From: Natrarchaeobaculum aegyptiacum
Lineage (GTDB): Archaea; Halobacteriota; Halobacteria; Halobacteriales; Natrialbaceae
Length of the DNA stretch: 64,000 nucleotides
Direction: 5' to 3'
NCBI RefSeq assembly: GCF_002156705.1
Contig: NZ_CP019893.1
Location: 2,294,001 to 2,358,000 of the forward strand
Below the pieces are notes generated by a model. That model was not told the origin of the DNA, made no database searches, and saw only the letters and a program-made list of their open reading frames with translations. Below, piece after piece: positions 1 through 64,000 of the stretch (the stretch's first letter is position 1; each line of letters opens with the position of its first letter). A program made the position numbers and the translations under genes.

Positions 1-232
1 CTTGCATGATCTCGGCACCGAGTTCGTTGTCCGCGCCGACGCCGTGGCCGTTGACCCGGTCGGCACCGATCAACAGCGTGTCGACGAACTCGAGGGAGTG
101 GAGGTCTGCTTCGGCGGAGTTGATGGCCAGGGCACCCTGAACGGCTCCGAAGCCCATGTCCGCGTCGAACTGGGCGAGCCGTTCGGTGACGTTGCCACCG
201 GCCTGACCGACTCCGATCAGGGCGACTTTCAT
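1..232 (-). CDS. cetZ: CetZ/FtsZ-family tubulin-like GTPase (N-terminal part, cut by window edge)
   Basis: The reverse strand from an ATG at 232 reads MKVALIGVGQAGGNV, the nucleotide-binding start of tubulin/FtsZ superfamily proteins. It continues to GADRVNGHGVGADNELG, a GTP-binding segment with the alternating Gly/Asn pattern typical of archaeal CetZ. Only the first 77 residues are inside the window. CetZ proteins are GTP-dependent cytoskeletal polymers, and some members control cell shape and motility in haloarchaea. The gene is divergent from the DUF5791 gene at 365. Which CetZ subgroup it belongs to cannot be judged from the N-terminus alone. Confidence 0.85.
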   Translation of the reverse strand, partial: MKVALIGVGQAGGNVTERLAQFDADMGFGAVQGALAINSAEADLHSLEFVDTLLIGADRVNGHGVGADNELGAEIMQ

Positions 233-364
233 ACGCCTGTCATGCCGCCGATATCAGAAGAACGTTGCGATGCACCACTCCGCCCAGGAAAAAGCAAGCG
301 ATCGAACGACGCTCACTGGTTCCCAATGGCAAGCCACTTGTTCGCGTCGGCGCTCACTGCGAGT

Positions 365-790
365 ATGCTCCACGATCAGCGGTTCTCCGTTCCCGACTCC
401 CCCGACGCGCTCCGGGCCGAGTACGATGACGACCTCGCGACGATCGTCGACGAACACGGCCTCGAGAGCGCCGCGAACGAGACGAGCGTCGACGGGGACG
501 CCCTCGAGGCCGTCCTCGCGGGTGAGTCGCCCGACCTCACGCTCGAGGAGGCAGCCGAGATTCAGGCGCTCGCCGACGGGGCACCGGACGCCGAGACGGT
601 CGTCGAGATGGCCTGCGAGCACCTCCTGCTGGGGATGTCGTCGGCCGTACTCGACGTCGACGCGCTCGCGGGAGCCGTCGAACTCGACCTCGAGGCCAAA
701 GAGATCCAGCAGAAGATCGAGCGCCGGGCCCCGATGTCGCTGTCGGAGTTCGTCCACCTCGAGTACGCGATCGTCGACGGGTTGCCCTGA
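365..790 (+). CDS. DUF5791-type haloarchaeal protein of unknown function
   Basis: A 141-residue acidic protein starting MLHDQRFSVPDSPDALRAEY. It is mostly helical by composition, with a middle stretch LTLEEAAEIQALADG and a conserved-looking end MSLSEFVHLEYAI. It resembles the haloarchaeal family DUF5791, whose function is unknown. I recognise the family from memory and could not search for it. I chose the ATG at 365 because it matches the family's usual start. An upstream in-frame ATG at 326 would add 13 residues. The frame is open further upstream, but that part is antisense to cetZ. Confidence 0.75.
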   Translation: MLHDQRFSVPDSPDALRAEYDDDLATIVDEHGLESAANETSVDGDALEAVLAGESPDLTLEEAAEIQALADGAPDAETVVEMACEHLLLGMSSAVLDVDALAGAVELDLEAKEIQQKIERRAPMSLSEFVHLEYAIVDGLP

Positions 791-879
791 GACGGCCCTC
801 GAAACGGAGCGTGGGTCCTTCGGAATCGTCGGCCAGGTGAGCAGTGCGGTTTATGGTCGTCCGCCTACAGGAGTCGACC

Positions 880-1773
880 ATGCACGTCGCGATTCTCGGC
901 TGTGGCTACGTCGGCCTCGAGCTGGGCCGCCAGCTCGTCGACGCCGGCCACGATGCGGTTGGCGTCCGGCGCTCGGCGACAGGCCGTGACCGGATCGAGG
1001 AGGCGGGGTTCGAGGCGGTCCAGGCGAACGTCACCGACCGCGAGTCGCTCGCGGCGGTCCCGGACGTCGACGCGATCGTCTTTGCAGCGAGCAGCGGCGG
1101 GCGCGGTGCGGCTGCTGCCCGTGACGTTTACGTCGAGGGTCTGCAGACGGCGATCGACGCCTTCGGCCAACGTGACAGCCCACCGGAACGGCTGATATAC
1201 ACGTCATCGACGGGCGTCCACGGCGACCACGGCGGCGACTGGGTCGACGAGGAGACGCCCCTCGAGCCGACGACCGACAAGACCGAGGTACTCGCCGAGG
1301 CCGAACGCGTCGCCCTCGAGCGCCCCGCGGAACACGGCTACGACGGGACTGTCGCCCGCTACGCCGGCCTCTACGGTCCGGATCGGTACCGCCTCGAGCG
1401 CTACCTCGAGGGGCCGGTCACCGAGGGCTACCTGAACATGGTCCACCGGAACGACGCCGCGGGCGCGGTTCGATTTCTACTCGAGAACGACGTCGCTCGC
1501 GGCGAGGTCGTCTTGGTGGTCGACGACGAACCGGCCGACCGCTGGGACTTTGCCGACTGGCTCGCCGAACAGTGTGGTCTCGAGGCGCCGCCCAAGCGGA
1601 CGACCGAAGACCGACTCGCCGAAGACGACCTCTCTGAGGCGGCTCGCCGGCGCGTCCTGACGAGCAAGCGGTGCTCGAACGCGAAACTCCGGGAACTGGG
1701 CTACGAGTTCCGGTATCCCACCTATCGCGAGGGCTATCGCGATGCACTCGAGGCGTACGTGGCAGACACCTGA
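880..1773 (+). CDS. NAD-dependent epimerase/dehydratase-like SDR (YeeZ type)
   Basis: A 297-residue extended/atypical short-chain dehydrogenase-like protein. The N-terminus MHVAILGCGYVG carries the GxGxxG dinucleotide fold signature (residues 7-12). A segment LIYTSSTGVHGDHGG follows, as in YeeZ/Ycf39-like NAD(P)-binding proteins. Near the C-terminus SSKRCSNAKL-type wording (actual TSKRCSNAKLRELGY) matches the substrate-domain end of this group. The substrate is unknown. The ATG at 880 is preceded by a TATA-like TTTATGG near 851, the spacing of a leaderless transcript. The upstream GTG at 844 lies before that promoter and was not used. Confidence 0.8.
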   Translation: MHVAILGCGYVGLELGRQLVDAGHDAVGVRRSATGRDRIEEAGFEAVQANVTDRESLAAVPDVDAIVFAASSGGRGAAAARDVYVEGLQTAIDAFGQRDSPPERLIYTSSTGVHGDHGGDWVDEETPLEPTTDKTEVLAEAERVALERPAEHGYDGTVARYAGLYGPDRYRLERYLEGPVTEGYLNMVHRNDAAGAVRFLLENDVARGEVVLVVDDEPADRWDFADWLAEQCGLEAPPKRTTEDRLAEDDLSEAARRRVLTSKRCSNAKLRELGYEFRYPTYREGYRDALEAYVADT

Positions 1774-1923
1774 GCAGTCACTCGCGGTGGCCGGCCGGGG
1801 CTGGTTCGGTACTCGAAACCAGCCGAAATGGGTCTGTCGCCCCCGTCGACGGCCCCTCGAGGTCAGCAAACGTGACGATTCGATCAGGGGAAAATTCTTT
1901 ATCACTGCCTCTGAGTGTCGGAT

Positions 1924-3129
1924 ATGAACCATCGAGACGCCTCGACGACGGCGTTCGTCGAGGCGGCTGGATCGGCGATCGAGATCGACGGAACGACCGT
2001 CGAGGCGGTCGCCGACGGATTCTGGTCACTCGAGCCACTGGTGCTCTCGCTGTTCGTGGTGGGAGTGGCAGCGCTGCTGGTCGGCGGCTGGTGGATCGTC
2101 CGCTGGTTCCGCCGGCCGCCGGGGATTCGACTGCAGCGAATTCTTGCCGACTACGACGAGGTGACGGTGTTGATGCACCCCAACCCCGACCCCGACGCGA
2201 TGGCGTGTGCGATGGGCGTCGCGGCGATCGCAGACTGGGTCGACACCGACGCAACTCTCCAGTACGCCGGCGAGATCCGCCACCAGGAGAATCGGGCCTT
2301 CCGGACGGTCCTCGACCTCGACCTCGAGGCCGTCGAGTCGAGTTCGAACCTCGCGACCGACGCGGTCGTCCTCGTCGATCACAACACGCCTCGCGGATTT
2401 ACTGGCGCACAGTCGGTCGAACCGGTCGTCGTGGTCGATCACCACCCCGGAAACGGAACCGGGACCCGGTTTACCGACGTGCGAACGGACTACGGCGCGG
2501 CGTCGACGATTCTCGTCGAGTACTTCGACGAGATCGGTGCGGTGACGCCCGACGAGGAAAGCAGCGGTCTCGAGTTGTCGCCCGAACTCGCGACGGGGCT
2601 GCTCTACGGGATCCAGTCTGACACGAATCACCTGACCAACGGCTGTTCGCGCGCCGAGTTCGACGCCGCCGCGTACCTCTTCGAGGCCATCGACGAGGAC
2701 CTGCTCGAGCGCATCGCGAACCCACAGGTCAGCGACGACGTCTTGCAGGTGAAGGCGACGGCGATCACCGAGAAGCGCGTCGAGGGCTCGTTCGCAGTCT
2801 GTGACGTGGGCGTCGTCGGGAACACCGACGCGATCCCACAGGCTGCAGACGAGTTGATGCACCTGGAAGGGGTCACGGCGGTCGTCGTCTACGGCGAGAA
2901 AGACGGGACCATCCACCTCTCGGGTCGGTCCCGGGACGACCGGGTACACATGGGCGAGGCACTCCGCCACGCGGTCAGCGACATCCCGATGGCGAACGCC
3001 GGCGGGCACGCGCGGATGGGCGGCGGACAGCTCTCCGTCGAGCACATGCAGGGTATCGGTCCCTCGAGCGGGGTCGACAAGGCGGAGTTCGAGGAACGGC
3101 TCTTTTCGGCGATGGCTGGCGAGCGCTAG
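1924..3129 (+). CDS. membrane-anchored DHH-family phosphoesterase (NrnA-like)
   Basis: A 401-residue protein with one membrane segment at about residues 37-60 (rich in V, L, A, G, W), followed by a cytosolic DHH/DHHA1 phosphoesterase. The metal motifs are HPNPDPDA (about residues 85-92), VDHN, and DHHPGN. The C-terminal DHHA1 part carries GGHARMGGG. Family members hydrolyse short oligonucleotides, pAp or cyclic dinucleotides with Mn2+. Which of these applies here is not visible. A TATA-like AAAATTCTTTAT at 1891-1902 sits about 27 bases before ATG 1924, supporting this start over the GTG at 1915. Confidence 0.85.
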   Translation: MNHRDASTTAFVEAAGSAIEIDGTTVEAVADGFWSLEPLVLSLFVVGVAALLVGGWWIVRWFRRPPGIRLQRILADYDEVTVLMHPNPDPDAMACAMGVAAIADWVDTDATLQYAGEIRHQENRAFRTVLDLDLEAVESSSNLATDAVVLVDHNTPRGFTGAQSVEPVVVVDHHPGNGTGTRFTDVRTDYGAASTILVEYFDEIGAVTPDEESSGLELSPELATGLLYGIQSDTNHLTNGCSRAEFDAAAYLFEAIDEDLLERIANPQVSDDVLQVKATAITEKRVEGSFAVCDVGVVGNTDAIPQAADELMHLEGVTAVVVYGEKDGTIHLSGRSRDDRVHMGEALRHAVSDIPMANAGGHARMGGGQLSVEHMQGIGPSSGVDKAEFEERLFSAMAGER

Positions 3130-3195
3130 CCGCGGGTGTGCTGCAGTGTGGGTCCGGATTCGACGGTGTGTGGCCTGTCAGGCCGTCTGTGGGCG

Positions 3196-3366
3196 TTACC
3201 GGATTTCTTTCCACTCCGAATCGCAGTCGGGGCAGCTCCGGACCGTCTTGATCTCGTCGGGGTCGTTCTCGGTCTTCAGCGGCTGTTCACACTCGCCACA
3301 GACCAGCCGGTCGTAGGTGTCCTTCTCGAGTTCGCCTTCGCGGAGTGCCTTCCGGACTGATTTCAT
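3196..3366 (-). CDS. small HVO_0758-type zinc-ribbon protein
   Basis: A 56-residue reverse-strand ORF starting MKSVRKALREGELEKDTYDR. Two CxxC pairs (C23/C26 and C45/C48) would bind one zinc ion. A Trp and a basic tail (SEWKEIR) follow. It resembles the haloarchaeal HVO_0758 family of zinc-finger microproteins. That family belongs to a larger set of small two-CxxC haloarchaeal proteins, several of which affect stress response or biofilm formation. The function of this one is not known. It lies convergent to the DHH gene and 156 bases from the divergent glycosyltransferase gene. Confidence 0.85.
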   Translation of the reverse strand: MKSVRKALREGELEKDTYDRLVCGECEQPLKTENDPDEIKTVRSCPDCDSEWKEIR

Positions 3367-3522
3367 GTGCCCGGCAGTAGGAAGCTAGGGGTGAAAAAGA
3401 CCGGGGCTCCTTCGGGGCTCGTGTCGTCCGGAAATCACGTGGACGGAGTGACCCGAGGTGGCTCGGAGGCGGCCCTCGCCGGAGTCGTGGCCGTTTTACC
3501 GGTCGGGCCGAACACCTAACCG

Positions 3523-4737
3523 ATGGAATACGTGCAGGAGCGGATCGCGACGCTCCACGACCTCGCGGCGGACGTCCCCGGGCCCGGGTCCGACGGCCCC
3601 GCGAGCGCCGTCGACGCGGCCGCAGCGCGCCTCGGGGAGGCGGCCATCGTGGTTCCGATGACCGACCGCGAGTACGAGCACCCGGCGGCTGCGCGCGTCC
3701 TCTCGGAACTCGAGTCGGTCGATCCCGCCGCGGTCTACCTCCCGATCCGGTCGCCGCCGGACCGCCTCGAGCCGTTTCGCGAGTGGCTCGAATCGTACGA
3801 CCTGCCGACGCGCGTGCTCTGGTGTAACGCGCCGGGCGTCGATGCCCTGCTCGAGGAGGCGGGGCTGGCCGGGCCGCACGGGAAAGGCCGAGACGTCTGG
3901 CTCGCGCTCGGGCCGGCGGCCGCCGCCGGCGAGTACGTGGTCGTCCACGACGCCGACGCCAGCAGTTACGAGGTCGACCACGTCCACCGGCTGCTCGCGC
4001 CGTTGACGATGGAACTGGGCTACGACTTCGTGAAAGGTTACTACGCACGGGTCGAGCGCGGCCGCCTCTACGGCCGGCTCTGTCGACTGTTTTACGAGCC
4101 GCTGATCGAGACGCTGGCTGTGAGCCACGACGCGGACGTTCTCGCGTACCTCGGGGCGTTCCGCTACGCGCTCGCCGGCGAGTTCGCGGCGACTGCCGAC
4201 CTCGTCCAGCAGCTTCGGGTGCCACGCTCGTGGGGGCTCGAGGTCGGGACGCTCGGCGATGCGTTCGACCACGCGGGCTTTTCGGGCACCGCGCAGGTCG
4301 ACCTCGGTCGTCACGTCCACGACCACCGGACGGTCGCCGGCGAGGCCGGTCTCGAGGGGATGAGCCGCGAGGTCGCGGCGGAACTCCTCCGGGTACTCGA
4401 GGCCCGCGGGGTCGACCCCGACTACGAGACGCTCCCCGACCGATTCCGCGAAACTGGCGAGCGCCTGATCGCCCAGTACCGCGCCGATGCGGCGTTCAAC
4501 GGCCTCTCTTACGACGTCGACGACGAGCGCGACCAGCTCGAGCGATACGCGGCGGCGATCGAACCGCCCGGTGACGTGGTTGGAAGCGACGGCGAGGGTG
4601 GGGTCGACGACGCCGGCGGCCGTGGTCCGGGAGAGCGGCTCCCGCCGTGGGCCGACGCGCCGATCGACCCGGGGGCGGTCCTCGAGGCCGCCCAGCCGTG
4701 GCGAGACGACCGACTCGAGACGCGGACACAGGACTGA
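3523..4737 (+). CDS. family-2-type glycosyltransferase (GpgS/GT81-like)
   Basis: A 404-residue protein with a GT-A fold signature. An N-terminal nucleotide-sugar region begins around AIVVPMTDRE. The DxD metal motif is DAD at residues 143-145 in VVVHDADASSYE. An acceptor-side segment follows (DFVKGYYARV, then LRVPRSWGLEVG), as in glucosyl-3-phosphoglycerate and glucosylglycerate synthases. Those enzymes make glucosylglycerate-type solutes from a sugar nucleotide. The exact acceptor here is not proven. The promoter-like GTTTTACC at 3493-3500 lies about 26 bases before ATG 3523. Confidence 0.8.
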   Translation: MEYVQERIATLHDLAADVPGPGSDGPASAVDAAAARLGEAAIVVPMTDREYEHPAAARVLSELESVDPAAVYLPIRSPPDRLEPFREWLESYDLPTRVLWCNAPGVDALLEEAGLAGPHGKGRDVWLALGPAAAAGEYVVVHDADASSYEVDHVHRLLAPLTMELGYDFVKGYYARVERGRLYGRLCRLFYEPLIETLAVSHDADVLAYLGAFRYALAGEFAATADLVQQLRVPRSWGLEVGTLGDAFDHAGFSGTAQVDLGRHVHDHRTVAGEAGLEGMSREVAAELLRVLEARGVDPDYETLPDRFRETGERLIAQYRADAAFNGLSYDVDDERDQLERYAAAIEPPGDVVGSDGEGGVDDAGGRGPGERLPPWADAPIDPGAVLEAAQPWRDDRLETRTQD

Positions 4738-4818
4738 CCGGGTGCTTACTCACACTCGCGTCCGTGCGCTCGACCGCGGCTATCAATCTTTATCTGCGAA
4801 CCGCCCGTTGGCCCGGGT

Positions 4819-5325
4819 ATGAACGTGACCGGCGACGAACTGGCGGGCGTCGTCGACCTCTTCGGCGGGCTGACGCGCACGGAACTCGAGCGCGCGCTCT
4901 CGGAAGCGGCGTTTCGTGCCAGCGGTGACAGTCTCGAGCCCGATGACGTCGAGGCACCGCTCGAGGCGGCCCGTGAGGAGTTCGCCGTGGTCGCTCTCGA
5001 GCCCGCCGACGCGTCCAACGAGGCGACCTGGGCCGACGACGGCGAGCCGGAGCCGCTGTTCGTCGCCGGTCCCGCGGCATTTCCGACCCTGCCGGAGGGT
5101 GCAGAGGACCTCCCACACATCATGGACGTCGACACTCGTCGCCCGGACCGGGAGGCTCTCGGTGCGACGGTTCGCGACCGGTTCCTCGCGGACGTCTCGA
5201 GCGCGGTCGAGGCGGGCGACGCCGATCGCTGTCGGCACCTGCTCGACCTGAGTTACGACCTCGAGGCGTGGGCACCGATCGACCTGACCGACGAACGCGA
5301 CCGACTGGAGGCGGCTCTCGAGTGA
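4819..5325 (+). CDS. haloarchaeal hypothetical protein (DUF7109-like)
   Basis: A 168-residue acidic soluble protein starting MNVTGDELAGVVDLFGGLTR. A helix-turn-helix-like opening (TRTELERALSEAAFR) is followed by a loop-rich middle and a C-terminal region with RHLLDLSYDLEAWAPIDL. It looks like a haloarchaeal family I know as DUF7109, but this is from memory only and no function is known. The TATA-like CTTTATC ending at 4795 is about 27 bases before the start. The gene is 49 bases ahead of the Nudix gene on the same strand, so the two may be co-transcribed. Confidence 0.7.
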   Translation: MNVTGDELAGVVDLFGGLTRTELERALSEAAFRASGDSLEPDDVEAPLEAAREEFAVVALEPADASNEATWADDGEPEPLFVAGPAAFPTLPEGAEDLPHIMDVDTRRPDREALGATVRDRFLADVSSAVEAGDADRCRHLLDLSYDLEAWAPIDLTDERDRLEAALE

Positions 5326-5374
5326 CGGTGGCGAAGACGAGCGAGAGTGAGACCGAGACTGAGAAGACGAGCAC

Positions 5375-5962
5375 ATGGCCCGATTGAACCTGGATCCCGT
5401 CGCGGCACACGAGCCCACCGAGATCGACGATCAGCCCAACGACGCGGCCGTTCTCGCGCCGATCGTCGACCGCGACGGCGAGGACTACCTGCTGTTTACT
5501 CGCCGGGCGGACCACCTCGGGGAACATCCCGGACAGATGAGCTTTCCCGGCGGCGGTGCCGAACCCGAAGACGACTCTATTCTCGAGACCGCACTCCGGG
5601 AAGCAAAGGAGGAGATCGGTCTCGACCCCGGAGAAGCGGAGGTCGTGGGTCAGCTCGACGACATCAGGACCATTTCGGAGTACGCCGTGACGCCGTTCGT
5701 CGCCCACGCCCCGGACCGGACGTACGATCCCGACGACGGCGAGGTCGCCGAGATCGTCACGCTGCCGCTGTCGGGGCTGCTCGACCCGGCAAATTTCGAG
5801 TACGAACGCCGCGACGACCCCCACTACGGTGAGATCGTCGTCCACTACTTCCACGTCGACGGCTACACCGTCTGGGGCGCGACCGGGCGCATGCTGGTGC
5901 AGTTGCTCGAGCTCGCGACGGACTTCGAGGCACCCGAGCCCTCCGCCGACTCTCGGCTCTGA
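5375..5962 (+). CDS. CoA-pyrophosphatase-type Nudix hydrolase
   Basis: A 195-residue Nudix protein. The box runs from G61 through R75-E76 to E79-E80-I81-G82 (REAKEEIG). Residue D67 stands where the generic box has Glu, as is common in the UPF0035/CoA group. The preceding segment RRADHLGEHPGQMSFPGGG is the extra signature of CoA diphosphatases (NudL, PCD1), which cleave CoA or acyl-CoA to 3',5'-ADP and phosphopantetheine. Substrate assignment rests on this motif. It follows the DUF7109-like gene by 49 bases. Confidence 0.88.
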   Translation: MARLNLDPVAAHEPTEIDDQPNDAAVLAPIVDRDGEDYLLFTRRADHLGEHPGQMSFPGGGAEPEDDSILETALREAKEEIGLDPGEAEVVGQLDDIRTISEYAVTPFVAHAPDRTYDPDDGEVAEIVTLPLSGLLDPANFEYERRDDPHYGEIVVHYFHVDGYTVWGATGRMLVQLLELATDFEAPEPSADSRL

Positions 5963-5981
5963 GACAGCGGTTCTGACGGCG

Positions 5982-6233
5982 TCAGTGTCTCGCCAGTCGG
6001 TTGTACAGCCAACCGAACAGGTACCCGAGGACGAACGCGTCGACGAATCCCAGTGTCGTCCCCCAGACGAGATCGCCCGGATCGCGACTGTAGCCGGGGT
6101 AGATGTCCTCGAGGAGTACGCGCCACTGTTCGCCGTAGTCGGTCCCGGCCGCGAGCTCGAGGACGGCGACGAGTGACGCCCAGAAGACACCCGCTGTCAG
6201 TCCAAGCGCGCGCGGGTCGATTCGTCCTGCCAT
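5982..6233 (-). CDS. small membrane protein annotated in relatives as 'bacteriophage holin'
   Basis: An 83-residue hydrophobic protein beginning MAGRIDPRALGLTAG, with two membrane segments (residues about 9-28 and 50-75) separated by a polar loop containing YPGYSRDP. Haloarchaeal homologues are often labelled holin because of weak similarity, but there is no phage context here and that role is doubtful. The ATG at 6233 is preceded on the reverse strand by a TATA-like CTATGAT at the right distance. An alternative start at 6254 would add seven residues. It is convergent to the Nudix gene. Confidence 0.7.
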   Translation of the reverse strand: MAGRIDPRALGLTAGVFWASLVAVLELAAGTDYGEQWRVLLEDIYPGYSRDPGDLVWGTTLGFVDAFVLGYLFGWLYNRLARH

Positions 6234-6404
6234 CGACGGCAGATACGACGCCACGAACCATCATAGTGGTTGGCGTGGGTTCCCGGTCAGCATGAGTTCG
6301 CAATTTGCGTGAGTCCGTAGTCAGCGTGGATTCGGTCGGTCTGATGTCGGACGGGACGCAGCCGAACAGAAAGCGTGTTACGCGCGCTCCACCAGGGCCT
6401 GCAT

Positions 6405-7760
6405 ATGACTGTCGTGGACGACGCCCGCGCACTTCTCGAGACGGGACCCGTCTGTGACTCCTGTCTCGGTCGCCCGTTCGCCGAGCGGAGTTTCGGCCTG
6501 ATCAACGCCGCCCGCGGTCGGGCGCTCCGGACGACGATCGCACTCGAGGACGATACCGACTACGACCCCGACGAGCCCGCAGACTGCTGGGTCTGTGAGG
6601 GCTACGCCGGCACCGCCGACGCCGTCGCCGAGACCATCGCCGCCGAACTCGAGGGGACCCACTTCGAAACCTACCAGGTCGGGACCCGCGTCCCGCCACT
6701 GGTCGAGGAGAACGACCGCCTGCTGCGCGAAGATGCCGGTCTCGACCCGGAGGTCGGCGAGTCGGTGAAACGCGAACTCAACCGCGAGGTGGGCCGTCGC
6801 GTCGGCGCGAAAACCGGTGCCGAGGTCGACTTCGACCGGCCGGACGTCCTCGCCGTCGTCGACCTCGAGGGCTTCGACCCACTCGAGGCGCTCGAGGCCG
6901 AGACGGTGACGAGCCACGCCGTCGACGTGCAGATCAACCCGGCGTTCGTCTACGGCCGCTACCGAAAGCTCGAGCGCGACATTCCACAGACGGAGTGGCC
7001 CTGCCGGGAGTGCGGTGGCAGTGGCGTCCAGCTGGGTGACGACGGCGAGGAGCCCTGTGACTACTGTGGCGGCTCGGGATACATGTACGAGACGAGCGTC
7101 GAGCAGGCCGTCGCACCGCACGTCGTCGCGGCGATGGACGGCGACGAGGGCACGTTCCACGGGGCCGGCAGGGAGGACGTCGACGCCCGGATGCTCGAGG
7201 ATGGCCGCCCGTTCGTCGTCGAGGTGAAACGACCACAGCAGCGCGATCCGGACGTCGAGACGCTCGAGGCCGAGATCAACGACGCGGCCGACGGTGCCGT
7301 CGAGGTCGAGGGACTGCGACTCGCGACCTACGAGATGGTCGAACGCGTCAAAGAACACGACGCGAGCAAGCACTACCGCGCGGACGTCGCGTTCGCCGAC
7401 CCGGTCGACGAGGAATCCTTCCAGACGGCGCTGGCGGAACTCTCTGGAACCACGGTCGACCAGTACACCCCCGAGCGCGTCGACCACCGCCGGGCGAACC
7501 TCACCCGGGAACGGACCGTCTACGAGATCGACGGCGACCTCCACGAGCCCACCAGCGCCGAGGTTCGCCTCCACGGCGAAGGTGGCCTCTACGTCAAGGA
7601 ACTGATCAGCAGCGACGGCGGTCGAACGGAACCCAGTCTGGCCGGCCTTCTCGAGACCGATGCCGAAGTCACCGCGCTCGACGTCACCGGCGTCGAGGGC
7701 GAGGACGAACCGTTCGAACTCGAGGCCTACTTCCGGGACGAGAAGCGATCCGCTGAGTGA
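6405..7760 (+). CDS. pus10: tRNA pseudouridine(54/55) synthase Pus10
   Basis: A 451-residue Pus10 homologue, which converts U54 and U55 in the T-loop of archaeal tRNAs to pseudouridine. The N-terminal zinc site has C17, C20, C61 and C64. A THUMP-like region follows. The catalytic domain carries GAGREDVDARML (about residues 254-265) with the active-site Asp. An inserted CRECGGSG...CDYCGGSG double CxxC lies before the catalytic motif, as in other archaeal Pus10 enzymes. ATG 6405 matches the family start MTVVDDAR. The ten upstream in-frame codons are not needed. The stem DVDARML was judged by eye. Confidence 0.93.
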   Translation: MTVVDDARALLETGPVCDSCLGRPFAERSFGLINAARGRALRTTIALEDDTDYDPDEPADCWVCEGYAGTADAVAETIAAELEGTHFETYQVGTRVPPLVEENDRLLREDAGLDPEVGESVKRELNREVGRRVGAKTGAEVDFDRPDVLAVVDLEGFDPLEALEAETVTSHAVDVQINPAFVYGRYRKLERDIPQTEWPCRECGGSGVQLGDDGEEPCDYCGGSGYMYETSVEQAVAPHVVAAMDGDEGTFHGAGREDVDARMLEDGRPFVVEVKRPQQRDPDVETLEAEINDAADGAVEVEGLRLATYEMVERVKEHDASKHYRADVAFADPVDEESFQTALAELSGTTVDQYTPERVDHRRANLTRERTVYEIDGDLHEPTSAEVRLHGEGGLYVKELISSDGGRTEPSLAGLLETDAEVTALDVTGVEGEDEPFELEAYFRDEKRSAE

Positions 7761-8286
7761 CGTCACATCAGGTGTCGTCGTCGGCGCACGCACTCGAGAT
7801 TTCGTGCACAACTCCGGCTAGGAGTCTATCAGGGTACCATCAATCAAAAACTCGATCTTTTCTGTGAAGTGTTTGAGAATCAGCATACGAGGAAACCCCT
7901 CAGGCCGCCACCGACCTTCGTCCTTTCAATCCACCAGGACCGCAGCCGGCCTGCCCTCTCCCGCTGAGCGAACTCGACGAGTTCGCGATGCTCGGAAGAG
8001 CGTGCTCTTCCGCTGGATCACGCGCCACCGCGCGATCTGCTCGGCGGCGTGCTCCCGGCCGGCTGGCGCGCAGACGAGGCGTCCGAGCATAGCGAGGACG
8101 GGGCGTCGACTTGCGAGGTCTTCGCGAGCACCGCGAGCGTGCCGGGGGCTTTCGAGGTGGTCGTAATCGAACCGGCTTCCACACAGGTACAAACAATATA
8201 CTGAATTCCGATGATAATACGACAGGAATGATAGACGACTAGCCGACACGTAACGAACGTGGCAAACGTAGAATCGGCAGAATCGA
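7761..8286. other. long intergenic region without a supported gene
   Basis: A 526-base gap between the pus10 stop and the end of the PUA gene. The left and right edges are AT-richer. The core (about 7920-8165) is very GC-rich and reads open on both strands, but with arginine-rich, non-coding-like translation. It has CTTTCAATCCACC at 7923-7935 and GGGGGCTTTCGAGGTGG at 8143-8159. I remember similar strings from other haloarchaeal intergenic regions, so it may be a dispersed non-coding repeat. No tRNA, array or convincing protein was found. Confidence 0.4.
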
Positions 8287-8766
8287 CTAACCGGTGAAGC
8301 CGTAGAGGTCGTCGCCGACGTGATGAAGCGAGTCGACGACCTTGCCCTCGTCGCCGGTCATGTCGTCGGCGTCGACGCGAGCGCGGCCGACGGCGAGCAC
8401 CTTCCCGTGGGACTCTTCGGCGATCAGGATCAGGTCGCCGTCGGAGATGTCGTCGGTCGTCTCGGTGATGCCGGGGCGCATCACGTCTGCGCCGTCGCTG
8501 ACGAACGAGACGGCACCGGCGTCGACGGTGACGATCCGCTTGTCGGGATCGTAGGCGTTGGCACCGCGAACGGTCAGGAACGGTTCTTCGTCGAAGTACG
8601 CGACTTGCGGTTCGCCGTCGATGAGGACGACCTCCCAGTCCGTCTCCTCGAACTCGACGCGCTCGTAGGCGTCGCCGTCCGGCACGACGCCGAGGTGATT
8701 CGAGAGGGCGTCCTCGAGTTCCGAGACGGCGTCGCTCCGGAGGTGGTGGCGAGATTTGACCTGCAT
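8287..8766 (-). CDS. PUA-domain RNA-binding protein (archaeal MCT-1-like)
   Basis: A 159-residue protein. An N-terminal pre-PUA (DUF1947-like) region MQVKSRHHLRSDAVSELEDA is followed by a PUA domain at about residues 75-155. Its conserved elements include VTVDAGAVSFVSDGADVMRPGI and GDLILIAEESHGKVLAVGRA. Archaeal and eukaryotic MCT-1/Tma20 proteins of this build bind RNA and act at translation initiation or ribosome recycling. The role here is inferred from that. The ATG at 8766 is supported by an AT-rich TATA box (CTATTAAAT on the reverse strand) centred about 28 bases upstream. Longer starts reach into that promoter. Confidence 0.85.
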   Translation of the reverse strand: MQVKSRHHLRSDAVSELEDALSNHLGVVPDGDAYERVEFEETDWEVVLIDGEPQVAYFDEEPFLTVRGANAYDPDKRIVTVDAGAVSFVSDGADVMRPGITETTDDISDGDLILIAEESHGKVLAVGRARVDADDMTGDEGKVVDSLHHVGDDLYGFTG

Positions 8767-8897
8767 ACTCGCGCTACCTCGCGGACGCATTTAATAGATT
8801 AGATTCCGGTCGCGTACCCTCCTGCCGACGCTCGAGGCCGTCTCATCGCGAGCGAACCGGGCCAGCGTATACACGGGTCCGCGTGGACTCGCCGACC

Positions 8898-9515
8898 ATG
8901 CGAACCCTCGGCGGCGACGGCACAGACCGGATGGAGGGGCTCTCCGACGGGCTATTCGCGATCGTGCTCACGCTCCTCGTGTTACAGTTCGAGGTGCCCG
9001 ACGTTCCGGCGGACGACCTTCCGGCCGCCGTCGCAGATCAGGAGGCACTGCTGGTCAGTTACCTCCTGAGTTTCCTCGTCGTCGGACTCTACTGGGTCGT
9101 TCACCACAACCTCTTCGACCACATCGTCGAACACGATCGGCTCCTCCTGTGGCTGAACCTGCTGTTTTTGCTCTCGATCTCCTTTCTCCCCTATCCGACG
9201 GAGATCGTCGGGCTCTACGGCACCCAGTTCGCCTGGACGCTCTACGCGAGTAACTTCGTCCTCGTCGGCCTGCTCGTGACCGCCTGCTGGAGCTACGCCG
9301 CTCGAGCGGGCTACACCGCGGCGGGGATCGACGACCGGATGGCGCTCATGATCACGATCAGGGGGCTGATCACGCCAGCCGTCTTTACGCTCTCGATTGG
9401 CGTGGCCGTCGTCTCCCTGACGGCGGCGTTTGTCGTCCCGCTGTTGATCGTCCCGCTACAGGTCGTCTGGGCCCGGTATTACCAGCGCGTCACGGGCGAC
9501 GATCCTGACGGGTGA
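8898..9515 (+). CDS. TMEM175/DUF1211-family potassium channel-like membrane protein
   Basis: A 205-residue protein with about six membrane segments. The first helix carries RMEGLSDGLFAIVLTLLVL, the family's FSD signature in the form LSD. TMEM175 proteins are K+ leak channels in which this first helix lines the pore, and prokaryotic forms have one such repeat per chain. Ion selectivity cannot be read from sequence. The ATG at 8898 is chosen over GTG 8883 because a TATA-like GTATAC lies about 27 bases before it. Confidence 0.85.
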   Translation: MRTLGGDGTDRMEGLSDGLFAIVLTLLVLQFEVPDVPADDLPAAVADQEALLVSYLLSFLVVGLYWVVHHNLFDHIVEHDRLLLWLNLLFLLSISFLPYPTEIVGLYGTQFAWTLYASNFVLVGLLVTACWSYAARAGYTAAGIDDRMALMITIRGLITPAVFTLSIGVAVVSLTAAFVVPLLIVPLQVVWARYYQRVTGDDPDG

Positions 9516-9590
9516 TCGATCCACCACCCGGACCCACACCGACGGGGGAAACCACTATCCCGCCGGGACTGGTAGACTGGCGGGTCCCGA

Positions 9591-9953
9591 ATGGCCGAGG
9601 AGTACGTCTTCATCAGCGACCTCCACATCGGCGGCGACGAGCAGCTCACGTCGATCGACTTCGAGGCGGAACTGGTCGCGTTCCTCGCCGATCTCGAGGC
9701 CCGCGGCGGCGACGTCGAGTTGATCATCAACGGCGACGCCTTCGGCCTCTGGGAGTATACCGAGGTGACCGGCCCGGCGAAACTCGAGCGGGTCATCGAG
9801 GAACACCCACGCGTATTCGAGCAGTTTCGAGCCACGGGCGAGGCAATCGATATCACACTGATTCCGGGGAACCACGACTACGACCTCGCCTGTTACAGGT
9901 TGAACAGGCGCAATGCCACGGTCTTTAGGCCGTGGATACGCGCCGTCACTTAG
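9591..9953 (+). pseudogene. metallophosphoesterase, N-terminal fragment (gene split by an IS element)
   Basis: The host gene starts MAEEYVFISDLHIGGDE and carries three calcineurin-type metal motifs: DLH, NGD and GNHD. Host coding sequence ends after codon 102 (TAC at 9894-9896). The following 57 bases, up to the TAG at 9951-9953, belong to the inserted element and add 18 foreign residues. Without its C-terminal GHTH metal motif this fragment cannot form a complete active site. The other half starts at 11324, and joining 9896 to 11324 gives one uninterrupted 461-residue frame. Confidence 0.88.
9916..9935 (+). repeat. left-end hairpin of the IS element
   Basis: CCACGG (9916-9921) pairs with CCGTGG (9930-9935) around the loop TCTTTAGG. 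It starts 20 bases inside the left end. The loop shares CTTTAGG with the right-end hairpin. A second small stem, GTCAC-TTA-GTGAC at 9945-9957, follows at once and contains the stop codon that ends the truncated host frame. Confidence 0.75.
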
Positions 9954-10029
9954 TGACGCAACCCGCCGACGATAGCACAGTCAGATATTCCAACAGATAT
10001 TCAAACAATCGTAACTAATTACAATTATA

Positions 10030-11323
<1,294 letters not shown>

Positions 11324-11339
<16 letters not shown>

Positions 11340-12403
11340 GACTCGCGGAGTTCAACGTCTCGCTCGAGCCAGAAATCTCGATCACGCGCGAGGTCGACGT
11401 CGGCACCGACGAAAACCCGCGGATCTGGATCGAGCACGGCCAGCAACACGACGCGAACAACCGGATGCCCGACTGGGGAAACCCCGACGCCCTCCCGCTC
11501 GGATACTTCGTCGTCCAGCGGATCGTCGCCGCGGCGGGGCGGTACTCCGGACACGCACGGGGCGACTGGCTGCGTGACGTCCAGTCGGTCGCGCCGATGG
11601 AGGAACTGCCACGCTGGCTCTTCTCGAACTACTTCTACCGGGAGATGAGCCCGTTTCTCCGGGCCGTCGTCGTCCCGCTGCTGCTGTTTTTCAACGTCAC
11701 CCTCCTCTACCTGTTCGGGACGGTTCTCGAGGTGGCTGGCATCCTGCCGCCGCGATTTTTCACCGACAATCCGGTCGTCCGCGCGCTCGGCGTCGCCGAC
11801 GTCGTCCTCGAGATCATGATCGCCATCAATCTCGTGATACTCGTCGTCTTGCTCGTGCTTGCGGTGCCGTTCTGGCTGTTCAGACGCGATTTCAGGCGCA
11901 CGCTCGACCGTTTCGGCGTCGCGCTCTCGGGCGTTCGCGTCGGCCAGGGTGACGAGCCGTTCTTGCGGGCGGCCCGGGAGACCTTCGAGGCGAACCCCGA
12001 CGTCGCCGTCTTCGTCTACGGCCACACCCACCGCGCGTCGCTCACCCGGTGGGGTGACCGACTGGTCGTCAACACGGGGACCTGGCTGAAGAAGCTCCAG
12101 CACGTCGAGAGCCGGTTCTCGCGGCTCCCGGGGGTCTACTACCCCTCGTTCCGACTGAACTATTTTCGGATCTTCGCCGAAGGAGATCGGATCGTCGTCG
12201 AGTACGAGGAGATCGAGACCGACGAGTCGACCGACCTCACCCGGTTCGAGCGACTGGTCGCACGTCGCCCGCCGGCGACGGAACCGATCCCGACCCAGAC
12301 GGTGATCGACCCCGACGGCCCGCTCGAGGTGCCCGAGACGGTCTCCACGGACGGTGAAAGCGACGAAAACGCGCCAGGGGTGGCGACCAACCGTACCGAC
12401 TGA
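11324..12403 (+). pseudogene. metallophosphoesterase, C-terminal fragment
   Basis: The 359-residue remainder of the gene that starts at 9591. It resumes in frame with CCC GAA CAC GTC, giving ...DLACY|PEHVDRLAEFN across the repaired junction. It holds two membrane segments (about VVVPLLLFFNVTLLYLFG and IMIAINLVILVVLLVLAVP) and the last metal motif YGHTHRA. Without the N-terminal DLH, NGD and GNHD motifs it should be inactive. An internal ATG at 11465 could give a 312-residue product, but I see no promoter that would suggest it is expressed. The intact protein would be a membrane-bound phosphoesterase. Confidence 0.85.
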
Positions 12404-12469
12404 CCGTGGGACGAATCGGTCGGTACGGTTCCCGAAGACAATTATATGTAGATTGATTGAGCATCCAGT

Positions 12470-13054
12470 ATGAACAGGAGGGCGTTCTTCACCGGAAGTG
12501 TGGTGGCGGTCGGTCCGGGTATCGCCGGGTGTGTGACGGATCGACGCGACGGTGAGGTGCTCACAGATGCAGTTCTCACGACGAAACGTATCCGCGTCGA
12601 CTGGGAGTCCGCTGCCGGATCGTTCAGAACCCACGTTTTGAGCGCCTATCCGGACCAGTCGACACTCCGCGGTACTGTTGCGGCGGAAATCGACGACGTC
12701 GTCCGTTCGATAGACGATATCCGCGTCCCGGAGTCCGTAGACGATCGACTTCGAAGTGCCTTCGACGACTTTGCATACGCCGTTGGGGTCGGCCATGAAG
12801 ATGCCGACGAAGAGGATACCGGAGACGAGACGATCACGTTCGACTCCGCGCCTCCATCGACCGTCTCACGGGAGCAGTTCAACCGTCTTCAGTTCGGGGA
12901 TTCCCTCGACGTCCGGCTTTCGGGGACGTCGTTCGATCCGAATCTCGAACTTCTCGAGAGAAACGAAGGCCGTCACGATGGTCCGACCGAAATGGTGATC
13001 AGTTCGCGCGACTTCTCGGATGTCCACAGCGGGAGAGATCCACCGTCGATTTGA
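12470..13054 (+). CDS. putative secreted lipoprotein of unknown function
   Basis: A 194-residue protein starting MNRRAFFTGSVVAVGPGIAGC. The twin arginine (RR at 3-4), hydrophobic stretch and GIAGC lipobox suggest Tat export and lipid anchoring at Cys21, as for many haloarchaeal lipoproteins. The mature part is acidic, has no motif I recognise, and contains a low-complexity acidic patch (HEDADEEDTGDE). A TATA-like AATTATATG at 12440-12448 is about 27 bases before the ATG. It sits between the broken phosphoesterase and rnr on the same strand. Confidence 0.7.
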   Translation: MNRRAFFTGSVVAVGPGIAGCVTDRRDGEVLTDAVLTTKRIRVDWESAAGSFRTHVLSAYPDQSTLRGTVAAEIDDVVRSIDDIRVPESVDDRLRSAFDDFAYAVGVGHEDADEEDTGDETITFDSAPPSTVSREQFNRLQFGDSLDVRLSGTSFDPNLELLERNEGRHDGPTEMVISSRDFSDVHSGRDPPSI

Positions 13055-13160
13055 GCGGCGTAGCGCCGTTCGACAGAGACGCCCGCCACGTGAACGCGGC
13101 GACGACGAGTCCACTTCCCATCCCGACACGACTTTCACCCGGTCGTTCGTAGGCGGAGGT

Positions 13161-14459
13161 ATGAGCGACGACGCACAGGCCGAAGCCGGCACGGCCAAAG
13201 GCCAGGGCCCCGTCCACATCTCCGAGGACCTCGCCCGCCACCTCGAGAACAAGCGCGAGGAACTGTTCGAGAAGTTCGAGATCCGCGACGAGTTTCCGTC
13301 GGCGGTCCTCGAGGAAGCCAAAGAACTGACGGGTGACGTGCAGGGAGACATCGACGCCGAGATCGACGATCGGGAGGACCTGCGGGACCTGACGACGTGG
13401 ACGACGGACCCGATCGACGCCCAGGACTTCGACGACGCCATCTCGATCGAAGAACGCGACGACGAGTACGTCCTCTGGGTCCACATCGCGGACGTGACTC
13501 ACTACGTCCACCCGGACTCGGCGATGTGGGCGGAGGCCGTCGAGCGGGGTAACACGGTGTACCTCCCCGGCTACACCATCCACATGTTGCCGCCGATTCT
13601 GGCGGAGTCGGTCTGCTCGCTCGTGCCCAACGAGGAGCGCTTCGCCCACACCGTCGAGATGCATCTCGACAAGGAGACGCTCTCCTACGAGGAGATCGAC
13701 ATCTACAAGTCCGTCATCGAGTCCAACGAGCGACTCACCTACTCGCAGGCCGAGAACCGGATCGACGACCCCGACGCGCCGCTGCACGAGGAGAACAAAC
13801 TGGTCCACGAGGTCGCCGACCGGATGCACGAGATCCGCAAGGAAGACGGCTCGCTCGTCCTGAACCCCGCCCGGGACCGCGCCCACACCATCATCGAGGA
13901 GTGCATGCTCAAGGCCAACAAGGCGGTCACGCACGAACTCATGTGGACCCGGCAGGTCGAGGCCATGTATCGCGTCCACCCCCAGCCCACCCCTGACGAG
14001 TGGTCGAAGGCGCTTCAGGAGATTCAGGACCTGGATGGCGTCTCGATCCCCGGCGACACCTGGGACGACCCCCGGAAGGCCGTCAACGCGACGCTCGAGG
14101 AGGCACCCGGTCGCCAGCTCGACAAGATCCAGTGGGCCGTGATGAAGGTGATGCCACGGGCGAAGTACATGAACGATCCCTTCGGCGGCCACCACGCGCT
14201 GAACTTCGAGATTTACGGCCACTTCACGAGCCCCATTCGCCGGCTCTCGGACCTGATCAACCACTGGATCGTCTACCAGAACGACGTCCCAGAGAACCTC
14301 GTGGAACTCTGTGATCGCGCGAGCGACAAGCAGAAAGACGCCGAACAGTGTGAACGCGAGTACAAGCAGTTCCTCCAGGAGGTCGGCCTCGACCCGATGG
14401 CGGTAAACAACCGCGGGATCGAAGTAGTCGACGCCGAGGAGGCCGACAAGACGTTGTAA
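13161..14459 (+). CDS. rnr: RNase R/II-family exoribonuclease (short haloarchaeal form)
   Basis: A 432-residue RNB-domain protein. The catalytic aspartates are D86, D89, D91 and D92 in IDAQDFDDA. Further RNB blocks are VHIADVTHYVHP, LPPILAESVCSL and HFTSPIRRLSDLINH. It degrades RNA 3' to 5' using Mg2+. Bacterial RNase R has added cold-shock and S1 domains and is about twice this length. Haloarchaeal forms lack them, so this length is normal. ATG 13161 (MSDDAQAEAG) is chosen over the upstream in-frame ATG at 13020, which overlaps the previous gene. Confidence 0.9.
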   Translation: MSDDAQAEAGTAKGQGPVHISEDLARHLENKREELFEKFEIRDEFPSAVLEEAKELTGDVQGDIDAEIDDREDLRDLTTWTTDPIDAQDFDDAISIEERDDEYVLWVHIADVTHYVHPDSAMWAEAVERGNTVYLPGYTIHMLPPILAESVCSLVPNEERFAHTVEMHLDKETLSYEEIDIYKSVIESNERLTYSQAENRIDDPDAPLHEENKLVHEVADRMHEIRKEDGSLVLNPARDRAHTIIEECMLKANKAVTHELMWTRQVEAMYRVHPQPTPDEWSKALQEIQDLDGVSIPGDTWDDPRKAVNATLEEAPGRQLDKIQWAVMKVMPRAKYMNDPFGGHHALNFEIYGHFTSPIRRLSDLINHWIVYQNDVPENLVELCDRASDKQKDAEQCEREYKQFLQEVGLDPMAVNNRGIEVVDAEEADKTL

Positions 14460-14464
14460 GCGAG

Positions 14465-14632
14465 GCCGAGTGAGGAACGAACGAGGCCTCGAATAGCGAA
14501 CGGAGAGCGAAGCGAGCCGTGAGCCGAGTGAGGAACGAACGAGGCCTCGAATAGCGAACGGAGAGCGAAGCGAGCCGTGAGCCGAGTGAGGAACGAACGA
14601 GGCCTCGAATAGCGAACGGAGAGCGAAGCGAG
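14465..14632. repeat. 58-bp tandem repeat, 2.9 copies
   Basis: Three near-perfect units begin at 14465, 14523 and 14581 with GCCGAGTGAGGAACGAACGA. The third ends after 52 identical bases. The array lies between the convergent stops of rnr and the CBS gene, so it codes for nothing in either gene. The unit is itself made of short GAGCGAA/GAACGAA-like repeats. It probably arose by slippage or unequal crossing-over. Confidence 0.9.
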
Positions 14633-14648
14633 ACCGAAAAGAGAACGG

Positions 14649-15071
14649 TCAGTACTCGGGTCGCTGGGCCTGGATCACGTCGGACAGTTGCATGTGTTCG
14701 TCGGCGAGCAGTTCGTTTAAGTCGTCAGACGTGATGATCCCGACCAGCTGGCCGTCGTCGTCGCAGACGGGCAGGCGACGGATGCCGTGCTCGCTCATCA
14801 GTTCTGTCGCCTTGTAGAAGCCGTCGCTCTGATCGATCGTCGCCGGGTCCTCGGACATGACGTCACCGGCGGTCGTCTCCGAGGGGTCCATCTCGTCACC
14901 GAGCACGCGCGTCGCGAGGTCGCGGTCGGTGACGATTCCGGTCGGCTCGTCACCGTCCGTGATCACGACGCTCCCGACGTGCGAGTCGTCCATCCGCGAG
15001 GCGAGGTCCTGAACCGATTCGTCTTCGGGTGCCGTTACGACGTCACTCCGGGCGAGGTTTTCGACTGGCAT
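14649..15071 (-). CDS. two-CBS-domain protein
   Basis: A 140-residue protein made of a tandem CBS pair. The first repeat carries SVQDLASRMDDSHVGSVVIT and GIVTDRDLATRVL. The second carries DVMSEDPATIDQSDGFYKA, GIRRLPVCDDDG and LVGIITSDDLNEL. Such pairs bind adenine nucleotides and act as stand-alone energy or stress sensors. The partner here is unknown. ATG 15071 gives MPVENLARSDVV, the usual family start. A TATA-like GTTTATGG lies about 28 bases upstream on the reverse strand. It is convergent to rnr across the tandem repeat. Confidence 0.88.
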   Translation of the reverse strand: MPVENLARSDVVTAPEDESVQDLASRMDDSHVGSVVITDGDEPTGIVTDRDLATRVLGDEMDPSETTAGDVMSEDPATIDQSDGFYKATELMSEHGIRRLPVCDDDGQLVGIITSDDLNELLADEHMQLSDVIQAQRPEY

Positions 15072-15233
15072 GATCCGCGTTCCCCTCCCACCGAACTCAC
15101 CATAAACCCACGACCTACTCCCAGCCGATCCTGACTTCCACACGGGACGACTGACTCTCGAGCGGCGACCTGCACCGATCGTCTCAGAGTCCTTCGCGCT
15201 CGAGAAACGCGAGGTCAGTGTAGCGCCAGACAG

Positions 15234-16187
15234 TCACCGGGAGACGCCGCCTGTTTCCTCCTCGAGCACACCCTCGACCTCGGCTTTCGAGACGAGCGCG
15301 ACGTCGCCGGGGATGGTTCGCTTGAGTGCCGCGGTAGCGGCGGCGTACTCGAGGGCGGTGGGGACGTCCTCGCCGACGAGGCGGCGGGCGACGAACGCCC
15401 CGGTGAAGGCGTCGCCGGTGCCGATGCGGGAGACGGTGTCGGTCTCGATGGCGGGCTGTTCGTGGACGACGGTGTCGTGCCAGGCGACGGCGCCCTCGGC
15501 TCCGCGGGTGACGACGACGGTCCGGAAGTCGTGGGTCGAGCCGAGCTTGTGAGCGAGCTGGCGGGAGTCGCCCTCGAGGCCGAGGACGTTGCGGGCGTCG
15601 CGGGCGGCGATGACGAGGACGTCGATGCCGGGGAACAGCGACGAGAGGGTCTGGCGGGCGGCCGACGGCGACCAGAGCTTCCGTCGGTAGTTGAAGTCGA
15701 AGACGGTCGTCGTCCCGCCCTGTTTGGCGGCCTTGAGCAGGTTGGTGGTCGTCTCCCGCAACGTGTCCGAGAGGGCGGGGGTGATCCCAGAGGTGAAGAA
15801 CACCCGGGCGTTCTGGATGGCCTCGAAGTCGACTTCCTGGGCGCGCGTCGTGGTGACCGCTGCCCCCTCGCGGTCGTAGACGACGCTGGTTCCCCGTGGA
15901 GCACCCGCACGCTCGACGTAGTAGGTGCCCTGGCGACCCTCGTCGGCCCAGACGACGTTCGTCTCGATGCCGTAGCCCTCGAGTTCCCTGACGACGCGCC
16001 GTCCGAGGGGATTGTCCGGTACCTTCGAGAGCCAGGTGGCGTCGACGCCGAGGCGGTTGGCTGCAACTGCGACGTTGCTCTCGGCGCCGCCGACGCGGAT
16101 TTCGAGGGTGTCGGTCCGCTCGAGCCGGTCGTTCCCCGGCGGGGTGAGCCGGAGCATCGTCTCGCCGAAGGTGACGAGGTCGCTCAC
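15234..16187 (-). CDS. kdgK: PfkB-family sugar kinase, probably 2-keto-3-deoxygluconate kinase
   Basis: A 317-residue ribokinase-fold protein. The substrate side has GETMLRLTPPG and RVGGAESNVAVAANRLG (about residues 31-47). The C-terminal PfkB signature is GTGDAFTGAF, with catalytic D259. The wording of the start and the RRKLW block matches haloarchaeal KDG kinases. Those phosphorylate 2-keto-3-deoxygluconate (and -galactonate) to KDPG in the semi-phosphorylative Entner-Doudoroff pathway. No other pathway gene is adjacent. Substrate assignment is by resemblance. Confidence 0.8.
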   Translation of the reverse strand: MSDLVTFGETMLRLTPPGNDRLERTDTLEIRVGGAESNVAVAANRLGVDATWLSKVPDNPLGRRVVRELEGYGIETNVVWADEGRQGTYYVERAGAPRGTSVVYDREGAAVTTTRAQEVDFEAIQNARVFFTSGITPALSDTLRETTTNLLKAAKQGGTTTVFDFNYRRKLWSPSAARQTLSSLFPGIDVLVIAARDARNVLGLEGDSRQLAHKLGSTHDFRTVVVTRGAEGAVAWHDTVVHEQPAIETDTVSRIGTGDAFTGAFVARRLVGEDVPTALEYAAATAALKRTIPGDVALVSKAEVEGVLEEETGGVSR

Positions 16188-16392
16188 GGCTGCTCACCCG
16201 ACTCGAGGACTAGCGTGTAAGCCGGTTCACACCGGGGCCTGGCTCGCGGTCCGGCCAGTGTGTCGTTCATGGGTTCGGACACGTGGGCGACGAGTAAAAT
16301 TGTATCGTTACTGGTGTTTTTCTTACCGTCTCGAGTCGATGAGTGAACTGTTCACAGGTCGGGGCGACCCGGTCTCGAGCACCCGGCGGCGA

Positions 16393-17562
16393 TCACTCAC
16401 TCGCGTCGACCGATTGCTCCGGCGCAATCGAGACGACGCCTTCCCCGTCCCGGTCGTCCCCATCGGCTCGACTACGCTCGTCGATGGCGACGGCGAATCC
16501 GAACGACTCGAGCAGCGCACAACTCGCCTCGACGTGTTCGGTGAGCGCCGGGACGCGAAGTCGGCCGCCCGAGACGGCGAGAAACGGGAGCAACTGGTCG
16601 GCCAGATGTCGGTCTACGGGTGCGTCGCCAGCGAGAAACCGGTTCGCGGCGTCGGCGGCGTTCTCGCCGACGCGTTCGGCCGGGGTGCCGCGTTCGCCTA
16701 ACGCGGCGAACCCCGCGACGCCGGTCCCGTGGTCGATCCGGAGTACGATTGCCGTCCCCGGGCAGTCACTGGCCACGGTCGTCTCGCGGTGTTCAGTAAT
16801 CGTCGTGCCATCCGCGTGCTCGCTGTCGGCATCGGCACTCGAGTCGCGTCCACCGTCCGAATCGACGATCGAGAGTCGCTCGAGCCCGCCCGCAGCCTGT
16901 CGGTGGGCTACGTCGCGGTCGGCGAGGGCGGCCGCTTCGGTCGAGTAGAGGCGAACGCCCTCGAGCGGTCCGCGCTCGGTGAGATCGATCGGCTCGAGAC
17001 GAGAGGGTGCGAGGCGGAGTGTGGCCCGCCCGCCACCGTCGGGGTAGAATCCACGCCTGTCGACCTCACAGGCGGCGACGAGGCCGTACCGCCGCAAGAG
17101 CGGGAGCTTGACGTGTCGGAAGTAATCGACCGGCGGTGACCACTTCACGTCCGTTCCGCCGGTGACGGTGAGTGTGAGTGGCGACTCGAGGACGGTCGCG
17201 AGCGGGACGACGGCGTCGAACAGGAGGGTGATGCTCCCGGCGGTGCCGATGTCGACCTCGTATGTGCCGCCGGGGACGGTCGGATCCGTTTCGTTCGTCT
17301 CGCCCCCGGCACCGTCGCTCGAGCCGGTGGGATCGAACCTCACCGTCTCCGCGCCGAGTTCGGCCCCGGTGACCGAGGCGTCTGTCAGTTCGACCATCGT
17401 CTCGAGGGCGGCCAGGTGCTGGTGGCCGAGCCCCGGCGTCGACCGGTTCCCACGGACGTTCTCGATTCGGATCGGCTCCCCGCGCAGGACCGAGAGTGCG
17501 AGTGCCGTCCGGACGAACTGGCCGCCGGCTTCGGCTCCGTCGAGGTCGCGCGTGGTCGTCAT
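16393..17562 (-). CDS. rtcA: RNA 3'-terminal phosphate cyclase
   Basis: A 389-residue RtcA, which converts RNA 3'-phosphate ends to 2',3'-cyclic phosphates using ATP via a covalent His-AMP. The N-terminus has AEAGGQFVRTALALS and RIENVRGNRSTPGLGHQHL. The middle has KWSPPVDYFRHVKLPLL and FYPDGGG. The nucleophilic His is in the C-terminal RHLADQLLPFLA block. A haloarchaeal acidic insertion (about residues 225-255) splits the insert domain. It lies between kdgK (same strand, downstream) and the divergent MFS-GNAT gene. Confidence 0.92.
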   Translation of the reverse strand: MTTTRDLDGAEAGGQFVRTALALSVLRGEPIRIENVRGNRSTPGLGHQHLAALETMVELTDASVTGAELGAETVRFDPTGSSDGAGGETNETDPTVPGGTYEVDIGTAGSITLLFDAVVPLATVLESPLTLTVTGGTDVKWSPPVDYFRHVKLPLLRRYGLVAACEVDRRGFYPDGGGRATLRLAPSRLEPIDLTERGPLEGVRLYSTEAAALADRDVAHRQAAGGLERLSIVDSDGGRDSSADADSEHADGTTITEHRETTVASDCPGTAIVLRIDHGTGVAGFAALGERGTPAERVGENAADAANRFLAGDAPVDRHLADQLLPFLAVSGGRLRVPALTEHVEASCALLESFGFAVAIDERSRADGDDRDGEGVVSIAPEQSVDASE

Positions 17563-17694
17563 ACACTCGGCTTCGCGCTCGAGTCACTCCTACCTGTCTC
17601 TCGGGGGGCCGGGATTGGTCGGTGCCGATCTGCCCCCGTCCCCGCCTTACCGGTTGGTCAAATTTTTACGTCGTGGGACGGCGAGTGGCCCTGA

Positions 17695-19464
17695 ATGCGA
17701 CTCTGGTCCGATCCGAACCGCCGCCGGTGGATTCTCTGGGGGATCCTCGGCGTCGTCTTCTTGCTCGTCAACGTGAACCGACTCTCGTCTGCAGTACTCT
17801 CCGAGGACCTCATGGTCTCGTTCGACACGACGGGCGCCCAGCTCGGGACGCTCCACGCAACGTTCTTCTGGGTCTACGCGTTCATGCAGATTCCGACCGG
17901 AATTCTCGCGGACCGCGTCGGCCCGCGACGGACCGCCACCGCCGGTGCCGTCGTGATGAACGTCGGCGTCGTCTGGTTCGCGCTCGCCGACAGCTTCGCG
18001 GCCGCGATGGTCGCCCGGGGGCTCGTCGGCCTCGGCGGCAGCGTCATCTTCGTCTGCATCCTCCGATTCTGTGCTAACTGGTATCGCGCGGACGAGTTCG
18101 CCACGATGAACGGCCTCACGTTCGCCGTCTCGGGATTCGGCGGCATCTTCGCGACCACGCCGCTCGCGCTGGTGGTCGACGTTGGCGGCTGGCGACCCAC
18201 CATCGCCGTCCTCGGCGTCCTCGGCCTCCTGTTCGCCGTCGTCGTCTTCGCGCTGGTCCGGGATACCCCCGCGAAGGCCGGCTTCGAACCGCTCGAGGGC
18301 GTGCCAAACCAGCCGACCGTCTCCACGAGCGAGCTGCGAACGAACCTCTCGACGGTGCTCCGGGACCGCTGGATCTGGGTCGTCAGCATCATGCTGTTCT
18401 GTACCAGCGGGGTGAACCTCACCATGTTCGGCCTCTGGGGGGTTCCCTACGTCGTCCAGACGTACGGCGTGTCGGTCACCTACGCCTCCGTCTTCACGCT
18501 ACTCGGCGGCGTGGGCCTGATGATCGGTCCGCCCGCCATCGGCTGGCTCTCCGACCGCCTCGAGCGCCGCGTGGAGCTGCTGGTCTCCGGCGGGACGGTC
18601 GTCGTCGCCTGCTACGGGGTGATCGCGGTCCTCGGTGATCCGCCGCTGTTCGTCGTCGGTGCCGCGTTCCTCCTCGCCGGGGCGATGCTCGGCTCGTTCC
18701 TGCTTTCCTACCCGATCGTCAAGGAGCGCCACCCGGCGAGTGCGAGCGGCATCTCGACCGGAACGGTCAACGGCGCCGGCTTCTTCGGCGCGGCGATGTT
18801 GCCGACGCTGATGGGCTGGGCGCTCGACGCCTACTGGACGGGCGAACTCGTCGGCGGCGTTCGCGTCTACACCCAGTTCGGCTACCAGCTCGCGTTCGGG
18901 ATCGCGACGGTCGCGAGCGCCATCGCTCTCGGCTGTGCGGTCTGGATCTACCGTCAGGAGCGTTCCGATCCGGTCACGAGTACTCTCGAGCCCGGCAGAG
19001 ACGGGAACGGCTCACGAAACGCCGACGGCGATCACGTCGACGTCCGCGTCGTCGACTGGGACGCCGCCAGCCCCGACGCCCTCGCCGTCCGCGAGGCGGT
19101 CTTCGTCGAGGAACAGGGCGTCGACCCCGACCTCGAGCGCGACGGCCGCGATCCCGAGGCGATCCACGCCCTCGCAACCGACGGCGACGACCCCGTCGGG
19201 ACGGCACGTCTCCGCCCCCTCGAGGACGGCGTGGGGAAGGTCGAGCGCGTCGCTGTCCGGGAAGACCGACGCGGCGAGGGCATCGGCCGGGACCTGATGG
19301 CCACCCTCGAGGCCGAGGCCGCAGACCGCGGGCTCGAGGCCCTGACCCTGCACGCCCAGACCCACGTCGCCGAGTTCTACGCCGACCTGGGCTACGAGCG
19401 CTCGAGCGAGGTCTTCGAGGAAGCCGGGATTCCGCACGTCGAGATGGACAAACGACTCGAGTGA
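17695..19464 (+). CDS. MFS transporter fused to a GNAT acetyltransferase
   Basis: A 589-residue single frame with two parts. Residues about 1-425 form a twelve-helix MFS transporter, with the loop motif GILADRVGPRRTA after helix 2 and WLSDRLERR after helix 8. A hydrophilic linker follows. Residues about 445-589 form a GNAT domain with FVEEQGVDPDLE, ALATDGDDPVGTARLRPL, VERVAVREDRRGEGIGRDLM (acetyl-CoA loop) and FYADLGYERSSEVFEEAGIPHVEM, an ElaA-like set. I see no stop or frameshift between the parts. The substrates of either half are unknown. The domains are usually separate genes in haloarchaea as far as I know. Confidence 0.85.
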   Translation: MRLWSDPNRRRWILWGILGVVFLLVNVNRLSSAVLSEDLMVSFDTTGAQLGTLHATFFWVYAFMQIPTGILADRVGPRRTATAGAVVMNVGVVWFALADSFAAAMVARGLVGLGGSVIFVCILRFCANWYRADEFATMNGLTFAVSGFGGIFATTPLALVVDVGGWRPTIAVLGVLGLLFAVVVFALVRDTPAKAGFEPLEGVPNQPTVSTSELRTNLSTVLRDRWIWVVSIMLFCTSGVNLTMFGLWGVPYVVQTYGVSVTYASVFTLLGGVGLMIGPPAIGWLSDRLERRVELLVSGGTVVVACYGVIAVLGDPPLFVVGAAFLLAGAMLGSFLLSYPIVKERHPASASGISTGTVNGAGFFGAAMLPTLMGWALDAYWTGELVGGVRVYTQFGYQLAFGIATVASAIALGCAVWIYRQERSDPVTSTLEPGRDGNGSRNADGDHVDVRVVDWDAASPDALAVREAVFVEEQGVDPDLERDGRDPEAIHALATDGDDPVGTARLRPLEDGVGKVERVAVREDRRGEGIGRDLMATLEAEAADRGLEALTLHAQTHVAEFYADLGYERSSEVFEEAGIPHVEMDKRLE

Positions 19465-19549
19465 CGTACTCGAGCCAGGGTTCGTGAGTGGGGAAGAGAA
19501 CAGTCGGCGTATCGCGTCCGACTACCGTCCGATCCGACTATCGCCCGCA

Positions 19550-19617
19550 GTTCCTCGTGCGCGCTCGCGAGGAGAGCGCCCCGAGCGGGGAGAGTTCCGA
19601 GCGGGGAGAGTTCGCCG
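19550..19617 (-). pseudogene. relic copy of the hmgA 3' end
   Basis: This stretch repeats the end of hmgA (20801-20862) in the same orientation. GTTCCTCGTG and GCGCTCGCGAG match with one substitution between them. GAGAGCGCCCCGAGC and AGAGTT...CGCCGG also match. Relative to hmgA it has a 10-base deletion and a 16-base tandem duplication (19581-19596 and 19597-19612). TACCGTCCGA at 19523-19532 also matches hmgA's last codons. The reading frame ends are compatible (SAHEEL), but it is too short to be a gene. Confidence 0.65.
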
Positions 19618-19641
19618 GAGCGTCCTGATCGCTGTGAAATC

Positions 19642-20262
19642 TCACTCGAGTCGTGGTAACTGGTCGGTCTGTTCTTTTCGGATAACGTCACGAACGAAGA
19701 GGCGGAGTTGTCGAAAGAGATCGTCTCGGTTTTCGTATGCGTAGATACGGGCTTCCCAGCGATCGCGAACTGCGGCGATCATCGCACTCCGAACACCAGA
19801 CTCGTGAACGAACAGTACTCGTTCACGGCAGTGATTCGGTGATTCATCATCGAAGAGGGACTCGAGGACCGACCCCACTTCGATTCCAACACCCAGGTTA
19901 TCGCCGATCGTGGGGACGACGTATGCAACGACGTTACTCGCCCGAGCGAACGCAATACTCTGGGACGCTGCGTCCATTTCGTCGAGGGAAACGTCGACAT
20001 CTATCGCCAGATACGCATTGACTCCGGCGGACGTTCGAAGATGATCTCGAGCCTCTAGCAAGAGATTCAGTGCAGCCTGGTCCCGATCGAGTGATTGGTT
20101 AGATTCGACGAGCGTGCCGAAGTCTATCGATTCGGGGACTGTGGTTGGGTCGGCGGTATCGAGCACCTGCTCGACGTCGAAGGCCTGGTACGGCCCCATC
20201 AGGTACACGAGGAACCGGGATCGCGGGAGGTCTCCGAGTTCCTCGATAATTCGGTTTCGCAT
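19642..20262 (-). CDS. DUF7509-like protein with NDT/Rossmann-like motifs, function unknown
   Basis: A 206-residue soluble protein. Near the N-terminus it has FLVYLMGPYQAFD, like the strand-GPx start of nucleoside deoxyribosyltransferase (NDT)-like folds. Later it has DEMDAASQSIAFARASNVVAY and VPTIGDNLGVGIEVGSVLE, where the IEVG glutamate sits as in NDT active sites. A third strand RVLFVHESGVRSAM follows. I recall the family as DUF7509, with no known function. The NDT link is my inference from motifs. A strong TATA box (TTTATATATTAT on the reverse strand) lies about 27 bases upstream of ATG 20262. It is divergent from a winged-helix regulator. Confidence 0.65.
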   Translation of the reverse strand: MRNRIIEELGDLPRSRFLVYLMGPYQAFDVEQVLDTADPTTVPESIDFGTLVESNQSLDRDQAALNLLLEARDHLRTSAGVNAYLAIDVDVSLDEMDAASQSIAFARASNVVAYVVPTIGDNLGVGIEVGSVLESLFDDESPNHCRERVLFVHESGVRSAMIAAVRDRWEARIYAYENRDDLFRQLRLFVRDVIRKEQTDQLPRLE

Positions 20263-20357
20263 ACCCTCCTTCCCCCGACGATAATATATAAATGGCCGTG
20301 ATTTCAGCGAATTTTGACTCAGAGAACGCTTAAGGCCGTTGGAGCCGATGTGTAACT
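20263..20357. promoter_or_regulatory. shared divergent promoter region
   Basis: Only 95 bases separate the two divergent starts. The leftward gene has a TATA-like box at 20281-20293. The rightward gene has CTTAAG at 20330-20335, about 27 bases before its ATG. The spacing makes joint control by the winged-helix protein plausible. Confidence 0.5.
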
Positions 20358-20741
20358 ATGGTGGGATCCGAGAACGCGGCGCAGCAACCGGGAGAAGAGC
20401 TGCTACCCGAACACAGCGTCCTCTCGCTCGAGGAGTATCTGGCGATGCAGCGCTCGATCGGGAACGAAACCCGGTTCCGGCTCCTGAACACGCTCGTCGA
20501 CAATGGCCCCCAGAGCGCGACCGAGTTGCGTGAGCGACTCGAGGTTCGGTCGAACGCGCTCCACTATCACCTGGACGAACTCGTCGACGTCGGACTCGTC
20601 GAGAACCGAAAACGAACGGAACCCGATACCGACGGGCTCTACTCGTATTACCGGGCAACGTCGCTGGGTGAAGGAATCCTCGAGGATGGAGTCCGCGAAC
20701 TGATGCGACGTGAGTGGGACGCGCTCGAAACGTACAGCTAA
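20358..20741 (+). CDS. winged-helix (ArsR-like) transcription regulator
   Basis: A 127-residue regulator. The wHTH core is about residues 30-100: SIGNETRFRLLNTLVDNG, then SATELRERLEVRSNALHYHLDELVDVGLVENRK (recognition helix ALHYHLDEL), then a wing ending in SYYRATSLGEGIL. No metal-binding cysteines are present, so it is not a classic metal sensor. It is divergent from the DUF7509-like gene, and the pair is bracketed by hmgA 3'-end sequence on both sides. It probably controls its neighbour, its own gene, or both. Confidence 0.82.
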   Translation: MVGSENAAQQPGEELLPEHSVLSLEEYLAMQRSIGNETRFRLLNTLVDNGPQSATELRERLEVRSNALHYHLDELVDVGLVENRKRTEPDTDGLYSYYRATSLGEGILEDGVRELMRREWDALETYS

Positions 20742-20789
20742 CGTCTCGAGGATTCTACCGCCGCTGCAAGGGTTTTCGCGACCGGCTTC

Positions 20790-22016
20790 TTACCGTCCGA
20801 GTTCCTCGTGTGCGCTCGCGAGGTGACGCGAGGAGAGCGCCCCGAGCAGTGAGAGTTCGCCGGCGAGTGCGCCGACGGCGATGACCTCCGCGAGCGCGTC
20901 GGCGTTCGAGCCCGCGGGATCGCCGCCGCCGCGCAGGCCGAGGATCTCGAGCGCCTCGGACTGGGTCGGCAGTTTCGTTCCACCGCCGACGGTGCCGACC
21001 TCGAGGGAGGCCAGTGAGACCGACGCGTAGAGATCGCTGCCACCGTCTTCGCGCTTTCGGGCGTCCATCGTCGTGATCGTGTTGGCGGCCTCGACGACCT
21101 GGGCTTCGTCCTGTCCGGTCGCGAGGAAGGCGGCGGCGACGACGTTCGCGGCGTGGGCGTTGAACCCGAGCGCGCCGGCTTTGGCGCTGCCAGTGAGGTT
21201 CTTGCGGGTGTTGGCCTCGGCGATGGCCTCGGGGGTGGTGTGCAGGCGTTCTTCGACGAGTTCTCCCGAGATGACGACGTCCGCCGTCACCGAGCGTCCG
21301 CGGCCCTCGATCGCGTTGATCGCGGCGGGTTTCTTGTCCGAGCACATGTTTCCGGACAGCGCCACGAGCGAGGCTGGGGTCTCCTCCTCGACGACCTCGC
21401 AGGCAGCCGCGGTGGCGATCGTAGCCATGTTCATCCCCATCGCGTCCTTGGTATCGTAGGCGAACCGAAGGAAGACGGAGTCGCCGACGACGTAGGGCTC
21501 GACGCCCAGCAGCTCGCCGTGGCTGGTCGTCGACTCGGCTGCCTCGGCGAGGGCGTCGCGATTCTCGTCGACCCACTCGACCGTCTCGGCGGCCTCCGCG
21601 ACGCCCTCGACGCGGAACACCGGCGCGCGGGTCATCCCGTTTTTCGTCACACGAGCGGTCGCGCCGCCGGCCGTCCCGATCACGGACAGCCCGCGGTTCA
21701 CGGAGGCCAGCAGCGCCCCCTCGGTAGTCGCGAGCGGGAGGTAGTACTCGCCGTCGGCCGCACCGCCGTCTACCGTCGCCGGACCGACGACGCCCATCGG
21801 CACCTGGGCCGCGCCGATCATGTTCTCGACGTTCGGTTCGGCCTCAGCGGCCGGGAAGCTGTAGTCGGCGATCGTCTCGAGGTCGACGCCCGTCTCGGCC
21901 TCGAGCACCAGCCGGCGGGCCGCGGCGGCGGTGTCGTGGTCGGCGTGGTCCTCGAGTTCGTGGATGCGAAGGTCGCCCTCGCGGACGCGCGTGGCGAGGT
22001 CCTCGGCAGTGGTCAT
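20790..22016 (-). CDS. hmgA: class I HMG-CoA reductase
   Basis: A 408-residue enzyme that reduces HMG-CoA to mevalonate with NADPH for archaeal isoprenoid lipid synthesis. Key blocks are VENMIGAAQVPMGVVGP (catalytic Glu), FAYDTKDAMGMN, SGNMCSDKKPAAIN (catalytic Lys/Asp region), VGTVGGGTKLPTQ, and the C-terminal RHLASAHEELGR with the conserved His. ATG 22016 (MTTAEDLATR) is the family start. The 38 upstream in-frame codons are not conserved-looking. A damaged copy of the 3' end lies at 19550-19617. Confidence 0.95.
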   Translation of the reverse strand: MTTAEDLATRVREGDLRIHELEDHADHDTAAAARRLVLEAETGVDLETIADYSFPAAEAEPNVENMIGAAQVPMGVVGPATVDGGAADGEYYLPLATTEGALLASVNRGLSVIGTAGGATARVTKNGMTRAPVFRVEGVAEAAETVEWVDENRDALAEAAESTTSHGELLGVEPYVVGDSVFLRFAYDTKDAMGMNMATIATAAACEVVEEETPASLVALSGNMCSDKKPAAINAIEGRGRSVTADVVISGELVEERLHTTPEAIAEANTRKNLTGSAKAGALGFNAHAANVVAAAFLATGQDEAQVVEAANTITTMDARKREDGGSDLYASVSLASLEVGTVGGGTKLPTQSEALEILGLRGGGDPAGSNADALAEVIAVGALAGELSLLGALSSRHLASAHEELGR

Positions 22017-22182
22017 GGGTGGGCAGAGACAGTGGCCCGTCCTAAGGGTTGCTGATTCCGTCTGACCGACGATAGGCGGTTCAACTGACTGCTCCTCGTT
22101 CGGATTCTTTTCACGTCGTGTGACAGCCATCGATACTGGTAGCTGTCAACTGTTATCCGGGAGATCGTGGTATCGGCCGCCT

Positions 22183-22974
22183 ATGGCTTCGGACGCGAGG
22201 GACGGATCGATCGCCGTCGCCCTCGAGAACGTCGGTCGGACGTACCAGCTGGCCAAGCCGGTCCACGCGGTCGAGGACGTCTCGCTGACGCTGGGGGAAG
22301 GGTCGTTCACCGCGGTGATGGGGCCGAGTGGGTCGGGAAAGAGCACGCTGATGAACCTGATCGGCTGTCTGGACACCCCCACGGAGGGGCGGATCGAGAT
22401 CGGTGGACGGTCGGTCGAGACGCTCTCGGACGCCCAGCGGGCCCGGCTTCGGGGTACCGAGATCGGGTTCGTCTTCCAGACGTTCAACCTCATGCCCCGG
22501 TTGACCGCCGCCGAGAACGTCTCCCTGCCGATGGTGTTTCACGATGCCGTCGACCAGGACCGCCGCGAGCGGGCGCGCACCCTCCTCGAGCGCGTCGGCC
22601 TCGGCGACCGTCTCGATCACGCCCCGAGCGAACTCTCGGGTGGGCAGCGTCAGCGGGTCGCGCTCGCACGCGCACTGGTCAACGACCCGACGCTGGTACT
22701 CGCCGACGAGCCGACGGGCAACCTCGATACCGACACCGAGGCCGAGATCATGGACCTGCTCGTCGAGTTGAACGACGAGGGGACGACGCTGCTCGTGGTC
22801 ACTCACGAGCGAACGGTCGCCGAGTACGCTGATCACGTCGTCCACCTGCTCGACGGCCGGCTCGAGGACGTAGAGCACCTGGGCGAGGCTCGAGACGTGT
22901 CGGTGGGCGAGGTGATCGAGGGAGATGGGGCGGGAGAAATAGGCGAACTGGACGGGACGGGTGAATCGTCGTGA
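22183..22974 (+). CDS. MacB/LolD-type ABC transporter ATPase
   Basis: A 263-residue ATPase. It has Walker A GPSGSGKST, Q-loop FQTFNLMPR, signature LSGGQRQR, Walker B LVLADEP, and the switch His in VVTHERT. These proteins energise FtsX-like permeases in export or mechanotransmission. It overlaps the permease gene by four bases (GTGA), so the two are translated together. A TATA-like TTATCC at 22153-22158 precedes ATG 22183. The C-terminal tail after the ATPase core is acidic and Gly-rich and has no known role. Confidence 0.9.
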   Translation: MASDARDGSIAVALENVGRTYQLAKPVHAVEDVSLTLGEGSFTAVMGPSGSGKSTLMNLIGCLDTPTEGRIEIGGRSVETLSDAQRARLRGTEIGFVFQTFNLMPRLTAAENVSLPMVFHDAVDQDRRERARTLLERVGLGDRLDHAPSELSGGQRQRVALARALVNDPTLVLADEPTGNLDTDTEAEIMDLLVELNDEGTTLLVVTHERTVAEYADHVVHLLDGRLEDVEHLGEARDVSVGEVIEGDGAGEIGELDGTGESS

Positions 22975-24191
22975 ATCTCCGTGAGAGTCTCCGGATTAGC
23001 TGGCGGTCGATCACCTCCCACAAGCTTCGCTCGACGCTGACGACGATCGGCGTAATCATCGGTATCGCTGCCGTGATCACGTTCGTGGTGCTCGGCGCGG
23101 GCTTTTCGGCGAGCATCGTCGGCGACATCGAGGCCGAGCAAGAGCCCGTGATGGTCGTCCAGACGCAGGCCGAACCGGAGGGTGGCTTCGGTGTCGTTCC
23201 CGTCGAGACGCCCATCTACACCGAGACGGATATCGAGGCCCTCGAGGGACAGGCGGACGTCTCGTTCGTCGCGCCGGAGGGATCGCTCGACGTGGTGCAG
23301 ACGGCGACGGACGACGAACAGGTGACCGGCGTGGTGTCGACGCAGGCGACGACTCCGGAGAGCTTCGAGCACTCGACGTTCGTCGACGGAGAGGCCTTCG
23401 ATGGCGAGGACGAGGCCGTCATCAACGAACCGACCAGCCAGCTGTTCGACGACCTCTCGGCGGGCGACGAGCTGACGCTAACCTTCGAGGACGGCGAGAC
23501 GGCGACACTCACCGTCACCGGCGTCGTCGAGTCCGAGTTCGGCGAACAGACGCCGCCGCAGGTCTACGTCCCCGCCGATCCGTACTACACGACGACGATC
23601 GAGACGCCCGACGGCGACGAGGAGCGGGCCTATCCGATGCTCGTCGTCGGTGCCGAGAACTTCGAGGCGGTCGACTCCGCACAGGAGGCGACGATCCAGT
23701 ACCTCGAAGATGAATCCCACGCCGCGGAACTCAAGAGCGACGACGACGAGATCCAGGTCCAGACCGTCGAGGACGCCATCGAGCAGTTCACCGACATCGT
23801 CGACCAGTTGACGCTGTTTATCGGCGCGGTCGCCGCCATCGCGCTCGTCGTCGGTTCGATCGGCATCGCCAACATCATGATCGTCAGCGTCACCGAACGG
23901 ACCCGCGAAATCGGCATCATGAAAGCCGTCGGCGCGCGCCGCCGGGACGTCATGCAACTGTTCCTCGTCGAGTCGGTGATTCTCGGCGTGATCGGGGCCG
24001 TCGGCGGCGTCGCCCTCGGGATCGGCGTGGGCTTCCTCGGCGTCGAGTACCTCGACTGGCCGATGGTCTACCCGCTCGAGTGGATCGCACTCGCCATCGG
24101 CGTCGGCGTCGGCGTCGGCATCGTCTCCGGGCTCTACCCCGCCTGGCGCGCCGCTCGAGTGGATCCGATCGAGGCGTTACGTCGGGAGTGA
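22971..24191 (+). CDS. MacB-type ABC transporter permease (FtsX family)
   Basis: A 406-residue membrane protein with one N-terminal helix (about residues 20-45, IGVIIGIAAVITFVVLGAG). A large extracellular MacB-like periplasmic-core domain follows (about 50-270), rich in Asp and Glu. Three C-terminal helices include TLFIGAVAAIALVVGSIGIANIM and a conserved TERTREIGIMKAVGARRRDV coupling segment. It starts with GTG inside the ATPase stop (GTGA overlap). With the upstream ATPase it forms a complete exporter-type pair. No periplasmic or membrane-fusion partner gene is present, and the substrate is unknown. Confidence 0.9.
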   Translation: MNLRESLRISWRSITSHKLRSTLTTIGVIIGIAAVITFVVLGAGFSASIVGDIEAEQEPVMVVQTQAEPEGGFGVVPVETPIYTETDIEALEGQADVSFVAPEGSLDVVQTATDDEQVTGVVSTQATTPESFEHSTFVDGEAFDGEDEAVINEPTSQLFDDLSAGDELTLTFEDGETATLTVTGVVESEFGEQTPPQVYVPADPYYTTTIETPDGDEERAYPMLVVGAENFEAVDSAQEATIQYLEDESHAAELKSDDDEIQVQTVEDAIEQFTDIVDQLTLFIGAVAAIALVVGSIGIANIMIVSVTERTREIGIMKAVGARRRDVMQLFLVESVILGVIGAVGGVALGIGVGFLGVEYLDWPMVYPLEWIALAIGVGVGVGIVSGLYPAWRAARVDPIEALRRE

Positions 24192-24267
24192 TCGATTGCA
24201 TGCCGTGGCCGGACCTCGAGCCCTGACGACCACGTCGATTTTTGCGTGTGGGCGTCTAGCAGCCGGT

Positions 24268-25260
24268 ATGGATACGGACGTCGGACTCATGCTGACGGTT
24301 CCCGGCGACGAACTCGCCGAGATGGCAGTCCGGGCAGAAGATCGCGGCTACGACAGTCTCTGGGTCGGCGAACTCTGGGGCGAGAACAGCGTCGTCCAGC
24401 TGGCCGAGATCGCCACCATGACCGACGAGGTACTGCTCGGCAGCGCTATTCTGAACGTCTACTCGAGATCGCCAGCTGTCCTCGCGATGACTGCCGCCTC
24501 GATGGCTCGCGTTTCCGACGGCCGGTTCACCCTCGGCCTCGGTACCAGCACCGCGAAGGCCGTCGAGGATCTCCACGGGATGGCGTTCGACCGTCCAGTC
24601 AGAAGCGCCCACGAGACGATCGAGATCGTTCGCTCGCTAACTGGCCAGACCACCACTCCCGGCGAATCGGTCGCCTACGAGGGGCAGGTGCTCGAGGCTG
24701 CGGACTTCCCCGCCCTCGACGCACCCGTCTCGATCTACCACGCGGGGCTGGGACCGGCGAACCGCCGCGTCGTCGGCCGACTCTGTGACGGCTGGATTCC
24801 CCACAACATCCCCTTCTCTGGACTCGAGGACGCGTTCGAGGAGGTTGCGTCGGCGGCCGCAGAGCGCGACCGCGACCCGGCCGAGATCACGGTCGCGCCG
24901 TACGTTCCCGCGGCCGTCAGCGACGACCCAGCGGATGCACGGGACGTGATCCGCAAGCACGTCGCCTACTACGTCGGCAGCGGGGAGGGGTATCGCCGGG
25001 CGGTCGCCTCGGCCTATCCCGAGGCGGACGCAATTGCGGAGGCCTGGCGTGACGGCCGCAAGGGCGAGGCAACCCGCGCCGTCACCGACGAGATGGTCGC
25101 CGACCTCGGCGTCACCGGGACGCCCGAGACGGCTCGAGGCCGACTCGCCGATCTCGTCGCCGAGACGCCGATCGACCATCCGATCGTCGTCGTTCCCGCG
25201 CCGGCCTCCCGCGAGGTCGGCATGGCGACGGTCGACGCGCTCGCTCCAGACGGCGCGTGA
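24268..25260 (+). CDS. LLM-class (F420-type) flavin-dependent oxidoreductase
   Basis: A 330-residue TIM-barrel luciferase-like protein starting MDTDVGLMLTVPGDELAEMA. Conserved blocks are EDRGYDSLWVGELWGENS, GSAILNVYSRSPAVLAMTA and GRFTLGLGTSTAKAVE. Relatives in haloarchaea form a subgroup thought to use coenzyme F420. The cofactor here is inferred and the substrate is unknown. ATG 24268 has an upstream T-rich box (GATTTTT at 24237-24243). A second, different LLM enzyme lies at 55837. Confidence 0.85.
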   Translation: MDTDVGLMLTVPGDELAEMAVRAEDRGYDSLWVGELWGENSVVQLAEIATMTDEVLLGSAILNVYSRSPAVLAMTAASMARVSDGRFTLGLGTSTAKAVEDLHGMAFDRPVRSAHETIEIVRSLTGQTTTPGESVAYEGQVLEAADFPALDAPVSIYHAGLGPANRRVVGRLCDGWIPHNIPFSGLEDAFEEVASAAAERDRDPAEITVAPYVPAAVSDDPADARDVIRKHVAYYVGSGEGYRRAVASAYPEADAIAEAWRDGRKGEATRAVTDEMVADLGVTGTPETARGRLADLVAETPIDHPIVVVPAPASREVGMATVDALAPDGA

Positions 25261-25340
25261 TACGGATTACTGTAACGATTTACCGGCGCACCCGCCGACC
25301 GGGTCGTGGGTGCGCCGGAAATGACTTCCAGTAAACCGTA
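25261..25340. repeat. 80-base two-tier inverted repeat
   Basis: The outer arms TACGGATTACTG (25261-25272) and CAGTAAACCGTA (25329-25340) pair with one mismatch. The inner arms CCGGCGCACCC (25283-25293) and GGGTGCGCCGG (25308-25318) pair perfectly. The structure starts directly after the stop of the LLM gene. It could be a terminator stem or a dispersed palindromic element. There is no U-tract right after it. Confidence 0.75.
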
Positions 25341-25466
25341 TGAGTCGGCCGTCCCTTGGGACTCTCGTCCGTCGTAAAATCGCCACCGATGCGACGTCTG
25401 ACGCAGTTCCACGGCCGTGGTAATTCGACAACCGTTATTACGGGGGGAGTTCGTTGATGGGTGACA

Positions 25467-27068
25467 ATGGGGGATTCGTCGCTCACTCGCCGATTGCTAG
25501 GGGGCTATCGGCGACTCCTGTGGCGGTCGATGGACCTGATGGGGGTCCGCTCGAGTATCGAACGGAAGTTCGCCGTCGCGATGGCGATCCAGTATCTCGC
25601 AGCGATCGCGGTTCTGGTTCTCGCGGTTACGTTCGTCGGCCCCGGCCGGATGGCCAGCCTGCTCACGCCGGTTCAGCAACTGCTCATCGTCTTCGTCATC
25701 GGCGTTGCGACTGTGGCATTCTTCAACACGATCTGGGTCGTCAGACGAGACATCATCGATCCCGTTACCGACATCGAGCAGGTGGCTCGTTCGCTCTCAC
25801 AGGGAGAACTCGACCGCACGCCCTCCCGGCCGTTCCAGCCCGACGAGACCGGCGACCTCAAACGATCGATGGTCGAGCTACAGGAGCACCTCGAGACGAC
25901 GATCGATCAGGCCGAGGCGGTCGGCCGCGAACAGTTCGACGACCCGATTCTCGAAGAGCGAGTGCCGGGGGCGTTCGGCGACGCCCTGCTCCAGATGCAG
26001 GCACGCCTCGAGCGTCGCATCCGCGAGATGCGTCGATTTCGAGAGGCGGTCGAACACGCCGGTCACGGCGTCCTCATCACCGACGTCCAGGCGACGATCG
26101 TCTACGTCAACCCGGCGTTCGAGGACGTCACCGGCTACGATCGCGAGGAGGTAATCGGGAAGACCCCCCGTATCCTGAACTCCGGCGAGCAGGACGCCGC
26201 GTTCTACGAGGACCTCTGGTCGACCATCCTCTCCGGTGACGTCTGGGAGGGCGAGATAATCAACCAGCGCAAGGACGGCTCGACCTACCACGTCAGCCAG
26301 ACGATCTCGCCGCTGACCGAAGACGGGCAGATCACCCACTTCGTCTCGGTCAACAACGACATCACCGAACTCAAAGAGCGCGAGCGGGACCTCGAGCGTC
26401 AGAACGAGCGCCTCGAGGAGTTCGGCCGGACGGTCGCCCACGACCTGCGCAACCCCGTCCAGACGATCAGGGGCTTCCTCGACGTCGCCGAGGAGGCAGA
26501 CGACCCGGGTGATGCTTTCGAGGAGATCCGGACCTCGCTCGATCGAATGTCCGTCCTCATCGAGGAGTTGCTCGAACTCGCACGCGAAGGCCAGACCGTG
26601 GTCCATCCGGAACCGGACTCGCTCGAGCGAACGGCCCGGGCAGCGTGGGGGCAGGTCAAGACGGGCGAGATGTGCCTCGAGGTCGACGAGGATGCCGAGG
26701 TCATGATGGACAGGGCCCGCGTCCAGCAACTGCTCGAGAACCTGGTCCGGAACGCGAGAGAACACGCTGGAACGGACGCGACCGTTCGAATCGGCACGGT
26801 GGCGGCGGAGTCGCCGGACGAATCCGACGAACAGCCCGACGATCCCGACTCGCCGACCGGCTTCTACGTCGAAGACGATGGCCCGGGCATCCCGGAGAAA
26901 CTTCGTGACAGCGTCTTCGACACTGGATACACGACGAACGAGGACGGCACGGGCTTCGGACTCGCGATCGTCGACCAGATCGCCGACGCGCACAACTGGC
27001 GGGTCGCGGTCGCAGAGGGCAGCGACGGCGGCGCCCGCTTCGAGTTTCGTGACGTCGAATTCGCCTGA
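25467..27068 (+). CDS. membrane PAS-domain sensor histidine kinase
   Basis: A 533-residue kinase. Two membrane helices (about residues 37-60 and 70-93) are followed by a HAMP-like segment. A PAS/PAC domain follows at about 190-305 (FREAVEHAGHGVLITD ... KDGSTYHVSQTISPL). The HisKA dimerisation helix has phospho-acceptor H325 in RTVAHDLRNPVQ. The HATPase_c domain has N box LLENLVRNAREHA, G1 EDDGPGIP and G2 GTGFGLAIV. There is no sizeable sensor domain outside the membrane, so the PAS domain probably senses the cue. No response regulator is adjacent. A TATA-like TTATTA lies about 28 bases before ATG 25467. Confidence 0.9.
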   Translation: MGDSSLTRRLLGGYRRLLWRSMDLMGVRSSIERKFAVAMAIQYLAAIAVLVLAVTFVGPGRMASLLTPVQQLLIVFVIGVATVAFFNTIWVVRRDIIDPVTDIEQVARSLSQGELDRTPSRPFQPDETGDLKRSMVELQEHLETTIDQAEAVGREQFDDPILEERVPGAFGDALLQMQARLERRIREMRRFREAVEHAGHGVLITDVQATIVYVNPAFEDVTGYDREEVIGKTPRILNSGEQDAAFYEDLWSTILSGDVWEGEIINQRKDGSTYHVSQTISPLTEDGQITHFVSVNNDITELKERERDLERQNERLEEFGRTVAHDLRNPVQTIRGFLDVAEEADDPGDAFEEIRTSLDRMSVLIEELLELAREGQTVVHPEPDSLERTARAAWGQVKTGEMCLEVDEDAEVMMDRARVQQLLENLVRNAREHAGTDATVRIGTVAAESPDESDEQPDDPDSPTGFYVEDDGPGIPEKLRDSVFDTGYTTNEDGTGFGLAIVDQIADAHNWRVAVAEGSDGGARFEFRDVEFA

Positions 27069-27312
27069 CCTCCGTCAGGAACCGATTTCCCGCTTCTGTC
27101 GTCGATCGAAACGCGGAAACGGATTCCCAGTTGGTGACGATTTTCCACCAGTTACTATCCACGAGACCCAGGAGCAACCCAAGAGCCATCATCGGCCAGT
27201 TGCTCCCTTCGGTTATCGAACCCTTCGGTGGTATCTGCCCAGAATGGCCGATCGAAGGAAAAAGTTATTCAATACCGCCCTCTGAGGTGTGGACAACCAC
27301 AGGTATCGCCAC

Positions 27313-28446
27313 ATGGTACAGCTAGAAACCGCAGAGCTGGAGACCGATTTGAGTCTGTTCAAGTACGACAACCTCGAGCAGCTCCCGCCGGCCTACCGGG
27401 ACCTCGAGCAGGCAGAACGGACCGAACGCATCGAAGCGGCACTCGGGGAGCTGGGCGACGACGTCGTCATCCTCGGGCACAACTACCAGCGTCGAGAGAT
27501 CGTCGAGCACGCCGACTTCGTCGGCGATTCCTACCAGCTCTCGAAGCAGGCGGCCGAGGCCGACGCCGAGTACGTGATCTTCGGCGGCGTGACGTTCATG
27601 GCCGAGAGTGCAGACATCATCACCGACGACGATCAGACGGTGATCCTCCCGAGCATGGAGGCGTCGTGTCCGATGGCTGGGATGGCCGAAGCGCTGCAGG
27701 TCGACGCCGCGTGGGCCGAGATCACCGCGGCCGCTCCTGACGCCGACATCATCCCGATCACGTACATGAACTCCTACGCCGACCTGAAGGCCTTCTGTGC
27801 GAGTCAGGGGGGGCTCGTCTGCACCTCTTCGAACGCCCACCGCGCGTTCGAGTGGGCCTTCGAGCGCGGCGACAAGGTGCTGTTCCTGCCCGACAAACAC
27901 CTCGGTGAGAACACCGCCTACGAACTGGGACTGGAAGACGAAATTGCCCAGTGGGATCCGTGGGACCCCGAGGGTAAGGACGCCGACGAGGTCGCCGAAA
28001 GTGACATCATCCTCTGGGATGGTTACTGTCAGGTTCACGAACGGTTCCGCGTCGAGCACGTCGAGCGGGTTCGCGAAGCAAACCCCGGTGCAAACGTCGT
28101 CGTCCACCCCGAGTGTCGCCGCGAGGTCGTCGAGGCCGCCGACGTCGTCGGCTCGACCGCGACGATCTGCGAGACGATCGAGGCGGCCGAGCCCGGTGAG
28201 ACGTGGGCAATCGGCACCGAGATTCACCTCACCGAACACCTGCAACGCTGGCACCCCGAGGTGAACGTCCTCCCGCTGTGCGGTGACGCCTGCATGGACT
28301 GCAACGCCATGCGCCAGATCGACCCGAACTACCTGACGTGGGTGCTCGAGGAACTGGTCGCCGGCCGCGAACGCAACGTGATCGAGGTCGCGCCCGAGGA
28401 GAAGGAACTCGCCGGGCTGGCCCTCGAACGCATGCTCGAGGTCTGA
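27313..28446 (+). CDS. nadA: quinolinate synthase
   Basis: A 377-residue NadA, which condenses iminoaspartate with dihydroxyacetone phosphate to quinolinate. Three 4Fe-4S cysteines are visible in MEASCPMA, WDGYCQVH and GDACMDCNAM. Other family blocks are ILGHNYQRREI, GDSYQLS and VHPECRREVV. The start is uncertain: GTG 27289 (eight residues longer) has a TATA-like AAAAGTTATT at about -27, while ATG 27313 fits the protein family better. It is followed by nadB after eight bases. Confidence 0.93.
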   Translation: MVQLETAELETDLSLFKYDNLEQLPPAYRDLEQAERTERIEAALGELGDDVVILGHNYQRREIVEHADFVGDSYQLSKQAAEADAEYVIFGGVTFMAESADIITDDDQTVILPSMEASCPMAGMAEALQVDAAWAEITAAAPDADIIPITYMNSYADLKAFCASQGGLVCTSSNAHRAFEWAFERGDKVLFLPDKHLGENTAYELGLEDEIAQWDPWDPEGKDADEVAESDIILWDGYCQVHERFRVEHVERVREANPGANVVVHPECRREVVEAADVVGSTATICETIEAAEPGETWAIGTEIHLTEHLQRWHPEVNVLPLCGDACMDCNAMRQIDPNYLTWVLEELVAGRERNVIEVAPEEKELAGLALERMLEV

Positions 28447-28454
28447 TTCGACAG

Positions 28455-29999
28455 ATGACTGATTCAACACCGGAGTACGAGACGGCGGACGTCCTCGTCG
28501 TCGGAAGCGGGATCGCCGGCTGTGCCGCCGCGCTCGGTGCCGCCCGCGAGGGAGCCGAGGTCCTCCTGCTCACGAAGGCGTCCCGGCCCGACGACGCGAG
28601 CACCGACTGGGCACAGGGCGGTATCTCGACGACTCGCGGCGATCCCGAGAGCCTCAAAGAGGACGTCCTCGCGGCCAGCGACGGGACCGCCGACCCCGCG
28701 GCCGTCGACGTCCTCGTCGCGGACGCCGACGACGCCGTCTCCGACGTACTCGTCGACACCCTCGAGATCGCCTTCGACGAGACCGACGACGGCGCGTTCG
28801 ACTACACCCGCGAGGCCGCCCACTCCGTGCGTCGCATCCTCCACGTCGACGCGGCGACGGGCACGCACATCCTTCGCCCCTTCCTGAACCACCTCGACGA
28901 ACACGAGGCCGTCGAGGTCCGACAGGACACCGCCGCACTCGAGTTGCTGACCCACGAGGGGCGGGTTCACGGCGTCGTCAGCGACGAGACCGAGGACGGT
29001 CACCCGATCTACGCCGGTGCGACGATCCTCGCAACCGGCGGCATCGGCGCGCTGTACCCGCGATCGACCAACCCCGACGACGCGACCGGAGACGGCATCG
29101 CGATGGCCGCGCTCGCAGGAGCCGACGTCGCCGATATGGAGTACGTCCAGTTCCACCCGACGGCCTTCGACGGTGACGACCCTTTCCTCCTCTCGGAAGC
29201 CCTGCGGGGTGAGGGGGCCGTCCTCCGGAACGCCGAGGGTGAGCAATTCATGGACGAGTACCACCCACAGGGCGACCTCGCACCGCGAGACGTCGTCGCC
29301 CGCGCCGTCGAGACCGAACGCGAAGCGACCGGCGAGGTCGTCCTCGACGTCTCGACGCTCGAGGGAGATTTCGAAACCGAGTTCCCGACCATCGCCGAGA
29401 TGGTCCACGAGCGTGGGATCGAGGGCGACGAGATCCCCGTCGCCCCCTGCGAGCACTTCCTGTGTGGTGGAATCGACGTCGACCACCGCGGGCACTCGAG
29501 CCTCGACCGCCTCTACGCCGTCGGCGAGTGTTCCCGGACGGGCGTCCACGGTGCGAACCGCCTCGCGAGTACGAGCCTGCTCGAGGGACTGGTCTGGGGA
29601 CTCCGCGCTGGCGACGACGCCGCGGCCGTCGCTACCGACGCGGACCTCGAGTCCGATGCGACGGGCGTGGAGGCACCCGACCTGCTGAATCGTGACCCGG
29701 ACCTCCCCCGGCGATTCGCCGCCGAGAAGTTCACTCGCCTCCAGCGGACGATGGACGAGTACCTCGGACTCGAGCGCGACCCCGCGGAGATCGCTCGCGC
29801 GAGCGCCGTCCTCCGGCGGCTCAAGGGTGAGGTCGACGCCTACATCCGCACCCGAACCGCTCGCGACCTCTACGAACTCCGGAACGCGAGCGTCGTCGCG
29901 CTGTTGATCGCTCGAGCGGCGAGCGAGAATACGGAGTCGACCGGATGTCACTACGTGACGGATGGCGAGGAGGCGGCAACCCGTCCAGCAGACGACTAA
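28455..29999 (+). CDS. nadB: L-aspartate oxidase
   Basis: A 514-residue FAD enzyme that oxidises aspartate to iminoaspartate, the substrate of NadA. The N-terminal FAD fold has VLVVGSGIAGCAAALGA. Substrate-domain blocks are DWAQGGIST, HSVRRILHVDAATG and YVQFHPTAF. The flavoprotein signature is YAVGECSRTGVHGANRLAS, and SLLEGLVWG follows. The start ATG 28455 lies eight bases after the nadA stop, so both are in one operon. The partner nadC is on the same strand but 2.7 kb further on. Confidence 0.95.
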   Translation: MTDSTPEYETADVLVVGSGIAGCAAALGAAREGAEVLLLTKASRPDDASTDWAQGGISTTRGDPESLKEDVLAASDGTADPAAVDVLVADADDAVSDVLVDTLEIAFDETDDGAFDYTREAAHSVRRILHVDAATGTHILRPFLNHLDEHEAVEVRQDTAALELLTHEGRVHGVVSDETEDGHPIYAGATILATGGIGALYPRSTNPDDATGDGIAMAALAGADVADMEYVQFHPTAFDGDDPFLLSEALRGEGAVLRNAEGEQFMDEYHPQGDLAPRDVVARAVETEREATGEVVLDVSTLEGDFETEFPTIAEMVHERGIEGDEIPVAPCEHFLCGGIDVDHRGHSSLDRLYAVGECSRTGVHGANRLASTSLLEGLVWGLRAGDDAAAVATDADLESDATGVEAPDLLNRDPDLPRRFAAEKFTRLQRTMDEYLGLERDPAEIARASAVLRRLKGEVDAYIRTRTARDLYELRNASVVALLIARAASENTESTGCHYVTDGEEAATRPADD

Positions 30000-30218
30000 C
30001 GACGACTCGACGAGCGGTTCCATCGACTCGAGGAGATCGTCGACATCGGCGTCGACCGGGCGTATTCGTAGTCTGCACGTTTTCGAGAGCCGAGCGGCCG
30101 TTCGAGAACCAACCCTGCTCGCGCATCGTGGCCCTCGACCACGACTTCCGATCGGAAAAGCGAGAGGACGCCGCCGTGGGATTCCCGCTCCAATCCAGCA
30201 CCGCCACGACGCGGACTG

Positions 30219-30914
30219 TTACGCTCGCTGGTCTGGAATCGGCGGCCACGTTGGCGCGACCGTCTCCTCGATGAGTTGCGTTTGCGCGCGTCGGAGCCGT
30301 TCCGACACCGAGGATGCGGCGACGCCCAGTTCCGCGGCGACCTCCTCGAGCGACGCCTCGCGTGGGATTTCGAAGTACCCCATCTCGTAGGCTGCTCGGA
30401 GTGCCTCGTGCTGGCGGTCGGTCAGGCCGTCACCAGGTGGTTCGGGCGTCCCGTCGTGGGTGAGACGGTGCAGTCGAAACCGGGCGTTGCGTTGCCAGAA
30501 CGTCGAGAACGCGTCGAAGGCCTCCCGGTCTGCGAACCAGCCCGTCTGTCGCCACCCGTCGGGTTCGACCTCGATTCGCTCGACGATGGCCTCGGCCGCG
30601 GCGAGGGTCTCGAGTCCCGCGAGGTCGTCGACGTGGTCGCCGAGTTGTTCCTCGAAGCTCAACGCCGGCGTGACCTGGTACCGACTGGCGTCTCCCGCGC
30701 GACCGATCAGCGTCCACTCTCCGACGGCGGTGGCATCGTCGAGTGCGGTCTCGACAGTGTGAGGAGTGGCCCCGCTCACGGTTGCAATGAACAGCGGTCT
30801 GCGGCCGTGAGCGAACTGGAGGTCGATGAGTACCGTCGCGTCGGGGACGGCTGCCGCGACCGTCACGAGCGGAAGGCCGTCACAGCGGATCTCGAATTCG
30901 GCGACCAGTCCCAT
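30219..30914 (-). CDS. HTH_10 (bacterio-opsin activator-like) regulator
   Basis: A 231-residue haloarchaeal regulator. A variable N-terminal sensor-like domain starts MGLVAEFEIRCDGLPL. The C-terminal HTH_10 domain has LTDRQHEALRAAYEMGYFEIPREASLEEVAAELGVAASSVSERLRRAQ, typical of Bat/DmsR-type proteins. The ligand is unknown. ATG 30914 fits the family start and has AGGAG just before it. GTG 30929 with an upstream AAGGAGGT is an alternative, which makes this one of few genes here with Shine-Dalgarno-like signals. It is divergent from the alpha/beta hydrolase gene. Confidence 0.85.
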   Translation of the reverse strand: MGLVAEFEIRCDGLPLVTVAAAVPDATVLIDLQFAHGRRPLFIATVSGATPHTVETALDDATAVGEWTLIGRAGDASRYQVTPALSFEEQLGDHVDDLAGLETLAAAEAIVERIEVEPDGWRQTGWFADREAFDAFSTFWQRNARFRLHRLTHDGTPEPPGDGLTDRQHEALRAAYEMGYFEIPREASLEEVAAELGVAASSVSERLRRAQTQLIEETVAPTWPPIPDQRA

Positions 30915-31046
30915 ACGCTCCTGTTCCACCCGACCTCCTTGGAAGCTCGGAATTCGGCTGTCGCCAGTCGTTCTTTCCCGTCCTACTTAAACGGCCGTAC
31001 GACTGAGAGACAGTGGTATCTCGAGCGCGTTCGGTCACCGGTGTAC

Positions 31047-31838
31047 ATGCAGTCGACACGATCTGAGGACGGCACGGGGATTGTTTACGAACAGACTGGT
31101 GACGGACAGCCGCTCGTTCTCCTCCACGGGGGGATGGCCCCTCGAGCGTACTGGGATCCGGTTCTCCCACACCTCGAGTCGTACGCGGCGATCGTTCCGC
31201 AACGGCCGGGGTTCGGAACGTGTCTCGACCATCCGGCCGAGACGAGTGCGAACGGCGTCCTGGAACGCGAGGTCGCGTACGTACGACGGTTCGTCGACGA
31301 CCTCGAGGGCGAGCCAGTCCTGTTCGGTCACTCCTACGGCGCCCTCACGGCAATCGAGGTGGCGACGGAGGCGGCGGTCGAGGCGGTCGTCGCCTACGAA
31401 CCGGCGGTGCTCCCCGATGGGTACCGAGAACAGGCGAACCTCGCCGACCAGATGGAGGCGCTGCTCGAGAACGGCGAGCGCCGCGAGGCGGTGAAACGGT
31501 ACGTCGAACTCGTCCTCCACCCCGACGGAATCGACGACCTCGACGCCTGGCTCGCGGCGTGGCCGGTCTGGCCGGACTGTGTCGAGTTAGCCGACGAAGT
31601 CCTCCGAATGAACCGCGCCGTCGAGCGGTATCGACTACCCGTCCGGCTCGAGGTCGACGTCCCGGTGGCGGTCATGACCGGAACCCATGGACCGGACTTC
31701 CTTCGACAGAGTGCTCGAGACGTTCACGACGCACTTCCCCACAGTCGTCTCGTCGAGTTCGACGGACTGAGCCACAGTGGGCCAGCCGAGGCGCCAGCAC
31801 GGATCGTTGCGGAACTCGATGCGTTCCTGAACAGTTGA
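31047..31838 (+). CDS. alpha/beta-fold hydrolase
   Basis: A 263-residue hydrolase. The oxyanion-hole region is LVLLHGGMA. The nucleophile elbow is GHSYGA, and the C-terminal catalytic His is in GLSHSGP. The acid residue is probably in the VMTGTHGPDF strand region. The substrate is unknown. ATG 31047 is chosen, with GTG 31041 possible. A TATA-like CTTAAACG at 30985-30992 would leave a leader of about 30 bases. The long upstream open frame is antisense to the divergent HTH_10 gene and not coding. Confidence 0.85.
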   Translation: MQSTRSEDGTGIVYEQTGDGQPLVLLHGGMAPRAYWDPVLPHLESYAAIVPQRPGFGTCLDHPAETSANGVLEREVAYVRRFVDDLEGEPVLFGHSYGALTAIEVATEAAVEAVVAYEPAVLPDGYREQANLADQMEALLENGERREAVKRYVELVLHPDGIDDLDAWLAAWPVWPDCVELADEVLRMNRAVERYRLPVRLEVDVPVAVMTGTHGPDFLRQSARDVHDALPHSRLVEFDGLSHSGPAEAPARIVAELDAFLNS

Positions 31839-31874
31839 TAGCGGCCTGTTAGCATCTCGGTAGCTCGTCGACAG

Positions 31875-32288
31875 TTAGGCCGGCTCGTCCCGAAACCGCA
31901 CGATCGGCTCCGAGACGTCGTCGAAATCGTCGTCGGCGCCGACGAGCAACGCGCCGTCGACGGCGACCGCCGTCGCCAGTGCGTAGGCGTCGCCGAGTGC
32001 CATGCCGTGAGCTTCCTTCAGCGCGGCGGCGATCTGCCAGCACTCGGAGGGATCGACGACGGAGACGCCGAGCTCCTCGAGTCGCTCGAGGCTCGCAGTG
32101 ACGTCCTCGGGCCGGAATCCGACTCGAGAGCCGACGTACAGGATCTCGGTTTTCGTCACTGGCGAGAGATAGCCGTCGATCTCGCCGCTTGCCACGCGGT
32201 CGATCCACTCTTCGACGACGTCGCTCCCGGCTTCGTCGTCGAGGTACGCGACCAGTGGTTCGGCGTCGAAGACGATCCCGTCGGCCAT
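31875..32288 (-). CDS. vapC: PIN-domain ribonuclease, VapC-like toxin
   Basis: A 137-residue PIN protein. The acidic metal-binding residues expected for VapC are visible: D8 in VFDAEPLVAYLD, E48 in TKTEILY, D100 in LGDAYALA, and D119-D121 in GADDDFD. VapC toxins cut RNA, often tRNA or rRNA. The upstream AbrB-type gene ends five bases before this start, the usual antitoxin-toxin order. The pair sits between the hydrolase and nadC on the opposite strand. Activity is not proven. Confidence 0.88.
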   Translation of the reverse strand: MADGIVFDAEPLVAYLDDEAGSDVVEEWIDRVASGEIDGYLSPVTKTEILYVGSRVGFRPEDVTASLERLEELGVSVVDPSECWQIAAALKEAHGMALGDAYALATAVAVDGALLVGADDDFDDVSEPIVRFRDEPA

Positions 32289-32293
32289 CGCAA

Positions 32294-32617
32294 TCAGTCC
32301 TCTCCGGTTTCGGTTCCGTTGCTGTCACCGATCTGATCGACGAGGTCATCCAGTCGCCGTTCATCTCGTTCGCGCGACTCCCGAAGGAGTTGCGTCGCTG
32401 GTCGATCGTCGTCGCCGGTCCGCTCGAGTCCACGAAACTCGCGCATCGAGCCGACGGGACGGACGACGATCTCGCCATCGTCGTTCTCGACGAACTTGAC
32501 CCGTCCGGGGGCCTGAATCCCGTGTTTCTCCCTGAGCTGTTTGGGGATCGTCGCCTGTCCTTTTTCGGTGACGGAGACGACCCGTCCCGATCCGCTGGAA
32601 TCGGTATTACTCGACAC
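32294..32617 (-). CDS. vapB: AbrB/MazE-type antitoxin (VapB-like)
   Basis: A 107-residue protein. The swapped-hairpin DNA-binding domain is at about residues 12-58: VVSVTEKGQATIPKQLREK, then HGIQAPGRVKFVEND. An acidic and basic helical C-terminus follows that probably wraps the toxin (RESRERDERRLDDLVDQI). Such antitoxins neutralise the PIN toxin and repress their own operon. It is followed by the PIN gene after five bases and starts about 100 bases from the divergent nadC start. Confidence 0.88.
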   Translation of the reverse strand: MSSNTDSSGSGRVVSVTEKGQATIPKQLREKHGIQAPGRVKFVENDDGEIVVRPVGSMREFRGLERTGDDDRPATQLLRESRERDERRLDDLVDQIGDSNGTETGED

Positions 32618-32718
32618 AGGTATTACTTCTCGGAGTGGATACTTGAGGGTGTCGCCGTATGGTATCTACAGGCGGAGAAAACAGGTCTCTTATCCGGCAA
32701 CGGGCCGCAGACGAACCC

Positions 32719-33540
32719 ATGATCGAAACCTCACAGATCGAACGCTGGCTCCGCGAGGACGTCGGCCACCACGACGTCACGAACCAGGTACCTGGGGAGA
32801 CCACTGGCCGCCTCGTCGCCAAAGAGGCCGGCGTCGCCGCGGGTCTCGAGGCCGCCACCGCCGTCTTCGAGTACCTCGGCGTCGAGGTTCGCGAGGTAGT
32901 CGACGCCGGAACTGCCCTCGAGGCCGGCGATGTCGTCCTCACCGTGGAGGGTCAAGCACGCGAGGTGCTCCGTGGCGAACGGGTGGCCGTAAACGTCGCG
33001 GGCCACGCCTCCGGCATCGCCACGCGAACCCGCGAGGCCGTCGACGCGGCGCGCACGGAAACTGACGCGGTCCGAATCGCCGCGACCCGCAAGACGACTC
33101 CCGGGCTGCGGGGCGTCGAAAAGCGCGCCGTCGTTGCCGGCGGCGGCGATACCCACCGGCTCGACCTCTCGCACATGGTCATGGTGAAGGACAACCACGT
33201 CGCCGAACTGGGCCTCGAGGGTGCCGTCTCCCGATTCCGCGAGCGAGTGTCGTTCGCCACCAGGATCGAAGTCGAGGTCGAACGCCCCGAGGACGCTCCG
33301 CGGGCCGCCGATGCGGGCGCGGACATCGTCTTGCTCGACAATATGACACCTGCGGAGACGCGCGAGGCTGTGGATCTCCTCGTGGACGGGGGTCACGAGG
33401 ACGTACTCGCGGAGGCCAGCGGCGGGATCACGCTCGAGATGGTCGCCGACTACGCTGCGACAGGCGTCGACGTGATTTCGCTCGGCTCGCTCACGCACTC
33501 TGCGCCGTCGCTCGACCTCTCGTTCCGGACTGACGAGTAA
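32719..33540 (+). CDS. nadC: nicotinate-nucleotide pyrophosphorylase (quinolinate phosphoribosyltransferase)
   Basis: A 273-residue NadC, which joins quinolinate and PRPP to nicotinate mononucleotide. Family blocks are REDVGHHDVTNQ, NVAGHASGIAT, ATRKTTPGLRGVEKRAV, HRLDLSHMVMVKDNH, IEVEVE, DIVLLDNMTP and EASGGITLEMV. ATG 32719 has a TATA-like CTTATCC about 27 bases upstream, so nadC has its own promoter. NadA and NadB are 2.7 kb upstream, separated by a regulator, a hydrolase and a toxin-antitoxin pair. Confidence 0.95.
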   Translation: MIETSQIERWLREDVGHHDVTNQVPGETTGRLVAKEAGVAAGLEAATAVFEYLGVEVREVVDAGTALEAGDVVLTVEGQAREVLRGERVAVNVAGHASGIATRTREAVDAARTETDAVRIAATRKTTPGLRGVEKRAVVAGGGDTHRLDLSHMVMVKDNHVAELGLEGAVSRFRERVSFATRIEVEVERPEDAPRAADAGADIVLLDNMTPAETREAVDLLVDGGHEDVLAEASGGITLEMVADYAATGVDVISLGSLTHSAPSLDLSFRTDE

Positions 33541-33954
33541 TCGGCTCCGCGGGAGTCAGGTCGAGGGTTCTGTCTGTGACCGAGCCTATTCAAAGCTATT
33601 GGATCTAGTATGTGATTGCGGAATACAAATGTCTTTTACACTTCGTCGGTAAGCACACACATACTCTCGATCGACCAGTGGGCCAACCCACGACCGTTTT
33701 CTTGACGGTATCGTCCGGGCGAGAAATCTCCGTTTCGGTAGTCGATCTCTCCAGTCGACCGATTTTGTTCCGCTATCTGCCGGCAGCTCTGCCGGTAATG
33801 CCTGATGGACGGGGGGCTGCCTGTGTATAAAATATCTGATAGTGATTGTTCTACTCTCGACTCTCTCTTGGCCGTGGTCTGGTACCGCGAGGAGTATCAG
33901 GCATATGTGGAAGTCGAACTACCAGATTCCCATATATGTTGTTTGAATATTATT
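33541..33954. other. AT-richer intergenic region between nadC and an acyl-CoA ligase
   Basis: This 414-base region separates two convergent genes. It has a short perfect hairpin CCGGCAG-CT-CTGCCGG at 33780-33795. A TATA-like TGTATAAAATATC at 33829-33841 points right with no gene behind it. An ORF at 33612-33830 has no family resemblance or haloarchaeal composition. I see no RNA gene that I can name. Confidence 0.4.
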
Positions 33955-35523
33955 TTACTCTTCGTGGTGCTGCTCGAGTTTGTACTTCTGGATCTTGCCG
34001 CTGGTGGTTCGGGGGAGTTCCTCGACGAACTCCACCTCGCGGGGGTGTTTGTAGGCGGCGACGTTGTCGAGGAAGAACTCCGTGATCTCTTCTGCGGTGA
34101 CGTCTTCGCCGGGTTCGACGCCGGGCGCGGGAACGACGAACGCCTTCGGTACTTCGTTGCGTCGTTCGTCGGGGACTCCGACGACAGCACCCTCGGCGAC
34201 GGCCTCGTGTTCGGCCAGTAACTCCTCGAGTTCGCTCGGGTAGACGTTGTAGCCGGCCGTGTTGATCATGTGTTTCTTCCGGTCGACGATCTCGTAGTAG
34301 TTGTTCTCGTCCCGGCGGGCGATGTCGCCGGTGCGGAAGTAGCCGTGTTCGGTGAACGCCGCCTCGGTCGCCTCGGGCATGTTGTGGTAGCCCTTCATGA
34401 CCTGTGGACCACGGACGAGGAGTTCGCCTTCCTCGCCCGGCGGGACCTCCTCGCCGCTCGCGTCGACGACCTTGCAGTCGGTCATCCGCAGGGGCTGTCC
34501 GATCGTCCCGTGGATCAACCCGAAGGACGAACCGGATTGTGAGTGGGTCGCTCCGTGGGTTTCGGTGAGGCCGTACCCCTCACCCATGTCGACGCCGGCG
34601 ACCTCCTCGAACTTCTCCTGGACCGCGACGGACATCTTCGCCCCACCTTCCCCGGCCGTGACGAGGCTCGAGAGGTCGTACTCACCGAACGAGTCGCTGT
34701 TGACCATGTCGACGTACATCGCCGTGACGCCGACGTAGTGGGTTATCTCCGCTTGCTCCATCAGTTCCATCGCCGCGTCGCCGTCCCAGTTTGCCGCACT
34801 CCGGAGGTAGATTCGGCCGCCACCGACCAGCGGCTGCCAGGCGGTGTGGGTAAAGCCGGTGATGTGGTACAGCGGGAGCCAGACGAGACTCCGGACCTCC
34901 TCCGGTTCGATCTCGTTACTGGACTGGGAGAGCGTCGCGTACATCTGTGCACGGAAATTTCGATGGGTGAGCTGGACGCCCTTCGGTTTGCCCGTCGTGC
35001 CCGAGGTGTACGGCAACAGTGCCACGTCGTCGTCGGCACGTTCGACCAGCGTCTGCTCGCCGCGAACCTCCGAAAACATCTCCACGTCGTCGTCTGTGCT
35101 CCCGACGCCGATCAGGACGGGGTCCCAGTCGATCTCCTCGAGACCCTCCCGGAGGTGTGGAAGCAACATCGCGTGGGTCAGGACGGCGCTCGCGTCGGTG
35201 TCTTCGAGCTGGTAGGCGAGTTCCCGGCGTCGATACTGGGGGTTGACCGGAGAGACGGCGACGCCGGCTTTCATCGCGCCGAGGGAGCCGACGATGTACT
35301 CCGGACAGTTCGGTAGATAGACCAGCATGACGTCGCCGGGTTCGACGCCGAGGTCGGCCAGCCCACCCGCAAAGTGGGCACTCTCCTCGCGGAGTTGGTC
35401 GTGGGTGTAGGTCGTCCCGTGGTACTCGACCGCCGTCTCCGACCCGTGGAGGCGTGCGGTCTCGTCGTGGATCCGTGCAGCGTTCCCTTCCGTGGCAACA
35501 TCTCGCAAGTCATCGAGCTCCAT
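33955..35523 (-). CDS. acyl-CoA synthetase (AMP-forming ligase), first copy
   Basis: A 522-residue ANL-superfamily enzyme that activates a carboxylic acid with ATP and CoA via an acyl-AMP. Motifs are the P-loop YTSGTTGKPKGVQLTH, GYGLTETHGATH (A5), YFRTGDIARRDENNYY (A7), and the C-terminal catalytic Lys in RTTSGKIQKYKL. The start ATG 35523 (MELDDLRDVATEG) has a TATA-like TTTTACTAT on the reverse strand. The acid substrate is unknown. It is divergent from an acyl-CoA dehydrogenase gene and related to the ligase at 40570-42171. Confidence 0.9.
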   Translation of the reverse strand: MELDDLRDVATEGNAARIHDETARLHGSETAVEYHGTTYTHDQLREESAHFAGGLADLGVEPGDVMLVYLPNCPEYIVGSLGAMKAGVAVSPVNPQYRRRELAYQLEDTDASAVLTHAMLLPHLREGLEEIDWDPVLIGVGSTDDDVEMFSEVRGEQTLVERADDDVALLPYTSGTTGKPKGVQLTHRNFRAQMYATLSQSSNEIEPEEVRSLVWLPLYHITGFTHTAWQPLVGGGRIYLRSAANWDGDAAMELMEQAEITHYVGVTAMYVDMVNSDSFGEYDLSSLVTAGEGGAKMSVAVQEKFEEVAGVDMGEGYGLTETHGATHSQSGSSFGLIHGTIGQPLRMTDCKVVDASGEEVPPGEEGELLVRGPQVMKGYHNMPEATEAAFTEHGYFRTGDIARRDENNYYEIVDRKKHMINTAGYNVYPSELEELLAEHEAVAEGAVVGVPDERRNEVPKAFVVPAPGVEPGEDVTAEEITEFFLDNVAAYKHPREVEFVEELPRTTSGKIQKYKLEQHHEE

Positions 35524-35694
35524 GGGTGAGTGTATCACAACAGGATAGTAAAACATGACGTTTCCGGTCACTGCGGCCGAACGGCCGTCCCCGATTTCGA
35601 ATGTGCTGTGTTCGACAGACGACGCCGTCGAATTCAGGCGGTGAGCGGGAAACGACAGGTCGGGACCGTTCTTCCAAGTGAAATCGACCGGATG

Positions 35695-35708
35695 TTGTAC
35701 ATTTACAA
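35695..35708. promoter_or_regulatory. palindrome over the acyl-CoA dehydrogenase TATA region
   Basis: TTGTA-CATT-TACAA sits about 24-37 bases before ATG 35732, right over the expected TATA position. It could combine core promoter and operator. No regulator is assigned. Confidence 0.35.
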
Positions 35709-35731
35709 TGTAGTATCTCGATACCCAAGTC

Positions 35732-36982
35732 ATGGAGTACCACGACTCCGAGAAAGCGAAGGAGGTTGCCGGACGCGTCGAGGCGTTCATGGACGAGGTC
35801 GTCATCCCGCGCGAGCGGGAGGCCCTCGAGACGGGCGAACCGATCACGATGGACGAGATTCACGACTTCTGGGAGATGGCCAAAGAGCGCGACCTGTTCG
35901 CCCCGCAGGTACCCGAGGAGTACGGCGGGCAGGGACTTGGCTTCCGGGACATGCTCCCGTCGTTCGAGCAGGTCGGCCGCTCGCTCGTCGGTGCGCTCTC
36001 GATCCGCGCGAACGCCCCACAGGAAGGGAACATGCACACCCTCGAGTTCGCCGGCACCGAGGACCAGAAAGAAGAGTGGCTCCGTCCGCTCGTACAAGGT
36101 GAGATCTCCTCTGCGTTCGCGATGACCGAACCCAAGGTCGGCGCTGGCTCCGACCCCAAGATGCTCCAGAGTACGGCCGTCAAAGACGGCGACGAGTGGG
36201 TCATCAACGCCCACAAGTGGTGGACCTCCGACGGGCTGAACGCCGACTTCTACCTGGTGATGGTCCGGACGGATCTCGAGGCCCACCCCTACGAGGGGAC
36301 CTCGATCATCCTCGTCCCGCGTGACGCAGACGGTGTCGAGGTCGTCCGAAACGTCCCCCACCTCGGTGGCCACGGCATCACCGAGCGCGAGGGCGGCCAC
36401 GCCGAGGTAAAGTTCGAAAACGTCCGCGTTCCCGTGGAGAACACGATCGGCGAGGAAAACGAGGGCTTCCGCATCGCTCAGCTTCGCCTCGGCGGCGGTC
36501 GACTCACCCACTGTATGCGCTACTCCGGGATGGCCGAACGTTCACTCGACATCGCGAAGGCCTACCTCGCAGAACGTGAGGCCTTCGGCACGACGCTCGA
36601 GGAGAAACAGGCGCTTCGTCATCGGATCGCCGACGCCGAGACGCGCCTGCACGCCGCCCGGTGTATGGTTCGTCACGCCGCCCGCGAACTCGACGACAGT
36701 GACGCCCGTATCGAGGTCGCGATGGCGAAGATGTACACGGCGAACGTCGTCACCGACATCATCGATCTCTCGCTGCAGGCCTGTGGCGGCAACGGGATCG
36801 GCAAGGACCTGCCGATCGCGTACTTCTACGAGAGCGTCCGCCCGTTCCGCATCGTCGACGGTGCCGACGAGGTCCACCGCCGCTCGATCGCCCGCTGGGC
36901 GTTCGAGGACATCGACGAGTCCGAAATCGAGACCACCCTCGACTTCGACGAGGACCTGCGCATCGACGCCCTCAGGGAGTAA
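35732..36982 (+). CDS. acyl-CoA dehydrogenase (ACAD10/11-like)
   Basis: A 416-residue FAD enzyme for the first oxidation step of acyl-CoA breakdown. The FAD/substrate blocks are FAMTEPKVGAGSDPKML, INAHKWWTSDGLN and GHAEVKFENVRVP. The C-terminal end FRIVDGADEVHRRSIARW is like ACAD10/11-type enzymes, not the short-chain IPDGTTEIQ type. The palindrome TTGTA-CATT-TACAA overlaps the promoter. It is divergent from the acyl-CoA ligase and convergent with an MBL hydrolase gene. Confidence 0.9.
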   Translation: MEYHDSEKAKEVAGRVEAFMDEVVIPREREALETGEPITMDEIHDFWEMAKERDLFAPQVPEEYGGQGLGFRDMLPSFEQVGRSLVGALSIRANAPQEGNMHTLEFAGTEDQKEEWLRPLVQGEISSAFAMTEPKVGAGSDPKMLQSTAVKDGDEWVINAHKWWTSDGLNADFYLVMVRTDLEAHPYEGTSIILVPRDADGVEVVRNVPHLGGHGITEREGGHAEVKFENVRVPVENTIGEENEGFRIAQLRLGGGRLTHCMRYSGMAERSLDIAKAYLAEREAFGTTLEEKQALRHRIADAETRLHAARCMVRHAARELDDSDARIEVAMAKMYTANVVTDIIDLSLQACGGNGIGKDLPIAYFYESVRPFRIVDGADEVHRRSIARWAFEDIDESEIETTLDFDEDLRIDALRE

Positions 36983-37083
36983 GCGTCTCGAGCAGCAGTT
37001 GATTTTTCGACGACCTGTCTAGAGCCCGTCGATCGTCCGCGCTCGAGCCAGCAGGTCTTCTCGCTCGCCCCGCCCAGAGCCGA

Positions 37084-38091
37084 CTACGTGGGTTCGTACA
37101 GCCGAACTCCGTCCTCGAGTCGCGAGCGAACCTGGCCACGCCGCTCGAGCGTCCCGAGTGCGGCGAGGATCTCGCGCAACTCCATCACCTGCCGACGCGG
37201 ATGGTCGGTCCGGTCGACGGCGAGGTCGAACGCGCTCGCGGAGCCCTCTTCGGCACAGACGGACGCGACTCGATCCCGGCACTCGGCGAGTCGATCCGCG
37301 AGATCCTCGAGAGCGAACGCGACCGTTTCGTCGTAGGCGTCGTGAACGGGCCCGTGACCGGGGTAGACCCGGTCGAACGCCCGACCGTCGAGGCGCTCGA
37401 GCGCGTCTCGGTAGGCGTCGATTCCGTCGCGGACGCCGTCGGTGAGGTTGACGTGGATCGCCGCCGCCCGGAACGGCTCGACGACCATATCTCCGGCGAA
37501 GAGCACGCGCGCACCGTCGATATCGGTACCGTAGCAGTGGTGGGTGACGTGGTGACCGGGCGTGTAGATCGGGTCGAATTTGCGCCCGGCGATCGAAACC
37601 GGTTCGTCGGTGTCGATCCAGACGTCGACGTCCTCGAGTGGGAACGCGGCCCTGATCCCCTCGTGGATCTCGAGGACGCCGTCGACGGCGCGCTCGAGGC
37701 CGCTGCCGTACAGGCCGGCCTCGGTGAGGTTTCGCCTGGTTTCGGACCGGACCGTCTCGAGGTCGCGCGAGAGTCGCTCGCGGGCGATCGCGGGCGCGTA
37801 GACGGTCGGCGAGGCTGTCTCGAGGAGCGGCCGGACGCCGCCGACGTGGTCGATGTGGACGTGGGTCAACAGGAGGTGTTCGACGTCGGCGGGCTCGTAG
37901 CCGCCGTCCCGGAGGTCAGCAAAGAGCGCCGCTCGAGCCTCGTCGCCGACCATCCCGGCGTCGACGCAGATGGGTTCCTCGTCGCCGAGCAGGTACGCCG
38001 CGGCGTGGCCCGGCGGCCACTCGACCGGCGTCTCGAGGCGGTGAACGCGAGAGATACCGGTCTCTGGGACCGACTCGTTCGTCCGTGACAC
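37084..38091 (-). CDS. MBL-fold metallo-hydrolase, first copy
   Basis: A 335-residue metallo-beta-lactamase-fold protein. The metal motif is THVHIDHVGG. Later ligands lie in YTPGHHVTHH, LFAGDMVV and VYPGHGPVHD. A C-terminal winged-helix-like region (about residues 280-330) follows, as in LACTB2-type hydrolases. The role may be thioester or phosphoester hydrolysis, and the substrate is unknown. It shares architecture and wording (W-PP-HAAAYL near the start) with the MBL protein at 56928-57941, and both lie beside acyl-CoA dehydrogenase genes. Confidence 0.87.
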   Translation of the reverse strand: MSRTNESVPETGISRVHRLETPVEWPPGHAAAYLLGDEEPICVDAGMVGDEARAALFADLRDGGYEPADVEHLLLTHVHIDHVGGVRPLLETASPTVYAPAIARERLSRDLETVRSETRRNLTEAGLYGSGLERAVDGVLEIHEGIRAAFPLEDVDVWIDTDEPVSIAGRKFDPIYTPGHHVTHHCYGTDIDGARVLFAGDMVVEPFRAAAIHVNLTDGVRDGIDAYRDALERLDGRAFDRVYPGHGPVHDAYDETVAFALEDLADRLAECRDRVASVCAEEGSASAFDLAVDRTDHPRRQVMELREILAALGTLERRGQVRSRLEDGVRLYEPT

Positions 38092-38186
38092 GATTTCGCG
38101 TACGGAGTCCTCCGTGATAAACCTTGACAGTGAAGAGAGTTTACTGCCGTGACGGGGTCGTCACTTCGACGCTCTCGGCTCGCTCG

Positions 38187-38924
38187 TCAGTCCCACTCCT
38201 CGCCGATGCCGCGCAGCGAGAACGGCCCGACAGGGAGGTTGTAGCCCTCCTCGAGTGCCTTGTCGACCTGTTCTTCCGTGGCGACTCCCTCTTCGACGAC
38301 GCGCTGGGCCTCTCGCCGCATCGCCGCGTAACAGCGGTTGGCGATGAAGCCGTAGGTGCCGGGTGCGTCGTCGATGGTGACGCCGGTTTTCCCCAGTTCG
38401 TCGACGAGTTCTTCGGCGAGGTTGACGACGGCCTCGTCCGTCTCGGGGGCCTGAACGATCTCGACCATCGACATGATCGGCACGGGATTGAAGAAGTGCA
38501 TTACGGCGACTCGAGAGGGGTCCGAGACCGCGTTCGCGATGGAGGTCACCGGGAAGCCGCTCGTGTTCGAATACAGCGGCTGGTCGTCGGTGACCGCATC
38601 GAGTTCGCGGAACACCTTCCCCTTTACTGCCAGGTCTTCGGTCACCGCCTCGATCACGAAGTCGGTGCCGTCGGTCGCCGCCTCGAGGTCCGTGGTGAAG
38701 GTGAGCCGTTCGAGGATCGCTTCTTTTTCGTCTTCGTCTATGTAGCCGCCTTCGACGGCATCGTCGAGGCCGTAGTTACCCGAGATCAGCCGATCGCGGG
38801 CTTCTTCGGCGAGGTCTTCGTTGATCTCGCGGACGCGGACGTCGTAGCCCGCTCGCGCGAGGACCTGTGCGATTCCGCTGCCCATGATGCCGCCACCGAT
38901 AACTGCCGCTGTACCTTGTGGCAT
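38187..38924 (-). CDS. 3-hydroxyacyl-CoA dehydrogenase, short form
   Basis: A 245-residue NAD enzyme oxidising 3-hydroxyacyl-CoA. The NAD fold is AVIGGGIMGSGIAQVLARAGYDV. The active-site region includes YSNTSGFPVTSIA and HFFNPVPIMSMVEIV, with the catalytic His in MHFFNP. The C-terminal domain begins at YGFIANRCYAAM but stops at GPFSLRGIGEEWD, about 40 residues short of the usual family length. The bases after the stop do not encode the missing end in any frame I checked. It may be a natural short subfamily or a truncated gene. Confidence 0.85.
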   Translation of the reverse strand: MPQGTAAVIGGGIMGSGIAQVLARAGYDVRVREINEDLAEEARDRLISGNYGLDDAVEGGYIDEDEKEAILERLTFTTDLEAATDGTDFVIEAVTEDLAVKGKVFRELDAVTDDQPLYSNTSGFPVTSIANAVSDPSRVAVMHFFNPVPIMSMVEIVQAPETDEAVVNLAEELVDELGKTGVTIDDAPGTYGFIANRCYAAMRREAQRVVEEGVATEEQVDKALEEGYNLPVGPFSLRGIGEEWD

Positions 38925-39036
38925 GGAGACACGTATCACAGTGTGTGACTTAGTTCTTGCGTGACGACGTGAGTCGGACGGGCACGGCCGTCGGTCGGAC
39001 GGTCGAGAACGGAACGATCGAATCGTGACGGAGGCT

Positions 39037-40335
39037 TCAGTCGGCCTTGACGACGCCGGTCGTGACCTCGGGATTCCGGATGAGCGGGACCGACACGATC
39101 AGCAGGCAGACGAAGACGAGCGCCCCGCAGATGACGTACGTCAACTGGTAGCCGAACCAGTTTTCGGCGGCCGGAATCGCGAGCAGCGGCCCGAGAGTGA
39201 GGCCGACGTCGCCCATGACCTGGTAGACGCCTCCCATTCGTCCGAGTTCGTCTCCCGGCGTGAGATCACCCAGAATCGCGAGCAGGACAGGCGCAGCCAT
39301 GCCCATCCCGAATCCGATCAGGACGATCGCACCGAGCAACAACTCGAGGGTCGGGTAGAACGCGATGATGATGAACCCGGCTGCGACCGCGCTAAACGCC
39401 GGCAGCGTCAGCACCGTGCGGTCCCGCAGGCGATCGGAGAGCCAGCCAGTGAACAGGGTCGTCGTCCCGGAGACGATAACCCCGACTGCCATGACGACTC
39501 CGCTGATCCCTGCAGCCTCGAGTACCGAGAGTTCCATCCCGTGAACGTCAGCGTACCGGGCGAGCGTGCTCAGGATGACGCCGCCCCAGAGAAACCGGAG
39601 GGTAAAATTCCCGTATCCGATAGCCATGACGGCAGGTCGATCCAGCAGGATTCCGGGGATGTCTCGAAGCCGTGCGGATTCCTCGTCGGTTCCGCCGTGG
39701 ACACGAGGGAGGACGACCGTCGCGACCGTCCCGGCGATGAGCGCGAGCGTCCCGGCGACGGCGAACGCAGTCGCCATTCCTGCGATGTCGGTCAACACGC
39801 CGCCGATGATCAGCCCGGAGGGGAACCCCATCGACTGGATGCCACGGAGGATGCCGACCCACTGACCGCGGTTGTCGACGGTCGTCACGTGGGTGATCGT
39901 CGCGAACGCACCGAGGAAGACGAACGCACTGCCCAGCCCCCAGAACAGGCGCGCGAGCACGAAGACGAGTGCCGGGGCCGACACTTCGCCCACGATGGGA
40001 AACGCTCCGATGACGTACGCCGGGGTGTACAGCCCGACGAGGTAGCCGAACGGGGCCAGCGCCTGAGTGTAGAGCCCGAAGATCATCGGCTTGCGCGTCC
40101 CGTAGCGGTCGATGATCGACCCGGCCGGCGTGTTCATCACCAGCCGCGAGATCCGGTTAGCCGACAGGATGATACTCAACATCACCGCAGTGATGACGAG
40201 GTGCTCGTCGAGCAACGGTAGCGTGGGGAACGCGACACCGGTCGCTACGCCCCCGAAGAACACGCCGGCGATGACGGCGAGGGCAACCGTCCGAATCTCT
40301 CGGTTTGTGTACGTCTTCTGTCCCGTCTCACTCAT
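39037..40335 (-). CDS. MFS transporter
   Basis: A 432-residue twelve-helix major facilitator protein. The helix 2-3 loop carries GSIIDRYGTRKPMIFG, and the helix 8-9 loop carries GWLSDRLRDRTVL. The short cytosolic N-terminus MSETGQKTYTNRE lacks a signal peptide. Its place in a cluster of acyl-CoA genes suggests uptake or efflux of an organic acid, but nothing in the sequence fixes the substrate. It follows the second acyl-CoA ligase on the same strand, with a large hairpin in the gap. Confidence 0.87.
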   Translation of the reverse strand: MSETGQKTYTNREIRTVALAVIAGVFFGGVATGVAFPTLPLLDEHLVITAVMLSIILSANRISRLVMNTPAGSIIDRYGTRKPMIFGLYTQALAPFGYLVGLYTPAYVIGAFPIVGEVSAPALVFVLARLFWGLGSAFVFLGAFATITHVTTVDNRGQWVGILRGIQSMGFPSGLIIGGVLTDIAGMATAFAVAGTLALIAGTVATVVLPRVHGGTDEESARLRDIPGILLDRPAVMAIGYGNFTLRFLWGGVILSTLARYADVHGMELSVLEAAGISGVVMAVGVIVSGTTTLFTGWLSDRLRDRTVLTLPAFSAVAAGFIIIAFYPTLELLLGAIVLIGFGMGMAAPVLLAILGDLTPGDELGRMGGVYQVMGDVGLTLGPLLAIPAAENWFGYQLTYVICGALVFVCLLIVSVPLIRNPEVTTGVVKAD

Positions 40336-40479
40336 CGCATCTACTCACCTGATTCACCGGTACTGCCTTGAGGGTTGTGTTCTCCTGCCGTCCACGTCGT
40401 CTCGAGTTCCTGATGTGTTGATACCGCTCGTTCGATATGGTGGTTCGCTTCGGTCGATCTAGTGGCGGTCCACGCCTGA

Positions 40480-40525
40480 ACTGATAGGTCGAACCGACTG
40501 ACGCCGATCGGTTCGACCTATCAGT
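40480..40525. repeat. perfect 18-bp inverted repeat with 10-base loop
   Basis: ACTGATAGGTCGAACCGA (40480-40497) pairs with TCGGTTCGACCTATCAGT (40508-40525) without mismatch. It lies 45 bases beyond the stop of the second acyl-CoA ligase and ahead of the MFS gene, both leftward. It may end ligase transcription or bind a regulator. No U-tract follows on the reverse strand. Confidence 0.8.
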
Positions 40526-40569
40526 CGACGCTTGGAACGGTACTAGCGCTGGCGCAGCGGGTCGGTCGG

Positions 40570-42171
40570 TCACGACTCCTCGACGTATCGTTCCGTAAAT
40601 TCGTCTTCGAGCTCCGTCTTTCTGACCTTGCCACTGCCGGTCTTGGGTAACTCCTCGCGGATTTCGACGTACCGGGGGTGCTTGTAGGGGGCGAGTTCGT
40701 CGAGGACGTACTCGGAGACTGCTTCTTCGGTGAGCGTCGCGCCGTCTTTCGGGACGACCGCGGCGGCGACCGTCTCCCCGCGCCGTTCGTCCGGCACGCC
40801 GAAGACCGCCGCCTCGAGGACGTCGGGGTGGTCGTAGAGGGCGTTCTCGATTTCGCGGGGGTAGACGTTGTAGCCTGCCGTCAGCACCATCTCTTTTTCG
40901 CGCCCTTTGATGTAGTGGTAGTTGTCCTCGTCCCGGGAGGCGATGTCGCCGGTACGGAAGAAGCCGTCCTCGGTGAACGCCTCCTCGTTAGCCTCGGGAT
41001 TCTCGTAGTAGCCTTTCATCACCTGTGGGCCGTCGACCAGCAGTTCGCCCTCCTCGCCGACGTCGACTACCTCGCCGTCCTCGTCAACGATCTTCGAGCG
41101 AGTATGTCCGATCGGCTGGCCGACGCTCCCCGGCCGATTGCCGAGGGTCGACGCCGTGATCGTGTGGGTCCCCGCAGTCGTCTCCGTGAGTCCGTACCCC
41201 TCCGAGAGACTCACCTCGAAGGTCTCCTCGAACTCCTGCTGGACCGGCTTCGGCAGTTTGTCCCCACCCTGACCCGCGCGGAGGAGGGTCTCGAGGTCGT
41301 ACTCCTCGGGGTCGTAGGCGTCGAGCAGGTCGTTGAACATCGTCGCGACGCCGACGAACGCCGGCACGTCGTGTTCGTCGAGCAACTCGAGGACGCGTTC
41401 TGGGTCCCACTGGTCCGGCCGCAGCAGGTGCAGCGTCCGGCCGGCACACAGCGAGGACATCATCTGGAGGCAGCCGGTGATGTGGTACATCGGAAGGATG
41501 ATCAGCCCGTCGCCTTTGATCGGACTGACGCTGTAATTCGAGACGCTGTTTGCGATCTGGACACGGAAGTTCCGGTGGGTCAGCAGGACGCCCTTCGGGT
41601 TGCCGGTCGTCCCCGAAGTGTACGGCTGCAAGAGTGTGTCCTCGTCCTCGCGCTCGACGGGCAACGACGCTGTCACCGTCCCACCGCTTCCCGCGTCCGG
41701 GAGCGACCTCGCGGGGGAGTCCTCGAGGACTCCCGCGTCGCTGGTCGAGAGAATCTCGGCCTCGAGGTCGGAGACGGCGTCGACGACGTGGTTACCTGGT
41801 TCGCCCGAGACGACGATCGCCTCGGCGTCGGCGTGGTCGACCTGGTAGGCGATCTCGCGGCGCCGGTAGGCGGGATTCAGCGGGCTCGCGACGACGCCGG
41901 CGCGGGTGGCCGCCCAGATCGTCGCACAGAAGTCGATGCTGTTCGGGATGTAGACGCAGGCCCGATCGCCTACGTCGAGCCCCGCCCCACGGAGGCCGCG
42001 GGCGTACTGGTCGACCAGTTCGTCGAATGCGCTGTAGGTGACCGACTCACCGTCGTGCTCGATCGCGATCTCGTCTGGGGAATTCGCGATCGCTCGCTCC
42101 AGTAGATTCGCGACGTTCCCGTCGTAGGGTGGCTCGAGGAGCGTGTCAGCTGGGACGATGTCGAGATCCAT
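40570..42171 (-). CDS. acyl-CoA synthetase (AMP-forming ligase), second copy
   Basis: A 533-residue ANL-family ligase. Motifs are the P-loop YTSGTTGNPKGVLLTH, GYGLTETTAGTH, FFRTGDIASRDEDNYH, and the catalytic Lys in PKTGSGKVRKTEL. The protein has the same plan and much wording in common with the ligase at 33955-35523, so the two are paralogues with perhaps different acid substrates. It starts MDLDIVPADTLLEPPYDG. It is divergent from the MaoC gene and its short upstream ORF. Confidence 0.9.
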   Translation of the reverse strand: MDLDIVPADTLLEPPYDGNVANLLERAIANSPDEIAIEHDGESVTYSAFDELVDQYARGLRGAGLDVGDRACVYIPNSIDFCATIWAATRAGVVASPLNPAYRRREIAYQVDHADAEAIVVSGEPGNHVVDAVSDLEAEILSTSDAGVLEDSPARSLPDAGSGGTVTASLPVEREDEDTLLQPYTSGTTGNPKGVLLTHRNFRVQIANSVSNYSVSPIKGDGLIILPMYHITGCLQMMSSLCAGRTLHLLRPDQWDPERVLELLDEHDVPAFVGVATMFNDLLDAYDPEEYDLETLLRAGQGGDKLPKPVQQEFEETFEVSLSEGYGLTETTAGTHTITASTLGNRPGSVGQPIGHTRSKIVDEDGEVVDVGEEGELLVDGPQVMKGYYENPEANEEAFTEDGFFRTGDIASRDEDNYHYIKGREKEMVLTAGYNVYPREIENALYDHPDVLEAAVFGVPDERRGETVAAAVVPKDGATLTEEAVSEYVLDELAPYKHPRYVEIREELPKTGSGKVRKTELEDEFTERYVEES

Positions 42172-42294
42172 GTCACCGTGGTTTGTCAGATTCGCTCAAA
42201 AGCGTATGGGTAGTGGTAACCCAAAACACGATTGTCGTCGGACGCTGACAGCGACGGGCACAGTTATAGCCCTGGTACCCAAATCGTCTGGGAA

Positions 42295-42384
42295 ATGCCA
42301 GAACGATCGCTCACACAGGTGCAGTTCACGCGTCGGTTCGAGCCCGCCGTCCCGGCCGCTCGAGGTGGTCTCCGTGCCAACTAA
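42295..42384 (+). CDS. 29-residue upstream ORF overlapping the MaoC start
   Basis: An ATG at 42295 lies about 30 bases after a TATA-like AGTTATAGCC (42259-42268), the spacing of a leaderless transcript. It opens a 29-codon frame (MPERSLTQVQFTRRFEP...) that stops at 42382-42384, eleven bases inside the MaoC reading frame. The MaoC GTG at 42374 has no TATA box of its own at the expected place. The peptide has no recognisable family. It may act as a leader that couples translation, or it may mark a frameshifted old N-terminus. Confidence 0.45.
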   Translation: MPERSLTQVQFTRRFEPAVPAARGGLRAN

Positions 42385-43348
42385 ACCGCTCTCGGAGCTC
42401 GAGGCGCTCGTCGGCGAGTCCCGCGTCACCGTCGAGGACTTCCGGATCGAAGCCGGGAAAGTCGAGGAGTTCGCCCGCGCAGTCACGGACTCGAACCCGA
42501 TCTATCGGGACGAGGCCGTCGCACGGGAAGCCGGTCTCGAATCGATTCCCGCACCACTGACGTACGCGCGAGTGAGCCGATTCCCTCGCTATCAGGTCAC
42601 GGAAGACGGGACCTACGGCTTCGACGTCGGCTTCCGGCCGGAGTACGTCCTCCACGGCGAACAGGCCTACGAGTACGACCGCCCGCTCGCCGTCGGCGAC
42701 GTCCTGACGGGGACGACCACGCTGGCCGACGTGTTCCAGCGCGAGGGCGGCCGGGCGGGGACGATGACCTTCGCGGTCTACGAAACCGAGTACCACGACC
42801 AGTCCGGCGAGCGGCTCCTCCTCGATCGGGCGACGGCGATCGAGACCGAGGGTGCCGTCGACGACGGTGACGGTGGAGCCGGTACGGACGGAGACGACGA
42901 CGACACCGTGGACGAGGCCCCCGAACCAGTCAGCGTCGACACCGTCCGCTCGAGCGCCGACGTCGCGGTCGGCGACACCGGTCCACAGATCGTCGTCCCG
43001 GACCTCGAGCGCCGCCACTTCGTAAAGTACGCCGGTGCGAGCGGTGACTTCAATCCGATCCACTACGACGAGCCCTACGCCCGCGCGGCGGGCAACGAGC
43101 GCGTCTTCGGCCAGGGGATGTTCACCGCAGGAGTCACCTCCCGCGTCGTCAGCGACTGGTTCGGCGTCGACGCGGTCGACTCCTTCGGCGTCCGCTTCCA
43201 GTCGCGCGTCTTCCCCGGCGACACCGTCGTCGCTACCGGCGAGGTCGTCGACGTCACCGGTGATACCGTCTCGGTCGACCTCGAGACACAGACCGCCGCG
43301 GGCGAGACGCTCCTGACGGGCTCGGCGACGGCGACGCTCGAGGAGTAG
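42374..43348 (+). CDS. double-hotdog MaoC-type enoyl-CoA hydratase
   Basis: A 324-residue protein of two hotdog domains. The N-terminal half is FAS1-dehydratase-like (EEFARAVTDSNPIYRDEAVAREAG). The C-terminal half carries the full hydratase motif YAGASGDFNPIHYDEPYARAAG, with the catalytic Asp/His pair and a downstream VFGQGMFTAG. The two are joined by an acidic linker (residues about 165-195). MaoC proteins hydrate 2-enoyl-CoA, giving the (R)-3-hydroxy isomer. GTG 42374 (MPTKPLSELEALVG) fits the family start, with GTG 42365 as an alternative. It is convergent to the DUF35 and thiolase-like genes. Confidence 0.87.
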   Translation: MPTKPLSELEALVGESRVTVEDFRIEAGKVEEFARAVTDSNPIYRDEAVAREAGLESIPAPLTYARVSRFPRYQVTEDGTYGFDVGFRPEYVLHGEQAYEYDRPLAVGDVLTGTTTLADVFQREGGRAGTMTFAVYETEYHDQSGERLLLDRATAIETEGAVDDGDGGAGTDGDDDDTVDEAPEPVSVDTVRSSADVAVGDTGPQIVVPDLERRHFVKYAGASGDFNPIHYDEPYARAAGNERVFGQGMFTAGVTSRVVSDWFGVDAVDSFGVRFQSRVFPGDTVVATGEVVDVTGDTVSVDLETQTAAGETLLTGSATATLEE

Positions 43349-43384
43349 CGCGCTCGAGGGCCGAAAAATAGCACCGAATCAGTT

Positions 43385-43813
43385 CTATCGAAGTTCGAAC
43401 ACCGGGAGCGCCGCCTCGTCTGTGACCTGCCAGAAGGTGACGCCGACCGGTGCACCGACCTCGATCTCGTCGGGCTCGCAGTCGACGAGCGCGAGCAATC
43501 GCGGTCCCTCCGTGAGTTCGACGTTCGCGACGACGTACGGGGTCCGGTCTTTGAAACCGGGTTCTCCCGGAATGTGACAGACGGTGTACGTATACACCGT
43601 GCCGGTTCCCTCACTCACCTCGAAGGCGGGATCGACGGCACCACAGCCCGTACAGACCGCCCGCGGGTAGAGCTGGCTCGTTCCACACTCCGCACAGCGC
43701 TGGTACAGCAATTCACCCTCGAGCGTGGCCGCCCAGAAGTCGGCGTTCGCGCCGTTTGGAACCGGGACCGGTCCCTCCCACTCCTCGCGACGGTCTTCGA
43801 CGTCCCCCGTCAT
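43385..43813 (-). CDS. DUF35 zinc-ribbon/OB-fold protein
   Basis: A 142-residue acyl-CoA-associated protein. The zinc ribbon has C40, C43, C54 and C57 (QRCAECG ... VCTGCG). An OB-fold follows at about residues 65-140 (GTGTVYTYTVCHIP, PYVVANVELTEGPRLLALV). DUF35 proteins are obligate partners of thiolase-like enzymes such as Ltp2 and archaeal acetoacetyl-CoA thiolase. Its start overlaps the stop of the thiolase-like gene by four bases, so the two are made together. Confidence 0.92.
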   Translation of the reverse strand: MTGDVEDRREEWEGPVPVPNGANADFWAATLEGELLYQRCAECGTSQLYPRAVCTGCGAVDPAFEVSEGTGTVYTYTVCHIPGEPGFKDRTPYVVANVELTEGPRLLALVDCEPDEIEVGAPVGVTFWQVTDEAALPVFELR

Positions 43814-44958
43814 GCTTCCCTCCGGAGGACCACGGTACTGCTCGAGGAGAGCAGGCCACCGGTGCCGTGTGCGACGGCGACCTCCGCGCCGTCGACCTGT
43901 CGCTGTCCCGTGTAGTCGCCGCGAAGCTGGCGTGCGGCCTCGATGAGGACGAACACGCCGAAGTGACCGGGGTGACAGTACGAGAGTCCACCGCCCTGTG
44001 TGTTCATCGGTAACTCGCCGCCGGGGGCGGTCGCGCCGTCTTCGACGAACTGGCCACCCTCGCCTTTCTCGCAGAAGCCGAGGTCCTCGAGGGTGACCAG
44101 CGCGGTGTAGGTGAACGAGTCGTACAGCTGGGCGACGTCGACGTCGTCGTGGGTGATTCCGGCCTGCTTGAAGGCTTTCGGCCCGGTGACGGCCGCGCCG
44201 GTGGTCGTCATGTCCGGCATCTCGCTGACGTCGCCGCGGTGGGTGGTCGTCGAGGCGACCCCGGCGACCGAAATCTCTGGGACCCCGAGTTCGCGCGCTT
44301 TCTCTTCCGAGACGAGGACGACCGCGCCCCCGCCATCGGAGACGAGACAGCAGTCGTACATGTTAAACGGCTCGGCAATCGGCCGCGAGTCGAGGACGTC
44401 GTCGACGGTGATCGGGTCGCGGTGTTCGGCTTTCGGATTGAGTGCGGCCCACTCGCGAGTCGAGACGGCGACTTCGGCCAGTTGCTCTTCGGTCGTCCCG
44501 TACTCGTGCATGTGCCGGCGAGCGGCCATCGCGTACGCCCCCGGCGGCCGGAACAGCCCCGTCGGCCGAACGAAGCTCTCGACGGGGTGGTCGACCTCGA
44601 GCGAGCGATCCCGTCCCGAGCCGGTTCGACTGGTCGAGCCGTAGGCGATGACGACCACGTCGGCCCGGTCCCGGGCCATCGCGTCTGCGACGTGGCCACA
44701 GAAGTGCTCGAACGACGACCCACCGATTTCGGTGCCCTCGAGGAACGACGGTTCGTCGAGGTCGAGGTACTCCGACAGCAACAGTGCGGGCATGTAGTCG
44801 TCTCCGCCGGCGACCGCGACGCCGTCGACTTCCTCGAGGGTGAGGTCGGCGTCCTCGAGGGCGCGGACGGTCGCGATCGCGGCGTTGTCGAGCCAGCTTC
44901 TGTCGGGTGTTTCGATCAGGTCGCTCTCGGCGACTCCGGCGACGATCGGTTCAGACAC
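43810..44958 (-). CDS. thiolase-superfamily (SCP-x/Ltp2-like) protein lacking the usual nucleophilic Cys
   Basis: A 382-residue thiolase-fold protein. Where thiolases have the CxSG nucleophile loop, this one reads EIGGSSFEHFCG, with no Cys at the expected place. The C-terminal loops are GGGLSYCHPGHFG (His kept) and AHGTGGLLSS. This matches lipid-transfer/Ltp2-like aldolases and not true thiolases. Ltp2-type enzymes cleave 3-hydroxyacyl-CoA by a retro-aldol step with a DUF35 partner, and a DUF35 gene overlaps the end here. The start is uncertain: GTG 44958 (VSEPIVAGVAES) fits the fold, and ATG 45060 would add 34 residues. Confidence 0.82.
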   Translation of the reverse strand: MSEPIVAGVAESDLIETPDRSWLDNAAIATVRALEDADLTLEEVDGVAVAGGDDYMPALLLSEYLDLDEPSFLEGTEIGGSSFEHFCGHVADAMARDRADVVVIAYGSTSRTGSGRDRSLEVDHPVESFVRPTGLFRPPGAYAMAARRHMHEYGTTEEQLAEVAVSTREWAALNPKAEHRDPITVDDVLDSRPIAEPFNMYDCCLVSDGGGAVVLVSEEKARELGVPEISVAGVASTTTHRGDVSEMPDMTTTGAAVTGPKAFKQAGITHDDVDVAQLYDSFTYTALVTLEDLGFCEKGEGGQFVEDGATAPGGELPMNTQGGGLSYCHPGHFGVFVLIEAARQLRGDYTGQRQVDGAEVAVAHGTGGLLSSSSTVVLRREA

Positions 44959-45022
44959 AGCTATCACTCCGCCTCGTGACGGCGTCCATGGCACGTGGTT
45001 TTTCGAGTGTGGACAAATAGGT

Positions 45023-45039
45023 TGTGGTACCGTACCACA
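45023..45039. promoter_or_regulatory. 17-bp palindrome in the thiolase-like/MTH865 divergent region
   Basis: TGTGGTAC-C-GTACCACA is a perfect 8-bp inverted repeat with one central base. It lies between the leftward thiolase-like gene and the rightward MTH865-like gene, a good place for a repressor site. The bound protein is unknown. The window's IclR protein is one candidate. Confidence 0.5.
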
Positions 45040-45148
45040 CGTGCTGGTATCGTGTGACATTCCAGCCGCCGCTCCGGGTTCGTAATCGTGGCGGATGTCA
45101 ACGGTGTAAACTATTATGAGGGTGACGCGTCTTATCGCCGAACGGACT

Positions 45149-45427
45149 ATGTCCGACCCAGACCCCGAGGAGATCCGAGCACAGTTGATCGACGCGTTCG
45201 AGGGCGCAGATTACCCCGTTTCGAACCCGATGGAGTTCTTGCCGGCGCTGCCGAACGGGCCCGCGACGACGTTCGAGTCCGGTGACTTCTCGATGTCGAT
45301 CATGGAACTACAGAACGCCGCCGATGGCGACGGCGGTGGTGGGGACCGCTACCCCTACCACAGCGCCGAGGAGGTCGCTGACGACATTCTCGAGGGCCTG
45401 CAGGAGGCCGGCGAACTGCCGAGCTAA
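45149..45427 (+). CDS. MTH865-family small protein
   Basis: A 92-residue acidic helical protein starting MSDPDPEEIRAQLIDAFEGADYPV. It matches the MTH865 family by the FEGADYPVSNPMEFLPALPNGP block and the C-terminal YPYHSAEEVADDILEGL. A structure is known for the family, but no function. ATG 45149 is used. The eleven upstream in-frame codons overlap the probable promoter (CTATTATGA at 45112-45120). It is divergent from the thiolase-like operon. Confidence 0.8.
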   Translation: MSDPDPEEIRAQLIDAFEGADYPVSNPMEFLPALPNGPATTFESGDFSMSIMELQNAADGDGGGGDRYPYHSAEEVADDILEGLQEAGELPS

Positions 45428-45431
45428 TCGA

Positions 45432-45581
45432 GTTCCGATTTTCGACGGCGGTATCGACATTCTGGTCAACAACGTCGGGGTCACCGACGGCCCCGGCCGG
45501 GTGGTGAACTACGACTACGAGACCTGGGAGCGCGACCTCGCGATCAACAACCTCTCGAGAGCGGTCTCTCTGCGCAAACAC
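45432..45581 (+). pseudogene. remnant of a short-chain dehydrogenase gene
   Basis: About 50 codons read like the middle of an SDR: VPIFDGGIDILVNNVGVTDG (the NNAG strand-4 motif as NNVG), then DYETWERDLAINN. It has no Rossmann start, no YxxxK site and no start codon, and the similarity fades after LSRAVSLRKH. It lies directly downstream of the MTH865-like gene. This is a decayed fragment of a gene that was lost or moved. Confidence 0.72.
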
Positions 45582-45656
45582 GGGTGTGGTTCTCTAACGT
45601 GAACATAGTTACCATTATGTGGCGGCAGGTGTCATACCAGTAACGAGTGAAAGCCA

Positions 45657-46841
45657 ATGATGCTGAACGATGAACAGCGGATGATTCGTGACTCGTTGCG
45701 GGAGTTCATGGACGAGGAGATCGCGCCCGACCTTCCCGAGGCGGATCGACAGCCGCTCTCGAAGGACGACGCGATCAGCTACATGCAACAGATGGCCGAG
45801 ATGGACGTCGGCCCCTACGCCGAGGGGAGCTACGACGATCCGGTCACCAGCACGATCGTCAGCGAGGAGGTCTCCCGGGTCTGGCCCAGCCTGCAGGTGA
45901 CGATGGGAATGTCGTTGCCGGTGACGATGTTCGAAATCTTTTCCGAGCGGACTCGCGAGGCATACACAGAGGAGTACGAAGACGACCGACTCGTTGGGTG
46001 TTTCGCCATCACCGAGCCGGAAGGTGGCTCCGACACGAAGGTGCCGAACACGACGGCGATCAAAGACGGCGACGAGTACGTCATCACCGGCGAGAAGACG
46101 TGGGTGTCGAACGCCCCGATCGCCGACATCGCCCTCGTCGTCGCGTGGGACGACGAGAACGACCGGCGCGACATGTTTCTCGTCGACGAGAAGACCGCCG
46201 GCTTCGAGACTCGCGAACTCGAGAAGCTTGGCTGGAAGGGCTCACCCACCGGCCAGTTGTTCTTCGACGAGTGCCGGATCCCGGTCGAGAACAAGCTCTC
46301 GCGGGCAGTCATGGAGGCCGTCAGTGACGGCCGGATGGATCCGAACGACTCGGCGCTGGCCGGCGGCGGTCCGGGCGGCAACCCGCTCAACAGTATGTTC
46401 GCCTCGATGCGCAACGGCATGGCTGCCATCTCCGTCGGCATCATGCAGGCTGCCTACGAGGCCGCACTGGAGTACGCGACCGACCGGGAGGTCTTCGACC
46501 AGCCGATCGGCCAGCACCAGCTCGTACAGGAGAAACTCTACAACATCCGCGCCGGCCTCGAGACCGGGCGATTGCTCACCCGCTACACTGCCCAGAAGAT
46601 CGCTGCGGGCGACCCGGAGGCCCGGATGCTCTCCTCGCTGTCGAAAGGCTGGGTCTGTGAGAAAAGCGTCGAGGTGACCGACGACGCCTTGCAGGTCTAC
46701 GGCGGCAACGGCCTCTCGACGGACTACCCGCTCGAGCGTTACTACCGGGACGCCCGGACCATGCCGATCCCCGACGGCACCACCGAGATCCAGAAGCTGA
46801 TCGTCGGCTACGAACTGACGGACCTGCAGGCGTACACCTGA
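45657..46841 (+). CDS. acyl-CoA dehydrogenase (short/branched-chain type)
   Basis: A 394-residue FAD acyl-CoA dehydrogenase. The blocks are CFAITEPEGGSDTKVPN, VITGEKTWVSNAPIADIA, and the C-terminal GGNGLSTDYPLERYYRDAR, then PIPDGTTEIQKLIVG with the usual catalytic Glu of short-chain enzymes. An extra insertion GGGPGGNPLNSMFASM lies in the middle. It differs clearly from the other two copies (35732 and 57948). ATG 45657 and 45660 are adjacent options. It is followed by an APC permease gene. Confidence 0.9.
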   Translation: MMLNDEQRMIRDSLREFMDEEIAPDLPEADRQPLSKDDAISYMQQMAEMDVGPYAEGSYDDPVTSTIVSEEVSRVWPSLQVTMGMSLPVTMFEIFSERTREAYTEEYEDDRLVGCFAITEPEGGSDTKVPNTTAIKDGDEYVITGEKTWVSNAPIADIALVVAWDDENDRRDMFLVDEKTAGFETRELEKLGWKGSPTGQLFFDECRIPVENKLSRAVMEAVSDGRMDPNDSALAGGGPGGNPLNSMFASMRNGMAAISVGIMQAAYEAALEYATDREVFDQPIGQHQLVQEKLYNIRAGLETGRLLTRYTAQKIAAGDPEARMLSSLSKGWVCEKSVEVTDDALQVYGGNGLSTDYPLERYYRDARTMPIPDGTTEIQKLIVGYELTDLQAYT

Positions 46842-46976
46842 GGCTGGCACTCGAGCCGTCGACGCCACACCCCTCAAATCGATACCACTGGCCGTGTGAA
46901 CTGCACGCTACGGTTACGACACCTGCACAAAATATAATCCACATGACTCGAAATCAACTCGAGGTGATCTGGCACT

Positions 46977-48443
46977 ATGTCTGAAGCGGAGTTCAAGGTC
47001 ATCGACCAGAAGATCGGCCTGTTTGGCGGCACGCTGTTGCTCGTCGGGAACGTCATCGCGATGACGGCGTTCCTGTTGCCAGCGCACCTGATCGCCGACG
47101 ACGGGCTCGGCCCGGAGGTCGCCGTCGCGATGCTACTGGTCGTGTTGCCGATCACGTTCTCCATCCTGAGTACCCTTCAGGTCGGTGGCGCGATGCCCGC
47201 GGCGGGCGGGAGCTACGTCTACGGTTCACGGTTGATCAGCCCCTTTTTCGGCTTTCTGCTGCCGTGGATCGTCGTCCCATCGATCTGGCTCGGCCAGCTC
47301 TACCTGGCGTTCGGCTTCGCCGAGTTCATGCGATTCTTCCCGACGTTCGACTGGATCCCGATGTGGGCGTTGATGTACGCCGTGATGGTGCCGTTCATCG
47401 TGTTGAACATTCTCGGAATCCGGATCGTCGCGCAGGTACAGATGGTGCTCGTGGCGATCATCGTCGGCGGCATGTTGCTGTTCATCCTGCCGGGGACGTT
47501 CGTGATCGATACGGCGAACTACTCCGGCATGTTCGAAGCCGGCATCGGGCCATTTTTCGTCGCCGTCATCTCGCTGTCGATCGCCATGCACGGGTTCAAC
47601 CTCGCGACCGACCTCGGCGAGGAACTCGAGAACCCCGTCAAGAACATTCCGCGCGTCCTCGGGTTGAGCGCCGTGATCTCGATCGGGCTGATGGTCGCGC
47701 TCGTCGTCGTCGCCGTCGGCGTCGTCCCGACGGAGTTCTACGTCGAGAACCGCGACGCCGGCGTCGCCATGGCGGCGTTCGAGTTCCTCCCCCAGTGGAG
47801 TGCCTACATCGTGGCCGCCGCGGCCGTCGTCGGCGCGTTCACGTCGATCAACACCCTCTACACGGCCTACTCGAGGCAGGTCATGCGGGCTGCACGCGAC
47901 GAGGCGATCCCGCTGTACTTCGCGAAGCTCCACCCGGAGTACCAGACGCCCTACCGGTCGATCCTGCTGCTCGCGGTTCCGGCGCTGATCATGGTGCCGC
48001 CGATGAGCCAGACGTCGCCGGTCATCATGGCCTCGGTGCTCGCGATGACCTCAATGATCGGCGCGATCATCAGCTCCGTCGCGCTCTGGAACCTCCCCCG
48101 GCGGTTCGAACGGCGCTACGAGTACTCGATCTACAAGCTTCCGTTGCCGTTCCTCAAGTTCGTCGCGATCGCCAGCGCCACCGTCTCGACGCTGTTCTTG
48201 CTCGGCGTCTCCCTCGAGTTGAGCTGGATCCTCGCGATCATCTTCGGCTGGATGATCGTCGCCTATCCCGTCTACCGGTACCGGGTTCGGTCCCTGCGCG
48301 AGAAGAAGGGCATCGATCTCAGAAAGCGGATGCAGTCGCTTCACGATTACGAACAACAGCGTGCAGAGGAGGGGGCGCGGGCGGCCGACGTGGAACCCGA
48401 CCAGACGACGCCCGGTGACGACGTCTCTCCCACGGAAGATTGA
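46977..48443 (+). CDS. APC-superfamily amino acid/organic cation permease
   Basis: A 488-residue protein with about twelve membrane segments, starting MSEAEFKVIDQKIGLFGGTLLLVGNVIAMTAF. The helix 1 GG-containing break and AMPAAGGSYVYGSRL (helix 2 start) are typical of the APC fold. The C-terminal tail is hydrophilic and acidic. Substrate is not predictable. An AT-rich box (AAAATATAATCC at 46927-46938) lies upstream. It follows the acyl-CoA dehydrogenase gene after 135 bases on the same strand. Confidence 0.88.
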   Translation: MSEAEFKVIDQKIGLFGGTLLLVGNVIAMTAFLLPAHLIADDGLGPEVAVAMLLVVLPITFSILSTLQVGGAMPAAGGSYVYGSRLISPFFGFLLPWIVVPSIWLGQLYLAFGFAEFMRFFPTFDWIPMWALMYAVMVPFIVLNILGIRIVAQVQMVLVAIIVGGMLLFILPGTFVIDTANYSGMFEAGIGPFFVAVISLSIAMHGFNLATDLGEELENPVKNIPRVLGLSAVISIGLMVALVVVAVGVVPTEFYVENRDAGVAMAAFEFLPQWSAYIVAAAAVVGAFTSINTLYTAYSRQVMRAARDEAIPLYFAKLHPEYQTPYRSILLLAVPALIMVPPMSQTSPVIMASVLAMTSMIGAIISSVALWNLPRRFERRYEYSIYKLPLPFLKFVAIASATVSTLFLLGVSLELSWILAIIFGWMIVAYPVYRYRVRSLREKKGIDLRKRMQSLHDYEQQRAEEGARAADVEPDQTTPGDDVSPTED

Positions 48444-48587
48444 CGGTCGTAGAGAACCCTGTCGTCTGGTACCGATGAGAGGACGCGACCCGACGCCCGC
48501 ATCCGGGATCGCCGGCCGACCTCGAGGCCGACGACTGGCCGTCTGCCAACCGCGCTGGTGTGACCGTTCGCGAGGGGTGAGCCCCCG

Positions 48588-49142
48588 ATGGTCCTAGACT
48601 GGATTCCCACGAGTCGTATCCCCGAACCCGACCTCGAGTCGGCGTCGCCGGCGCTGTTACGCCGGCGCGCAATCGCGACGGTGATCGACCTCGTGATCTG
48701 CTATGCGGTCATCGAGACGGCGATCCTCGCCGTGTTGATGGTCGCGTTCACGGACTTCTTCACGGAGCAGGGCGCGCAGGCGTTCCTGTTGAGCCTCGTC
48801 GGCCTGATCCCGATCTACCTGCTGTACTCGTTTCTGTGGGAGTGGAAGTTCCTGCGGACGCCGGGGAAAAAGCGGATGGACGTTCTCGTCGTGGAGGCGG
48901 ATGGCTCCCCCCCGGGGGTCCAGGCGGCGGCGGTTCGAAACGTCCTCCGGTACGTCGACTGGCTGCCGGTCGGCTACCTGCTCGGCTGGCTCCTCGCACG
49001 GCGGTCGTCGGACGGCCGCCGGCTCGGTGACCGCCTGGCAGGAACCGTCGTCGTACGACCGAGACGGGACGCAGAAACGCTGTACCACGCTAACAGGGAG
49101 TTCGAAACCGAATCGGACTCGATCGAATCCGCTACCGAGTGA
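48588..49142 (+). CDS. RDD-family membrane protein
   Basis: A 184-residue membrane protein. Helix 1 is preceded by RRRAIATVIDLVICY, the Arg...Asp-type RDD signature. A second helix pair follows, then WEWKFLRTPGKKRMDVLVV and RRSSDGRRLGDRLAGTVVV, another family block. Some RDD proteins have been linked to Na+/H+ exchange, but the role here is unknown. The stop abuts the stop of the oppositely oriented binding-protein gene: TGA at 49140-49142 and TCA at 49143-49145 form a palindrome. Confidence 0.85.
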   Translation: MVLDWIPTSRIPEPDLESASPALLRRRAIATVIDLVICYAVIETAILAVLMVAFTDFFTEQGAQAFLLSLVGLIPIYLLYSFLWEWKFLRTPGKKRMDVLVVEADGSPPGVQAAAVRNVLRYVDWLPVGYLLGWLLARRSSDGRRLGDRLAGTVVVRPRRDAETLYHANREFETESDSIESATE

Positions 49143-50537
49143 TCACTGCCAGTTCGACTGCTGTCTAACTTCCTCGATGCGTCGCTCGTACTCGTCGTAG
49201 GCCCATTCGTAGGCGTCCTCGGGGTCTTCTCCCTCGACGACGACTCGATTGGTCATCTCTTCTGGGATGTTGAAGGCGCTGACGTGGTTCGATGCGGGCG
49301 TACTCGGTATTTCGACGTCCAGTTCCGGGACGATCTCGTCCATGACGTGCTGGTTCTTCCTGAGGAACTCGCCGTCTTCGAGCTGGAAGATCTCTGCCGA
49401 CTGGTACTCGTCTGTCTCCATGATCTCTTCGTACGGCGGGATGAATCGCATCGGTTCCATGAGCGACGCCTCGACGTGGCGCTCGGGACCGTACATGTAC
49501 CGCTTGAACTCCCTCGCTTCGTCGGGGTTGCTCGAGCCGTCGATGATCGGTGTCCCGTTGACGAGGATCCATCCGCGCGTGTGGGGATCCACGTCGTCGT
49601 TTCTGAGGGGGATGAGCGCCTGTTCGGTGTTCAGCGCGACCTCTTCTGCGCCCGCGAAGTACGCCGGTCCGCAGAGCCAGGCGTTGTTCATGAAACACTG
49701 CCCCATCCGCCCGGCGATCCAGTACTCGATCGTCGTCCCCCAGTCGACGGCGGACGGGTCGGGCGAGTACTCGGCCATGTCCTGGAGCATCTCGAGGACG
49801 GGCAAGACGTGCTGTTCCTCGAACGCGAGTTCGACCTCGTCGCCCCCAGCTTCCTCCCAGGTCAGGCCCCCGGCGTTGTACAGCCAGTTCGAGAAGTCAG
49901 ACCCCGACTTCCCGGCGGGCGCACCCGGGAGTGCCCAGCCGCGCATGTCTTCCCACTCGCCGCCGGCTTCGTCGATCGCCCGGGCGTTCTCGCGCAGTTC
50001 GTCCCAGGTCTCGGGAACCTCGAGTCCGAGGTCCTCGTAGACGTCCGCCCGGTAGTTGAGACAGCCGCCGACGTAGACGCCGTGAGGGATCGAGTGGAAC
50101 TCGTCGTCCCGGTCTCCGACCAGCGGCTGGAGCGTGTGATCGAAGAGCACGTCCCCCCAGTGGTCCTGGAGGTCCTCGACGACACCGGTGACGTCCTGAG
50201 TCATCCCCTGGTTGATCAGCTCACCGAGTTCCGACGTGGTCGCGTGGTAGAACTCGGGGGGATCGCCGGCCTGCATCAACGCAGCGAGGCGCTGTTCGCC
50301 GGTCCCCTCGAAGCCCGCGAACTCGAGGTTGACGGGCACGTCCGACTGTTCCTCCCAGCTCGGGATGAGTTCGTCTTCCCAGTACGGTTCCCACTGGTCT
50401 CCGGTAAGGTCAGTCAGGATGTGCAGTTCACCTTCCCCGTCACCGTTACCGCCGCCAAGACATCCAGCGAGCGCACCTGCGATCCCGGCACCGACGCCGC
50501 CGAGCACCGTCCGTCTAGTTGTGCCATCAGTTGGCAT
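49143..50537 (-). CDS. ABC importer substrate-binding lipoprotein (sugar type)
   Basis: A 464-residue family-1 (MalE/UgpB-like) solute-binding protein. The N-terminus has TRRTVLGGVGAGIAGALAGC, a Tat signal with lipobox Cys, so it is exported folded and lipid-anchored. The mature part shows LTGDQWEPYWEDELIPSWEEQ, YHATTSELGEL and MFxNNxW-like (actual CFMNNAWLCGP). The ligand is probably a sugar or glycerol derivative, inferred from the partner genes. ATG 50537 is preceded by the strong TATA box TTTTATATAC on the reverse strand, so it may also be transcribed alone. Confidence 0.92.
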   Translation of the reverse strand: MPTDGTTRRTVLGGVGAGIAGALAGCLGGGNGDGEGELHILTDLTGDQWEPYWEDELIPSWEEQSDVPVNLEFAGFEGTGEQRLAALMQAGDPPEFYHATTSELGELINQGMTQDVTGVVEDLQDHWGDVLFDHTLQPLVGDRDDEFHSIPHGVYVGGCLNYRADVYEDLGLEVPETWDELRENARAIDEAGGEWEDMRGWALPGAPAGKSGSDFSNWLYNAGGLTWEEAGGDEVELAFEEQHVLPVLEMLQDMAEYSPDPSAVDWGTTIEYWIAGRMGQCFMNNAWLCGPAYFAGAEEVALNTEQALIPLRNDDVDPHTRGWILVNGTPIIDGSSNPDEAREFKRYMYGPERHVEASLMEPMRFIPPYEEIMETDEYQSAEIFQLEDGEFLRKNQHVMDEIVPELDVEIPSTPASNHVSAFNIPEEMTNRVVVEGEDPEDAYEWAYDEYERRIEEVRQQSNWQ

Positions 50538-50689
50538 ACACCATATCAATCGTTAACAACAGTATATAAAAGTACCGTCCGTCGTCGCCCAGCGTGGGCG
50601 GCCGACACAGCGCCGCATCGGATCACAGGTGTCACCTGCCGAACGGACGGCTTCACTGCCTCGGGTTCACCGCCAAACCGCAGGCGACG

Positions 50690-51766
50690 TCAGTAGACTC
50701 TCAGACCGCTCTCGGGATCGAACGCCTTCAGCGCGTCCGTCTCGAACCTGAGCCCGTACTGGGACTCGCCGCCCCTGAACTCCGGTGGCGTGACGACGGT
50801 GATCCGGCCCATCGGCGTCTCGAACAGGCTGTGGGTCTGGTCACCCAGCGTCTCGTCGAAGACGTGATCGGCCGGGATCCCGTTGTCCGGGTCGTCGACG
50901 ACCTCGATGTTCTGTGGTCGAATCCCGACGCGGATGTTCCCACCGGTGTACTGTTCGAGGGCGTCGTCCCGTTCGAGTTCGTAGGTCTGTTCGCCGACGT
51001 CGAGGTCGAGCGCGCCGTTGCGACGGTCGATCCTCGCGTCGAAGAACTCCATGTTCGGCCGCCCGATGAACTCGCCGACGAACGACGACTCGGGTTCGTT
51101 GTAGACCTCGCTGGGGGTCCCGACTTGCTCGAGTTCGCCGTCGTTCATGACGGCGATCCGGTCGCTCATCGTCATCGCCTCCTCCTGGTCGTGGGTGACG
51201 TACATCGTCGGGCAGCCCACCTTTTCGGTGACTTCGGCGAACAGCGGTCGCAACTCGTGTTTGAGCTTCGCGTCGAGGTCGCTCATCGGCTCGTCGAAGA
51301 GGAACATCGTCGGTTCCCTGACGATCGACCGACCGAGGGCGACGCGCTGTTGCTGTCCGCCGGAGAGTTCGCTCGGGTACTTATCGAGCTGGTCTCGGAT
51401 ATGGAGCATCTCGGCTGCTTCCTCGACCCGCTCGTAGCGCTGTTCTTTGCTCGCCCCCTCGAGTTTCAGCGGGTAGGCCATGTTGTCTCGAACGGTCATG
51501 TGCGGGTAGAGCGCGATGTCCTGAAACAGGAGCGCGATCCCGCGTTGCTGGACGGGATAGTCGGTGACGTCGTGGTCACCGAACATGATGTTCCCCGAGG
51601 TGGCCGTCTCGAGGCCGGCGACGCACCTGAGCGTCGTCGTTTTGCCACAGCCCGAGGGTCCGACGAGTGTGATGAACTCGCCCTCTTCGATCGTGAGGCT
51701 GAAGTCGTCGACTGCGACGAGCTGTCCGAACTGTTTCGTGAGGTTCTGGATTTTGACGTCGACCAT
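50690..51766 (-). CDS. ABC importer ATPase (MalK/UgpC type)
   Basis: A 358-residue ATPase. It has Walker A GPSGCGKTTTLR, Q-loop FQDIALYPHMTV, signature LSGGQQQRVALGRS, Walker B FLFDEPMSDLDAKL, and His in YVTHDQEEA. A C-terminal TOBE/OB domain follows at about residues 240-358 (IRVGIRPQNIEVV), as in carbohydrate importers. It is third in the leftward operon permease-permease-ATPase-binding protein. Confidence 0.93.
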   Translation of the reverse strand: MVDVKIQNLTKQFGQLVAVDDFSLTIEEGEFITLVGPSGCGKTTTLRCVAGLETATSGNIMFGDHDVTDYPVQQRGIALLFQDIALYPHMTVRDNMAYPLKLEGASKEQRYERVEEAAEMLHIRDQLDKYPSELSGGQQQRVALGRSIVREPTMFLFDEPMSDLDAKLKHELRPLFAEVTEKVGCPTMYVTHDQEEAMTMSDRIAVMNDGELEQVGTPSEVYNEPESSFVGEFIGRPNMEFFDARIDRRNGALDLDVGEQTYELERDDALEQYTGGNIRVGIRPQNIEVVDDPDNGIPADHVFDETLGDQTHSLFETPMGRITVVTPPEFRGGESQYGLRFETDALKAFDPESGLRVY

Positions 51767-51827
51767 GAATCGTAATGTGGTATGTGTTGACTCTCGTTAT
51801 GATTTTGTCTATTCTTACTCTGACACG

Positions 51828-52712
51828 TTAGAGCGCCCTGATCTTGAATCCCTGCAGGAGGTACGACTGCAGGAAGAACGCGAACAGGAGTGCCGGCATC
51901 GAAACCAGCAGGCTCACGGCCATGAACTCCGTCCATCCGGTCTCCCACGACGAGTGGAACAGCCGGAAGATGCCGGGCGGGAACGTCGTGGCGCTGTCGT
52001 CCGGCATGAGGATGTACGAGAACGTGAAGTCGCCCCACGCGATGGCGAACGCGAACACCGAGTTCGCGATCATCGCCGGCTTCGTCTGGGGGACGATCAC
52101 GTCGAGGAAGCCCCGCCACCGCGGCGCACCGGCGACCCACGCTGACTCCTCCATCGACGCCGGGATTGTCTGGATGTACTTCCACATCAGCCAGACCGCG
52201 AACGGCAGCGAGATGGCACTCAGTGCGAGGATCAACCCGACGTACCGGTTGAGCAACCCGAGCGTGTCCCAGATGAGGTACAGCGGGATCGCGAGCACGA
52301 TCGGGCTGAACATGTATCCGACCAGCAGGAAGCGGGCGATCCGAACCTTGTACTTGTACTGGAACCGCGCGAGCCCGTATCCCGCGACCAGCGAGACGAC
52401 GATCACGGTGATCACGACGCCCGCGCTGACGATGATACTGTTGAGCAGGTACCGACCGACCGTCGGATTCATCACGACTTCGAAGTTCTCGAGCGTGAAC
52501 GACGCGGCGTCCGGGAGGAACGAGATCCCGGCTTCCTCGAGCGCGAGCCGCGTCTTGAACGCGTTCTGGGCCATCCAGTAGACTGGGAACCCGAGGATCA
52601 GGAAGAGGACCCCGTAGCTTCCCCACAGGCCCGCTCGGTAGATCAGGCTCCGGACCGTGTGTGGAACGCGGAAGCTGCGTCCGAACTCTGGTGTTTCGTC
52701 TTTCGTGCTCAT
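51828..52712 (-). CDS. ABC importer permease, MalG type
   Basis: A 294-residue permease with six membrane segments. The coupling EAA-like loop reads EESAWVAGAPRWRGFLDVIVPQTKPAMIAN. The C-terminus ends GFKIRAL, typical for MalG-like subunits. Its ATG overlaps the stop of the upstream permease (ATGA), so the two subunits are translationally coupled. Confidence 0.92.
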   Translation of the reverse strand: MSTKDETPEFGRSFRVPHTVRSLIYRAGLWGSYGVLFLILGFPVYWMAQNAFKTRLALEEAGISFLPDAASFTLENFEVVMNPTVGRYLLNSIIVSAGVVITVIVVSLVAGYGLARFQYKYKVRIARFLLVGYMFSPIVLAIPLYLIWDTLGLLNRYVGLILALSAISLPFAVWLMWKYIQTIPASMEESAWVAGAPRWRGFLDVIVPQTKPAMIANSVFAFAIAWGDFTFSYILMPDDSATTFPPGIFRLFHSSWETGWTEFMAVSLLVSMPALLFAFFLQSYLLQGFKIRAL

Positions 52713-53656
52713 GTCTGGACCTCCTGACTTGGGTTCATGTACTTGAGGTAGACGATCCCCGTGACGAGCAGGAACAGGAACATCACGATCGCGATCGTGT
52801 TCCCCATCCCGTAGGCGCCGGTGCTGAAGGTCTCCTGGTAGGCGAGGATCGGCATCGTCTGGGTAGCGGTACCCGGACCGCCCTGGGTAAGCTGGTAGAT
52901 GATGTCGTACTTGTTGAACATGAAGATCGCTCGAAGGAAGATCACGACCAGGATCGCGCCGTAGATCCGTGGCAGGGTGATGTCCCGGAACATCTCCCAG
53001 GTCGTCGCCCCCGAGACCTTCGCCGCCTCGTAGAAGCGGTCCGGAATCGACTGCAGCTGGGCGAGCGTAAACAGGGTCACGAACGCCGAGAACTTCCAGC
53101 TACTGATGATGATGACGGCTCCCATCGAGAGGCTCGTGTTCCCCAGCAGGAATCCGTCCCAGAGCCCTAACTGGATGCCTGCAGCATGCAGGACGCCGTC
53201 GTAGGGGTCGAGCATGAACAGGAACATCAGCGTCACGATGATCGTCGGGATCAGGTAGGAGGTGAACACGAGCGTGCTCAGGATCCGGCTCCCGCGCGTG
53301 ATCTTGTTGATGACCAGTGCCATCCAGACCCCGACGCTCATCTGGATGATCGTCGATCCAACCATGAAGACGACGCCTCGCCACATCGAGCCCCAGAATC
53401 GATCGATCTGGAAGACGTTCACGTAGTTCTCTACGCCAACGAACTCCCACTGGGGATTCAACAGTGGAACGTTGTGCAATGATGCGACGAACGCGAATCC
53501 GATCGGTATCAGGGCGATGATCGTATAGAGTATCACCACCGGCAGTATCGTGAGCCATCCCCAGAAGTCCTCGGAGGTGATCTCGACCCGACCGATCGAG
53601 AACCCGTCCTCGAGGAATCGACGGGAACGTTCGACTGACTCCGTGTCGATTGCCAT
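52709..53656 (-). CDS. ABC importer permease, MalF type
   Basis: A 315-residue permease with about six membrane segments and the EAA-like loop YEAAKVSGATTWEMFRDITLPRI. It is the first gene of the leftward importer operon. ATG 53656 has a TATA-like AAATATG on the reverse strand about 27 bases upstream. A GTG at 53671 would lengthen it by five residues. The importer probably takes up a sugar or polyol. It lies beside the acyl-CoA genes, and no sugar-specific enzyme is adjacent. Confidence 0.92.
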   Translation of the reverse strand: MAIDTESVERSRRFLEDGFSIGRVEITSEDFWGWLTILPVVILYTIIALIPIGFAFVASLHNVPLLNPQWEFVGVENYVNVFQIDRFWGSMWRGVVFMVGSTIIQMSVGVWMALVINKITRGSRILSTLVFTSYLIPTIIVTLMFLFMLDPYDGVLHAAGIQLGLWDGFLLGNTSLSMGAVIIISSWKFSAFVTLFTLAQLQSIPDRFYEAAKVSGATTWEMFRDITLPRIYGAILVVIFLRAIFMFNKYDIIYQLTQGGPGTATQTMPILAYQETFSTGAYGMGNTIAIVMFLFLLVTGIVYLKYMNPSQEVQT

Positions 53657-53817
53657 GCGATACCAATACACGGCATATTTGTTAACAGTTTCGCTCCCGG
53701 TGGTCTCGTCGACTCACCCCCGAGCTGTCCCGACCTGCGGTTGCCGACGACGACCGAGATCGATCGAACGCCTCGATCGCACTCGAGGCCGAAACCGAGA
53801 ATTCGCGGTTAGCAGTA

Positions 53818-54585
53818 CTACTCGAGTCGTGGAGTTCCCTTGATCGTGTACGTCTCGCCGACGACGTACGACGAGGCGGGACTCGAGAGGAACTGTGCGA
53901 GGTCGGCGACCTCCTCGGGTCTGCCGATCGTTCGATCGGCGCGCGTCCGGTCGATCGCGTCGTCGTCCTCCTCGACACCCATCTGGGAGCGGACCCCCTC
54001 GGTTGCGACCAGTCCCGGTGCGATGCAGTTGACCCAGACGTCGTCTGCCGCCCAGTCGGCGGCGACGGAGGTCGTGTAGTTGATCACGCCGGCTTTCGCG
54101 GCCCCGTAGTGGCTCATCGAGCGCGACCCGCGCTGGCCGGCGACGCTCGCGACGTTGACGATGCGTCCGCCACCGTTCTCGCGCATGTGACCGCCGATCA
54201 CCTGCGTACAGTGCATCGTCCCGTGGAGGTTGATGTCGACGATCGTCTTCCAGCCGTTCTCGCTGATCTCAGCCGGCGGGGCCTGAAAGCTCGCGCCCGC
54301 GTTGTTGATCAACACGTCGACGCTGCCGAACGCGTCGACCGTCTCGGTGAGAAGCCGCTCGACCGCCTCGCGGTCGGTCACGTCACACTCGACCGCCAGT
54401 GCCCCTCCGCCCTCGTGCGCGTCGATCTCCTCGGCAACTGGCTCGACGTTCTCGAGACTTCTCGAGGTGACGACGACGTTCGCACCGTCGTCGGCGAATC
54501 GTTCGACGATGGCCCGACCGATTCCGCTCGAGGAACCGGTGACGACTGCTGTCTTGCCGTCGACGCTGAACTGGCTGGTCGTCAC
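53818..54585 (-). CDS. short-chain dehydrogenase/reductase
   Basis: A 255-residue classical SDR. It has the cofactor loop TGSSSGIG, NNAG in VDVLINNAGASF, catalytic Ser in VASVAGQRG, YxxxK as YGAAK, and the C-terminal block YVVGETYTIKGTPRLE. Residues SR after the second strand (VVTSRSLEN) suggest NADP preference. The substrate is unknown. A 3-oxoacyl reductase role would fit the surroundings. It is divergent from the D-2-hydroxyacid dehydrogenase gene. Confidence 0.9.
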   Translation of the reverse strand: MTTSQFSVDGKTAVVTGSSSGIGRAIVERFADDGANVVVTSRSLENVEPVAEEIDAHEGGGALAVECDVTDREAVERLLTETVDAFGSVDVLINNAGASFQAPPAEISENGWKTIVDINLHGTMHCTQVIGGHMRENGGGRIVNVASVAGQRGSRSMSHYGAAKAGVINYTTSVAADWAADDVWVNCIAPGLVATEGVRSQMGVEEDDDAIDRTRADRTIGRPEEVADLAQFLSSPASSYVVGETYTIKGTPRLE

Positions 54586-54750
54586 GGCGAACCCTCCCGC
54601 ATTTCCGCCGGTCGCTGCACCGATCGGTTTGTGCTAACAACACTCATTGCAACAGCATCGTTCGAGGATGTGAGTATTAAACGATTCGCTGCCAGCGAGG
54701 TGCGGGGCAGGCCCCAGTGATTTTGTACTGGGTTCTCATATCACGGGAGC

Positions 54751-54825
54751 ATGGACGAACGACTGCGGAGTGGCCGTTTGCGCGGCCGATCGACGGTGCG
54801 ACGGACTGACGGTGATCGCCCGTGA
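54751..54825 (+). CDS. 24-residue upstream ORF coupled to the D-2-hydroxyacid dehydrogenase
   Basis: ATG 54751 follows a TATA-like TTTTGTA (54721-54727) by about 27 bases, the spacing of a leaderless transcript. The frame (MDERLRSGRLRGRSTVRRTD...) is Arg-rich and ends with TGA at 54823-54825, overlapping the downstream GTG start in GTGA. The peptide has no family. The 4-base overlap suggests it serves to deliver ribosomes to the enzyme gene, which has no promoter of its own at the right distance. Confidence 0.5.
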   Translation: MDERLRSGRLRGRSTVRRTDGDRP

Positions 54826-55760
54826 GCGTCGTCGTCACGCCCTACGTGCTCGCCGGCGGCGGGCCGCTCGTGGCAGAAGCGATCGCCGAGCGTCGGCCTG
54901 GCCTCGAGATCGAATACGTCGACGACGAGGACGACCTCGTCGAACGCGTCGCCGACGCCGAGGCGGTTCTCACCCACCGGCTCCCTGACTCGATCCTCGA
55001 GGCGGCGACAGACCTCGAGTGGGTACAGGCACTCAGTGCCGGCACGGACGCCTACGATCACGACGCCCTCGCCGACCGAAACGTCGCACTGACGACCGTC
55101 TCCGGCATTCACGCGAAGCCGATCGGCCAGCACGTCCTCGCGGCACTGCTTCACTTCGAACGTCGGTTCGATCGCGCGGTCGCCCAGCAACGCCGTTCGG
55201 AGTGGCGTCGGTACACCGGCGGTGAACTCGGCGACCGAACGGTCGGCATCGTCGGCGTCGGCGCGATCGGCTCACAGGTCGCCGAGTACTGCCAGCCCTT
55301 CGACGCTCGCATCGTCGGGCTCAAGCGCGACCCGACCGACGCGCCGGAGACCCTCGCGGAAAGCTACGGGCCGGACGACCTCGAGACCCTGCTCACCCAG
55401 AGCGACTACCTCGTGCTCGCGTGTCCGCTGACCGAGGACACCCGCGGGCTGATCGACGCCGATGCGCTGGCGACGCTTTCCGGGGACGCCGTCGTCGTCA
55501 ACGTCGCCCGCGGTGAGGTCGTCGACGAGACCGCACTGATCGACGCCCTCGAGGCCGACGAACTGGGTGGAGCGGCCCTCGACGTCTTCGAGGAAGAGCC
55601 CCTCCCGGAGGAGTCGCCCCTGTGGGACCGCGACGACGTGCTTCTCACGCCCCACATCGCCGGGTCGACGCCACACTACTGGGACCGCTGTGCCGAGGTC
55701 TTCCTCGAGAACTGGGACCGGTACCAGTCGGGCGAGTCGCTTCGGAACCGGGTCGTCTGA
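54822..55760 (+). CDS. D-2-hydroxyacid dehydrogenase
   Basis: A 312-residue NAD(P) enzyme of the D-2-hydroxyacid family, reducing a 2-oxoacid or oxidising the D-hydroxyacid. The Rossmann signature is GIVGVGAIGSQVA (about residues 143-155). The catalytic triad is visible as Arg in VNVARGEVVDE, Glu in DVFEEEPLP, and His in LLTPHIAGSTP. The GTG start overlaps the stop of a 24-residue upstream ORF (GTGA). The next gene, a luciferase-like enzyme, follows on the same strand. Confidence 0.9.
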   Translation: MSVVVTPYVLAGGGPLVAEAIAERRPGLEIEYVDDEDDLVERVADAEAVLTHRLPDSILEAATDLEWVQALSAGTDAYDHDALADRNVALTTVSGIHAKPIGQHVLAALLHFERRFDRAVAQQRRSEWRRYTGGELGDRTVGIVGVGAIGSQVAEYCQPFDARIVGLKRDPTDAPETLAESYGPDDLETLLTQSDYLVLACPLTEDTRGLIDADALATLSGDAVVVNVARGEVVDETALIDALEADELGGAALDVFEEEPLPEESPLWDRDDVLLTPHIAGSTPHYWDRCAEVFLENWDRYQSGESLRNRVV

Positions 55761-55836
55761 CCGGGCGCTGGTCGGTCCGTACTCGCCGGGGAGAACCCGT
55801 CGATACTTTGAAGCGTCGAGCGGTAGATGTGATCGT

Positions 55837-56826
55837 ATGTCACAGTTGCATATCGACGCGACCGTTTCCGAACTTTCAGACGAGGCGGCCTCGGCGGCCG
55901 CACGCGCGGAGGAACTGGGCTTCGATGGCGTCTGGACGGCCGAGACGGCCCACGACGCGTTCTTGCCCCACCCGCTGATCGCCGAGCACACCGACTCGGT
56001 CACACACGGTACCCGGATCGCCCTCGCGTTCACCCGGAGTCCGATGGTGCTGGCGTACCAGGCGTGGGACCTCGCCCGCTACAGCGACGGCCGGTTCGTT
56101 CTCGGACTCGGCACGCAGGTCAAGGGCCACAACGAACGTCGCTTCAGCGTCGACTGGGAGGCCCCCGGCCCGCGCTTGCGCGAGGTCGTCGAGTCCGTCA
56201 GGCACGCCTTCGAGGTCTTCCAGGGCGACGCCGACCTCGAGTACGACGGGGACCACTACTCGTTCTCACTGATGACCGAGAACTTCAATCCGGGACCGAT
56301 CGATCATCCCGAGGTCCCCATCTACATCGCCGGGATCAACGAGTACAACGTCCGACTCGCCGGGGAACTGTGCGACGGGCTCGCGATGCACCCGTTCAAC
56401 ACGCCGGGGTACACCGAGGACGTTATCGCCCCCACTGTCGCCGAGGGGGCGGCCCGCGCGGACCGCGACGAGGTCGACGTCGAACTCTCCGCGAGCCCGT
56501 TCGTCGTGACGGGCGAGACCGAGGACGAACGCGACCGGGAACGCGAACGGATTCGACGGCGAATCGCCTTCTACGGCAGCACCCGCACCTACCACGACGT
56601 CCTCGCCCACCACGGCTGGCGCTCGATCGGCGAGGAACTCCACGACCTCTCCCGGGAGCAGCGCTGGGACGAGATGGCCGACCTCGTCACCGACGAGATG
56701 GTCGCCACGTTCGCACTCGAGGCCGAACCCGACGAACTGCTCGCCGAAGCCGAAGCCGTCTACGGCGACGTCGCGGACCGAATCGGCCTGCCGCTCGAGC
56801 ACGGGGAGGCGTTCCTCGAGTCGTAA
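55837..56826 (+). CDS. LLM-class (F420-type) flavin-dependent oxidoreductase, second copy
   Basis: A 329-residue luciferase-like TIM barrel. It starts MSQLHIDATVSELSDEA. Conserved blocks are EELGFDGVWTAETAHDAF, RIALAFTRSPMVLAYQAWDLA and GRFVLGLGTQVKGHNERRF. This wording fits a group often annotated as TIGR03617-type F420-dependent enzymes, which I recall from memory. The substrate is unknown. ATG 55837 has a TATA-like GATACTTTG at 55803-55811. It probably belongs to the acyl-CoA catabolic cluster by position. Confidence 0.87.
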   Translation: MSQLHIDATVSELSDEAASAAARAEELGFDGVWTAETAHDAFLPHPLIAEHTDSVTHGTRIALAFTRSPMVLAYQAWDLARYSDGRFVLGLGTQVKGHNERRFSVDWEAPGPRLREVVESVRHAFEVFQGDADLEYDGDHYSFSLMTENFNPGPIDHPEVPIYIAGINEYNVRLAGELCDGLAMHPFNTPGYTEDVIAPTVAEGAARADRDEVDVELSASPFVVTGETEDERDRERERIRRRIAFYGSTRTYHDVLAHHGWRSIGEELHDLSREQRWDEMADLVTDEMVATFALEAEPDELLAEAEAVYGDVADRIGLPLEHGEAFLES

Positions 56827-56927
56827 CCACTCTGGCCGCAACTCGACTCGTCGTCTCTCGCAGAACTGTCGTCTCCTTCTGACGCCGAGACCGAACGAAA
56901 ATCGTGACAGCGATCGTTCCGTCGTCC

Positions 56928-57941
56928 TTACGCCGACCGGTAGTACCGCATCCCGTCGTCGCGTTCGCGGACGATCGCGCCCCCGGACTGGAGCCGGCCG
57001 AGCGCGCCGATGGTGTCGAGCAACTGTGCCGGATGGCGGCTCTCGCCGACGCGGTGGCGGGTCAACTCGACCGGGGTTGCCGGTCCGGCGGCCCGGACGG
57101 CCTCGAGCGTGTCCGCCACGAGCGTGTCGAGTTCGTAGCGCGTGTCGTGAACGACGCCCTCGACGTCCTCGAAGACCGGCCCGTGGCCGGGGTAGGCTCG
57201 CTCTGCTGCCGGTGCGACCGACTCGAGTCGGTCCATCGCGACGTAGAAGGCGTCGATCGACTCGTAGGCACCGTGGTCGAGGCCGACGTGGAGCGCCGCC
57301 GCGCGGAACGGCTCGATGAGCGCGTCGCCGCTGAAGAGGACGCGGTCGCCGTCGATCACGGTACCCAGACTCGCGTGGTGGATCTGGTGTCCGGGCGTGT
57401 GAATCGGTTCGAACGTTCGACCGTCGATCGAGAACACCCCGTCGAACGAGTACGGCCGTGCCTCGTCGGGGTCGAGCAGGTCCCGGTTACGCTGGAGCGA
57501 GTCGCGGGCGCGGTCGACCTGCTTTTCGATCGCCTCGCCGCGCAGGCCGGCCGATCGGGCGACCTCCCGAACCCCTGCGACGAGGTCAGCTTCGTCGCGC
57601 TCGAGTTGCTCGAGGACGGGGTCGGGAGCGTAGACCGGGACCCCGGCCGCCACGAACAGTGGTACCTGCCCCGTGTGGTCGGTGTGGGGGTGCGTGACGA
57701 TTACGGCACCGACGTCGGCGGGTTCGTACCCGCGCGCGGCGAGTTCGTCGATCATCGTCTCCGTCCCGCGGTCGGTCGGATCGCCAGCGTCGATCAGGAT
57801 CGGGGCCCGATCCGGCGATTCGATGAGATACGCTGCGGCGTGTTTCGGCGGCCAGTCGACCTCGAAGTGAAGCCGCGAGACGCCGTCGCTCGTCGGAGGG
57901 TCCTCGGGCGAGACGTTCGCGTCGCTCCTCGAGTCGCTCAT
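56928..57941 (-). CDS. MBL-fold metallo-hydrolase, second copy
   Basis: A 337-residue metallo-beta-lactamase-fold protein. It has THPHTDHTGQ, HTPGHQIHH, LFSGDALIEP and YPGHGPVFED as metal-binding blocks, plus a C-terminal winged-helix-like end. Near the start VDWPPKHAAAYL parallels the MBL at 37084-38091, so the two are paralogues. It starts six bases after the stop of the acyl-CoA dehydrogenase, forming an operon. This suggests it acts on an acyl-CoA-derived thioester or lactone, though that is inference. Confidence 0.88.
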   Translation of the reverse strand: MSDSRSDANVSPEDPPTSDGVSRLHFEVDWPPKHAAAYLIESPDRAPILIDAGDPTDRGTETMIDELAARGYEPADVGAVIVTHPHTDHTGQVPLFVAAGVPVYAPDPVLEQLERDEADLVAGVREVARSAGLRGEAIEKQVDRARDSLQRNRDLLDPDEARPYSFDGVFSIDGRTFEPIHTPGHQIHHASLGTVIDGDRVLFSGDALIEPFRAAALHVGLDHGAYESIDAFYVAMDRLESVAPAAERAYPGHGPVFEDVEGVVHDTRYELDTLVADTLEAVRAAGPATPVELTRHRVGESRHPAQLLDTIGALGRLQSGGAIVRERDDGMRYYRSA

Positions 57942-57947
57942 CGCCGG

Positions 57948-59144
57948 TTAGATGAGTTCGCGGGCGATCGTTCGCTTCTGGATCTCGTCGGTCCCCTCGA
58001 AGATGCGAAGCACGCGCGAGGAACGGTAACGGCGTTCGATCTCGAGGTCTTTCATGTATCCAGCGCCGCCGTGGACCTGCATCGCGACGTCTGCGGCCTT
58101 GTTAGCAAGTTGTGCGCCTCGAAGCTTGGCCATCGATTCCTCCTTGCGGGCGCGCTCGCCCTGGGTCATCTTCCAGGCAGCGTAGCGGTAGAGCTGGCGG
58201 ACCTGCTCGATGTCGGCGGCGAGGTCGGCCAGCTGGAAGGAGACGCCCTGCCGGTGTGCGATCGGTTTGTCGAACGTCTCGCGGTTGCGGGCGTACTCGA
58301 CGGACATGTCGAGCAGGTGCTGGGCCTGCCCGACCGCGCTGGCGGCGATGTTGAGCCGACCGCCGCCGATCCAGCTCATCGCCTGCTGGAAGCCAGCACC
58401 GACCTCGCCCATGACCTTGTCTTCGCCGACGCGACAGTCGTCGAAGTGGAGCTCGGCGTGGGTGCCGGGGGTCATCCCCATCGATCGGTGAATCGACCCG
58501 ACCTCGAAGCCGGGGTTGTCGGCATCGACGAGGAACGCCGTCACGCCCTCGATGTCGCCTTTCTCACCGCTCGTCCGGGCGAACACCATCGCGAAATCGG
58601 CGTATGGCCCATTGGTAATGTAGACCTTCTGACCGTTGATGACCCACTCGTCGCCGTCTTTCTCCGCGCGCGTGTCCATGTAGTGAGCGTCACTGCCGTG
58701 GCTCGGCTCGGTAAGCGCGAAACAGGTCGTGATCTCACCGTCCATCAGCGGATAGAGGTACTCTTCGCGCTGTTCTTCGTTACACTCGAGCAGGATCGGC
58801 GTGGGGCCGCCGGCACCACCGAAGATGTGGCTGTGGAAGCCAGGCGGTCGGTTCGACATGTGCTCTCCAACGATCGATCGCGTGAGAACGTCCACGTCGC
58901 CGCCGCCGACCTCTTCCGGCATCGTCATGCCGTAGAAACCTGCTTCGACCGACTTCCGCCGAATTTGCTCGACGATCTCGCGGTACTCGGGCACCTGCCG
59001 GTGGTTCTCGTCGACGATGTGCTTCTCGTAGTCTTTCCCGAGGAACTTCTCGTGTTCTTGCTCGAGCGGCTTGACTTCCTGTTCGATGAAGTCTTCGAGC
59101 GCTTTCGTTATCTGGACTGCCTCGGACGGTTCGCTAAAGTCCAT
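57948..59144 (-). CDS. acyl-CoA dehydrogenase
   Basis: A 398-residue FAD acyl-CoA dehydrogenase. Blocks are CFALTEPSHGSDAHYMDT, VINGQKVYITNGPYADFA, VHGGAGYMKD, and the C-terminal RVLRIFEGTDEIQKRTIAREL with the catalytic Glu. It is the first gene of a leftward pair with the MBL hydrolase. Its promoter (CTTAAG at 59168-59173 on the + strand) lies next to a palindrome at 59178-59192 and is divergent from an IclR regulator, which probably controls it. Confidence 0.92.
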   Translation of the reverse strand: MDFSEPSEAVQITKALEDFIEQEVKPLEQEHEKFLGKDYEKHIVDENHRQVPEYREIVEQIRRKSVEAGFYGMTMPEEVGGGDVDVLTRSIVGEHMSNRPPGFHSHIFGGAGGPTPILLECNEEQREEYLYPLMDGEITTCFALTEPSHGSDAHYMDTRAEKDGDEWVINGQKVYITNGPYADFAMVFARTSGEKGDIEGVTAFLVDADNPGFEVGSIHRSMGMTPGTHAELHFDDCRVGEDKVMGEVGAGFQQAMSWIGGGRLNIAASAVGQAQHLLDMSVEYARNRETFDKPIAHRQGVSFQLADLAADIEQVRQLYRYAAWKMTQGERARKEESMAKLRGAQLANKAADVAMQVHGGAGYMKDLEIERRYRSSRVLRIFEGTDEIQKRTIARELI

Positions 59145-59177
59145 ACTCCATATGACTGAAGGGACAACTTAAGTGTT

Positions 59178-59192
59178 ACCGTGGTTCACGGT
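59178..59192. promoter_or_regulatory. candidate IclR operator
   Basis: ACCGTG-GTT-CACGGT is a perfect 6-bp inverted repeat with three central bases. It abuts the upstream side of the leftward acyl-CoA dehydrogenase TATA box and lies in the region shared with the divergent IclR gene. IclR proteins commonly bind such palindromes in their own divergent promoter regions. Confidence 0.5.
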
Positions 59193-59304
59193 TTCACGCC
59201 ACACTGGAAAGCGTCGGGCTCGTTTCGGACACCGATTTTATCCGGGCGCGTTTAGCGTTCAACAGAGGGGAACAGCTATAATCCCGGCGGAAAGATAATT
59301 GCAT

Positions 59305-60078
59305 ATGGACGCCCGACGCGGCACCGAGGTGAATCGGATCGAAGCCGTCGTGAAAGCCCTCGACGTTCTCGAGGGCCTCTGGCGGGCCGAAGGGGCCGGC
59401 GTAACGGAGCTGACCGAAGAGACGGGACTCGCCAAGAGTACGGTTCACGCCCATCTGAGCACCCTTCGCTCGAAGGGGTACGTCGTCAAACACGGTGACG
59501 AGTATCGACTGAGTCTTCGTTTCCTCTCGTTCGGCGAGTACGTCAAACAGGCAGAACCCATGTACGAGGCGTCTGAGACTCCTGTCGCGGATCTCGCGGA
59601 ACGAACGGGCGAACGCGTTCTCTGTTCCGCTCAGCAGAACGGCCTGGGTATGATCGTTCGTGCCGACGACGGGAACCGTTCCGTGACCTCCGACATCGAC
59701 GTGGGCACACCCATCTATCTCCACTGTTCGGCCGGTGGGAAGGCGATGCTCGCTCACTTCGATGACCAACGCGTCGAACGGGTCGTCAACGAGTGGGGGT
59801 TGCCGGCGTTCACCGACGAGACGATCACGAACTGGGACACGCTCTCCGCAGAACTCGAGGAGATCCGCGAGGCGGGGATCGCTTACAACCGTGGCGAGTA
59901 TCTCCCGGGTGTTAGCGCCGTCGCCGCGCCCGTCATCGACAACGACGGGAACGTCTACGGTGCCATCACCGTCTCCGGACCGAGCCACCGCCTCGAGAAC
60001 GAGTGGGAGATCGACGAACTGCACAACCAGTTGCTCTCCGCGGCGAACACGATCGAAGTCAACTTGCTCTTCTCGTAG
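59305..60078 (+). CDS. IclR-family transcription regulator
   Basis: A 257-residue regulator. The N-terminal wHTH is at about residues 10-70 (VVKALDVLEGLWRAEGAGVTELTEETG, then AKSTVHAHLSTLRSKGYVVKHG). The C-terminal effector domain is at about 75-255, with LYLHCSAGGKAMLA-like (actual IYLHCSAGGKAMLAHF) and PGVSAVAAPVID. IclR proteins bind small acids, often catabolic intermediates. The target is probably the divergent acyl-CoA dehydrogenase and MBL operon. A TATA-like CTATAATCC at 59276-59284 precedes ATG 59305. Confidence 0.92.
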   Translation: MDARRGTEVNRIEAVVKALDVLEGLWRAEGAGVTELTEETGLAKSTVHAHLSTLRSKGYVVKHGDEYRLSLRFLSFGEYVKQAEPMYEASETPVADLAERTGERVLCSAQQNGLGMIVRADDGNRSVTSDIDVGTPIYLHCSAGGKAMLAHFDDQRVERVVNEWGLPAFTDETITNWDTLSAELEEIREAGIAYNRGEYLPGVSAVAAPVIDNDGNVYGAITVSGPSHRLENEWEIDELHNQLLSAANTIEVNLLFS

Positions 60079-60862
60079 CGTTCGACAGCGTTGAACGAAC
60101 CGTCGTCGTTCGTGGGCCCTTCCCGTGGATCGCGAGCGTGTGGTAGTCTGGGCGGCAGTCTGACTTGTTGTATGGTACCGAACCCCGGACTACTGTGGAC
60201 AATTACACGCGTATGTGTGTAATATCCCGTCGCCACACGTGTTTACAGCAGTACGGCAGTAATCAGATCGGGGTGGTGGGAGCCGTCCCATCGGCGGTGT
60301 GGCTCGTCTGATCGTTTTCGGTCAGCTATTAAATACAACTTGACCAGTGGGCTATAACGTCACTTGAGTTTTATATAACTGTGATGGAACCGGCTGCGGA
60401 AAACGAGCTAACATGTAGTGATTAGAGACCAGCTAACTGGCTATCGATGTATTCTACCTTCGACGAGGGTCGTACACAGATCGATCGTCACCACACAACA
60501 TAACTGGTTCTGCGAGGAGTATATGTAATTTAGAGTGGTTTTGTGCCCTGTCCTTCTCAGTACTCCGCTACTGCCCTCTATAGAATGCTATTTTAGATTA
60601 TATAGATTAAAATCTGATATACGTACCTCAGGTGATCGAAACCTGATGGACTGAACGCGGTCGGGCCGTCGACTGCACGCGTTCGGCTGGATTGAACGGC
60701 CCAGTGGTTGCCGTTCCGACTGGGCGGCACGCGACGGTGACGCTGGCCGGTGAACGTCGGCGCGATCGTCCACCGAGTCCGCCGGTATTTCGATTCGAAA
60801 CCGGATCGTCCTGCCGCCTCGAGAACTCCTTTCTCTCCGGTTCACTAACCGATCGGGAGTTC
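60079..60862. other. long AT-richer intergenic region
   Basis: A gap of 784 bases without a supported gene. It has an inverted repeat ATTACAC ... GTGTAAT (60202-60208 and 60217-60223) and a hairpin TCAGGT-GATCGAA-ACCTGA at 60628-60646. The stretch at 60590-60620 is very AT-rich. ORFs here lack family resemblance. It may hold promoters or decayed DNA, and no origin repeat was recognised. The MATE frame is open back to 60692, but its first part is not family-like. Confidence 0.4.
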
Positions 60863-62374
60863 GTGGCCCGTCGATTCCCAAATCCGATTCGAGCGTGTAT
60901 TCGCTGGATCGGACTCGCACTCGCCCGATTCGGCCTGATCGGGGCCGACAGAGCCCGGCGGACGGCCGACCTCGCGTGGCCGCGGATCGTCACCGGGCTC
61001 GCGCGGATGTCCAAGAGCGCCGTCGACGTCGCGATGGTCGGCGTGGCGATCGGCCCTGCCGCGATCGCTGGCGTCGGCTTCGCCTCCCCGTACTGGGGAC
61101 TGGCGTTCACCGTCGGCGGGGGTGTCGCCGGTGGCACGATCGCCCTCGTCTCCCAGCGCTACGGTGCCGGGGCGTTCGATCAACTGGGGCAGGCCGTCCG
61201 CTCGAGCGCCGTCCTCGTGGTCGCGCTGACACTCCCGATCACGGCGGTCTTCTGGACCTATCCTCACGCGTTGATCTCGCTCGTGAGCAGCGATCCGGAG
61301 GCGATCGCCTACGGAGCGGCGTACCTCCAGATCGTCGGGCTCGGGATTCCGTTCGCGGGGCTCAACCTGATCGGGAGCCGGACGTTCGTCGGGATGGACG
61401 ACGCGTGGACGCCGATGGTGGTGCGCGCGGGCGGTGCCGTCGCGAACATCCTCCTCAACGCCGTCCTCATCTTCGGGCTCGAGATGGGCGTCGTCGGCGC
61501 GGCGCTCGGGACCGTGCTCGCGAACCTCGTGGTGACGGCGACGTTCGCCGTCGGGCTGGTCGCCGGGCGGCTCCCCGGGATGGCGACCTTTCCGACCAGC
61601 GTCGATCCCGTCGGGAGCTACCTGCACGTGGCCACCCTCCGGGACCTGACGACGATCGGTCTTCCCGTTCTCGGCACCCGGTTCGTCTGGACCGTCGCGG
61701 AGTTCCCGATGCTCGCCATCGTCGACGTTTTCGGTCAGGACACCGTCGCCGCTTACGTCATCGCTCGCCGCATCTGGGGCCTGATGAACACTCCCGGCTG
61801 GGGCTTCGGACTCGCCGCCTCGAGTCTCGTCGGCCAGGAACTCGGCACCGGTGAGGAGGCCAACGCAGAGATCTACGGTCGCGAAATCGTCCGCTTCTCG
61901 GTCGCCACGTACGTCCTCGCGGCGGGGCTCGTCGCCGTCTTCGCCGAGCCGATCGTCCTCGTCTTCGCCGACGACCCAGCGGAGCTGTCGGTCCCCATCG
62001 CCGTCGCGCTCGTCCACGCGGCCTGCGTCGCCGTCGTCCTGCAGGGCGTCTCGACTACTGCAGCGGGCGCTCTCGAGGCCAGTGGCGACACTCGATGGCC
62101 GTTCTACAGCCAGTTGCTCGGCCTGTTCGGCCTCGCGATCCCGCTCGCGTACGTCGGTGCCGTCGGCCTCTCGATTCCCTCGCCGGGGACGATCCCGGTA
62201 CTCGGGGTTACTGTGCCCGGACTCGAGGTGCCCGCGGTCGGCCTCTGGGGACTCTACCTCGCGTTCCTCGCCGAGACGGCGGTCCCAGCGGCGATCAACT
62301 ACTACCGCTTCGCCAGCGGTCGGTGGAAGGTCATCAGCCGGGGCTACCGGCCGGAGACTCCGGGAGACGACTGA
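60863..62374 (+). CDS. MATE-family efflux transporter
   Basis: A 503-residue protein with about twelve membrane segments. It has LAWPRIVTGLARMSKSAVDVAMVG near the start, then AIAGVGFASPYWGLAFTVGGG and LNLIGSRTFVGMDDAWTP. MATE proteins export drugs or organic cations in exchange for Na+ or H+. GTG 60863 gives the family-like start VARRFPNPIRACIRWIGLALA. The longer frame from ATG 60692 adds 57 residues with no resemblance. The start remains uncertain. Confidence 0.88.
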   Translation: MARRFPNPIRACIRWIGLALARFGLIGADRARRTADLAWPRIVTGLARMSKSAVDVAMVGVAIGPAAIAGVGFASPYWGLAFTVGGGVAGGTIALVSQRYGAGAFDQLGQAVRSSAVLVVALTLPITAVFWTYPHALISLVSSDPEAIAYGAAYLQIVGLGIPFAGLNLIGSRTFVGMDDAWTPMVVRAGGAVANILLNAVLIFGLEMGVVGAALGTVLANLVVTATFAVGLVAGRLPGMATFPTSVDPVGSYLHVATLRDLTTIGLPVLGTRFVWTVAEFPMLAIVDVFGQDTVAAYVIARRIWGLMNTPGWGFGLAASSLVGQELGTGEEANAEIYGREIVRFSVATYVLAAGLVAVFAEPIVLVFADDPAELSVPIAVALVHAACVAVVLQGVSTTAAGALEASGDTRWPFYSQLLGLFGLAIPLAYVGAVGLSIPSPGTIPVLGVTVPGLEVPAVGLWGLYLAFLAETAVPAAINYYRFASGRWKVISRGYRPETPGDD

Positions 62375-62443
62375 CTGCGCTCGAGTCGTCGAGGAATCCA
62401 CGCGGGCGCAACGATTATCCGATCGTTCGCAGATGTGAGAGGT

Positions 62444-63214
62444 ATGGTCACAGGACTCACTGCCTTCGTGACGGGAGCCAGCCAGGGACTCGGTCGCGAA
62501 ATCGCCATCGCGTTCGCCGACGCGGGCGCGAACGTCGCCCTCGCCGCTCGCGGCGACGGCATCTACGAGACAGCCGGGCTAATCGACGACCCCGATCGAA
62601 CGCTCGCCCTCGAGTGCGACGTCACCGACGAGTCGGCCGTCGAGTCGGCCATCGAGGAGACCGTCGAGACGTTCGGTGGACTGGACTGTCTCGTCAACAA
62701 CGCCGGCATCGCCGGTCCGACCGCACCGATCGCGGAGACGACCGACGACGACTGGCTCGAGACCCTCGACGTGAACGTGATCGGGATCGCCCGGACGGTC
62801 AGGGCGGCTGAAACCCACCTGCGCGACTCAGAGCAAGGAAGCATCGTCAACATCTCCTCGATCGGCGGGAAGCGTCCGTACCCGAACCGGTCGCCCTACG
62901 CGGCCTCGAAGATGGCCGTCATCGGCCTCACGCGAACCCTCGCGTTCGAGTTCGGTCCCGACGAGGTCACTGCCAACGCGATCTGTCCAGGGCCGGTCGA
63001 GGGCGAGCGTATCCAGCGGGTGTTCGAACGTCGGGCCGAGCGACGAGACGTCGCTCCGGAGGACGTAGAACAGGAGAACGTCGCGAACCTGGCGATCGAG
63101 GAACTCGTCCCCCCGGAGGAGGTCGCGGCGCTCGCGGTCTCGATGGCGAGTTCGGAGATGCGCCACGTCACCGGGCAGGACGTCAACGTGGCAAGCGGTG
63201 GGGCCTGGTACTGA
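62444..63214 (+). CDS. short-chain dehydrogenase/reductase
   Basis: A 256-residue classical SDR. It has the cofactor loop TGASQGLG, NNAG in CLVNNAGIAGP, the Ser region NISSIGGKRP, and YxxxK as YAASK. The end MRHVTGQDVNVASGGAWY is typical of 3-oxoacyl-reductase-like enzymes. The substrate is unknown. ATG 62444 has a TATA-like GATTATCC at 62412-62419 about 27 bases upstream. It lies between the MATE gene and the convergent UspA gene. Confidence 0.9.
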   Translation: MVTGLTAFVTGASQGLGREIAIAFADAGANVALAARGDGIYETAGLIDDPDRTLALECDVTDESAVESAIEETVETFGGLDCLVNNAGIAGPTAPIAETTDDDWLETLDVNVIGIARTVRAAETHLRDSEQGSIVNISSIGGKRPYPNRSPYAASKMAVIGLTRTLAFEFGPDEVTANAICPGPVEGERIQRVFERRAERRDVAPEDVEQENVANLAIEELVPPEEVAALAVSMASSEMRHVTGQDVNVASGGAWY

Positions 63215-63241
63215 CTCCGCTCTGCGAGGGTAGGCCCGGGC

Positions 63242-63631
63242 TCACTCCTCGAACTCGGGAATCGGGGCGACGACGACCGGCCGCGTCGCCTCCTCGAGCA
63301 CCGTCCTCGCGGTCGATCCCACCACGCGATCGGCCTCCGGGTCGCCAGCGTGGGCACCCACGACGAGTTCGTCGGCGTCGACTTCCTCGGCGATCTCGAG
63401 CAGCGTCGGTGCGGGATCGCCGACCCGGAGGTCGGTCTCGACGACGCAGACGCCGCCGAGTCTGACCGGAGCGACGTTCAGGGCCTCCTGTCTGTCCCGT
63501 CGGGTCGCCGGGTCGTTCCGGCTGGCCGCTGCCGCCACCGTCACCGTATCTCCGGCCGAGACGCGCGTCTCGAGGTAATCACAGATCGCCGCCGTCGTGT
63601 GCACCGAATCGGTGCCCGCGAGGAAGTGCAT
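63242..63631 (-). CDS. universal stress protein (UspA family)
   Basis: A 129-residue Usp-fold protein starting MHFLAGTDSVHTTAAICDYL. The C-terminal nucleotide-binding signature is partly kept as VVGAHAG ... VVGSTARTVLEEATRPVVV, the G2xG9xG(S/T) pattern of ATP-binding members. Its role is probably in stress response. ATG 63631 is chosen, with an upstream in-frame ATG at 63655 as an option. It is convergent to the SDR gene. Confidence 0.85.
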   Translation of the reverse strand: MHFLAGTDSVHTTAAICDYLETRVSAGDTVTVAAAASRNDPATRRDRQEALNVAPVRLGGVCVVETDLRVGDPAPTLLEIAEEVDADELVVGAHAGDPEADRVVGSTARTVLEEATRPVVVAPIPEFEE

Positions 63632-63734
63632 ACGAGTGCTCTCGTGTGATCGCATACCAATCCTGCGGAACGTGCACTCGGTGTCCGACAGCCCTCGCTG
63701 ACCACTGGTCTGCCGACCGGAACGACCTATCGGA

Positions 63735-63751
63735 TTTTCTCACCGAGAAAA
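63735..63751. repeat. short perfect hairpin near the window end
   Basis: TTTTCTC-ACC-GAGAAAA forms a 7-bp stem with a 3-base loop. It lies upstream of the UspA gene and left of a TATA-like TCTAATAC (63764-63771). Confidence 0.55.
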
Positions 63752-63784
63752 CGCGCTCCCACCTCTAATACTCCGGGGCAGGGA

Positions 63785-63839
63785 GTGATCGATGGGGGAC
63801 GTAACAGGGTTCCCTGACTGGTCCCCCGTGCCCGATCAC
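63785..63839. repeat. 55-base three-tier nested stem-loop
   Basis: Outer GTGATCG/CGATCAC (63785-63791, 63833-63839), middle GGGGGAC/GTCCCCC (63794-63800, 63821-63827) and inner CAGGG/CCCTG (63805-63809, 63812-63816) are all perfect pairs. They are separated by small internal loops. A TATA-like box at 63764-63771 would start a transcript near 63793. The region also reads as the start of a 65-codon ORF at 63792-63989 of Pro/Arg-rich, unconvincing composition. It could be a structured RNA or a regulatory dyad. Confidence 0.55.
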
Positions 63840-64000
63840 CCGGCCGACGCACGCCCTCGCTGGGCCGACCCCGCCCCACCACGGTCCACTCCGCGTCGCC
63901 CGACCCGACCTGCCCAACGCAGGGCATCCGCCCGCTCTCCCCTCTCCGCTCTAGCTTCGGCCCGGATGGGGTCGATTCCCCGGCCGTGACTCGATAATTC

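Follow-up and report, generated by a model that had tools for sequence, protein, structure and literature searches.

In steroid side-chain breakdown, thiolytic rounds come before one retro-aldol round. Two thiolase-fold retro-aldolases, Ltp2 of Thermomonospora curvata (TcLtp2) and Sal of Comamonas testosteroni (CtSal), have proven catalytic residues, Tyr294 and Tyr302, respectively; the acid residue is Tyr344 in Ltp2 and Cys304 in Sal, Sal is inactive when Ser replaces Cys304, and 93% of the hydrated product escapes from Shy-Sal (PMC12329534). In a third system, IpfD-IpfE, propionyl-CoA is released, and the retro-aldolase role of IpfD comes from pathway and mutant work (PMC9195938). An aldolase accompanied by a separate DUF35-only protein has a precedent in Atf1/ChsH4 (PMC10398937).

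BktB and PhaA of Haloferax mediterranei are, by contrast, genuine two-subunit ketothiolases with an OB-fold beta subunit, for which Ser-His-His is proposed (PMC7137286). Because these enzymes use Ser, loss of Cys is weak evidence in haloarchaea, and the test is therefore provided by the residues replacing Cys and its partners and by the placement in the tree. Inference from a missing Cys alone was dropped, since BktB and PhaA are Cys-less as well (PMC7137286); the argument developed here rests instead on the substitution of Tyr for His and on the tree.

The window, a stretch of 64,000 nucleotides from Natrarchaeobaculum aegyptiacum, encodes a Cys-less thiolase-fold protein, called THIO in the following, and a DUF35 protein. 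Judging from their sequences, the two probably constitute a two-subunit thiolase-fold retro-aldolase, performing one tailoring step of a haloarchaeal acyl-CoA island.

The THIO-DUF35 gene pair

THIO is encoded on the minus strand (43810..44958); the longest ORF extends to 45060, and residue numbers start from 44958. The proposal that it is a retro-aldolase, characterised by Gly80, Tyr279 and His329, draws on the NF004811 profile, the Thiolase_C_1 domain found in the protein, the motif table, the trees and an AlphaFold2 (AF2) model. The NF004811 (PRK06158) profile scores 460 bits, against a curated cut-off of 421, which makes THIO a member of PRK06158. The AF2 model has a predicted confidence (pLDDT) of 92, with a low-confidence loop at about residues 111-130. 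When it was used for a PDB fold search, the matches came in the order 4u4e, 9myr (Sal), 6ok1 (Ltp2) and then thiolases, with TM-scores that overlap between aldolases and thiolases and do not discriminate between them; 4u4e is the best match by both sequence and fold. A literature search found no published activity for any PRK06158 member, and no paper on 4u4e.

The stand-alone DUF35 protein (43385..43813, minus strand; PF12172 and PF01796) is built of a Zn ribbon, CX2C..CX2C, with C4 zinc ligands, and an OB fold. The overlap between the stop of the thiolase-like gene and the start of DUF35, already noticed in the original prediction, was confirmed: the ATGA at 43810-43813 is common to the TGA of the former and the ATG of the latter. 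Among solved structures, the closest to the DUF35 protein is ChsH2(DUF35), 6ok1_B, followed by Shy(DUF35). A DUF35 gene adjoins THIO in 80/80 named loci, distributed over Actinomycetota, Pseudomonadota, Chloroflexi, Bacillota and one Natrinema. The ChsH2(DUF35) match and this adjacency suggest that DUF35 is an obligate partner of THIO, with which it would form a two-subunit complex.

Active-site residues

The motif GGSSFE, THIO residues 79-84, had been assigned to the loop of the nucleophilic Cys, and the assignment holds: in the alignment, Gly80 occupies the column of the catalytic Cys of real thiolases. A Cys aligning in the active site, named beforehand as a ground for rejecting the prediction, was not found in THIO, nor at position 80 in any of its 80 named relatives. 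Relatives were retrieved by two sequence patterns, one containing YDSFT and neither including G80 or H329. Over the resulting 81 proteins (window THIO and 80 named relatives, from bacteria and archaea) G79, G80, Y279, D280 and H329 are invariant (81/81), with the invariance of Tyr279 partly by construction, because YDSFT is in one retrieval pattern; yet the proteins with Ala281, 45 of the 81, are outside the reach of that pattern and all have Tyr279. Positions 81 (S/A/C), 82 (S/A) and 281 (S/A) vary. Given the 81/81 conservation, the motif is not due to chance.

The same conservation bears on the possibility that THIO and DUF35 bind acyl-CoA as a pair without catalysing a reaction, or serve as a scaffold. 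Loss of the classical nucleophile, and the existence of otherwise similar islands without the pair, would fit such a role, but Tyr279, Asp280, His329 and the glycines are strictly conserved in bacteria and archaea alike, which points to catalysis, and a scaffold is considered very improbable.

In the motif table, the THIO set has Gly80, Y279DSF and His329. The Cys thiolases compared have Cys, HDxF and GHP (GHA in 6esq), the thiolase-side exception to the His being the divergent L054:7524-8684, where QDTN replaces HDxF; the BktB-alpha set has Ser, HDMF and GHP. TcLtp2 and IpfD have Gly, YDxF and Tyr, and CtSal has Gly, YDCY and Gln. Tyr279 aligns with the catalytic Tyr294 of TcLtp2 and Tyr302 of CtSal, in a column where thiolases have His.

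THIO has neither the catalytic Cys of Cys thiolases nor the nucleophile-position Ser and HDxF His of BktB/PhaA, in place of which Gly80 and Tyr279 are found. It does have the features of the Ltp2/Sal/IpfD-type retro-aldolases: Gly replacing Cys, Tyr in YDx(F/Y), clustering in the tree and a DUF35 encoded alongside. The acid Tyr344 of the Ltp2 subfamily and the Cys304 that the Sal subfamily has within YDCY are both missing, their positions in the alignment being occupied by His329 and Ser281, respectively. The comparison with the Ltp2 active site, advised in the original prediction, was favourable for the Gly and the catalytic Tyr, common to both proteins, but not for the Tyr344 position. Since Gly/Tyr/His differs from both Gly/Tyr/Tyr and Gly/Tyr+Cys, THIO is regarded as a further variant, neither Ltp2 nor Sal. 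The absence of the proton donors of both Ltp2 and Sal is an observation that speaks against a retro-aldolase, as does the Ser281 of THIO, a Ser in this position leaving Sal inactive.

Phylogeny

In a maximum-likelihood tree of 37 proteins, a 100/100 split separates HDxF thiolases (Cys or Ser) from Cys-less YDxF proteins. The thiolase side contains Cys and Ser thiolases, solved archaeal thiolases, BbsB, SCP2 thiolase, BktB-alpha and four Cys thiolases of the window genome. The YDxF side contains TcLtp2, CtSal, IpfD (a sequence picked from pIBU218 by its position in the ipf cluster) and the window THIO family, with a deep branching order that is unsettled. After removal of the four motif regions the split keeps 100/99, and is present in 200/200 of the bootstrap trees counted. 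Clustering with acetyl-CoA acetyltransferases, the other ground named for rejection, did not occur in the tree. The retro-aldol reaction class originally put forward is thus supported by sequence comparison, both in the grouping of THIO with thiolase-fold retro-aldolases and in the closeness of DUF35 to its ChsH2 and Shy counterparts.

Alternatively, THIO-DUF35 might be a true haloarchaeal two-subunit beta-ketothiolase (an alpha and an OB-fold beta subunit) in which a Ser close to the missing Cys acts as the nucleophile. A two-subunit layout with overlapping genes is also seen in BktB/PhaA, genuine Cys-less thiolases exist in Haloferax mediterranei (PMC7137286), THIO is currently annotated as acetyl-CoA acetyltransferase, and His329 matches the His of the thiolase GHP. 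However, all 81 proteins have Gly80 in the Cys column, where BktB-alpha has Ser; no Ser is conserved nearby, since residues 81 and 82 vary; BktB retains HDMF where THIO has YDSF; and the tree groups BktB with the Cys thiolases, 100/100 apart from THIO. Moreover, the window genome already has a BktB-alpha ortholog, at 475040, with 79.6% identity to a thiolase on the 505-kb plasmid of Haloferax mediterranei. The latter gene is presumably bktB (HFX_6004), as indicated by its plasmid location, the small overlapping downstream gene and the active-site Ser, in a record which has new locus tags. Motif and tree rule out a Ser-type ketothiolase as the best reading of THIO, and we rate it as quite unlikely.

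The MaoC hydratase

A double-hotdog MaoC enoyl-CoA hydratase (42374..43348, plus strand; PF13452 and PF01575) is composed of a FAS1_DH-like N half and a MaoC C half. By motif, only one half appears active: the hydratase-2 motif D-x-N-P-x-H is present in the C half (DFNPIH at 225), while in the N half Tyr replaces the His (DSNPIY at 39). The gene is convergent with DUF35, from which it is separated by a 36-bp gap, and being on the opposite strand it lies outside the THIO-DUF35 operon. Of the module originally described, the adjacency and the two halves of MaoC are therefore retained, and its place in the same operon is not.

A domain search found no DUF35 domain in MaoC; the two domains, which ChsH2 and Shy carry on one chain, are here encoded by separate genes on opposite strands. 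As Shy-Sal, in addition, loses most of its product, the Ltp2-like channelling from MaoC-DUF35 that had been suggested is an unsafe analogy and finds no support.

The catabolic island and its distribution in haloarchaea

THIO, DUF35 and MaoC are located inside a conserved catabolic island (33955-60078). Its minus-strand genes encode acyl-CoA ligase 1, proposed to activate the substrate (40570..42171; AMP-binding, syntenic), acyl-CoA ligase 2 (33955..35847; longest ORF, start uncertain), an MFS transporter (39037..40335; PF07690, syntenic), a 3-hydroxyacyl-CoA dehydrogenase in a short form without half of PF00725 (38187..38939), acyl-CoA dehydrogenase 3 (57948..59144), a short-chain dehydrogenase (SDR; 53818..54585), which in relatives is flanked by MaoC on one side and ligase 1 on the other, and a carbohydrate-type ABC transporter (49143..53671), made of a solute-binding protein, an ATPase and two permeases, the second identified by its ortholog's annotation. 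On the plus strand are acyl-CoA dehydrogenases 1 (45657..46841) and 2 (35732..36982), an F420-type luciferase-like oxidoreductase (55567..56826, start at the longest ORF; TIGR03617, 370 bits, cut-off 278) and, at the island edge, an IclR-type regulator (59299..60078). A 2-hydroxyacid dehydrogenase and two metallo-beta-lactamase-fold hydrolases are also present.

Most parts of the island are found again in other genera of haloarchaea, and MaoC, where it occurs, is always convergent. THIO-DUF35 and a convergent MaoC were found in 19/20 distinct haloarchaeal loci having a THIO of at least 84% identity, although some of these 20 may be close kin (L045 and L187, equal in length and gene order, are apparently one plasmid). 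Above the cut-off, THIO occurs in 21/394 Halobacteria genomes. MaoC occurs in 61/394, namely 20/21 of those with THIO and 41/373 of the others (Fisher p 6e-17, a value inflated by the relatedness of the genomes). Its presence without THIO in many genomes rules out MaoC as a dedicated THIO partner, and this too is an observation against the retro-aldolase reading.

Otherwise similar islands without THIO-DUF35 exist in Halobacteria. In addition, a Cys thiolase ortholog is located within 20 kb of THIO in 19/21 THIO genomes; in the window genome it lies about 560 kb away, with motifs NRMCGSG, NEAF and GHPLG. For these reasons THIO-DUF35 is better seen as an optional addition to normal thiolysis. 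With a Cys thiolase so near, a duplicate thiolase is not needed; replacement of the island's thiolase by THIO is ruled out, and the original idea of a cleavage taking the place of thiolysis is too strong.

The genomic context is also relevant to a third possibility, that THIO is some other non-thiolytic YDxF C-C enzyme, one that either decarboxylates malonyl-type CoA esters or runs the aldol reaction towards synthesis. TbSLP (YDCF) very slowly decarboxylates malonyl-CoA (reported in PMC12329534), and bacterial THIO relatives are adjoined by CoA transferases and various ligases, which suggests varied substrates. CtSal, on the other hand, is without malonyl-CoA decarboxylase activity (PMC12329534), and ligases, acyl-CoA dehydrogenases, hydratase and transporters form a catabolic setting, which argues for breakdown; this possibility is judged unlikely. 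As a clue to the product, aldehyde dehydrogenases were discarded: the window island showed none, and they are not one of the 25 commonest neighbour families in bacteria, which speaks against a retro-aldolase.

Proposed reaction and implications

For THIO-DUF35 as a retro-aldolase, we infer the following reaction, residue roles and pathway order. After uptake, an acid would be activated by an acyl-CoA ligase, and an acyl-CoA dehydrogenase would then desaturate it. MaoC would hydrate the product to a 3-hydroxyacyl-CoA, and THIO would split its alpha-beta carbon bond, with no acyl-enzyme intermediate and no free CoA required. Tyr279 would deprotonate the 3-hydroxyl, cleavage of the bond would yield an acyl-CoA enolate and an aldehyde or ketone, and His329 would reprotonate the enolate to acetyl- or propionyl-CoA.

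On chemical grounds, the step most likely serves, beside ordinary thiolysis, an intermediate hard to oxidise to 3-ketoacyl-CoA, such as one with a tertiary 3-hydroxyl. Such a hydroxyl would come from a beta-branched acid, and isoprenoid acids fit this logic; to name a branched or isoprenoid acid as the substrate is a guess. The 3-hydroxyacyl-CoA dehydrogenase and SDR of the island would permit ordinary beta-oxidation, which speaks against a retro-aldolase.

A broader proposal, on which we are evenly divided, is that the whole PRK06158 family, in bacteria and haloarchaea, is a further retro-aldolase class with a Tyr/His pair, through which hindered acyl-CoAs could leave beta-oxidation in haloarchaea by a retro-aldol route, undescribed in Archaea. 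A large family annotated as acetyl-CoA acetyltransferase is probably mislabelled. If so, it does no thiolysis, and pathway reconstructions counting THIO-type proteins as thiolases are wrong. Retro-aldol chain shortening, as in bacterial steroid and ibuprofen breakdown, would then be found in archaea too, and for acids other than steroids. Gly/Tyr/His would be one more active-site arrangement on a single fold, of use in aldolase engineering. The role of THIO-DUF35 would be directly testable in related haloarchaea, whose similar islands either contain the pair or lack it.

Comparison with known systems

The PRK06158 thiolase of Sphaerobacter thermophilus (4u4e), a structural-genomics entry only, belongs to the same family as THIO, with which it has the GGSSF, YDSF and HPG motifs in common. 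BktB and PhaA of Haloferax mediterranei are likewise two-subunit, Cys-less and haloarchaeal, but have Ser at the Cys position and HDMF, and fall on the other side of the tree.

The ibuprofen retro-aldolase IpfD-IpfE (pIBU218) is similarly Cys-less, with an adjoining DUF35 gene and an acyl-CoA ligase, and its YDAF is the counterpart of YDSF; it differs in the Tyr at the His329 position and in acting downstream of a ring dioxygenase instead of a hydratase. In Atf1-ChsH4 of Mycolicibacterium neoaurum, too, the aldolase is paired with a separate protein consisting of DUF35 only (PMC10398937), but Atf1, 56% identical to Sal1, belongs to the Sal branch, and its substrate is a sterol.

The bile acid aldolase Sal-Shy(DUF35) (9myr, Comamonas testosteroni) agrees with THIO in its fold, in the Gly that replaces Cys and in a Tyr302 equivalent to Tyr279, whereas its essential Cys304 and its Gln352 correspond to Ser281 and His329. 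In Shy, a single chain includes both hydratase and DUF35, and the zinc site is C3H1, while the window DUF35 is separate and C4. The steroid aldolase Ltp2-ChsH2(DUF35) (6ok1, Thermomonospora curvata) resembles the window proteins in the thiolase fold, the Gly at the Cys position, the DUF35 partner, the nearby MaoC hydratase and the catalytic Tyr, within YDHF in Ltp2 and YDSF in THIO. In contrast, acid Tyr344 becomes His329, the window DUF35 is unfused to MaoC, and identity is about 33% in the fold alignment. No steroid setting, as for Ltp2, was seen around THIO. As an extra step beside thiolysis, THIO-DUF35 may be likened to the retro-aldol round of steroid side-chain breakdown.

Composition of the catabolic island

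Three islands (L211, L207 and L203), resembling in other respects the conserved catabolic gene set found around THIO, the Cys-less thiolase-fold protein of the window, lack both THIO and its proposed partner DUF35; set against the window island, they offer a natural presence/absence comparison for the pair. In the 3-hydroxyacyl-CoA dehydrogenase encoded within the window island at 38187-38939, the C-terminal domain stops halfway (46 of 97 positions). This protein looks like a natural short form, since its orthologs in three genera are of comparable length (250-265 aa).

Related thiolases

A second Cys-less YDSF thiolase (45-47% identity) is encoded in the window genome, at G000:C1:3321523-3322686 (L058:9006-10609), next to a DUF35 gene; it lies outside any catabolic island, near the gene for adenylosuccinate synthetase and others whose function is unknown. 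The same genome contains, at G000:C1:475040 (L011), an ortholog of the BktB-alpha type Ser thiolase, adjoined by a small DUF35-type gene.

The Natrinema versiforme THIO copy (L105:8001-9136) spans 1136 bp, is matched by tblastn in two pieces and appears to be frameshifted, either by assembly error or as a pseudogene. Next to another THIO ortholog, in divergent orientation, lies a gene with its own DUF35 (L054:7524-8684, genome G020), whose thiolase-like product retains the Cys and carries QDTN for HDxF and Glu for the GHP His. The tree places a divergent Cys-less thiolase with a YDDYP motif, also accompanied by a DUF35 gene (L062:8792-10428, genome G014), on its Ltp2/IpfD side. On plasmid pDK3 of Rhodococcus sp. 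DK180 (L048), a window-type Cys-less thiolase and an ipfDE-like pair are located at most 6 kb apart, together with a TIGR03617 oxidoreductase, of a kind also found in the window island.
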